From positions 1 through 34,679 of the forward strand of contig JAILBN010000091.1 in NCBI GenBank assembly GCA_024680915.1: DNA of 34,679 nucleotides. Direction: 5' to 3'. Positions 1 to 34,679 of this stretch are shown here, in pieces. Every line of letters begins with the position of its first letter. Position 1 is the first letter of the stretch. Made by a program: the position numbers and the translations under genes. The notes beneath the pieces were generated by a model. The model was not told the DNA's origin. It was given only the letters and a program-made list of their open reading frames with translations, and ran no database searches. The DNA comes from Treponemataceae bacterium (GTDB lineage: Bacteria; Spirochaetota; Spirochaetia; Treponematales; Treponemataceae).

Positions 1-1
1 A

Positions 2-247
2 AAAAACACGCATGCTTTCACAAAAGAACAGTCGGATGTTTACCTGGAAAAATTCGGTGAAGATAAATGGAACACTATTCTTGCAGAAAAAGTTTCAGTT
101 GGAATGACAAAAGAAATGTGCCGGCTTTCTTGGGGTGAACCAAAAAGAGTAAATAAGACAATTACTGAAAGTGTTATAAGGGAACAATGGGTGTATGGAT
201 CAAACTATTTATATTTTGAAAACGGAATCTTATCCTCAATTCAATAG
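2..247 (+). CDS. BamE/SmpA-like protein, 3' part only
   Basis: The open frame enters from the left edge and ends at TAG 245-247, leaving 81 codons of the C-terminus. The visible part reads GMTKEMCRLSWGEPKRV (about residues 35-51), then an EQWVYG motif and a closing YLYFENGILSSIQ. This 'Gmt..evr..wG.P......eqWvYg...lyFenG.l' pattern is typical of the SmpA/OmlA/BamE fold found in small envelope proteins. The start, any signal peptide and the upstream context are outside the window, so a specific role in outer-membrane assembly cannot be assigned. A perfect 14-bp inverted repeat follows the stop. Confidence 0.6.
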   Translation, partial: KNTHAFTKEQSDVYLEKFGEDKWNTILAEKVSVGMTKEMCRLSWGEPKRVNKTITESVIREQWVYGSNYLYFENGILSSIQ

Positions 248-272
248 ATAAATTAAGGTATGCTCCGATGCA

Positions 273-308
273 TTATCTGACAGCAGAAATTATCCTGCTG
301 TCAGATAA
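273..308. terminator. 14-bp perfect inverted repeat between convergent genes
   Basis: TTATCTGACAGCAG (273-286) is matched exactly by its reverse complement at 295-308, with an 8-nt loop. It lies between the end of the BamE-like gene and the end of the leftward flavin reductase gene. There is no long T run on either side, only AT-rich flanks, so it is best read as a bidirectional terminator or 3'-end stabiliser. Confidence 0.6.
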
Positions 309-317
309 ACTTCTTAA

Positions 318-875
318 TTATTTAAGCTTGTTGCCGTCGGAGAAGGCTTTTCCTACGACCTCACCCAGCTTTATGTAGTTATGGTTCACCGGGTCGAAGG
401 TTATGGGGTTCAGCTTTGACGGGTCTATCTTGCCCCCTGTAAGCACTGCTTCGTCCGCAGCCACGTTGATAATGTTGCCCACGGTGCAGCCCGTTTTCTC
501 GTCATAGCTTACAAGCTCACATTCCAGTACCATGGGAAGCTCGTTTATTACGGGCGCATCCACGAATTTGCTCTTGGTAGCCGTAAAGCCAGCTTTTGCG
601 AATTTATCCTCGACGCTGTTGCCTGAAACTATTCCCACGTAGTCGCATTCAGCCACGTGGGCCGCATCTGCCATGCTCACAGTAAAGGCCTTGCGGGCCA
701 GCATGTTCTTGACGGTCTTGTGCTCCGCCGAAAGACAGACTCCTATCTGGTTTGTGTCGTGTATGCCTCCCCAGGCTGCGTTCATGGCGTTGGCTTTGCC
801 GTCCTCGTCGTAGGTGGCCACAATCAGGACCGGCATAGGATAAAGAAAGGTGTTCTTTCCGAAATCAGTTTTCAT
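318..875 (-). CDS. Flavin reductase family protein (FMN-binding split barrel)
   Basis: This 185-aa protein matches the flavin reductase-like/DIM6-NTAB family. It opens with a strand and a proline-containing turn (YPMPVLIVATYDEDGKANAM, residues 12-31), followed by AWGGIHDTNQIGVCLS, the usual FMN-contact region. It has no signal peptide and no membrane segment, so it should be cytoplasmic. Such proteins use NAD(P)H to reduce bound flavin or act as flavoprotein sensors; the substrate cannot be told here. The start is supported by AGAGG at 883-887, about 7 nt upstream. It lies 41 bp after the antitoxin gene on the same strand, so it may be co-transcribed with the toxin-antitoxin pair. Confidence 0.85.
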   Translation of the reverse strand: MKTDFGKNTFLYPMPVLIVATYDEDGKANAMNAAWGGIHDTNQIGVCLSAEHKTVKNMLARKAFTVSMADAAHVAECDYVGIVSGNSVEDKFAKAGFTATKSKFVDAPVINELPMVLECELVSYDEKTGCTVGNIINVAADEAVLTGGKIDPSKLNPITFDPVNHNYIKLGEVVGKAFSDGNKLK

Positions 876-916
876 ATAAACCTCTGTATCTAGCTTTTTT
901 GCAGTTTTGTCCCTGC

Positions 917-1138
917 TCAGTTTTCTTCCCTGCTTTCACGAAGGGCTTGCATAATATCCTGGTGCTTTATGTCAAAAAGAGTCTTTATCCCTTCGAAGGG
1001 TGAGGCGGCCGAAGCCTCAGGTGTTATACGGAAAACAGACCCGTCAGCACGTTTTACAAGGACTGCGCCTTCGTTTTTTGATTTATCCAGTATAGTCGCG
1101 AAATTCTGTCTCGCTTCGGAATATGTAACTACAAGCAT
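917..1138 (-). CDS. Phd/YefM-family antitoxin
   Basis: This 73-aa protein begins VTYSEARQNFATILDKSKNEG, the N-terminal Phd/YefM DNA-binding fold ('...sear.nf..il.....'). It continues with AVLVKRADGSVFRITPE, the second strand pair of that fold. The C-terminal tail (HQDIMQALRESREEN) is charged and predicted helical, as expected for the part that wraps the toxin. Its start overlaps the end of the PIN gene by 10 bp (1129-1138), so translation is probably coupled. It is the second gene of a toxin-first operon. By family, it should neutralise the PIN nuclease and, alone or in complex, repress the promoter at 1525-1553. Confidence 0.85.
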   Translation of the reverse strand: MLVVTYSEARQNFATILDKSKNEGAVLVKRADGSVFRITPEASAASPFEGIKTLFDIKHQDIMQALRESREEN

Positions 1139-1518
1139 TTTACCCCCAGTGATAAGGCGTTTGTTTTCATGCCTTCATCCATTGTGAATAAAGGTAATGA
1201 AAGTTGTTGCGCCAAGGAAAGATAATATGCGTCATAGGCATAGGATGATGTCTTTCCTGCTGTCATAATGGAGTCTGGAATATCGGGTTCCATCAGCCTT
1301 ATAGGGATACGTGAGAATTCATGGTAAACAGAAATTCCTTCAACAATTGAAAGGAGATTTCTTTTTATCAGCTTGCTTATGGCATTCCCTATCTCATAAG
1401 AAATACAGGCAGGTGCGATAATCCTTGCAAAACCTACAGTTTGGACTACAGAATCCTTCTTTCCTTGATTCAAAAGGAACTCTAGGATGCAAGATGCATC
1501 TATTACAATCTCATTCAC
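1129..1518 (-). CDS. PIN-domain toxin (VapC-like ribonuclease)
   Basis: This 129-aa PIN protein carries the four acidic residues that bind metal in VapC nucleases: D7 in VIDAS, E42 in SYEIGNA, D96 in AYDAYYLSLA and D114 in TMDEG. The family cleaves RNA, often tRNA or rRNA. Translation starts at a GTG (1516-1518). There is no Shine-Dalgarno sequence before it, and the -10 box TACAAT ends only 6 nt upstream, so the message is probably leaderless. The toxin gene precedes the antitoxin gene, the reverse of most vapBC operons. All catalytic residues are intact, so the toxin is likely functional. Confidence 0.85.
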   Translation of the reverse strand: MNEIVIDASCILEFLLNQGKKDSVVQTVGFARIIAPACISYEIGNAISKLIKRNLLSIVEGISVYHEFSRIPIRLMEPDIPDSIMTAGKTSSYAYDAYYLSLAQQLSLPLFTMDEGMKTNALSLGVKCL

Positions 1519-1524
1519 AGGTCA

Positions 1525-1553
1525 ATTGTACTATTGTACAGCTAACCTGTCAA
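1525..1553 (-). promoter_or_regulatory. Toxin-antitoxin promoter with embedded TGTACA operator
   Basis: On the minus strand a consensus -35 TTGACA (1548-1553) is followed by 17 bp and a -10 TACAAT (1525-1530). The GTG start lies 6 nt further. The spacer holds TGTACA (1535-1540), and TGTACT (1527-1532, plus strand) overlaps the -10, together forming the inverted repeat TGTAC-N4-GTACA (1527-1540). A wider inverted repeat, ACAGGT/ACCTGT (1517-1522 and 1545-1550), brackets the promoter. TGTACA is the known core recognition motif of YefM-YoeB, so this is probably the autoregulatory operator. Confidence 0.75.
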
Positions 1554-1571
1554 GAAGAAAAATGGTTCTTC

Positions 1572-2090
1572 CTACTTTACGATGACAGCCTTGCCGATGA
1601 TTGCCTTGCTGCTGGGGCTTCCCGCCTTGTGGCCTATGGCTGCCGAGCCGTATACCCCATGGTTTTCGGGTATTCCGAATTCGCTTAGCAGCTCACGGAC
1701 AGAGGGATTGTCGAAGCAGTCATTGATTTGGTTGATCCATACACAGCCGAGCTTCAAAGCCTCTGCCCCAAGGTAGATGTTCTGCATGGCGCAGGCGTTG
1801 TCTACCTCACGGAAACGGCTTTCCTTGTCGTTGGAGGTGATTATGAGGACTGCCGGCTTGTACATGTTGTAGCTGGAGGGCATTCCAAGAGCTTGAGCCA
1901 CTGCTTTTGCAAGCTTCTGGATTTTTGCGGGGTCGGTGATGGCCGTGAACTGCCAGGTCTGTCTTCCCATGCCGCTGGGTGCAGCAAGGGCGCATTCCAA
2001 TATGGTCTGGACGTCACTCTGGGCGACCGCCTCTGTGGTAAAGGCTCTGCAAGAGCGTCTTTCTTTGATTAAGTCAATAAAAGTATTCAT
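1572..2090 (-). CDS. Nitroreductase family protein
   Basis: This 172-aa protein matches the nitroreductase family. It has IKERRSCRAFTTEAV at residues 9-23, the FMN-phosphate-binding 'RRSvR.f...pv' motif. ALAAPSGMGRQTWQF follows (the 'a..APSg.n.Qpw.f' motif), and near the C-terminus there is a GHKAG segment ('iG.p...'). Such enzymes are FMN-dependent NAD(P)H oxidoreductases acting as homodimers in the cytoplasm. There is no Shine-Dalgarno sequence; the -10-like TAAAAT at 2097-2102 is 6 nt from the ATG. The substrate is not inferable. It sits upstream of the toxin-antitoxin promoter, so it is probably a separate unit. Confidence 0.88.
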   Translation of the reverse strand: MNTFIDLIKERRSCRAFTTEAVAQSDVQTILECALAAPSGMGRQTWQFTAITDPAKIQKLAKAVAQALGMPSSYNMYKPAVLIITSNDKESRFREVDNACAMQNIYLGAEALKLGCVWINQINDCFDNPSVRELLSEFGIPENHGVYGSAAIGHKAGSPSSKAIIGKAVIVK

Positions 2091-2096
2091 AAAGGC

Positions 2097-2125
2097 ATTT
2101 TAGCAGAGGAAATCTCACTTGTACA
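2097..2125 (-). promoter_or_regulatory. Promoter of the nitroreductase gene, probably leaderless
   Basis: On the minus strand TGTACA (2120-2125) is followed by 17 bp and TAAAAT (2097-2102). Only 6 nt separate the -10 box from the ATG at 2090, so the expected transcription start falls on or next to the start codon. No Shine-Dalgarno sequence is present. Confidence 0.5.
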
Positions 2126-2142
2126 GAAAAAACGGCTCACCG

Positions 2143-2235
2143 GATTGCCGCCAGCCCACCGGCCTCCTGCAAGCTTTCGGGAGCGGCTGATGTTGCCCGC
2201 CAGCCCACGGAGAACCCCGCTCCGCAAGCTTCCGG
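2143..2235. repeat. Imperfect duplicated GC-rich segment
   Basis: The 2091-2302 gap contains two diverged copies of a segment about 50 bp long. Each copy has CGCCAGCCCAC (2149-2159 and 2198-2208) and then GCAAGCTT (2169-2176 and 2224-2231) followed by a CGG. I see no gene in it. It separates the divergent nitroreductase and MscS genes. Confidence 0.55.
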
Positions 2236-2302
2236 TAAGGGAAGGAGCAGTCCCTCCTAGAGCCCCCTTGTAATTGTCCGCTTTCCATATTAAAGTTTAT
2301 GT

Positions 2303-3214
2303 ATGGAAGAAGAAGTTATACAGGAAGTTCTTGTGCAGGAGGAGGCTCCCAATGCCTTTGCGGAGGCTGTGGGACACGCTGCCGATGATGCTTTTTTCAA
2401 GCAGACCAGTGGTATCTGGAACTGGATAAAAGCAGTTTTTACATGGGAGAATGTATTCAAGTGCATCGGTGGTGTATGCGTCGTGCTTATCCTTTTTCTT
2501 ATTTACAAGCTGCTGAGACGGGGTTTAAGACAAATCCCGGAACGTAAGTTTGCCAAGGCTAAGCTGGCAATAGCAGAAAAAGCTCTTAAATATCTTTTTT
2601 ATACGAGTATAGCCCTTTATCTTCTCAGTCTTTTCGGTATTGATCTTACTGCTATCTGGGGAGCTGCCGGGGTCGCCGGTATCGCCATTGGTTTTGCTGC
2701 CCAGACTTCCGTGAGCAACCTTATAAGCGGTCTTTTCGTCATAACAGAAGGCTCCATCCATGCCGGAGACACTATAATCGTAGACGGAGTAACGGGTGTG
2801 GTGGATGAGATAAAGCTCCTTTCCGTGCGAGTCCACACCTACGACAACCAGATGGTGCGTATCCCCAACTCCACGATAATAGACAAGAGTCTTACCAATA
2901 ACTCCTACTTCAAATGCCGCCGCCTTACCATAGGGGTCTCTGTGGATTATAAATCGGACATGAGGAAGTGCCTTGAGGTTCTTTCCAAGGCTCCTTCCCT
3001 TTGTCCCACAGTCCTTAAGGACCCTGCCCCCGCAGTATGGTTCGATGGCTTCGGGGACAGCTCCATCAACATGACTGTGGCGGTCTGGTTCAAGCCCGAT
3101 GATTTCCTTACCACCAAGAACGATATTTTCGTGGCCATAAAGCAGGTTCTTGACGAGGCCAGCATAGAGATTCCTTTCAACAAGCTGGATGTGAAGGTTC
3201 TTAAGGAATCGTGA
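2303..3214 (+). CDS. Small-conductance mechanosensitive channel (MscS family)
   Basis: This 303-aa protein has two hydrophobic segments near residues 49-70 and 91-110. They are followed by the pore helix TM3 with its glycine/alanine-rich face (GAAGVAGIAIGFAAQTSVSN, about 119-138). The beta domain follows, with the motif VRIPNSTII, and then the C-terminal alpha/beta domain. The channel opens under membrane tension to release solutes during hypo-osmotic shock. Length and domain order fit the short MscS class. The start has no obvious Shine-Dalgarno sequence and the promoter is unclear. It is followed by 32-bp tandem repeats. Confidence 0.92.
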   Translation: MEEEVIQEVLVQEEAPNAFAEAVGHAADDAFFKQTSGIWNWIKAVFTWENVFKCIGGVCVVLILFLIYKLLRRGLRQIPERKFAKAKLAIAEKALKYLFYTSIALYLLSLFGIDLTAIWGAAGVAGIAIGFAAQTSVSNLISGLFVITEGSIHAGDTIIVDGVTGVVDEIKLLSVRVHTYDNQMVRIPNSTIIDKSLTNNSYFKCRRLTIGVSVDYKSDMRKCLEVLSKAPSLCPTVLKDPAPAVWFDGFGDSSINMTVAVWFKPDDFLTTKNDIFVAIKQVLDEASIEIPFNKLDVKVLKES

Positions 3215-3230
3215 CGAAAAATTCTGCGGA

Positions 3231-3345
3231 GCCTGCTTGTAGCTTGGGGTTTTGTGGACAGAGCCTGCTTGTAGCTTGGGGTTTTGTGGACAGAGCCTTC
3301 TTATAGCTTGGGGCTCGGGGAACAGAGCCTGCTTTTTGTCTGGGC
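3231..3345. repeat. 32-bp tandem repeat array, 3 to 3.5 copies
   Basis: Copies begin at 3231, 3263 and 3295, with a fourth decaying from 3327. The first two are identical, the third has several changes and only the first 8-10 bases of the fourth match. Each unit opens with GCCTGCTTGTAGCTTGGGG. The array is just after the MscS stop and ahead of the MATE promoter. No coding role is apparent. Confidence 0.85.
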
Positions 3346-3420
3346 AGATGGATGTTCTTCCTGCCCATCCTGCCTTGCTTGGACTGGATGTTTGCAGTTT
3401 TTTGAAAATTTTGCTTTTTT

Positions 3421-3449
3421 TTGACATTATATGTATTTTTTGATAGTAT
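3421..3449 (+). promoter_or_regulatory. Promoter of the MATE gene with a near-absent leader
   Basis: A consensus -35 TTGACA (3421-3426), a 17-bp spacer and TAGTAT (3444-3449) lie directly before the ATG at 3460. The expected start of transcription is about 3456, giving a leader of about 4 nt. The TTG inside the -35 box is in frame with the gene, but using it would place the start codon inside the promoter. Confidence 0.75.
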
Positions 3450-3459
3450 CATTCTCACT

Positions 3460-4836
3460 ATGACACAGAAGCTAAAGGAGTCTGGGACTTCGGAAAACAA
3501 GATGGGCGTTATGCCTGTAGGAAGACTTCTGGTACAGATGTCTCTTCCCATGATGATCTCCATGCTTGTACAGGCCTTGTACAATATAGTGGACAGTATA
3601 TTCGTCGCTCAAATCTCAGAGAAAGCCCTTACCGCGGTATCGCTGGCCTTTCCTATACAGAGCCTTATTATTGCTGTTTCCACCGGAACCGGAGTGGGTA
3701 TCAATGCCCTTCTGTCAAAGAGGCTTGGCCAAAAGGATTTCCAGGGAGTCAACAAATCCGCTGGTAACGGTGTTTTTCTTTTCATCATCAGCTTCATAGT
3801 ATTCATCATCTTAGGAATAATAGTTCCCAGACCCTATTTCCAGTCACAGACCAATGACCCGGAGATAGTGGAGTACGGTGTTCAGTATATGACTGTAATC
3901 CTGACTGTAAGCCCTGGCTGCTTCATGGCCATTCTTTTCGAGAGGCTCCTTCAGTCCACAGGGCTCACGGTTCTTTCAATGGTATCCCAGCTTACGGGCG
4001 CCATATTCAACATCATTTTTGACCCTATACTTATCTTCGGTTATCTTGGCTTCCCGGCCATGGGCATCACAGGTGCCGCAGTGGCCACCGTCCTGGGCCA
4101 GATTGCCGCCGCCATTATATCCATCATATTGAATATCAAGAAAAACAAAGAGATAAGCTTCTCCCTGCGCTATATTAAGCCCGACAAGCGTGTCATAGCC
4201 GATATCTACAAGGTGGGTGTCCCTTCGATACTGCTTGCTTCTATCGGCTCCGTGATGACTTATTTCCTGAACCTCATCCTGGGATCCTTCTCAATGACAG
4301 CCGTCACTATTTTCGGTGTATACTTCAAGCTTCAGAGCTTTATCTTCATGCCTATCTTCGGTATGAACAACGGCCTTGTCCCTATAATCGCCTACAACTT
4401 CGGCGCACAGAAGAAAAAACGCATAATAGACACTATTTTCGTGGGTATAAAGATATCTGTGGGAATAATGATTATAGGAACCCTTGTCTTCGAGCTTTTC
4501 CCCGCCCAGCTGCTTTCCTTGTTCAATGCCTCTGACGAGATGATAGCCCAAGGCTGTCCTGCCCTCCGTATAATCGGAATTCATTTCCCCATAGCGGCGG
4601 TCTGTATCTGTCTTTTCTCTGTTTTCCAGGCTTTGGGGCAGGGCGTATACAGCATGATCGGCTCCTTCGTCCGTCAGCTTATAGTGCTGCTTCCTGCAGC
4701 CTGGCTTCTTTCTCTTACCGGAAGCCTTACCAACGTGTGGTGGGCTTTCCCCATAGCGGAAGTGTCATCATTGCTCACAGCCTTTTTCTTCATGAAAAAG
4801 GCCCACGCAAAATACATCAAGAATATGCCGGACTGA
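3460..4836 (+). CDS. MATE family efflux transporter
   Basis: This 458-aa multi-pass protein belongs to the MATE (NorM/DinF-type) family. After a short polar N-terminus it shows MPVGRLLVQMSLPMMISMLV and ALYNIVDSIFVA, the conserved TM1 and first loop of the family. About twelve membrane segments follow, with an internal repeat (VYFKLQSFIFMPIFGMNNGL opens the second half). MATE proteins export cationic drugs or metabolites using sodium or proton gradients; the substrate here is unknown. The start at 3460 is preferred over the in-frame TTG at 3421 because that TTG is the -35 box. There is no Shine-Dalgarno sequence. Confidence 0.92.
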   Translation: MTQKLKESGTSENKMGVMPVGRLLVQMSLPMMISMLVQALYNIVDSIFVAQISEKALTAVSLAFPIQSLIIAVSTGTGVGINALLSKRLGQKDFQGVNKSAGNGVFLFIISFIVFIILGIIVPRPYFQSQTNDPEIVEYGVQYMTVILTVSPGCFMAILFERLLQSTGLTVLSMVSQLTGAIFNIIFDPILIFGYLGFPAMGITGAAVATVLGQIAAAIISIILNIKKNKEISFSLRYIKPDKRVIADIYKVGVPSILLASIGSVMTYFLNLILGSFSMTAVTIFGVYFKLQSFIFMPIFGMNNGLVPIIAYNFGAQKKKRIIDTIFVGIKISVGIMIIGTLVFELFPAQLLSLFNASDEMIAQGCPALRIIGIHFPIAAVCICLFSVFQALGQGVYSMIGSFVRQLIVLLPAAWLLSLTGSLTNVWWAFPIAEVSSLLTAFFFMKKAHAKYIKNMPD

Positions 4837-4922
4837 CAGAAAGTGAGGCTTGCGCAGGGCCGCGGCAGTTGACTAAGGCACACTGGCGGTCTGCCACATT
4901 GGCGGACTGCTTGGACTAGCGG

Positions 4923-6395
4923 CTATTCAGTTACTGTTTTTGTCACCGCTGACACTGAGCTGGCAAAGCTTTCCTCTTCCTCCTTGCTCAAAAGCTCCTT
5001 GGCGTACAAGGCTTTCTCAAAAAGGGCGCCTGCAGCACCGCAGGGCTCACCCAAGGCCGGGTAACGCTCCGAAATAAGCGCTGTGTATTCGGCAGGGGCA
5101 AGACTCTTTTTATAGGCGATATCTCTCTCCTCTCCCCACTCAATGAGCTTGAGAAACTGGGTTGTCAGCCTGTCTATCTCTTTTTTCTTTTCCTTTGACT
5201 TTTTCGAGGCTTCCAATATGGAGCTTATCTTATCCTTGAAGACGGCTGCCGCCTGAGCATAGGCTTCTCCCTTTTTTATCTGTATGGAGAAAAGGGCTTT
5301 GATTGCGGTTTTAAGGGCATCCAGGAACCTCCGCAGATAGGTGAGAAGCTTCTTCTTTTTCCAGAAGTCCTTCCATTTGGCGGAGAAAAAGGGCCCGAAA
5401 AAGAAAAAGAGAAGCCCGCCTGCTATGGCCGCCAGGAATGCCCACTTTATGATGTTCATTATCATTTCAAGAATAGGGTTGGCCTCTGTCTCCATTATGC
5501 CTGGCGGTATCGGGCTTGCCGGCATTCCCTGGCTGAAGCTCTGCTCCGGGGGAGGGGCAGCCTGCTCTCTTTCCTTTGAGCCGAAAAGCATCCTCAGGAA
5601 ATCCAGGAGCCAGGAAAAATACGAGGGCTTCAAGAGAGCATTATCTGAGGAAATGAAAAGGGCGATTAGGGCACAAAGAATACAGAAAAGGAAGGAAATG
5701 AGGAGCAGTCTGTTCCTTATGCCGAATATAGCCGAAAGTCCCAGTCCGGCGTAATAGGTCTCGTTCTTGTATATTGAGTTGAGGATAAGTGTAAGAAGAA
5801 GCAGGACGGTGTGCAAAAGAATGAAGACGAGACTCAGGACGGAGATCTGGGTGTTGGTAAAGAAGAGAACCAGGAAAAAGAGCAGGGTCACCACAGACAA
5901 AATACTGGTCTTGAAAAGGCTGTCATTCATCTGCTCCACGTAATCCGAGGTCAGCCAGCTCTGTTCGTGCAGCATTGAGGACAGGGACTGTCCGGTAAGA
6001 TCCCCGCAGTTCTTAGCGAAAGAGTCATGGCAGGCGAAAGCCTTGTCCAGCTTTATCACAAGAATCCATTCCAGGACGGAGGAGGGAATCGTGATGAAAA
6101 TGGGTACCACGGGGATAAGGAAAAGAAAAAGAGCTATGGATATCACCTGGTAGAAAACAAGAAAGCGCAGGTTGGCGAAAACTCCGGCTTTTTCATTGAG
6201 GAAAATCCAGGAGACAAAAAGGGCTATGGCACCTGTAAGAAAAATATATAGGCAGAAAATCCATTCAGTGAAATAAAAAGAGGTAAAGCGTTCTATAAGG
6301 TCATTGAGCAGCAGCATAACGCCTGAAGCTGCCGTACTCACCAGAAAAAGGACCAGTATGCGCTCTGCCGCAATGGCGATAGGTTTCTTGTTCAT
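4923..6395 (-). CDS. Multi-pass membrane protein with DUF4129-like C-terminus
   Basis: This 490-aa protein has about six hydrophobic segments in its first 250 residues, a proline-rich linker (near residues 275-300), another membrane segment around 315-335 and a charged cytoplasmic C-terminus. That C-terminus (LIEWGEERDIAYKKSLAPAE, then EYTALISERYPALG) resembles the DUF4129 pattern of a helical domain with 'R..sltp.Eya'. No transglutaminase domain is visible, although one often accompanies DUF4129. Its start overlaps the DUF58 stop by 4 bp (ATGA, 6392-6395), so it is the third gene of the moxR operon and probably part of the same envelope complex. The exact function is unknown. Confidence 0.65.
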   Translation of the reverse strand: MNKKPIAIAAERILVLFLVSTAASGVMLLLNDLIERFTSFYFTEWIFCLYIFLTGAIALFVSWIFLNEKAGVFANLRFLVFYQVISIALFLFLIPVVPIFITIPSSVLEWILVIKLDKAFACHDSFAKNCGDLTGQSLSSMLHEQSWLTSDYVEQMNDSLFKTSILSVVTLLFFLVLFFTNTQISVLSLVFILLHTVLLLLTLILNSIYKNETYYAGLGLSAIFGIRNRLLLISFLFCILCALIALFISSDNALLKPSYFSWLLDFLRMLFGSKEREQAAPPPEQSFSQGMPASPIPPGIMETEANPILEMIMNIIKWAFLAAIAGGLLFFFFGPFFSAKWKDFWKKKKLLTYLRRFLDALKTAIKALFSIQIKKGEAYAQAAAVFKDKISSILEASKKSKEKKKEIDRLTTQFLKLIEWGEERDIAYKKSLAPAEYTALISERYPALGEPCGAAGALFEKALYAKELLSKEEEESFASSVSAVTKTVTE

Positions 6396-7414
6396 AGGGT
6401 CCTCTCTGCCTCCTGTACTGTCTCAGGTCCTATTATGAAGATTCGGGTCCTGTCGGGCAGCTTGTGTTTAAGCGTCTCCATGGGATCGTAAGAAAGAGAG
6501 CCTTTCTCCATCTGGATAAGGGCCAGCAGGTCAAGGATGCAGCCTGTCTGGCCGCTGGCGGGAGGCAGGTAGGGAAAACTGTCGGAATAGGCGGCGAATC
6601 CGCATTTCTGGTGCAAAAGCTCTGCCTTGCGTATTATGGCGGCGGCTATCTTGATGGCCTTCTCTCCTTTGTCGTACCTTTGCTCCAGGGGGTAATCCTC
6701 AAGGGCAAGGTTCAAAAAGACGAAGACAGGGCAGTCGAAGGTGTTCTGATACTCGTTGGTATAAAGGCTGCCGTATTTTGCGCTTGCCCTCCAGTTTATC
6801 CTTTTCAGCTCGTCTCCGCTCCTGTATTCCCTGAGGGAGCGCCTCATGGTCACGTCCTCGTAGCATATATCTTGGATATTCATGCTTCCTTGGGGAATTC
6901 CTGTCTCCAAGTCCATGGGGTAACGGACTTCCGCCGGATGGATTATGACCTTGCATTCCTTTTTGTATGTGTTGGTGAAAGGAAAAAGACCCAAAGGGTC
7001 AGAGGCTGAGATGATTACAGGTCCCACATGGAAAACTCCCCTTGTGGTACCTGCTGTGGTGTAGCTGAAGGTCTTTACCTCCCTTGGCCTTAAGGTGAAA
7101 AGAAAGCGGCTTGTTCCAGCTGAAGGTGAGAAGGCCCCGGGGTTGTCATGGGCGTAGCAGACGAAGGCAGGAAGCCTGGAGTTGTTGGTTACCGTAAAGG
7201 AGATGGTGAAGGCGTCTCCGCAGGCGGCTCTAAGAAAGACAACCGGCCTTTCCACTGTTATGCTTTTCCTTAGTACCCCGGAATAAAGACGGGAGATTAT
7301 TATACCTATGACCACGGCAAGGGTAATGCACTGGATTATTTTTGCGGGGGCAAAGAGAAATACGAGAAAACATAATATTGCGACAGATTTTGGTGAAAGC
7401 TCTTTTCTCCTCAT
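6392..7414 (-). CDS. DUF58 family protein
   Basis: This 340-aa protein begins with two short membrane segments (about residues 10-45). A beta-rich region follows with TTRGVFHVGPVIISASDPLG, the usual DUF58 lead-in. Then comes the family signature REYRSGDELKRINWRASAKY at about residues 196-215. The remaining C-terminus is von Willebrand A-like. DUF58 proteins are nearly always encoded next to MoxR ATPases and are thought to work with them in assembling metal-cofactor or envelope complexes. The gene starts 24 bp after moxR and overlaps the next gene by 4 bp, so the three are translationally linked. Confidence 0.9.
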   Translation of the reverse strand: MRRKELSPKSVAILCFLVFLFAPAKIIQCITLAVVIGIIISRLYSGVLRKSITVERPVVFLRAACGDAFTISFTVTNNSRLPAFVCYAHDNPGAFSPSAGTSRFLFTLRPREVKTFSYTTAGTTRGVFHVGPVIISASDPLGLFPFTNTYKKECKVIIHPAEVRYPMDLETGIPQGSMNIQDICYEDVTMRRSLREYRSGDELKRINWRASAKYGSLYTNEYQNTFDCPVFVFLNLALEDYPLEQRYDKGEKAIKIAAAIIRKAELLHQKCGFAAYSDSFPYLPPASGQTGCILDLLALIQMEKGSLSYDPMETLKHKLPDRTRIFIIGPETVQEAERTL

Positions 7415-7438
7415 TACGATAGGTCCTGGGGCTTGTAA

Positions 7439-8392
7439 TCAGATGTGAGCTTTATATGCCGGAATCGGGATCTGTCCTGTGAGCTCAGTGATTATTCCGT
7501 CAGTGGTATAGCCCCGGAGTACTGATTCCGGCTTAAGTATCAGCCTTTTGCGGAAGGCCGGCAGGGCAAGCTGCTTAATATCCTCCGGGGTCACGTAGTT
7601 CCTTCCGTGTATGGCGGCGTAGGCCTGGGCAGCCTTGTAAAGGGCTATGGAGCCTCTGGGGGAGATACCCGCCAGTATACGTTCATCCTTGCGGGTGGCC
7701 GCAGACAGGGATATCAGATAGGAGAGAACCACTTCATCCACATGGATGACAGAAACCTCCTCCATGGCGGCAAGAATCTCTTCCTTGGTGGTGACGGCCT
7801 TTACCTTCTCCACCGGATGAACCAGCCCCCTCTGGGCTGTTATAATCAGGGCCTCGTCTGCTTCCTCCGGGTAACCGATGGACAAAGCCAGCATAAAACG
7901 GTCTTTTTGGGCCTCGGGCAGGGGAAAGGTTCCCTCTGATTCCACCGGGTTTTCTGTGGCTATCACAAAAAAAGGAGGCTCCAGCTTGTGAACCTTGCCG
8001 TCTGCGCTGACCTGTTTTTCAGCCATAGCCTCAAGCAAGGCTGACTGGGTTCTGGGAGTCGCCCTGTTAAGCTCGTCCACAAGAACAATGGAGGACATGA
8101 CCGGACCCGGTCTGAACTGGAATTCCCCTGAGGAAGGCAGCCAGACGGAGCTGCCGGTTATATCGGAGGGCATCAAGTCCGGAGTGCACTGAATGCGGGA
8201 GAAGGGGAGACCGACGCTGGCCGCTAGAGCCTTTGCCAATACTGTTTTTCCTGTTCCCGGAACATCCTCAAGGAGGACGTGACCTCCTGCAAATAGGGCT
8301 GAAAGCAGCATATCCGTTATCTCTGCTTTGCCCCTGAAAACCTCTGAAACTGAATTCTGTATTTTTAAAGCTGTTTCCTGTATCTTTGTCAT
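7439..8392 (-). CDS. MoxR-family AAA ATPase
   Basis: This 317-aa protein has a Walker A motif DVPGTGKT (43-50), a Walker B motif IVLVDE (102-107) followed by the MoxR hallmark LNRATPRTQSALLEAM, and sensor/arginine-finger regions ending in a MoxR lid domain (YVTPEDIKQLALPAFRKRL). MoxR proteins act as chaperone-like AAA+ hexamers that insert cofactors or mature partner proteins, here presumably the DUF58 protein. No Shine-Dalgarno sequence precedes the ATG. The TATAAT box ends 7 nt upstream, so the mRNA may be leaderless. A possible sRNA or attenuator lies just upstream at 8462-8603. Confidence 0.93.
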   Translation of the reverse strand: MTKIQETALKIQNSVSEVFRGKAEITDMLLSALFAGGHVLLEDVPGTGKTVLAKALAASVGLPFSRIQCTPDLMPSDITGSSVWLPSSGEFQFRPGPVMSSIVLVDELNRATPRTQSALLEAMAEKQVSADGKVHKLEPPFFVIATENPVESEGTFPLPEAQKDRFMLALSIGYPEEADEALIITAQRGLVHPVEKVKAVTTKEEILAAMEEVSVIHVDEVVLSYLISLSAATRKDERILAGISPRGSIALYKAAQAYAAIHGRNYVTPEDIKQLALPAFRKRLILKPESVLRGYTTDGIITELTGQIPIPAYKAHI

Positions 8393-8399
8393 GAAAAAA

Positions 8400-8429
8400 A
8401 TTATAGCATGATTATTTATGATGTTTAAA
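8400..8429 (-). promoter_or_regulatory. moxR promoter adjacent to the start codon
   Basis: On the minus strand a perfect TATAAT (8400-8405) is preceded by an 18-bp spacer and a weaker TTTAAA (8424-8429). The gap to the ATG at 8392 is 7 nt, so transcription probably starts at or 1 nt before the ATG. Confidence 0.55.
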
Positions 8430-8461
8430 GTTCATAGACGGAACTTGTGATGCCTTTTTTG

Positions 8462-8504
8462 CAAAAAAAAAGCCTCTGCGAGTGGCTTACTTCCCGCAGG
8501 GGCT
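8462..8504 (-). terminator. Rho-independent terminator, leftward
   Basis: On the minus strand AGCCCCTGCG (8504-8495) pairs with CGCAGAGGCT (8480-8471) around a 14-nt loop, with one C-A mismatch. It is followed at once by nine T residues (8471-8463). The T run exists only in the leftward direction, so it cannot serve the rightward lipoprotein gene. Confidence 0.65.
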
Positions 8505-8568
8505 GAAAATATGAGGGGTATCTACAAAAGTAGGCAAGAAAAGCAAAGCTCGTACAATTAGTTAGCCT
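8462..8568 (-). ncRNA. Candidate small RNA or attenuator leader upstream of moxR
   Basis: A complete transcription unit is visible on the minus strand. It has a consensus promoter (8575-8603), a predicted start near 8568, about 100 nt without an obvious gene and a terminator-like hairpin with nine U at 8462-8504. The RNA would hold a small CCUAC/GUAG hairpin (loop UUUU) in the middle. I find no match to 4.5S, 6S or tmRNA signatures. It could be a stand-alone sRNA, or a leader whose terminator attenuates transcription into moxR, which starts 70 nt further on. Sequence alone does not separate the two. Confidence 0.5.
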
Positions 8569-8574
8569 ATGCTA

Positions 8575-8603
8575 ACTATATATTTATAAATTTCTTTTGT
8601 CAA
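8575..8603 (-). promoter_or_regulatory. Strong promoter of the 8.5-kb RNA with overlapping palindrome
   Basis: On the minus strand a consensus -35 TTGACA (8598-8603) is followed by a 17-bp spacer and TATAGT (8575-8580). A perfect 8-bp inverted repeat, TAGTTAGC (8559-8566) and GCTAACTA (8571-8578) around CTAT, covers the end of the -10 box and the predicted start site. That is a typical position for a repressor site. Confidence 0.65.
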
Positions 8604-8733
8604 TAGAATTTCAAAAAATCTTGGATATCAAATTATATATCCCTTTCAGCCTTTTTTGCAGTAATGTTCCCTTGCTTTTAGGAATGGAAAATGTTGTATT
8701 TCGTTGAAAAAATAAGAGATAAGCTTTTATTTA

Positions 8734-8772
8734 TATAATCTTCATGTTATAAAAAAAGTTAAGAGGTTTTAT
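8734..8772 (+). promoter_or_regulatory. -10 box and Shine-Dalgarno of the beta-helix lipoprotein gene
   Basis: A perfect TATAAT lies at 8734-8739. No convincing -35 box is found 16-18 bp upstream (the nearest, TTGAAA, is 24 bp away). AGAGG at 8762-8766 stands 7 nt before the ATG at 8774 and supports that start, even though the frame it opens does not continue into the main protein. Confidence 0.45.
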
Positions 8773-8773
8773 A

Positions 8774-11700
8774 ATGCGAAAAAGTCGCGCTTTTGCGCTT
8801 TCTTTGTGGGTTTTGTTTTTTATTACTTCCTTTTTCTCTCATGTGGTAATTTGTTTGATAATGTACGCTCTGATAATCAGGAAGAAAATAATATAGTTCT
8901 TTGCACTTGCCAGGTAAGCAGTGCCTTCACCAATGGAGGAGCTGTGCCCGCTGAGTATGCTGTTGGCACTGTAGCCGGAGATGACAGCCTTTCGTCAGTA
9001 GCTGCCGGCCTTGCAGAAGGAGCAGATAACCGCTCCGCCATGCCCTCGGCGCCAGTAGCTGCGACTTTCTTCGACTCTTACTATTATTATGTAACGGCGA
9101 CGGCATAGGGGCAGGACACCATAAACAAGACCATAACAGACAGCCATTCTTTCTCTTTATCCCTCTCATCTGGTCGTGTGTGGAATGTCACAGTGGAGAT
9201 GAAAAAGAAGGCTGGTTCGCAAGCTGCCCCTGCCACTACCGTTCTCACGGATACCCAGGAATTTGACCTTAGTGAGGAGGCTGCCATAAACCGGGATTTT
9301 TTCCTCAAGCCCTACACAGGGGAGGGGGCAGGGACCGGAAGCATCAATCTGGCTTTGACCTTTGATTCTGGCGTTTCAGCGGATTCTATTACATATATTT
9401 TGATAAAGCTAGATGAAGAAAATTCAATTGCATTGAAAAAAAATACGATCTCAGGAAATACAAATAATGGAAAATGGGCTGTGACAGGCTCATTTACTTA
9501 TGAAAGCAATCCTATTATAAAAATAACCAGCATAAATTCAGGTGTCTACCATGCTGTTCTGAGCTTCTATAACAGTGATGGTGATGACAAGGTAAGTCTT
9601 TATTCTGTGCTCCAGGAAATCAATGTTTTCCCTGGTATGGAGACTAACAGATGGGTTCTACCCTCTGATTTCTTGAATGAGAACGGCTATTTTAAAATAA
9701 CCCAGGCCATGGTAGATAACTATATAATAAGGGATTTTTACGTGGGTAATTGTGGAACCGCAACTCCAGATGATTCAACGGGGAATGGCGGTCCTTACAA
9801 GCCCTATGCCACTGTGGCTAAGGCTGTGGATGTAATAAAAAAACTTCCATTGGTTGATTCTGAGAACAATACCATAGAATATACGATTCATGTCAAGGAT
9901 GGAACTCAGAATAATGTCGAATCCCAAATCAGTATAAATAGGCATATAACGATAGAGTGCTGGAAATATGATTTCGGAGATACGAAGGGTTCTGCGACCC
10001 TGACATGGAACAGTGAAACCACCGGCAGTATGTTCTCGATAAAAAACAATTCCAGCCTGACCATAGAGGGCGTGAAATCTGCCGGAGACAACCCCACCTG
10101 GAGCGGCCTTGTCCTTGACGGTAACAAAGGGGCTGGAAAAACAGGCCAGGGTATAACAATTGATTTGGGCGTTTCTGGAGTCCTGCAGATGAAAGGCGGG
10201 GAGATAAGAAATTTCAACTCTGGCAATACTAACGGGCCCGGCATCGCTGTCAACGGCAGAACTGCTTCTTTCGTAATGACAGGGGGAAAAATAAGCAGCA
10301 ATGAGACTTCTGGCAGTGGTGGAGGTGTGTATGCGTATTTGACTCCATTCACTATGACGGATGGTCTTATATCGGGGAACAAGGCCCAGAATGGTGGTGG
10401 GATAGCTTTACAAGGAAGTAGTACAAGCGATTCCTCTTCCGCGATAATGAATATGAAAGGTGGAGTTATAAGTGGAAATACAGCCATAACAAGCGGAGGT
10501 GGTATATACAATACTTGGGGGACCATTTATATGAGTGGGAATGCCATTGTTGGTGACTCAAGCCAATCAGAACATGCGACGGCGGTTTCCTTTTCTAATA
10601 AAGCAAGGGATGGAGGAGGAATTTTTAGTGCAGGTAACAATAATAAATTATACTTGGGATATACCCCGAATACCGAATCAGATGGGAAGCCTGTGCCTGA
10701 CAATGATTTCTCCGGGGGAATTTTTTATAACTATTCAACACAGACTTCTATAGGGTCGGGTGGTCAAACGTCTGGTGGTGGTTTATGTTTGCATATGACA
10801 GAAATGAAATTAAACAAGTGCAAGATAATGAATAATGGTGCTGGATGTGGTGGAGGAGGAATTATAACGAGTGGATCAGCTTCCTGCCTCATCGGGGATG
10901 ATTCGATCATTTCGGGAAATTCTGCTAATGGTTTTGGCTTTGGTGTGTATTTCAATTCTACAGGTTCTTTCTGCATAGAAGGCTCTGCTTACTTAGCTCA
11001 CAACGATGATATCTATCTTGGTTCTGGTAAAATAATCACCATAACAGGGGCTCTGAATCCGCCAGCCGAAGCTAATGGCAAGGTTGCGACTATAACTCCT
11101 GGCAGCTATAACTCGACAAATCCTGTGCTGGAGGTTTCTACGGATCCAGACCCCACGACAACGCTTGCGGATGAGTGCGGTAAATTCGCGGTTACACCAA
11201 ATAATAGCGTTAATTATCGGCTTGGTTCTGACGGTAAGTTGCATAAGATAGTTTCTGTGTCTAATCCGACTGAATTACAGAATGCAATACAGGCAGCTAG
11301 TACTTCAGGCGATGCAATTACTATTAGTGATAATATTGCTATTACTCAAGGTTTCTCTGGTACGGAAAGCCAAAAACTTAGTATAGATGGAAACAATGTG
11401 AACCGCCTGAAGATGGAAAGTTCCACTAGTGATATTGAATTCCAATGTATTGATTTTACTAATGGTAAAATTAATACAAACGAACAAGAAGGTGGAATGC
11501 TGAGTCTTAATGGTAATGGTTCTAATTCTTTGACGATAAAGAATTGCTCTTTTAGAAACTGTTCAACTTATGATAGAGATAAGGATAATAATAGAGGTGG
11601 GGCTCTTTATATTGCGGGCTTTAAAAATGTTACTATAGAAGACTGTGAGTTCTCTGCTAACAATGGGGATGCCGGTTCTTATAGGGATTATCTTGCTACA

Positions 11701-12108
11701 AGCGGAGGTTTCATATATCTAAGTACGCCTGAAGGAGCGACTGTTTATATAAATCGCTGTAGCTTTACCGGAGGTTATGCAAGTCATGGAGGAGCAATAG
11801 CTATTCATCTCGATGACATTCAAGGCACTGTAACAACCCCTTCGGAAATGAATATCGATTCTTGTACCTTTACAAAAAACCATGCTGACTGGAATGGAGG
11901 GGCAATTGATTTTTCTAAAGGAAGTAAAATTACTATAAAGAATTCTACATTCACGGATAATGCGGTAGATAACTTTAACGGAGAAATAGGTTCAGGTAAT
12001 GTATATATACATGATAACCGCACAGTAACCTTGACGGGTTCTTGTACAATTGATGAAACGGAAATTATAGGAGCGCAGGAAAACGTTGAGAAAACAAGTA
12101 GCTTCTAG
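8774..12108 (+). pseudogene. Beta-helix/PMP-repeat surface lipoprotein gene, apparently interrupted
   Basis: The main frame from about 8806 to 12108 encodes a large repeat protein but lacks a proper start. A well-placed ATG at 8774 (Shine-Dalgarno AGAGG) opens a signal-peptide-like sequence in another frame, stopping near 8897. The main frame supplies the matching lipobox region FLFLSCGN (Cys at 8842), so one base change within about 8816-8841, which includes a T6 run (8816-8821), separates the two. An in-frame TAG (9106-9108) then interrupts YYYYVTATA before GQDTINKTI; one C-to-T change from CAG would explain it. The rest (about 990 residues) has many GGG(I/V) and GGA(L/I) repeats with ISGN/MTGG phrases, like chlamydial PMP and right-handed beta-helix surface proteins. 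If repaired it would be an outer-surface lipoprotein. Sequencing error cannot be excluded. Confidence 0.7.
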
Positions 12109-12129
12109 TATTTCTTATCACCGCTTCTT

Positions 12130-12165
12130 ATTGTAAACTTTTTTTTTCTGAATTAGGTTTACAAT
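12130..12165. promoter_or_regulatory. BirA-type biotin operator
   Basis: ATTGTAAAC (12130-12138) and GTTTACAAT (12157-12165) form a perfect inverted repeat with an 18-bp spacer. This matches the known bacterial BirA operator (TTGTAAACC, about 14-15 bp, GGTTTACAA), with a slightly longer spacer. The right half-site contains the -35 box of bioY, so biotinyl-AMP-bound BirA should block polymerase. Confidence 0.85.
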
Positions 12166-12186
12166 ATAGGGCGAATCTGCTATAGT
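12158..12186 (+). promoter_or_regulatory. bioY promoter, probably leaderless
   Basis: TTTACA (12158-12163), a 17-bp spacer and TATAGT (12181-12186) lie 7 nt before the ATG at 12194. Transcription should begin at 12193 or 12194. There is no Shine-Dalgarno sequence. Confidence 0.75.
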
Positions 12187-12193
12187 CATCCCC

Positions 12194-12805
12194 ATGAAAA
12201 ATAAAACTGCTCTTTTATCAGCTTTTATAGCCTTGTTTGCGGCCATTATCTGTGTCGGCTGCTTTATTAAGATCCCTGTGGGGGTTGTTCCCATCGTTCT
12301 GCAGAATATCCTCTGTATTTTGACTGGTGTTCTGCTGGGAGGGTTTCTGGGTTCGGCACCTGCCGCACTTTTCCTGCTTGCCGGGCTTATCGGTCTGCCT
12401 GTTTATTCCGGAGGAAGCGGAGGCATTGCTGTTTGGCTTGGACCTACCGGCGGCTTTTTGCCAGGTTATCTTCTTGGAGCCCTTGTGGCCGGTCTTGTCG
12501 CTGGGAAAGCCTCTGTTACCGAGAAAAAAATCACTTTCAAGAAGGCCCTCCGCATTACACTGGCTATTGTTGCAGGTATGCTCATCCTCTATGTTCCAGG
12601 CGTAATCCGCTTTGCCTACTGGGCTTTGGGGGCGGGTAAGGTTCCGGCGGACAAGTCTGTGCTTGCCTATACAATGGGTGCCTGTGTCCTTCCTTATATT
12701 CCCGGTGATATAATAAAAACCGTGGTAGCTGTTCCTGTTGCCCTTAAGCTTCGTCCTGTCCTGGCCCAGTATCTTTATTCCTCTGTGAAAGAAGGGCAGA
12801 AGTAA
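12194..12805 (+). CDS. bioY: Biotin transporter substrate-binding subunit BioY
   Basis: This 203-aa membrane protein has about six hydrophobic segments and the BioY core: PVGVVPIVLQNILCILTGVL, then GLPVYSGGSGG and LGPTGGFLPGYL, in family order. BioY is the S-component of an ECF-type importer that captures biotin at the cytoplasmic membrane. It is followed by ecfA and ecfT genes, giving a complete BioMNY-like system. The gene starts at ATG with no Shine-Dalgarno sequence. Its promoter overlaps a BirA-type operator, so expression should fall when biotin is plentiful. Confidence 0.95.
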   Translation: MKNKTALLSAFIALFAAIICVGCFIKIPVGVVPIVLQNILCILTGVLLGGFLGSAPAALFLLAGLIGLPVYSGGSGGIAVWLGPTGGFLPGYLLGALVAGLVAGKASVTEKKITFKKALRITLAIVAGMLILYVPGVIRFAYWALGAGKVPADKSVLAYTMGACVLPYIPGDIIKTVVAVPVALKLRPVLAQYLYSSVKEGQK

Positions 12806-12806
12806 G

Positions 12807-13541
12807 GTGGATGAAGCAAGAATGGACGGCCTTTCTGTCAGGAATGTCTCTAAGACTTTCGTAACTGCCGCAGGTGAGAAGCAGGCCTTGAAGGATGTTT
12901 CTTTTCAGGTGGAGGAGGGCTCCTGTACCGTCATCGGTGGAGAGAACGGCTCCGGAAAAAGTCTTCTCATGTCCATTGTGGCCGGTCTTACTGATTGTGA
13001 TTCCGGATCGGTGCAGTGCTGCGGCAAGGTCGGTCTTGTTTTCCAGGAGGCAGAGACTCAGATTCTGGGGGAGACCCCTGCCGAGGATGTGGCCTTTGGT
13101 CCCAAGAATTTGGGCTGGAGAGGGGATCGTATTCGCTCCGCTGTGGATTCTGCCCTTGAGCGGACAGGACTGAGCTCCAAGGCTGATTTTCCTGCCCGCT
13201 TTCTTTCCGGCGGGGAGAAACGCCGGCTGGCTGTGGCCTGTATGCTTGCCATGGAGCTTCCTGTCATTATCCTTGATGAACCCTATGCCAACTTGGATTA
13301 TGGCGGGGTCAAGCAGGTGAATGCCCTTGTCCGTGACCTTAAAAGTCAGGGCAAGACGGTTATTGTGCTTACCCACGAGATTGAGAAGTGCCTTGGCCTT
13401 GCGGATCATTTTATTGTGCTTTTCCGAGGGGAGAAGGTTTTTGACGGGACTCCCTCCGAGGGACTTTCTCAGAATCTTGAGGCATGGAATATCAGGAATC
13501 CTCTGGTCTCTTATTCCTCGGTCAGCGATTTGCAGTGGTAG
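12807..13541 (+). CDS. ECF transporter ATPase for biotin uptake (BioM/EcfA)
   Basis: This 244-aa ABC ATPase has Walker A GENGSGKS (45-52), Q-loop VFQEAETQI typical of EcfA proteins, signature LSGGEKRRLAVA, Walker B VIILDEPYANLD and switch histidine LTHE. It energises the BioY importer. The GTG at 12807 follows the bioY stop by 1 nt; an ATG at 12822 (five codons later) is an alternative start with AAGGTGG 11 nt upstream. Gene order Y-M-N with gaps of 1 and 9 nt indicates one operon. A single EcfA probably works as a homodimer, as in other BioM systems. Confidence 0.92.
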   Translation: MDEARMDGLSVRNVSKTFVTAAGEKQALKDVSFQVEEGSCTVIGGENGSGKSLLMSIVAGLTDCDSGSVQCCGKVGLVFQEAETQILGETPAEDVAFGPKNLGWRGDRIRSAVDSALERTGLSSKADFPARFLSGGEKRRLAVACMLAMELPVIILDEPYANLDYGGVKQVNALVRDLKSQGKTVIVLTHEIEKCLGLADHFIVLFRGEKVFDGTPSEGLSQNLEAWNIRNPLVSYSSVSDLQW

Positions 13542-13550
13542 GAAGGCGGT

Positions 13551-14348
13551 ATGAGGAAAAAAAGCCTTCAGTATTCGACTTTCTCTTACAAGGCAGGTAA
13601 GTCTTTTCTGCACCTTTGCCCGGCTTGGGTAAAGATTCTTCTTCTGCCTCTGGTCAGTATCGCCCTTTTTCAGCTTCCCCCTCTTTTTGCGGCGGTCTTT
13701 TTCCTTCTCCAGATGATTCTTGCCTTCTGTTTGCGCTTCACTCTCCGCGAGCAGCTGCTGGACTTACGGCCCATCCTTTATTATGCCTTTATGCTTTTTT
13801 TCGTTAAGCTGCTGGTCTTTATCGCCCAGTATGCCTCCGGGGCTTTTCCCCAGCTTGGTCGGGGCTTTCTTTCCTATTTCTCCGGCGAGGAAGAGACTCT
13901 TTTTATGCTGCTAAGGCTTTTGTGTGTTATGCAGACTTCTTCAATGGTTTTCAAGACTTCTACGTCCTTGCAGCTTAGGGAGGGTCTGGAGAAGATGGAG
14001 CTGGCAATCCGTGGTGTCTTCAAAGGTCGCCGTAACTCCTCCGGCCGCCGTGGCAGCTCTGGTCGCCGTGGCAGCTCTGGTGGCTCCTTTGTCTGTGGCG
14101 ACAGTACCAGTCCTGATTCTCGTGTCCCCCGTGCTCCTGTGGCCGATGTGGTCGCTCTTTTCGTCTGTTTTATTCCCCAGGTCTCAAAAAGCTGGCAGCA
14201 GATAAAACGTGCCTGGAAGGCTCGTGGAGGAAAAACCTCCATCCGTATGTACATGGTGTTGCTCCCGCTTCTCTTTTCGGTGGGTATGAAGGATGCCTAC
14301 AACACTGCCCGCGCCCTTTCTGTACGCAGACCAGACGGGCAGGATTAG
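13551..14348 (+). CDS. ECF transporter transmembrane subunit (BioN/EcfT) with repeat insertion
   Basis: This 265-aa protein has the EcfT layout: hydrophobic segments in residues 25-145, a coupling helix pair and a final membrane segment. The first coupling motif is KRAWKARGG, matching the EcfT 'A.ra.RG' element; the second is degenerate (TARALSVRR near the C-terminus). Between the two cytoplasmic helices lies an unusual segment, GRRNSSGRRGSSGRRGSSGG (residues 159-178), made by three 18-bp DNA repeats; most EcfT proteins have a short loop here. It should link BioY to the ATPase. A Shine-Dalgarno AGGAAGG lies just before the ATG. Confidence 0.85.
   Translation: MRKKSLQYSTFSYKAGKSFLHLCPAWVKILLLPLVSIALFQLPPLFAAVFFLLQMILAFCLRFTLREQLLDLRPILYYAFMLFFVKLLVFIAQYASGAFPQLGRGFLSYFSGEEETLFMLLRLLCVMQTSSMVFKTSTSLQLREGLEKMELAIRGVFKGRRNSSGRRGSSGRRGSSGGSFVCGDSTSPDSRVPRAPVADVVALFVCFIPQVSKSWQQIKRAWKARGGKTSIRMYMVLLPLLFSVGMKDAYNTARALSVRRPDGQD
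14028..14081. repeat. 18-bp in-frame tandem repeat inside ecfT
   Basis: Two identical copies (14046-14063 and 14064-14081, CGCCGTGGCAGCTCTGGT) follow a diverged copy at 14028-14045. They encode RRNSSG, RRGSSG and RRGSSG. The length keeps the reading frame. Confidence 0.9.
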
Positions 14349-14443
14349 GTCAGGCTTTAGGCTTGCTGGCCGCGCACACAATGAGCCGAGGCGACTGGGC
14401 GTTTTGCGGTCACTGCGGCTTCGCGGCTGGGAGCCGAAAAGCC

Positions 14444-15670
14444 CTATTTCGTGAAATTGGCTGATTTCAGGGAGACTTCCCCAGAGCTCAGTGTTTTCCT
14501 GCTTCCGTCCTCCAGCTCCACCACCAGCTCCGCATTGTCATCGACATCAATGGCAGTGGCGGTGTAGACAGATTTTTCGTCGCCTATTATGGGGTGGACC
14601 TCCAGCTTTTGTCCTATAAGGAACATGAGCTTTTTGTATTCGGCTATGACCTTTTCTTTCGGTTCATCGTAGATTTTTAGCACCTGACCTGCCACCTCTG
14701 CGGCTAACTGGCAGCGGCTGACTGCCTGGGCGGCTCCCTTTGCTGACTTCGTGGCTGAGGCTCCGGCTTCCCCTTGTGCACCCGCTTTCCCAAGGGCTTC
14801 GTCTCTGGCTTTTGTCGTGACCTTTTCCGCTGTGGCTTCGGCCGTGACTTGTGCAGGAGAGTTTCCACAGATGTCGGCAGTCATGCTTCCCTTGGATCGG
14901 GAGAGGTCTTCAATAAAGCCCGCTATGTCCTTGAGTTCCCCCTGCAAAGCCTTTGAGGGCTTTATGTTTATACCGATTCCTATTATGGCCGATTCTATCC
15001 GCCTCATCTCGAAATTGGTCATGCCCTCCGTCAGTATTCCCACAACCTTTTTTCTGACTCCTCCGTTATCGATGAAAATGTCGTTTATCCATTTTATGGC
15101 CGGTTCTGCCTTGTAAAGCCTTTTTATTGCCCGGCAGACGGCCACTGCCGCAAAGGAGGTTATCAGGGCTGGCTCTCTTATTCCTCCCTCAGGTGCGTAG
15201 ATTATGGAAAGGTAGATGCCTGTTTTGTCAGGAGAGACGAAGCTGCGTCCCAGTCTTCCCCGGCCTGCGGTCTGGCTTTCTGCCACGATTACGGCCTGGT
15301 GGTATTTCTGCCCTGCCGGGGTCAGGCTTCCGTCTATTGTCCTGAGGTTGCCGCATTCTGATAGCAGCCTTTTTGCATAGGTGTTGGTGGAGTCTATTTC
15401 CTTGTGCCACTCTGTGTGGCAGTCTTTGAATTCCGGGAATTGGTCTGAAAAAGCTTGGGCGAAAAGCTCCGGGGAGCAGATATCCTCTCCTGAAAGCACG
15501 TAGCCGCCGTTGGTGCTTCCTTCAATAGAGAAGCCCTGCTTTCTCAGGGAAGAGACAGCCTTCCAGATGGCGGCCCGGCTAACGTCGCACTGGGCGGCCA
15601 GCAGTTCGCCTGAGACAGCTTTCCCGCCGGCTGCCACAAGCTGCTCCAATACCTTGTCTTTTGTGGTCAT
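14444..15670 (-). CDS. birA: Bifunctional biotin-protein ligase/biotin repressor with Ala-rich insertion
   Basis: This 408-aa BirA has an N-terminal winged helix (residues 1-60, CDVSRAAIWKAVSSLRKQGF), a ligase domain with GRGRLGR (136-142), KWIND (193-197, usually KWPND) and GIGINI (231-236), and a C-terminal SH3-like domain. Usual length is about 320 residues. The excess is an Ala/Thr/Lys-rich stretch at about 259-319 between the catalytic and C-terminal domains. The enzyme makes biotinyl-AMP, biotinylates carboxylase carriers and should repress bioY through the operator at 12130-12165. It converges on the bioY operon. There is no Shine-Dalgarno sequence; a TATAGT box (15682-15687) is 11 nt from the ATG. 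Confidence 0.92.
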   Translation of the reverse strand: MTTKDKVLEQLVAAGGKAVSGELLAAQCDVSRAAIWKAVSSLRKQGFSIEGSTNGGYVLSGEDICSPELFAQAFSDQFPEFKDCHTEWHKEIDSTNTYAKRLLSECGNLRTIDGSLTPAGQKYHQAVIVAESQTAGRGRLGRSFVSPDKTGIYLSIIYAPEGGIREPALITSFAAVAVCRAIKRLYKAEPAIKWINDIFIDNGGVRKKVVGILTEGMTNFEMRRIESAIIGIGINIKPSKALQGELKDIAGFIEDLSRSKGSMTADICGNSPAQVTAEATAEKVTTKARDEALGKAGAQGEAGASATKSAKGAAQAVSRCQLAAEVAGQVLKIYDEPKEKVIAEYKKLMFLIGQKLEVHPIIGDEKSVYTATAIDVDDNAELVVELEDGSRKTLSSGEVSLKSANFTK

Positions 15671-15681
15671 ATAATATTGAT

Positions 15682-15687
15682 ACTATA
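15682..15687 (-). promoter_or_regulatory. -10 box of birA
   Basis: TATAGT on the minus strand lies 11 nt before the birA ATG, implying a leader of about 4 nt. No good -35 box was found, and no BirA-type palindrome is present here. Confidence 0.45.
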
Positions 15688-15718
15688 AAAAGTGAGAAAA
15701 ATCTATGAGGAGGGAAAG

Positions 15719-15768
15719 CAGGGGAGTTTTCCTCCCCTGAAATCCGGAGTTTGGCTCCTGACAGAGCC
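15719..15768 (-). terminator. Hairpins after the outer-membrane barrel gene
   Basis: CAGGGGAG (15719-15726) pairs exactly with CTCCCCTG (15732-15739) around five bases. A smaller hairpin GGCTC/GAGCC lies at 15753-15768. Both follow the stop of the leftward barrel gene. A T-rich stretch comes only some 15 nt later, so termination efficiency is uncertain. Confidence 0.4.
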
Positions 15769-15769
15769 T

Positions 15770-17191
15770 TTAGAAGCTGTATTTGGCGTTGATGTAGAAA
15801 GTGCTTAGATCCTTATAGGCTCCGTATTCTCCATCTTTATCTGGGCCTGGAAGAAAAATGTAGGCTCCTCCTCCCAGACTGATCTGGTCAGAAAGGCTGT
15901 ACTTGACGGAGGGGCTTATCATGCTGTCAAAGTCGTTGAAGCCCACGAGACCGCTCAGTGAAGCCTCCAGGGTTTCGTCCAGGAAGGTCTTTGAGATGCT
16001 GATTGTGGCTCCGTGGCTGTAGGTCTCGCTCCTGTCCAGCTTGGCCAGGTCTCCGAAAACTATATCACAGTAATACTGGGCTGTAAGGGTCCAGCCGGAG
16101 GGCATCCAGTCGATTCCGGCAAGGGCTGAAAGCTGATTTCTTTTTTCCGAGGTCTCTGTCTCTGCTGGGCTTGTTCCTGTCTGGGCTGCAAGGGCTGCTG
16201 CCTCCATCTTCTCCTGGATAATGCTTTCGGCCGACTTCTGAAAATGTCTCTGGGGGAAGAAGGCGGTCTCCAGGCGGAGAACAGTCTCTCCTAAAGGAAT
16301 TGAGGCATCAGCACCGATCATGGCCATGTGCTCGTAGCTTCCGCTGACTTTTATGGCAGAGGGATTCATTTCCAGGGTGTAATCTAGGAAAGGCATGTCA
16401 TCCCAGCCGTAGAAGGCATAAAAAGAGGCATCCAGGGACGAGAAGTATCCTGAGACGTTCAAGGCGTACTCACCATTCCATATGGCTTTTTCAGGAATTC
16501 CCAAGCTGCCTAATTTTATGGGGAGTGTAAGCTTGCTTCCTGCCACCGGAGAATTGATATCGACACTGGCCGGTATCAGGAACTTGCGCAGACTGTTTCC
16601 TTCGTCCAAGGGCAGGGCGGCCGGCGTGAAAATGGGAATCCACCAGAGGTCGGCAGTGAATGTGTCTCCGTTGTAGGAGAATCTTACACTGTCGATGGCA
16701 AGCTTTGAGTCATCAGCTGTCATGGCGGCAAAACTCGACATGTCGGAAGGGCACAGAACATTAGTTATGTCTACTCCGTCGGCCGCCCCCCAGGCTTTTT
16801 TCTGCCGTCCTATGCGGATACCCCAGGAGGAATCCGTGTAGTCAAGCCATAATTCCGAGATTGAAGCGATAAAGCCACCGGGGAGAGCAGATGAGCTTTC
16901 GGAACCTTCTGCAGCAGTACTTCCTGCCTGTTTTGTCCCGTCGTAACCGATAGTACCTTCCGCGTATGCAGAGCTCTTGTCGTACCAGGTGTCGATTTTT
17001 CCTGTGAAAGAGGTATTTCCCAGAATGAAATATCCTGCCGAGCTGTCTGACTCGGTCCAAGGAGCTGCAGCTCCCTGGCTTGTCTTGACGTCACCGGAGA
17101 ACATTACTTCTTGTGCTGCAAGAGGTAGCGCGCAGCTAAGGGTCAGGGCAGACAGAAGCGCCAGCATTCTGCCTTTTTTCTTTGTCATCAT
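15770..17191 (-). CDS. Predicted outer-membrane beta-barrel protein (DUF1302-like)
   Basis: This 473-aa protein has a cleavable signal peptide ending near PLAAQ (about residue 26). Its body is made of alternating polar/hydrophobic strands and ends in AKYSF; a final aromatic residue is typical of outer-membrane barrels. WIRI-type strands such as SWGIRIGRQKKAWGAADGVD resemble the DUF1302 group of barrels encoded beside RND exporters. Its start overlaps the LolA-like gene by 4 bp (ATGA, 17188-17191), and a second ATG follows directly. I infer it is the outer-membrane part of an envelope-spanning lipid or hydrophobic-compound transport system with the two upstream genes. Confidence 0.65.
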   Translation of the reverse strand: MMTKKKGRMLALLSALTLSCALPLAAQEVMFSGDVKTSQGAAAPWTESDSSAGYFILGNTSFTGKIDTWYDKSSAYAEGTIGYDGTKQAGSTAAEGSESSSALPGGFIASISELWLDYTDSSWGIRIGRQKKAWGAADGVDITNVLCPSDMSSFAAMTADDSKLAIDSVRFSYNGDTFTADLWWIPIFTPAALPLDEGNSLRKFLIPASVDINSPVAGSKLTLPIKLGSLGIPEKAIWNGEYALNVSGYFSSLDASFYAFYGWDDMPFLDYTLEMNPSAIKVSGSYEHMAMIGADASIPLGETVLRLETAFFPQRHFQKSAESIIQEKMEAAALAAQTGTSPAETETSEKRNQLSALAGIDWMPSGWTLTAQYYCDIVFGDLAKLDRSETYSHGATISISKTFLDETLEASLSGLVGFNDFDSMISPSVKYSLSDQISLGGGAYIFLPGPDKDGEYGAYKDLSTFYINAKYSF

Positions 17192-17985
17192 CTTATGCGT
17201 CCCTTTTCCAGTGCGGCTACGGTGAAGATTGAATCATCCAGGTCTTCCTCATCATAGACGATATTATTGGTCTCAATAAGTGACCAAGTACCGGACTGTA
17301 CGTTCTCCATCTTCATCTTCTGAGCGGTGGTGAAGCCCTTTATAGTGACGAAGTTGGTACAGGTAAGGACACGGTGCAGCTGGTCCTGCCTGTCGTAGAA
17401 CTCGCATTTCCTAAGACTGTAGTCACTCTTTGAGATATAGGAGATGTAGCGGGGATCCTTCTCTGTGTGGGCTTTGCTTATGCACTCCACCTTATAGCAG
17501 GCTGTTCCGTCCACGCTTTCTTCTCCCAGAAGCTTGTAGTCATATTTGGAAAGGCTTCTGTCTCCCATATCCTGGTAGGTGAAGTCTGTTCCCATGAAGC
17601 TTCCCTCGCTTTCTGAGCCGCTGGAAGCGATGCGGCGGGTCTTTTTCATGGCAGGCATGTAGAGCCAGTTGTCAGAGTCCTTTTTGTTACCGGCAGCATC
17701 CTCGGCGTATTCGAACATAAGGTAGCCTGTTCCTGAAACATCCTTGGGTGTGGTGAAAACGATAACCTGTTTTTCCACGTCGCCGTAATCCTTGCTCTTC
17801 ATAATCACTTCACGGATGCGGTCTGAGCCTTTCTTTGAGTGGATGGTAAGGGTGGCTGTGGAAGAGGAGTTTGTGGGGGAGGGAACCTCGTCTGCCTTTT
17901 TCATAATGTCGTAGCCTGTGAGTGACTCTGCGAATAGTGAGAGTGTCAAAAATAAAGCTGTGAATGTAAGAATCAATCTTTTCAT
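17188..17985 (-). CDS. LolA-like outer-membrane lipoprotein-sorting protein
   Basis: This 265-aa protein has a signal peptide (residues 1-19, ending LFAES) and the LolA-fold features of the COG2834/LolA-like group: TATLTIHSKKGSDRIREVIM, VIVFTTPKDVSGTGYLMFE and NWLYMPAMKKTRRI ('lYlP..kkvrri'). Members are periplasmic carriers with a hydrophobic cavity, usually encoded beside MMPL-type RND proteins. The start is supported by AAAGGAG about 10 nt upstream. The gene lies 182 bp after the RND gene, with a structured GC-rich spacer, and overlaps the barrel gene by 4 bp. It is not the housekeeping LolA; a dedicated lipid or lipoprotein shuttle is the likely role. Confidence 0.85.
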   Translation of the reverse strand: MKRLILTFTALFLTLSLFAESLTGYDIMKKADEVPSPTNSSSTATLTIHSKKGSDRIREVIMKSKDYGDVEKQVIVFTTPKDVSGTGYLMFEYAEDAAGNKKDSDNWLYMPAMKKTRRIASSGSESEGSFMGTDFTYQDMGDRSLSKYDYKLLGEESVDGTACYKVECISKAHTEKDPRYISYISKSDYSLRKCEFYDRQDQLHRVLTCTNFVTIKGFTTAQKMKMENVQSGTWSLIETNNIVYDEEDLDDSIFTVAALEKGRIR

Positions 17986-18019
17986 ATCTGTAAATCTCCT
18001 TTCTTTGTAAAAGTATCTT

Positions 18020-18160
18020 TTTCTGCGTTAGCGCTGGGAGCGGCGCCTGGGGGCCTTGAGCCCCGGCGGCCACCGCAAGTGAAGGCCCGACTTTAGGAGG
18101 GCCTTCACGAGGAGGCTGACCGTAGGGAACCGCGGACATAGCGACCGCCGCCTGCGGTGG
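18020..18160. repeat. Structured GC-rich intergenic element inside the RND operon
   Basis: The 182-bp gap between the RND and LolA-like genes is much richer in G+C than its flanks. It holds a perfect 10-bp stem (GTGAAGGCCC 18079-18088, GGGCCTTCAC 18099-18108) and several smaller GC hairpins. No gene of its own is evident. It looks like a dispersed intergenic repeat, possibly setting the ratio of RND to downstream mRNA. Confidence 0.5.
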
Positions 18161-18167
18161 TAACGCC

Positions 18168-20519
18168 CTATTTCTTCTTTCCGAAGGGCTTTGTGATATA
18201 AATCAGTACCGGTGTGACCGTATAGTCAGCTATGAGGGCACCGCCAAGACCTATCATCGAGAGCCAGCCCAGGCGTATAAGAACATTCATGGTGCTGAAA
18301 AGGAAGATGAAGAACATGGCGCAGAGAATTATGGTGGTCATTATCATGGTCTTTCCTATCTCCCTGTAGGAATTGAGGATAGCCTGCTTGTAGTCGCCGG
18401 TCATCTCCCAGTGATACTTGATGTGGTTGGTGAAGTGGATGGTGTCATCGACTGCTATACCAAGGATCATAGGCATTATCATGGCGGTGATCATATCCAG
18501 GTTCCAGCCCAGGTAGCCCATTACGCCGCCGATAAGGACCATAGGGGCTATGTTGGGGATCATTGCTATGAGTCCGGTCTTGAAAGAGGTGAAGGCGATG
18601 ATGAGCAGGATAAGGATTATGGCCAGGGAGGTTCCTATTGACTTCAGGGAACCGCGGACCAGCTTTCCGTTCATGTGGGCGTACTGGACCACCTCTCCTA
18701 CAACACCTGCGTTGGAGGCATCGGGGAAGAGCTCCTTTACCCACTGGGTGACCATGTCCATATTCTGGACTATCTGCTCGCCGTCGTAGCCGTTAAGCTC
18801 AATGTGGAGATATGCGGCCTTGAAGTCCTCGCTGATATAGTCGTAGAGGTCGTTTCCTCCTGAAATCTCGTAGAGGAACATTATTTGGCTTACCAGATCC
18901 TGGTCGTCCGGGATAATGTAGTAGGCCGGGTCGTCTTCGTTGAGGGTCCGGTACATTTCCTTTATGACCTTGGTTACGGAAGATACACGGGGCTTTCCGT
19001 TGGAGACTTTTGTCATGCTGAGGGTTCCGATACGCTCTGTAAGCTCGTCCATTTTCTTGAGCCTTTCCGGGCTTTTCATGGCATCCTCGTCAGGATACTC
19101 CACCAGGACCTCATAGCTGTACTGGCTGCCCAGCTGGCTTCTGGTTATCTCCATAAGGCGCCTTACGAAGTCGGTGCGCTCGCCCATCATCTCCGTATAG
19201 TTCATGTTGACCTTTATCATGAAAAGGCCGGGGATGCAGGCTGCTATGACTATGATGCTGACTATGATGGTTATCCACTTTTTATTGAGGATTGATTTTC
19301 CCATGGCCTCGACACGAAGGTCGGATTTTGTGGAGCCTGCGGTGTCAACGAAGGCTGGGTCAGGCTTTTTGTTCTTTCCGAAGCTGTAAAGACAGGGAAG
19401 GAGGACCATTATATAGACGAAGACGACGAAAACTGCCGCCGCTGTTATTCCTCCTACCCATCTCATAGGACGGATTCCACCAGCCAGGAAGGAGAGCATT
19501 CCGCCCATGGTGGTGATTACCGTGAAGAAGAGGGCCCAGCCAGAGTCTCTTATGGCCATTACGTTTGATTCCTTGCGCTCTCCTGTTTTGCGGAAGTGCA
19601 TCTTGTAGCTGTTTATGTAGTGGACGGAGTAACCTACAGCCAGGGCCATGGAAAGCAGGACGGTCACAAGGATCATGGTGTTGTTGCCCTTTATGTTCAT
19701 CCAGGCGGAGAAGCCCAGGGTCGTACCCAAAGCCCCCACCGTGGCAAGAGCTGGAACGATGACTCCCCGTAAGGAGCGGATGAAGATAATCAGGAAGAGA
19801 ATCATTACGCCGAAGCCTATGCCTATGCGGCTTACGCACTGCTGCATGGTTGCGGCCTCTTCCTCATACTCTGTGTAGGACATTCCTGTGGGGCGGATCT
19901 CCCACTTGTCGGACTGGTATTTTGGGTCGTTGAAAATCTTCATGGCCGGGGGAGCTATTTTCTCCATGGCTTCCGTAAGCTGCTCAGAATACTGCTCCAG
20001 GTTTATGATCAGCCAGGTCTCGGTGCAGTCCTCGCTGACTAGGTTGTTTACCAGGGATTCCCGGCTTAATATGAAGGCTTTCTTTTCTGCCAGCTCAGCA
20101 GGATCCGTGGGGACTCCGTCCTCGAAGGGACTTTTTACCTCGAAGCCATACTCCGTTCCTATAGGAATGGAAAGCTCCATAAGGGAAGTGACGCTTGAAG
20201 CGTAGGGGACATTGTTAAGAAGCTCATCCCCCAGCTGGTCGATCATATCAAGAACTTCGGGATCGAATACATCCTTGGCTTTTATGTGGGCCAGAAGGCT
20301 GTCTGTTGAGCCGAAAATCTCCTCAAAGTGGTCCTGGTTCTTTTTTGTGGTTTCCCAATTGTCGAACCAGTCTTCTTCTCCGTTGTCCAGTTTAAGTCTC
20401 GGAAGTCCCAGGCATCCGATTACCGTTATGACTAACAGAGCGATTATGAAGGCCCAGCGGTTCTTTACCTCGAACCTTCCGAACTTTTCAAACCAATCAT
20501 TAATTTTTTTGACTTGCAT
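18168..20519 (-). CDS. RND superfamily exporter (MMPL/COG1033 type)
   Basis: This 783-aa protein has the duplicated RND layout: one membrane segment, a periplasmic domain and five or six membrane segments, then the same again. Each half has a sterol-sensing-like motif: ALAVGYSVHYINSY in the first half and GIAVDDTIHFTNH in the second, the latter diagnostic of the COG1033 group. It is shorter than drug-efflux RND pumps (about 1,000 residues) and has no adaptor gene nearby, as expected for exporters of lipids or other hydrophobic molecules. The ATG follows AGGAGG (20530-20535). It is the first gene of an operon with the LolA-like and barrel genes, divergent from a TetR gene. Confidence 0.9.
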   Translation of the reverse strand: MQVKKINDWFEKFGRFEVKNRWAFIIALLVITVIGCLGLPRLKLDNGEEDWFDNWETTKKNQDHFEEIFGSTDSLLAHIKAKDVFDPEVLDMIDQLGDELLNNVPYASSVTSLMELSIPIGTEYGFEVKSPFEDGVPTDPAELAEKKAFILSRESLVNNLVSEDCTETWLIINLEQYSEQLTEAMEKIAPPAMKIFNDPKYQSDKWEIRPTGMSYTEYEEEAATMQQCVSRIGIGFGVMILFLIIFIRSLRGVIVPALATVGALGTTLGFSAWMNIKGNNTMILVTVLLSMALAVGYSVHYINSYKMHFRKTGERKESNVMAIRDSGWALFFTVITTMGGMLSFLAGGIRPMRWVGGITAAAVFVVFVYIMVLLPCLYSFGKNKKPDPAFVDTAGSTKSDLRVEAMGKSILNKKWITIIVSIIVIAACIPGLFMIKVNMNYTEMMGERTDFVRRLMEITRSQLGSQYSYEVLVEYPDEDAMKSPERLKKMDELTERIGTLSMTKVSNGKPRVSSVTKVIKEMYRTLNEDDPAYYIIPDDQDLVSQIMFLYEISGGNDLYDYISEDFKAAYLHIELNGYDGEQIVQNMDMVTQWVKELFPDASNAGVVGEVVQYAHMNGKLVRGSLKSIGTSLAIILILLIIAFTSFKTGLIAMIPNIAPMVLIGGVMGYLGWNLDMITAMIMPMILGIAVDDTIHFTNHIKYHWEMTGDYKQAILNSYREIGKTMIMTTIILCAMFFIFLFSTMNVLIRLGWLSMIGLGGALIADYTVTPVLIYITKPFGKKK

Positions 20520-20589
20520 GAATGTAAGTCCTCCTATATAGAGTGAAGCCGTGGTATAAGGCGGCTCTGTAAGCTGAGGCTAATTTCAC

Positions 20590-20664
20590 GATAACATCGT
20601 TATCTTAGCGATAACATTGTTATCGTGCCAATAGAAATTTGCAAAAAGTGATAACAATGTTACC
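20590..20664. promoter_or_regulatory. Three copies of a 15-bp TetR-type palindrome
   Basis: GATAACATCGTTATC (20590-20604), GATAACATTGTTATC (20610-20624) and GATAACAATGTTACC (20650-20664) share the pattern GATAAC-N3-GTTATC; the third has one mismatch. They start 20 and 40 bp apart, so all face the same side of the helix. The first overlaps the -10 and the second fills the spacer of the RND promoter. The third is 9 bp before the tetR -35 box. This is almost certainly the operator of the adjacent TetR protein. Confidence 0.85.
20602..20631 (-). promoter_or_regulatory. Promoter of the RND operon
   Basis: On the minus strand TTGGCA (20626-20631), an 18-bp spacer and TAAGAT (20602-20607) give a start near 20595 and a leader of about 75 nt. 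The spacer is occupied by the second palindrome. Confidence 0.55.
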
Positions 20665-20673
20665 GAAAAAACG

Positions 20674-20703
20674 TTGACACGATTTATTTTTTCAAATTAG
20701 AAT
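20674..20703 (+). promoter_or_regulatory. Promoter of the tetR-family gene
   Basis: A consensus TTGACA (20674-20679), an 18-bp spacer and TAGAAT (20698-20703). Transcription would begin near 20710, next to the Shine-Dalgarno sequence GAAGG before the ATG at 20721. Confidence 0.65.
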
Positions 20704-20720
20704 GGGGCAGAAGGGAAAAA

Positions 20721-21347
20721 ATGTCAGAATCATCACAGGAAACAAAAAAAAAGATTCTTGAAAGTGCGAAAAAAGAATTCCTTGAAAAGGGCTTCATGAA
20801 TGCTTCTCTGCGTACAATTGCGGCTAATGCGAGTCTTACTACGGGGGCTATGTACAGGCATTTCAAGGATAAGGATGCTCTTTTCTGCGCCCTGGTGGAT
20901 AAGGCCATAGAGGTGACCACAAGGACTGTTATGCTGGCTGATGTGCTTACCCATATGCAGGACGTCAATCCCTTGGGAAAGGAGCACGAGGAAAAGGAGA
21001 ACGAGACCTTATTCCGTTTCCTGGATTATATCTATTCGGATTTCGATGCCTTCATCCTTCTTATTTCCAAATCCGCGGGAAGCACCCATGAGAATTTCGT
21101 GGAGGAGATGAGCGACCTCTATACTAAAAACTGTGCTGCCACTTTGGACTGGATGTATGAGCAGGGATTCGCAAGGAAAAAGCTGGACCAGCTTACTGTC
21201 CATGTTATAGCCTCCAGCCTGATAAATGCCTTCACGGAGTTCATAACCCACAGGGTCTCGAAGGAGGAGGCCATAAAGTTTATCTCCAATATAAGGGATT
21301 TCTTCCATTTCGGTACCATGGCGGTTATGGATGTAAAGTCTGTCTGA
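20721..21347 (+). CDS. TetR/AcrR family transcriptional regulator
   Basis: This 208-aa protein has the TetR DNA-binding domain at residues 8-55: ILESAKKEFLEKGFMNASLR, then TIAANASLTTGAMYRHFKDK, the standard helix-turn-helix with the 'g.lY.hF.dK' recognition helix. The C-terminal ligand domain (about 60-205) is family-specific and has no informative match by eye. It is divergent from the RND exporter operon with 201 bp between the starts, and three palindromes lie between them. By analogy with AcrR/TetR systems it should repress the exporter and itself until the exported or signalling molecule binds. Confidence 0.93.
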   Translation: MSESSQETKKKILESAKKEFLEKGFMNASLRTIAANASLTTGAMYRHFKDKDALFCALVDKAIEVTTRTVMLADVLTHMQDVNPLGKEHEEKENETLFRFLDYIYSDFDAFILLISKSAGSTHENFVEEMSDLYTKNCAATLDWMYEQGFARKKLDQLTVHVIASSLINAFTEFITHRVSKEEAIKFISNIRDFFHFGTMAVMDVKSV

Positions 21348-21602
21348 ACAAAAAATGTCACGTCTGTCAAAAATCTCTCCTTTATTTGAAGCAACCTATT
21401 TTTAGTAAGTTTTTACTCATTTTTGTAAAACCATTCTGTATTTTGACTGAAACCTGTTTTATCATTGTCATGATGTATCGGTAAGGATTGTATCATTTTG
21501 TGTTCGTAGAAGGGTTCTGGGCTCGCTTGCCAAGAGCGGCTTGGGCGTTTAAGAAGCATTAGGTATAAAACCGTTTTTCAGATTAAAACAGGGGGGCGTC
21601 AG
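21348..21602. other. 255-bp gap before the chemoreceptor gene, no gene seen
   Basis: The region is AT-rich. Near its right end GCCAAG and CTTGGGC (about 21529-21547) form a weak hairpin, and a G-rich Shine-Dalgarno sequence lies before 21603. I could not find a convincing sigma70 or sigma28 promoter for the chemoreceptor, nor a T-tailed terminator for the tetR gene. Confidence 0.5.
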
Positions 21603-23534
21603 ATGAAACTGTTCGATAAAGGAATGTCGGTCAAGCGCATAAGATTGGGAAGCATCAAGCTTAAGCTTGTTGTCATTGTTACCCTTATAGCTTTGTGTTC
21701 CTGTATTATAACGGGAAATATATTTCTTTCCGTATCTTCCCGCTTTCTTGAGAATGTAGTTAAGGGCAGGCTTACTGAGAGCACTGTGAAGAATGCGGAG
21801 ATAATAAAAGAGAAGATTTCTTCCCAGCAGCGGATTCTGGAGTCCGTGTCTCATAGCGAGGTATTGCTTGATAAAAACGTTTCCATCGAAGAGAAGGTTG
21901 AGGCCTTGAAAGTGACCGCGGTGGCTGATGCACCCTATGGAATCCTCCGTTACGGAATTGCGGATATGACGGGAAAGACTATTATGACCAATGGAAAATC
22001 TTCTGATATTTCTGACCGTGACTATTTCAAGGCGTCCCTTGGTGGAGAGAAATATATTACGGAACCGATGTACGCAAAGTCTGACGGGGCCTGTGTCATA
22101 ATGTATTCCCAGCCTGCCTGCTATGAGGACGGCTCTATGTATGGTGTTCTTTTTGCTGTCTGCGATGGTCGCTTCATCAGTAATATGCTTTCGAGCATGA
22201 TTTCTGAGGATGTGGTCAATTTGTGGCTGACGGATTCCACGGGACGTACCATTGCGGATTTGGATTTCTCTTTGGTGGAAGCTGGGGAGAATTGCTATGT
22301 GGAGACAAAGGAGTCAGGCGGGGATCCTGCCTTCATAGCTATTTTTGAGAAAGCCTTCGCCGGCGAGACAGGATGCTCTTCTTACCTCTATTCTGACGGA
22401 CTGCGCTATATCAATTCCTATACACCTCTTGCTGGTTATGATTGGTATCTTTTTTCCGAGGTTCTGGAGGCTAAAGCTCTTTCTTTCAAGGGAACTCTTA
22501 AATATTACGTATTTGCCGTCACTCTGGACGTGATTATCGGTGCTTTCATCATAACTTTGATTTACGTCAGTCATCTTGTGAAGCCTATTAAGTCTATCCG
22601 TGACTATCTTGCCAAGATAACCTCAGGCGACCTGATAGATACAGAGAAAGACAAGGTGATGATGGACAAGGCCTGCCGGCGTAAGGACGAGATAGGCGAC
22701 ATAGGACGGACTTCGCGTACTCTTTCCAGCCAGCTGATAGAGGTTATATCGAAGGTCAGTGCCAGTGCCAATGAGCTGGCATCCAAGGCGGGTATTATAA
22801 GCTCCACCAGTATGGATCTCTCAAGCCGTACCTCGGAGCAGGCAGCATCTACGCAGAGCATAGCCCAGTCCGTGGCCGACATGTCCGATGCAATCTCGGA
22901 GACCAGCCACAACACTGAGGAGACCAGCCGTATAGCGCGGCAGGCGGTTGCGGATACCCGTAACGGCGGCGAGACGATTACCCAGGCTGTCGCTTCTATA
23001 AAGGATATAGCAAAGAAGATAACTGTCATAGAAAAAATCGCTTCGAATACGAACCTCCTTGCTTTGAATGCGGCTATAGAGGCTGCCCGCGTGGGTGAGG
23101 CAGGAAAAGGCTTCGCTGTGGTTGCCGGTGAGGTCCGCCGTCTGGCGGAGAACAGCCGGGCTTCTGCCGCCGACATAAGCGCTCTTTCTGCCACTACAGT
23201 GAAAATGACGGATTCTGCCGTGGCTGTCCTTGATACCATAATAAGCGAGGTGGACAAGACCGAGAAGCTTATGCAGGAGATTGAGGAATCAAACCGCAGC
23301 CAGGAGTCGGGAACTCAGGCTATACGCCATACGATAGACGAGCTTACCACCGTCGTTCAGCAGAATGCTTCCTTCTCCGAGCAGCTTGCGGCAATGGCGG
23401 AAGAGCTTTCCGCACATTCCCACGGACTGCTGGATGTCATAGGCTTCTTTAAAATCGACGGAAAAGAACCTTCTTCGCATGTTTCAGAAACCACTTCCAT
23501 AAAGGAATTGCCAGACCGAAGCACAGAAGTGTAA
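21603..23534 (+). CDS. Methyl-accepting chemotaxis protein
   Basis: This 643-aa receptor has a membrane segment at about residues 20-40, a periplasmic Cache-type sensor (about 45-290, with [19 protein letters not shown] and [12 protein letters not shown]), a second membrane segment near 300-325, a HAMP domain and a long signalling coiled coil. The hairpin tip that contacts CheA/CheW is intact: [20 protein letters not shown], then [19 protein letters not shown]. The sensor type suggests small ligands such as organic or amino acids, but the ligand is unknown. A G-rich Shine-Dalgarno (GGGGGG) precedes the ATG. Its last 86 bp overlap the convergent ABC permease gene; the overlap covers the C-terminal tail after FFKIDG. 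Confidence 0.93.
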
Positions 23535-25215
23535 GGATAGCCAAGCTTTCTGTTCTCATGGGCAAGAGGAAGACTCCTGCTGCTATGAGAAGGGAAAGTA
23601 TTCCCATAGTCATAAGCATGGATGTCATGGTGTTCATGTTTCTTTTCATGGCAGCGGCAGGGGTGTCCCAGTCGAGCTTGGGGTTCGCCGCGTCTATAAG
23701 CATTGCGAATATTTGCAGGATGAAGTTGAGAACCAGAGAAAGCCCCACTATGGAGAAATACATAAGAAGTGCTTCTTTGAGTGTAAGCTTCACATGAAAG
23801 ACAGCAAGGGCAATGGCTGTTACCGTCGTGGAAAGCACTGTGGTGAAGGCAGAATATAACATGGCATGGAGCATTTTTGCCGTGAGAATTTTGTTCCATG
23901 AGACGGGAAGGGCCATCAGGTTGGAGAGCCCCTTTCCTTCCCGTGATATGGCGGATGCCGCCACGAAGGTGTTGCAGCCGGTGAATACGGCACAAAGAAT
24001 GGCTATTCCTGCCGTTATATACAAGAAGGTATTTCTTGCGGCTGCACCCTGGGCTATATAGTCAAGGATCATCTGCCTTGAGATGTCGAAGGTGGAGGTC
24101 AGCTGCTCGGAGCTGTTGCTTTTGAAGCTTATGTATATGGCTATCCCTATTATGAGAGGCATTATAAGTATTAATAGCGGCCCGTTGGTAAGCCAGGTGG
24201 GTTCCCGGACAAGGCTTCTGAAATCTCTTACGAAGAGGGTTTTCAGTACCGGTGTGGATTTTATGTCACCTTTTATGAAGGAGTCTATTTTGTCTTTTGA
24301 AAGCCTCTTCGCAGAGCTTTCGTTAAAGCCTGTGACGGTCTTCCTGTATAGGGGTGAGAATAAAGGCAGCAGCAAAAATGAGACGATAACCCCGGAGACA
24401 GCAAGGAGAAGGATGTTCAACAAGGCTTTTCCCGGTGCGGATTGTATAGAAGAGAAGCCTTCTCCGAACCATTTGACAGGAAGAAGTATTTGTCCTGAGC
24501 TGGAGATCTTCTCTGTGATTGTATGGAGCGTTTCTTCCGGAAGATGCTGGGTAGCCGCTGATATCATCAGGCTCTGGTAGGAGAAATTCAGATAAAGCAG
24601 CGCTACAAGAAGGCAGACAGTGCTTATTCCTATAAGTATGGCCTTGTTCTTGAGAAAGCTGAATATGTTGAGGATCAATACCACGAGGATATAGCATACA
24701 GCTAAGACTACAAGGGGGAGTGAGACAGAAGTTATAAGGATAGAAATATAGAGTAAGGGATTGGTAAGCAGTCCTTCATTTTTTCCATATATCACAGCTC
24801 CTATCATTACCAGAAGGAAGGTTATGGGCAGCTCGCAGACGTAGGAGGCTATGTATTTGGAGAGGAAAAGCTGCTTATCCTTCAAGGGAAGGGATAGCAG
24901 TATCTCTTCCTTTTGTGCTGAGGTATATGTGCCCAGCGTCGTAAGAAAGCCGAAGATAAAGGTTATTAGCATTACCGCGAAGCCCTGGAGAAGTGGGTAC
25001 ATGCCTGACATTCCGGCGGATGCCAGTGAGCTGTAGTAGAGTTCTGCTATGGCTATGTACATGGAGCCGAAAACGCCTGCGCAGTATAGGAGGATGATGA
25101 TAATTCCTATGCTTTTTATGGCTTTTTTGCCGCCTTGAGTGAAGCCGTCCTTCAGGGTACCCAGGGACAGCATCTGTGTCAGGTATAGTGTGGCTAATTT
25201 TATTGTCAGATTCAT
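23449..25215 (-). CDS. ABC transporter permease, ABC-2-like exporter
   Basis: This 588-aa protein has about twelve hydrophobic segments in two similar halves separated by a cytoplasmic stretch near residues 295-330 ([20 protein letters not shown]). This is the layout of large ABC-2-type exporter permeases in Firmicutes and spirochaetes. It follows the ATPase gene by 6 bp and is clearly its partner. The substrate is unknown; such pairs are often linked to antimicrobial resistance or peptide export, but no substrate or regulator gene lies here. Its 3' end overlaps the chemoreceptor gene by 86 bp tail to tail. Confidence 0.82.
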
Positions 25216-25221
25216 CAGTCT

Positions 25222-25959
25222 TCACTCTCCTGACTGGGCCGTAAGCTCCAGGAAAATCTGTTCCAGAGATTTTCCTTCTCCACCGTATGCGGCCTTAAGC
25301 TCTTCCTGTGTTCCGCAGAAGACTATCTGGCCTTTTTTTATTATTCCTATCCTGTCGCATAATTTCTCGGCCACTTCCATCACGTGGGTGGAGAAGAAAA
25401 CCGTCTTTCCCTCTGATGCCCTCTTTCTCATAAGCTCCTTGAGCTTGAAGGCTGACTCTGGGTCGAGTCCTACCATGGGCTCGTCCAGAATCCAGTTGTC
25501 TGGGTCGGTCACAAGGCTTGCAGTAAGGAAGAGCTTCTGTTTCATTCCGTGGGAGAAGCTGGCTATGGGGGCGCTAAGGACATCTGAGATACCGAACATG
25601 TCAGCGTATTCCTTTATTCTTTGCTGTCGGATGTCAGTGGGTATACCGTATACATCGGCAATGAAGTTTATGTATTCGCTTGCCTTTAGCTTGGAGAAGG
25701 TTTCCGGGGTGTCAGGCACGAAGGAAATGGTCTTCTTGGCCTTTATGGGTTCTTCTTTGAGGGAGAAGCCGTCTACGGTTATGGAGCCTTCATCCGGGAA
25801 GAGAATGCCTGTAAGAAGCTTGATTGTGGTTGTCTTTCCTGCTCCGTTAGGACCCAGGAAGCCGAAGATTTCACCCTTGTTTATTGTCAGGGTAAGGTTT
25901 GAAACAGCTTTTGTATGAGCTTTTGCGTAGGTTTTAGATATATTCTGAAGAATGAACAT
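25222..25959 (-). CDS. ABC transporter ATP-binding protein
   Basis: This 245-aa protein carries Walker A GPNGAGKTT (35-43), a D-loop/Walker B WILDEPMVGLD, and a switch histidine in FSTHVMEVAEK. The signature is FSHGMKQKL, the 'S.GM.qrl' variant of LSGGQ typical of CcmA/NodI-type exporter ATPases. It works with the permease encoded 6 bp downstream. There is no Shine-Dalgarno sequence; a TACAAT box (25968-25973) ends 8 nt before the ATG, so a very short leader is likely. It diverges from the sugar-binding protein gene. Confidence 0.92.
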   Translation of the reverse strand: MFILQNISKTYAKAHTKAVSNLTLTINKGEIFGFLGPNGAGKTTTIKLLTGILFPDEGSITVDGFSLKEEPIKAKKTISFVPDTPETFSKLKASEYINFIADVYGIPTDIRQQRIKEYADMFGISDVLSAPIASFSHGMKQKLFLTASLVTDPDNWILDEPMVGLDPESAFKLKELMRKRASEGKTVFFSTHVMEVAEKLCDRIGIIKKGQIVFCGTQEELKAAYGGEGKSLEQIFLELTAQSGE

Positions 25960-25967
25960 GATTTTTT

Positions 25968-25995
25968 ATTGTACGTGAAAGTGGAATAAAAGCAA
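25968..25995 (-). promoter_or_regulatory. Promoter of the ABC exporter operon, near-leaderless
   Basis: On the minus strand TACAAT (25968-25973) lies 8 nt before the ATG at 25959. A weak -35, TTGCTT (25990-25995), is 16 bp further upstream. Confidence 0.45.
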
Positions 25996-26062
25996 TACAA
26001 ATAGAAGTTAGTTATAGCTAATACCGGGAAAAAATCTCTAAAAAAAAAGTTATAAAAATTTC

Positions 26063-26091
26063 TTGACAGGTTTACTAAATCGGTTTACTAT
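26063..26091 (+). promoter_or_regulatory. Promoter of the sugar ABC operon with operator-like repeats
   Basis: TTGACA (26063-26068), 17 bp and TACTAT (26086-26091) form a near-consensus promoter. GGTTTACTA occurs twice within it (26069-26077 and 26082-26090, 13 bp apart). The spacer also forms an imperfect dyad around CG 26081-26082, like LacI-family sites. A 13-bp palindrome AACGTGACACGTT (26096-26108) covers the predicted start. Confidence 0.7.
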
Positions 26092-26105
26092 AAAAAACGT
26101 GACAC

Positions 26106-26130
26106 GTTCCACAGGAAAAGGATGTGGAAC
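26106..26130 (+). promoter_or_regulatory. 5'-UTR hairpin before the binding-protein gene
   Basis: GTTCCACA (26106-26113) pairs exactly with TGTGGAAC (26123-26130) around nine bases. It lies between the predicted start and the Shine-Dalgarno AAAGGAG (about 26140-26146). It may stabilise the abundant binding-protein mRNA. Confidence 0.65.
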
Positions 26131-26155
26131 ATCATTTTCAAAGGAGACAAAAAAG

Positions 26156-27505
26156 ATGAAAAAGACAATCAGTGTTCTTTTGGTTCTTGTTCTTGCTTCT
26201 GCCATGATTTTTGCAGGCGGAAAGAAAGAGAAAACTACAGAGATTTACTTCCTTAACTTCAAACCGGAAGTAGCAGAGGTTTATGAGACAGAAGTTGTTC
26301 CTGCTTTCGAGAAAGCAAACCCCGGATACAAGCTTAAGGTCGTTACTGCTGCATCAGGTACTTACGAGCAGACATTTAACAGCGAGGTTGCAAAATCAGA
26401 GCCTCCTGTAATTTTCCAGGTTAACGGTCCTGTAGGTCTTGCAAACCAGAAGAATGTTGTTGCTGATCTTTCTGGAACAGACTTCTACAAGATGCTGGGC
26501 GACAAATCAATGGCTTTGAGCCTTAACGGTAAGCCAGCTGCTATTCCTTATGCTGTAGAAGGTTACGGAATCATCTATAACAACGCTATCATGAAGAAAT
26601 ATTTCGCCCTTGCTGACAAGAAGGTTGCCGTAAACTCAATGGATGAGATAAAGAACTTCGATACCCTCAAGGCTGTGGTTGAGGATATGCAGTCAAAGAA
26701 GGAAGCTCTTGGTATAAAGGGTGTTTTCGCTTCCACATCAATGGCAGCCGGAAACCAGTGGAGATGGCAGACACATGCAGTGAACGTTCCTCTCTATCAG
26801 GAATTCCTGGACATCAATCCTAATGAGTCAACAATTACCACAGGTCTTGCCCAGAAGACAATCGCCTTCAAATATGGAAAAGAATTCCAGAACCTTATGG
26901 ATCTTTATACCAACAACAGCCTGACAGCAAAGACTCTTCTCGGATCAAAAACTGTTGATGAGGCTATGGCAGAGTTCGCTCTTGGCCAGTGCGCTATGGT
27001 TCAGAACGGTAACTGGGGAGCTTCTCAGATTCTTGGTGTGGACGGTAACAAGGTTGCCAGCGACGACATCAAATTCCTCCCTATTTACACAGGTATTCCT
27101 GGCGAGGAGAAAATGGGTCTTTGTGTAGGAACAGAGAACTACCTTTGTATCAACAAGAATGCTTCTGCCGAGGCACAGAAGGGTGCTGACATATTCCTTT
27201 CATGGCTTTTCGGTTCAGCAGAAGGAAAGAAGATTGTCTCTACAAAGCTTAACTTCATCACTCCTTTCAACACCTTCGCCGAGAACGAGCTTCCTTCAGA
27301 TCCTCTCTCTCAGCAGGTTTCAATTTGGATGAACAAAGACGGAGTTTCCTCTGTAACATGGACCTTTGCCGCTATCCCATCTGAGGCATGGAAGGATGCT
27401 TTCGGTTCTGCACTTCTCTCATACTTCGAGGGAAAGACAGACTGGTCTGCAGTTGAGAAAACAGCTATAGACGAATGGGCCAAAGAGGTTTCCCTTAAAA
27501 AATAA
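26156..27505 (+). CDS. Carbohydrate ABC transporter substrate-binding protein
   Basis: This 449-aa protein is of the COG1653 (MalE/UgpB-like) type. It has an N-terminal signal peptide ending around IFAGGKKEK, then TTEIYFLNFKPEVAEVYETE and a lobed body with AIPYAVEGYGIIYNN, the conserved 'iPy...g.ly.Nk' hinge strand. There is no lipobox cysteine, so it would be secreted to the periplasm rather than lipidated, unless anchored in another way. The ATG at 26156 has a strong Shine-Dalgarno; the in-frame TTG at 26063 is the -35 box. Two permease genes follow, but no ATPase gene, so a shared MsmK-like ATPase is expected elsewhere. The sugar is unknown. Confidence 0.93.
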   Translation: MKKTISVLLVLVLASAMIFAGGKKEKTTEIYFLNFKPEVAEVYETEVVPAFEKANPGYKLKVVTAASGTYEQTFNSEVAKSEPPVIFQVNGPVGLANQKNVVADLSGTDFYKMLGDKSMALSLNGKPAAIPYAVEGYGIIYNNAIMKKYFALADKKVAVNSMDEIKNFDTLKAVVEDMQSKKEALGIKGVFASTSMAAGNQWRWQTHAVNVPLYQEFLDINPNESTITTGLAQKTIAFKYGKEFQNLMDLYTNNSLTAKTLLGSKTVDEAMAEFALGQCAMVQNGNWGASQILGVDGNKVASDDIKFLPIYTGIPGEEKMGLCVGTENYLCINKNASAEAQKGADIFLSWLFGSAEGKKIVSTKLNFITPFNTFAENELPSDPLSQQVSIWMNKDGVSSVTWTFAAIPSEAWKDAFGSALLSYFEGKTDWSAVEKTAIDEWAKEVSLKK

Positions 27506-27518
27506 GACTTGTAAAGTT

Positions 27519-27787
27519 GCAAAAGCTTTTGCGTGCTGTAGCATAGCTTGAGCATACTTGGAAAATGCGTAGTGCAAAATCAGTAAAAGCGAAGCCTTTG
27601 CGTTTACGCAACCAGCGAGCTTTTACGATTTGCACGAGAGCATTTTCCGATTTTGGCAAGCTTTTGTGCAATGCTTGACAAGCGTAGCGAGGAACTCGCA
27701 TTAGCACACAGGAAGCCTGCGGGCTAATGTCGCTGAGGGCTGAACGCAACCAGCGAGCTTTTACGATTTGCACGAGAGCAATTTTCC
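27519..27787. repeat. Composite hairpin/repeat element between binding-protein and permease genes
   Basis: The 344-bp gap (27506-27849) holds a perfect 14-bp palindrome (27519-27532) and a long imperfect hairpin with arms about 27560-27595 and 27611-27648, ending GGAAAATGC and GCATTTTCC. Its apex is TTGCGTTTACGCAA. A 37-bp exact direct repeat lies at 27606-27642 and 27744-27780, both within the element. Smaller hairpins (GCGAG/CTCGC, CATTAGC/GCTAATG) lie between. No gene is visible. It resembles dispersed intergenic repeats and sits where such hairpins often protect the upstream mRNA. Confidence 0.75.
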
Positions 27788-27849
27788 AGCCATGGCACAG
27801 TTATACATCTGCTGTGCCCGCTGACTGTTCGGATAACCGAGGATTGATT

Positions 27850-28695
27850 ATGGAAAAAACATTACGAAAATATTTCGCCTTGTTCGCTTTGCCGGGCTTG
27901 GTCTGTTTTATAATTGCCTTCCTTGTTCCCATGCTCATGGGCGTATATCTTTCATTCTGTGATTTTCGTAATCTGACAGATGTTACCTTCGTGGGTTTCG
28001 AGAATTACATAAAAGCCTTTACCATTGATAACAACTTCAGTCATGCCCTGCTTTTCACTGTGGAATTCACCATAGTCACGGTGCTTTCCATAAATGTCAC
28101 CGCCTTTGCCCTGGCCATAATGCTTACCCGGGGTATCAAGGGCACCAACGTTTTCAGGACGATTTTCTTTATGCCTAACCTTATCGGCGGTATCGTCCTG
28201 GGCTGGATATGGCAGGTAATCATAAACGGTGTCCTGCTGAAATATAACGTGACCATCGTTTCCGATGCGAAATACGGTTTCTGGGGACTTGTGGTCCTTA
28301 TGAACTGGCAGAACGTGGGTTACATGATGGTCATCTACATAGCGGCCATACAGAATATATCCTCCGACATGCTGGAGGCAGCCGCCATTGACGGGGCGGG
28401 ATACTGGCGGACTCTTTTCAAGATTATAATCCCCTCAGTCATGCCCTCCATTACAATATGTCTTTTTATGACACTTACGAATGGCTTTAAGCTCTTCGAT
28501 CAGAACTTGTCACTTACTGCCGGCGAACCGGGAAATCAGTCCGAGATGCTGGCCCTGAACATATATAACACCTTCTACCGACGTGTAGGCTATGAAGGAG
28601 TGGGACAGGCGAAGGCCGTGATCTTTACCATAATGGTAGCGGCCATTGCCTTGATTCAGCTCAAGATTACAAGAAGAAGGGAGATAGAACAATGA
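27850..28695 (+). CDS. Sugar ABC transporter permease, MalF/UgpA-like
   Basis: This 281-aa protein has about six membrane segments and the EAA loop EAAAIDGAGYWRTLFKIIIP, which docks the ATPase. The start at ATG 27850 is chosen because GAGGA lies 6 nt upstream; the frame stays open further left into the repeat element but without Shine-Dalgarno support. It pairs with the next gene, overlapping it by 4 bp. It lacks the large extra N-terminal segments of Escherichia coli MalF, as is usual for this sugar permease group. It forms half of the membrane channel for the upstream binding protein. Confidence 0.92.
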   Translation: MEKTLRKYFALFALPGLVCFIIAFLVPMLMGVYLSFCDFRNLTDVTFVGFENYIKAFTIDNNFSHALLFTVEFTIVTVLSINVTAFALAIMLTRGIKGTNVFRTIFFMPNLIGGIVLGWIWQVIINGVLLKYNVTIVSDAKYGFWGLVVLMNWQNVGYMMVIYIAAIQNISSDMLEAAAIDGAGYWRTLFKIIIPSVMPSITICLFMTLTNGFKLFDQNLSLTAGEPGNQSEMLALNIYNTFYRRVGYEGVGQAKAVIFTIMVAAIALIQLKITRRREIEQ

Positions 28696-29552
28696 GAAAC
28701 GATATTAAAGGAAATACTTCCAAAAAGATGATTTTTGTCCTTCTTCTTCTGGGGGCTTTGTATGTGCTTTTCCCCATCGTCATAGTCCTTATGAACTCCT
28801 TCAAGGGAAAGCTTTTCATCTCCACGGCGCCCTTTTCCCTGCCTTCCCTGGGTGGTGAGAACAGCGACAAGACCTTCGCCGGCTTGTCCAACTACATAAA
28901 CGGTATTAAGAAAATCAAGTTTTTCCAGGCTTTCGGTTACTCCCTCTGGATAACCATAGGCTCAGTGGCGGGAATCCTTATCTGCTCCAGTATGCTGGCC
29001 TGGTTCATAACCCGGGTCAAGAACAAGTTCAACAGCATAGTCTATTACATGCTGGTTTTCTCCATGATTGTGCCCTTCCAGATGGTCATGTACACCATGA
29101 GTAAAATGGCCAACGTGCTGGGCCTTGATAATCCCGTGGGAATCATAGTGATTTATATCGGCTTCGGCTGCGGTATGGCCACCTTCATGTTCGCGGGCTT
29201 TATAAAGTCCATTCCTCTGGCCATGGAGGAGGCTGCCATGATTGACGGAGCTAATCCTCCCCAGATATTCCTCCATGTGGTAATCCCCATGCTCAAGAGT
29301 CAGGCCATAACCATAGGAATCCTTGAGATAATGTGGGTTTGGAACGACTATCTGCTGCCTTACCTGACCATTGGAACTGATTATAAGACTATCCCTATAG
29401 CCATTCAGTATCTGCGGGGAGGTTACGGGGCTGTGGATATGGGAGCCATGATGGCAATGCTTATGCTGGCCATGCTGCCGGTCATTATCTTCTACCTGGC
29501 CTGCCAGAAGCACATCATAAAGGGAGTTCTTGCGGGAGCCGTAAAGGGCTGA
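28692..29552 (+). CDS. Sugar ABC transporter permease, MalG/UgpE-like
   Basis: This 286-aa protein has six membrane segments and the EAA loop EEAAMIDGANPPQIFLHVVI at about residues 178-197. Its start overlaps the stop of the preceding permease gene (ATGA, 28692-28695). It ends 15 bp from the end of the convergent HipA-like gene, with no strong terminator between them. The two permeases should form a heterodimeric importer served by an ATPase encoded elsewhere. Confidence 0.92.
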   Translation: MRNDIKGNTSKKMIFVLLLLGALYVLFPIVIVLMNSFKGKLFISTAPFSLPSLGGENSDKTFAGLSNYINGIKKIKFFQAFGYSLWITIGSVAGILICSSMLAWFITRVKNKFNSIVYYMLVFSMIVPFQMVMYTMSKMANVLGLDNPVGIIVIYIGFGCGMATFMFAGFIKSIPLAMEEAAMIDGANPPQIFLHVVIPMLKSQAITIGILEIMWVWNDYLLPYLTIGTDYKTIPIAIQYLRGGYGAVDMGAMMAMLMLAMLPVIIFYLACQKHIIKGVLAGAVKG

Positions 29553-29567
29553 TTTTTAGGGGGGCTT

Positions 29568-30965
29568 TCATTTCAATTCCCACCACCCGGTCTTATTAGA
29601 ACCAATCCTCTTGAGTTTCCCCTCTTTTTCAAGAAGTCTGTAGGCTCTGGTGATGGTAGCTCTGGAAAGTCCTGTCAAATTTGAAACTTCTTCTTTAGTT
29701 TGTTTTGGATTCTTCTTAAGGGCCTCATAAACAAGCTCTGCATTGGAGAGTTTTCCTTTTTGACTGGTTGTTGAGCCGCTTACGGTCTGGAGAATTATTT
29801 TTGTCTCCTGGATTCTTTCTCTCAGTTTTTTTACCAAGGCTGATTTTTTCCCCTCCGTAAGTCTTTTAAGGGGCTTTAGAAAATCAGCATACCAGTCTTC
29901 AATTCCTACCAGCTTATCTAAATTGATATAGGGAGCGATTTTATAAAGAGGCAGCTTATTTATTTGTAGAGTCTGAGTTTGGTAAAATGGTTTAGCCGCA
30001 ATCTGGCTAGAAGAGAGCATCTCCATTTCAAAATCAAGCTGATTAAGGAACATGGATTTGCCACTGTCATAAACAGGGGCTAGGCCTTTCCACTGGAGTG
30101 TGTTTGAATCCCGGAGAAAGCTGATGTTGTAAGAATGGCGGTCTATGTTTGCAATGATGTAATCAAGCAGGAGAATTTTGAGCAGATTTTCTTCAGCATT
30201 GGGAATGTTCATATCCTGGCAACGCTTTATAAGCTGATTGTAGTCATAGAACTTACCGTCAATCAGATGAAGGTCTTCATAAAGGGCATCCATAGGAACC
30301 ATTTCTGTTGACTGATCCACCATGTCCGGGCAGTAGCAAAAATATTTATCATCACGGATTGTGAGGTAGTATGGCACATAAGGAATATCCAACCGCCTGC
30401 AGATTTCTGATGCAAGAACTTCGTTTAAGGGCTCCTGCTGTTCAGTCCCTGTTCCTGCTTTTTCCAGATAATTGATTCCATCCTTTTTGAACCACCTTTT
30501 TGATAATTCGCCATTTGTTGAGTTGTCTGGTGAATAAGAACTGGAGTTTTTGTTCAAGCTTTTCGAATTACTTATAAGACGAAGCCCGATAGCAGAATCA
30601 TAATCATTTGTAAAGAAATTGATGTTTTCCCAGAAAAGCTTATCTTTTAATTCAAAAGGACAAATCCAGTACTGATCTGAAAGACTTAAGAAAAAACTTT
30701 TTTTAGCCAGTTCATAGTTTGAGGCAATCCCCATTTCTTCCAGCGCATCCTTAAAATATGGACGAGTAGAAGGGATAAGCCGATTGTTAAGAAATCTATC
30801 CATTTTTTCGTTAAGGGCATATAGATTTTCATCTGAAGCTTTTCCTTTTATGAAAAGAGCTACAGGCAGATGTTCCTTGTTGTAAACCTGCAGAACTTCT
30901 ATATAGCCCTTGTCTTCCTGATATTTGAGGATAGGTATATTCTTTTTGTAGAGTATGTATTCCAT
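29568..30965 (-). CDS. HipA-like kinase domain fused to a C-terminal winged helix
   Basis: This 465-aa protein is unusual. Residues about 150-310 look like the HipA kinase core: ELSKRWFKKDGINYLEKAG (153-171, a lysine-bearing strand), NIDRHSYN (273-280, the 'NxDRHxxN' catalytic loop) and VYDSGKSM (298-305, the D.G metal-binding motif). The N-terminal 150 residues have no clear match. A Ser/Thr-rich linker is followed at about 405-465 by a winged helix (KQTKEEVSNLTGLSRATITR, then AYRLLEKEGKLKRIG). In classical systems a separate HipB protein supplies DNA binding; none is encoded next to this gene. It is preceded by three direct repeats. Functional kinase activity and a toxin role are inferred, not shown. 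Confidence 0.7.
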   Translation of the reverse strand: MEYILYKKNIPILKYQEDKGYIEVLQVYNKEHLPVALFIKGKASDENLYALNEKMDRFLNNRLIPSTRPYFKDALEEMGIASNYELAKKSFFLSLSDQYWICPFELKDKLFWENINFFTNDYDSAIGLRLISNSKSLNKNSSSYSPDNSTNGELSKRWFKKDGINYLEKAGTGTEQQEPLNEVLASEICRRLDIPYVPYYLTIRDDKYFCYCPDMVDQSTEMVPMDALYEDLHLIDGKFYDYNQLIKRCQDMNIPNAEENLLKILLLDYIIANIDRHSYNISFLRDSNTLQWKGLAPVYDSGKSMFLNQLDFEMEMLSSSQIAAKPFYQTQTLQINKLPLYKIAPYINLDKLVGIEDWYADFLKPLKRLTEGKKSALVKKLRERIQETKIILQTVSGSTTSQKGKLSNAELVYEALKKNPKQTKEEVSNLTGLSRATITRAYRLLEKEGKLKRIGSNKTGWWELK

Positions 30966-30980
30966 TCTCGGCCCTCATTT

Positions 30981-31044
30981 ATCGGCTCATGTATATATAA
31001 TTAATATAATATATCGGCTCAAAAGTCTAGTTTTATCGGCTCAT
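30981..31044. repeat. Three direct repeats of a 10-bp site around the HipA-like gene promoter
   Basis: ATCGGCTCAT (30981-30990), ATCGGCTCAA (31013-31022) and ATCGGCTCAT (31035-31044) read in one direction, 32 and 22 bp apart, about three and two helical turns. A fourth degenerate copy overlaps the Shine-Dalgarno near 30968-30977. They surround the promoter. The leftmost lies at the expected transcription start, the middle one covers the -35 box, and the third overlaps the stop codon of the MGMT gene. They look like binding sites for one regulator. Confidence 0.85.
30994..31022 (-). promoter_or_regulatory. Promoter of the HipA-like gene
   Basis: On the minus strand TTGAGC (31017-31022), 17 bp and TATATA (30994-30999). 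The spacer and -10 form one long AT stretch. GAGGG (30972-30976 on the plus strand as CCCTC) is the Shine-Dalgarno sequence for the ATG at 30965. Confidence 0.6.
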
Positions 31045-31631
31045 ATTCCGAAAAAAAGGGATTTAAAGGCTCGAAAAACTTTCAGCCTTGCACTTATCTC
31101 CTGGAAATCGTCGTCGCTGATTCCGAAGCTTTCCATATCCACATGGTCCTTGATAAAGACCACACCCTCAGCTTCAAGCTTGTCTCTTTGGGCATTCTCT
31201 CCTCCGAAGGCAAAGCTGCCGGAGCATTTTCCCCTTGCGTTCACCACCCGGTGACAGGGCGTTATATCGTTGCTGGGATTTTTATGGAGGACGTTGCCCA
31301 CGTATCGGCGGAGATTTTTGTTCCCCATGAGAGCCGCAATCTGTGAGTAGCTGGCCACCTTGCCCCGGGGAATGAGCCTGACAGCAGCATAAATCCTTTC
31401 AGGAAGGGATGGGCTTGTCGTGACTGCCTGAGTGAGTTTGAGGCTTTCGTCGCTTGCGGGCTGATTTTCTTCTGGGCTCGCCTGAGTCGCTTCTGGGGAG
31501 GTGGCTACTTTGAGGCTTTCGGCGCTTGCGGACTGCCTTTCTTCTGGGCTCGTCTGAGTCGCCTCTGGTGTGGTGGCTACTTTGAGGCTTTCGTCGCTTT
31601 CGGACTGATTTTCTTCCGTCAGATTTTTCAT
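31041..31631 (-). CDS. MGMT/Ogt-type alkyltransferase domain protein with repetitive N-terminus
   Basis: This 196-aa protein ends with the C-terminal active-site domain of O6-alkylguanine-DNA alkyltransferases: PERIYAAVRLIPRGKVASYS (77-96), then PCHRVV (125-130) with the acceptor cysteine C126. The methyltransferase-like ATL proteins have Trp at that position, so the cysteine suggests real alkyl transfer. The usual N-terminal domain is replaced by three 24-residue repeats rich in Glu, Ser and Ala (about residues 6-77). Its start overlaps the stop of the fructosamine-kinase-like gene by 4 bp, so the two are co-translated. Repair of alkylated guanine in DNA is the likely role. Confidence 0.88.
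   Translation of the reverse strand: MKNLTEENQSESDESLKVATTPEATQTSPEERQSASAESLKVATSPEATQASPEENQPASDESLKLTQAVTTSPSLPERIYAAVRLIPRGKVASYSQIAALMGNKNLRRYVGNVLHKNPSNDITPCHRVVNARGKCSGSFAFGGENAQRDKLEAEGVVFIKDHVDMESFGISDDDFQEISARLKVFRAFKSLFFGI
31435..31616. repeat. 72-bp in-frame tandem repeat in the MGMT gene
   Basis: Three copies of a 72-bp unit, the last partial, encode ENQSxSxESLKVAT-type segments. They start at 31616, 31544 and 31472 on the minus strand. The period is a multiple of three, so copy changes would keep the frame. Confidence 0.85.
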
Positions 31632-32680
31632 CCTCCCACGTACTCGCTTACGACGCTGCGTACCGCCCCCAGATAGCCTGCGCCGAACAGATTCAGATGA
31701 TTCAAAAGCTGATAGAGGTTATATAGGTCCCGCCGTGACTCGTAGCCCGGCTGCAGGGGATTTACTTCCTTGTAGGCCTGGTAGAACTTGGGAGGGAAGC
31801 CGCCGAAGAGCTCCGTCATGGCCAGATCTGCCTCTGCGTGGCCGATGTAAGTGGCAGGGTCTATGAGCATGGCCTTGCCCTCGGGACCGCACATCACATT
31901 GCCGCTCCAAAGGTCCCCGTGGAGGAGGCTGGGCTTATCAGGCTCAAGGAGAAAATCCTCCAGATGGTCCAGCAGCTTAGTGTTGAGGGCACGGTCAGCC
32001 TCGGAGAAGTAAGAGTCGGTTGCCTTGAACTGGGGAGCCAGGCGGTTCTCCCGGAAAAAATCCAGCCAGCTGGCTTTGGGGCTGTTGCACTGAGGGGTCG
32101 CCCCTATGAAGTTATCCTGAAAAAAGCCGAAGGCCAAGGTGCCTGGGGAGGAGTTTGCCGGGTTTGCGGGGGCTGCACCGGGAATCGCGCCAGTTTCGTG
32201 TGCGGAAGCGGCAGATACTGAAGCTGCTGCGGTCTTTGCTGAGCCCTTTGCGGGGCTTGCGGGGGCCCCTGACTCCATGATGAATTTCGTGTCCGCCCTG
32301 TGGAGGGCCGCCAGTTCACTCGCGAAAAGCTCCCAATAATCCGCCCTTTGTTTGCCGCTCTTGATGAACTTGAGCAGGAGGAAGCTGTAGCCCACGTATT
32401 CGCCGTCATCAGTGCCGGTGCATAAGACCTGGGGAGTCCCGATGGCCCCGGTCTCTGCCAGTGCGGCTAAGCCAGCAGCCTCGGCAGTGAAGAAGGATAC
32501 CTTGTCCTTTTCGTTGGCCTTCATAAAAACACAGTCGCCCGTATTCAGCGTGACGGCGTAGGCCTTGTTGATGTCACCACCGGAGACCCTGTCTGTATGG
32601 GCGATGGCGACGGAAGTCCCGAAAAGGGAGACAAGGGCGCTTGCAAGAGATGGATAATTTGGCGGAAGAGAAGTTTTCAT
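31628..32680 (-). CDS. Fructosamine kinase family protein with Ala-rich insertion
   Basis: This 350-aa protein matches the fructosamine-3-kinase/aminoglycoside phosphotransferase fold: GGDINKAY (34-41), FMKAN (52-56, ATP lysine), HGDLWSGN (254-261, catalytic loop) and IDPATYIGHAEADLAM (273-288). Bacterial members phosphorylate ketosamines so that glycated proteins or amines can be repaired. Residues about 138-181 are an Ala/Pro/Ser-rich low-complexity insertion absent from usual family members. The ATG at 32680 fits the family N-terminus; an upstream in-frame ATG at 32758 would add 26 untypical residues. It is followed with 4-bp overlap by the MGMT gene, suggesting a small damage-repair operon. 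Confidence 0.85.
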   Translation of the reverse strand: MKTSLPPNYPSLASALVSLFGTSVAIAHTDRVSGGDINKAYAVTLNTGDCVFMKANEKDKVSFFTAEAAGLAALAETGAIGTPQVLCTGTDDGEYVGYSFLLLKFIKSGKQRADYWELFASELAALHRADTKFIMESGAPASPAKGSAKTAAASVSAASAHETGAIPGAAPANPANSSPGTLAFGFFQDNFIGATPQCNSPKASWLDFFRENRLAPQFKATDSYFSEADRALNTKLLDHLEDFLLEPDKPSLLHGDLWSGNVMCGPEGKAMLIDPATYIGHAEADLAMTELFGGFPPKFYQAYKEVNPLQPGYESRRDLYNLYQLLNHLNLFGAGYLGAVRSVVSEYVGG

Positions 32681-32736
32681 AGCTCCATGGTAGCAAGATT
32701 CTGTGGGATGGTCGAGATGTCCTCCTCCCTTAAGAA

Positions 32737-32766
32737 TTCGCAGTTTTCTTCTCCCCATGCTATAAT
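32737..32766 (+). promoter_or_regulatory. Extended -10 promoter of the ArsC/Spx-like gene
   Basis: TGC followed by TATAAT (32758-32766) is an extended -10 element, with a weak TTCGCA (32737-32742) 18 bp upstream. The leader is about 25 nt and contains the Shine-Dalgarno AAAGGAG (32783-32789). Confidence 0.6.
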
Positions 32767-32795
32767 GACTGATCCAGATTCAAAAGGAGAAAAAA

Positions 32796-33149
32796 ATGAT
32801 AAAAGTTTATTGTTACGACCGATGCAGCACCTGCAAGAAAGCCCTTGCCTGGCTTGACGCTAAGGGAATATCCTACCAGCTGATAGACATAAAGGGCCAG
32901 CACCCGGACGAGGCTACCCTCTGCGAGCTCCACAAAAAATCGGGACTGCCCCTGAAACGCTTCTTCAACACCAGCGGTCAGCTCTACCGGGGAATGGAGC
33001 TTTCAAAGAAGCTACCGACCATGAGCGAGGACGAGCAGTTCGCCCTTCTGGCCTCCGACGGCATGATGGTCAAACGCCCAATCCTTATAACGGATAAAGC
33101 CGTGCTGACAGGCTTCCGCGAGGAAGAGTGGAAAGCCGCCCTGGACTGA
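32796..33149 (+). CDS. ArsC/Spx-family thioredoxin-fold protein
   Basis: This 117-aa protein has the family CXXC at its N-terminus (CYDRCSTCKKALAWLDAKGI, residues 6-25, active cysteines C10 and C13). It continues with the long-helix region and the RPILITDKAVLTGFREEEW segment typical of ArsC/YffB/Spx proteins. It lacks the C-terminal features that would clearly make it Spx or a true arsenate reductase, so the precise function (redox regulation or a reductase) is open. It has its own extended -10 promoter and strong Shine-Dalgarno sequence. It is divergent from the fructosamine-kinase-like gene. Confidence 0.85.
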   Translation: MIKVYCYDRCSTCKKALAWLDAKGISYQLIDIKGQHPDEATLCELHKKSGLPLKRFFNTSGQLYRGMELSKKLPTMSEDEQFALLASDGMMVKRPILITDKAVLTGFREEEWKAALD

Positions 33150-33370
33150 GGAGCGCCCCTGTGCAAGGCGCCGCCTGCCCCGCCTGGAAGAGAGGAAGAC
33201 TGCCCTGGGCTGAGAGCCGCCCCTTGTGCAAGGCGCGGCCTGGCCTGAAGAGCGGCTCCTTGTGTAGGGAGCGGCCTGCCCCTCCGGGAAAGAGGTGGGC
33301 GGGCTGGACTGAAGAGCGGCTCCTTGGACTGAAGAGGAGCGGCCTGCCCTTCCGGGAAAGAGGTGAGGGG
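33146..33370. repeat. GC-rich imperfect minisatellite, unit about 65 bp
   Basis: After the ArsC/Spx-like stop, the sequence is made of about four diverged units. CTGAAGAGCGGCTCCTTG occurs exactly at 33245-33262 and 33309-33326. AGCGGCCTGCCC and CCGGGAAAGAGGTG blocks recur about 66 bp apart. The base composition is far from the AT-rich genes beyond it. No gene is evident through 33507. Confidence 0.7.
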
Positions 33371-33483
33371 CTGCAGTGGGGGATGAGAGTGAGGGGGAGG
33401 GGTGGAACTGATTGAATGAGAGGGAGGGACGTTATAAGTCCCTGGGAGTATTGTAAAATAATATACTATTTTTTCTGCTTGGA

Positions 33484-33492
33484 TGGTATAAT
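33484..33492 (+). promoter_or_regulatory. Extended -10 promoter of the hsdR-like gene
   Basis: TGG followed by TATAAT (33487-33492) lies 15 nt before the ATG at 33508. No good -35 box was found, as is common for extended -10 promoters. The leader would be about 8 nt, with at most a weak AGG for ribosome binding. Confidence 0.5.
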
Positions 33493-33507
33493 GGATTAGG
33501 TTGTTTT

Positions 33508-34679
33508 ATGAGTAATTTTGCATTTTTACAAGCTTATTGGCCAGATTTCGCTAAGACTATGGAATTCGCAGAAAACTATGTTTATACAGATCCTGCGTCC
33601 AGCAAAAACAAATCAGGCTTGTTTGTTGAGCTGATGGTCCGCGAAATCTTACGTATAGAAAATATCCCTGAGCCAGACTATGACAATACTCACTTTAATC
33701 GTACTAAAATTCTTAAATCTGAAGGTCTTCTTCCTTACGATGTGAATCAATGGATAAACCAAGTCCGCATTAAACGCAACGATTCAACACATGAGAATAT
33801 TGCTTCTGAACAGGAGGCTCTGGCTGTTTTAGGATTTACATACCAGATTGCGATTTGGTTCATGCAGGTATACGGTGATGGAAATTTTAAACCAATTTCT
33901 TTTGTTAAGCCGGAACCGCCTAAAAAAACTCCTGATTATACCCGGTTGGTCTTGAATCAAGAAAAAAGGATAGAAGAACAAAATGAAGAAATTGCCAGCA
34001 AGGATGCTGTTATTGCCAAATCAAATGTATTGTTGGCTGAGCGAGAAAAATTACTGGAAGAACAGAAAGCCCTTATAGAGCAACTTACAAAAGAGAGAGA
34101 GTCTAATCATAAGACGACACCTCAATCAGAGCTTTCAAAACAGGACCGTCTCAAGGCTTCTGCCCTTGCAATTTCAAAAGCAAAACTCACCGAAGCACAA
34201 ACCAGGGCAATTATTGACCAGCAGTTAAGAAAAGTTGGCTGGGAAGTAGATACAGAAAATCTCCGCTATTCAAAAGGGACTCGTCCTCAAAAAGGCAGGA
34301 AATTAGCGATTGCAGAATGGCCTGTTAAGCCGACAAAAACAGTTGATGACCGGGCAGATTATGCCTTGTTTATTGACCAACAGTTAATTGGAATTATAGA
34401 AGCAAAAGCTTACGAAAAAAGTGTTTATGCAATCATCGATAATCAGTGCCATGAATATGCAAAAAATATAAAAGACGAAGATGAAAAATATTGCCTTGGA
34501 AAATGGCAGAACTATAAAGTTCCTTTTGTCTTTGCAACAAACGGAAGACCTTATCTTAAGCAGATTGAAACTGAATCAGGAATCTGGTTTCAGGATTTAA
34601 GAAAAGAATCAAATATTCCTCAAGCCTTGCAGGGCTGGTACAGTCCGGAAGAACTTCTTGCAAAGTTTAAGCAGAATGT
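33508..34679 (+). CDS. Type I restriction HsdR-like subunit, 5' part
   Basis: The gene runs off the right edge; 390 codons are visible. Residues about 1-125 look like a DUF4145/HEPN-type helical domain (STHENIASEQEALAVLGF). Residues about 150-200 form a Glu/Lys-rich coiled coil. Residues about 230-370 are the HsdR N-terminal nuclease, with D284 in DRADYALF and the E298-A-K300 motif in IIEAKAYEKS, the PD-(D/E)XK active site. The helicase part should follow outside the window. This architecture is found in EcoKI-class HsdR proteins, which translocate and cleave unmethylated DNA. Modification and specificity genes are not in view. Codon use is more AT-rich than the upstream genes, consistent with acquisition. 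Confidence 0.83.
   Translation, partial: MSNFAFLQAYWPDFAKTMEFAENYVYTDPASSKNKSGLFVELMVREILRIENIPEPDYDNTHFNRTKILKSEGLLPYDVNQWINQVRIKRNDSTHENIASEQEALAVLGFTYQIAIWFMQVYGDGNFKPISFVKPEPPKKTPDYTRLVLNQEKRIEEQNEEIASKDAVIAKSNVLLAEREKLLEEQKALIEQLTKERESNHKTTPQSELSKQDRLKASALAISKAKLTEAQTRAIIDQQLRKVGWEVDTENLRYSKGTRPQKGRKLAIAEWPVKPTKTVDDRADYALFIDQQLIGIIEAKAYEKSVYAIIDNQCHEYAKNIKDEDEKYCLGKWQNYKVPFVFATNGRPYLKQIETESGIWFQDLRKESNIPQALQGWYSPEELLAKFKQN

Follow-up and report, generated by a model that had tools for sequence, protein, structure and literature searches.

Iron-sparing small RNAs (sRNAs) without mutual sequence relation have been known from several bacterial groups (PMC9410917). FsrA of Bacillus subtilis and IsrR of Staphylococcus aureus are such RNAs repressed by Fur, and FsrA binds Shine-Dalgarno sequences through a C-rich motif, while IsrR also has C-rich motifs (PMC9410917). 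For repressors of the IdeR/DtxR type, the one-dimer operator consensus is the 14-bp TTAGGNNNNCCTAA, i.e., TTAGGN4CCTAA (PMC8464063), and the primary metal site has been assigned to the residues M10, C102, E105, and H106 (PMC2628430). In Treponema denticola and T. pallidum, the DtxR-family metal repressor TroR has been described, whose 18-bp operator has dyad symmetry and lies close to a sigma-70 promoter (PMC2628430). An iron-sparing sRNA from spirochetes has not been found in the literature searched.

The locus considered here lies in a window of 34,679 nucleotides, the whole stretch that was analysed, of the Treponemataceae bacterium assembly GCA_024680915.1 (contig JAILBN010000091.1). With a probability of roughly 0.55, we regard it as the gene of a stand-alone sRNA that belongs to an iron-starvation regulon, would be repressed by an IdeR/DtxR-like protein, and probably acts in trans. 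Judged from its sequence, it is a stand-alone non-coding gene with its own promoter and intrinsic terminator, its promoter carries the operator of a regulon whose connection to iron is derived from gene content, a conserved segment accessible for pairing is present, and a DtxR-family protein is encoded in the operator-bearing genomes. In kind, the sRNA most likely joins FsrA, IsrR, MrsI, and RyhB, and by sequence it falls into no Rfam family. As in FsrA and IsrR, a stand-alone unit, a promoter with an iron-type repressor, a single-stranded C-rich motif, and an intrinsic terminator come together (PMC9410917), whereas neither an Rfam nor a sequence relation to them exists and the predicted repressor is DtxR/IdeR-like instead of Fur. 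MrsI from Mycobacterium tuberculosis, predicted to be IdeR-repressed and iron-sparing (as described in PMC9410917), is similar in these respects, but belongs to another phylum and has no known sequence relation, and the operator found here is a single-dimer one with C/T as the inner base. Repression by iron and synthesis in starvation would be shared with RyhB and PrrF of the Gammaproteobacteria (PMC9410917); those, however, are Fur-controlled, RyhB is Hfq-assisted, and no sequence match to them has been seen. The TroR system resembles the locus in the DtxR-family type of the metal repressor and in a dyad operator near a sigma-70 promoter. Identity of the two operators has been ruled out, as ATTTTGATATATCAAAAT, the T. 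denticola operator region as taken from an oligonucleotide, differs from GTTAGCN4GCTAAC. The 119-residue protein encoded here lacks the SH3-like domain of T. denticola TroR.

The elements of the locus and its neighbours are compiled in Table 1. The minus-strand promoter proposed in the initial annotation, TTGACA and TATAGT with a spacer of 17 bp, has been located and is one of only two 11/12 matches on both strands of window positions 1-20000, with transcription expected to start at ∼8568 on the minus strand. The GC hairpin followed by nine U has been recovered in the same way, and so has the palindrome with its 8-bp arms, which covers the end of the -10 box and the expected start. The fold of the single RNA sequence is unremarkable (z -0.31), and a search of Rfam 15 at gathering and relaxed thresholds has returned nothing credible, with no match reaching the gathering cut-off. 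Since the folding is not unusual by itself and an Rfam match is lacking, the case must rest on conservation. That the region codes for no obvious protein has held as well: none of the reading frames on the RNA strand is conserved across the three species that carry the RNA. A hidden small protein has accordingly been rejected, as also the plus-strand frame beginning MRGIY..., compared by eye, diverges after five codons.

Table 1. Positions in the window of the predicted sRNA gene, its signals, and neighbouring genes
Feature	Position	Strand	Basis or remark
moxR-like AAA ATPase gene	7439-8392	minus	downstream neighbour; not conserved beside the RNA
moxR promoter-like site TTTAAA-18-TATAAT, 10/12	8400-8429	minus	consensus match only; after the sRNA terminator
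U tract, nine U	8463-8471	minus	first U doubles as final stem base
Predicted sRNA, about 106 nt, from transcription start through U tract	8463-8568	minus	promoter and terminator positions; conserved in L002, L003
Intrinsic terminator hairpin AGCCCCTGCG-GGAAGTAAGCCACT-CGCAGAGGCT	8471-8504	minus	one C-A mismatch; covarying stem
Terminator loop GGAAGUAAGCCACU, 14 nt	8481-8494	minus	invariant
Invariant block GUAGAUACCCCUCAU, 15 nt, proposed seed with exposed CCCCUC	8511-8525	minus	identical in three species
Variable 5' linker of the RNA	8526-8558	minus	differs among the three species
Palindromic operator TAGTTAGCATAGGCTAACTA = TAGTTAGC-ATAG-GCTAACTA, 8-bp arms	8559-8578	no strand	predicted; core GTTAGCN4GCTAAC 8561-8576
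-10 box TATAGT	8575-8580	minus	same letters in both relatives
-35 box TTGACA	8598-8603	minus	also TTGACA in both relatives
bioY, conserved divergent neighbour	12194-12805	plus	Pfam BioY; synteny with L044/L045/L071
ECF transporter ATPase gene (ecfA) after bioY	12807-13541	plus	present in all three species

Two more copies, both in the same genus, have come out of a DNA-level search through this genome and its relatives, 59 draft assemblies in total. They belong to the metagenome-assembled genomes Treponemataceae RUI404 (G005) and Spirochaetaceae RGIG8125 (G001), the latter from water-buffalo rumen, and we take a rumen origin of RUI404 from its isolate name. Common to the three loci are TTGACA, TATAGT, the palindrome, GUAGAUACCCCUCAU, and a terminator whose loop of 13-14 nt is invariant. 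Of the 10 pairs in the terminator stem, 5 have changed on both sides across the three species, and 96.7% of the cells stay paired, compared with at most 53% in slid controls. The comparison among related treponemes that the initial annotation had suggested has shown a conserved module with a covarying terminator in two congeneric species, and both promoter and hairpin, whose loss in close relatives would have spoken against the RNA, are kept there. At E < 1e-16, a run of the covariance model against 274 family genomes has found no loci beyond the three already known, which places the RNA in 3/274; weaker matches have no operator, and those read, the 12 best, look like ordinary terminators. Among the loci fetched from other genera, no convincing gene-less unit of operator and terminator has been found, with the three known ones recovered as a positive control. 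At one locus (L249, G087:C12:46669-46684), a strong terminator hairpin stands ∼70 nt after an operator, with no obvious gene between them and no C-rich block, which may be another operator-controlled short RNA or merely the end of a convergent gene.

The suggestion that the palindrome points to regulation has gained strong support, as the same palindrome is a regulon-wide predicted operator. The motif GTTAGCN4GCTAAC has been counted at nine sites in this genome (G000) and at nine in RUI404, with 0 for the reversed control, and none occurs in four congeners, in which the conserved 15-nt RNA block is missing too. Its relaxed form GTTAGYN4RCTAAC has been found in 209 of the 274 family genomes with up to 30 sites in one of them, the control matching few. 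DUF3793-flavodoxin operons adjoin the operator both in this genome and in RUI404, and the further neighbours in these two comprise MATE transporters, heavy-metal P-type ATPases, a Trep_Strep-CbiQ ECF transporter, paired ABC transporters close to AraC or TetR genes, and genes for NifU-like, GGGtGRT, MntP, and HMA/FeoB-associated proteins. At 30 relaxed-operator loci of other genera, the adjoining genes include FeoB, DUF3793, Trep_Strep, and ABC transporters. Because flavodoxin and FeoB, classical genes of iron starvation, are among the neighbours, the operator set is most simply an iron regulon, and we infer that iron is the regulatory signal. GTTAGYN4RCTAAC is apparently a widespread Treponemataceae operator of an undescribed DtxR-type iron regulon. 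The module with its conservation and covariation, as well as the predicted operator regulon, can be shown from the sequence. It speaks against this picture that RGIG8125, where the sRNA has a perfect operator and the DtxR protein is the same, has only one other relaxed operator, while this genome and RUI404 have 17 each.

Regarding the repressor, the geometry of the operator, TTAG-N6-CTAA in the form of TTAGYN4RCTAA, fits the one-dimer DtxR/IdeR type, with C/T in place of G as the inner base. In each genome of the genus, a single match to the DtxR-family metal-binding domain has been found. The corresponding protein of 119 residues is 90-93% identical among the three RNA-bearing species, compared with 38-55% for other congeners; among solved structures, IdeR-type iron-dependent repressors come closest to it. 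Its residues M8, C99, E102, and H103 match the metal ligands M10, C102, E105, and H106 of DtxR/IdeR. Within one large genus of the family, the EMYLETI type of the protein has been observed in 15 of 15 operator-rich versus 2 of 15 operator-free genomes (Fisher p 1.8e-6, uncorrected for kinship); of the other 13 operator-free genomes, 12 have an EDYLEAI type, in which Asp replaces Met, and one has none. Against this pairing, the EMYLETI-type repressor occurs together with no or one operator in G002, G006, and the two operator-free genomes that carry it. From the operator geometry, the metal ligands, and the distribution of the protein we infer that the IdeR/DtxR-like protein is the candidate repressor of the palindrome.

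Since the operator overlaps the end of the -10 box and the start site, a metal-loaded repressor should block the promoter and metal starvation should release it. One may postulate that under plentiful iron the metal-loaded IdeR/DtxR-like repressor would reside on GTTAGCN4GCTAAC across the -10 box and the start and block RNA polymerase. Under scarce iron it would leave, and an RNA of ∼105 nt would be made that ends at its own intrinsic terminator and would be co-induced with flavodoxin, metal transporters, and the other genes behind the same operator. The invariant and exposed ACCCCUC could then pair with G-rich ribosome-binding sites, upon which the translation of selected mRNAs would fall, in the manner of iron-sparing sRNAs.

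A different signal or a different repressor has to be considered as well. The sRNA could belong to a metal regulon that responds to manganese or another metal, or could be repressed by a Fur-family protein, since MntP and heavy-metal ATPase genes are close to operators, the DtxR-like protein has its best NCBIfam scores, below cut-off, against the manganese regulators MntR, and Fur-family proteins are also encoded. We consider this unlikely, as the operators adjoin flavodoxin, FeoB, and NifU-like genes, the protein has Met at the position of the Asp in MntR, and the geometry of the operator is DtxR-like. Several operator clusters that comprise paired ABC transporters and MATE genes contain or adjoin TetR genes, which would also be compatible with a palindrome that is a TetR operator of exporter genes, in which case the RNA would answer a small molecule instead of a metal. 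However, the same operator precedes flavodoxin-DUF3793, ECF-CbiQ, and FeoB genes, and its presence tracks a DtxR subtype, which makes a TetR operator very improbable compared with control by the IdeR/DtxR-like protein.

The mode of action and the relation to moxR offer two further alternatives. In folding predictions, the CCCCUC core is unpaired with 0.84-0.98 in all three RNAs, and the sRNA probably acts in trans through this exposed stretch. As the target scans have come without confirmation, trans action is derived from the anatomy of the RNA: complements of the 12-mer with one mismatch have given no convincing sites at gene starts (18 versus 12 for the control in this genome), GAGGGGT before ATG amounts to 18 versus 34, and pattern scans have given no clear enrichment of seed complements near start codons. 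Extended pairing is kept for V-ATPase subunit E in three species and for EF-G in two, within a set chosen by motif; we do not claim them as targets, because of this choice and because they are not iron proteins. The negative scans would suit an RNA that works mainly via protein binding or via the loop GGAAGUAAGCCACU, and this 14-nt loop matches the seed in its invariance, although the stem beneath it covaries. On the other hand, the single-stranded block of 15 nt is equally invariant and exposed, and it is in line with the C-rich motifs that FsrA and IsrR have (PMC9410917), so that action without the CCCCUC seed appears rather improbable. The initial annotation had left the choice between an sRNA and a terminator-controlled leader of the moxR-DUF58 operon, in which read-through would lead to moxR expression. 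The sRNA part has stood, as a conserved stand-alone unit with its own operator, and the leader part has fallen, as synteny exists with bioY-ecfA and not with moxR. Indeed, the moxR gene begins 70 nt downstream on the same strand, and read-through of an intrinsic terminator is possible. The RNA, however, is divergent from bioY-ecfA in all three species (protein identity 81-85%), whereas the downstream gene on its strand is moxR only here, a HAD-type phosphatase in RGIG8125, and an ECF-type membrane protein in RUI404 (the last two by eye), and no moxR has been found in 20 kb around the RGIG8125 copy. Moreover, moxR is preceded by a promoter-like site of its own, and a conserved alternative structure that involves the terminator has not been seen. 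A position upstream of moxR is thus not conserved, and the leader, rejected on synteny, is an extremely remote prospect next to a stand-alone sRNA.

At about even odds, the locus would represent the first described iron-sparing sRNA of spirochetes together with an undescribed Treponemataceae-wide iron regulon, in which a short IdeR-like repressor acts on the single-dimer operator GTTAGYN4RCTAAC, present at up to 30 sites in a genome, and a lineage-specific sRNA has been recruited in a small number of rumen species. If true, it would add a spirochete example under DtxR-type and not Fur-type control, and the operator supplies a testable map of the iron regulon for many treponemes. As the RNA is so far confined to three rumen species, one could study a recent origin.

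Some minor observations concern the region towards bioY. In this genome only, the RNA is separated from bioY by a lipoprotein-like reading frame (8774-12108, plus strand) with a signal-like start and an LSCG motif. It contains an in-frame TAG at 9106-9108, continues as an ORF of 976 residues without Pfam match, and may be a pseudogene or reflect a sequence error. Between the sRNA promoter and bioY of L003 and L002, a conserved hairpin-forming stretch GAAAGGGAAAAAGAAACC...GGTGTCGTTTTCCCTTTC has been noticed that is not recognisable in the window and is perhaps another short RNA or a terminator. Upstream of bioY, an inverted repeat resembling a BirA box, TTGTAAAC...GTTTACAA, is located at 12131-12164 of the window and occurs in L003 and L002 as well.
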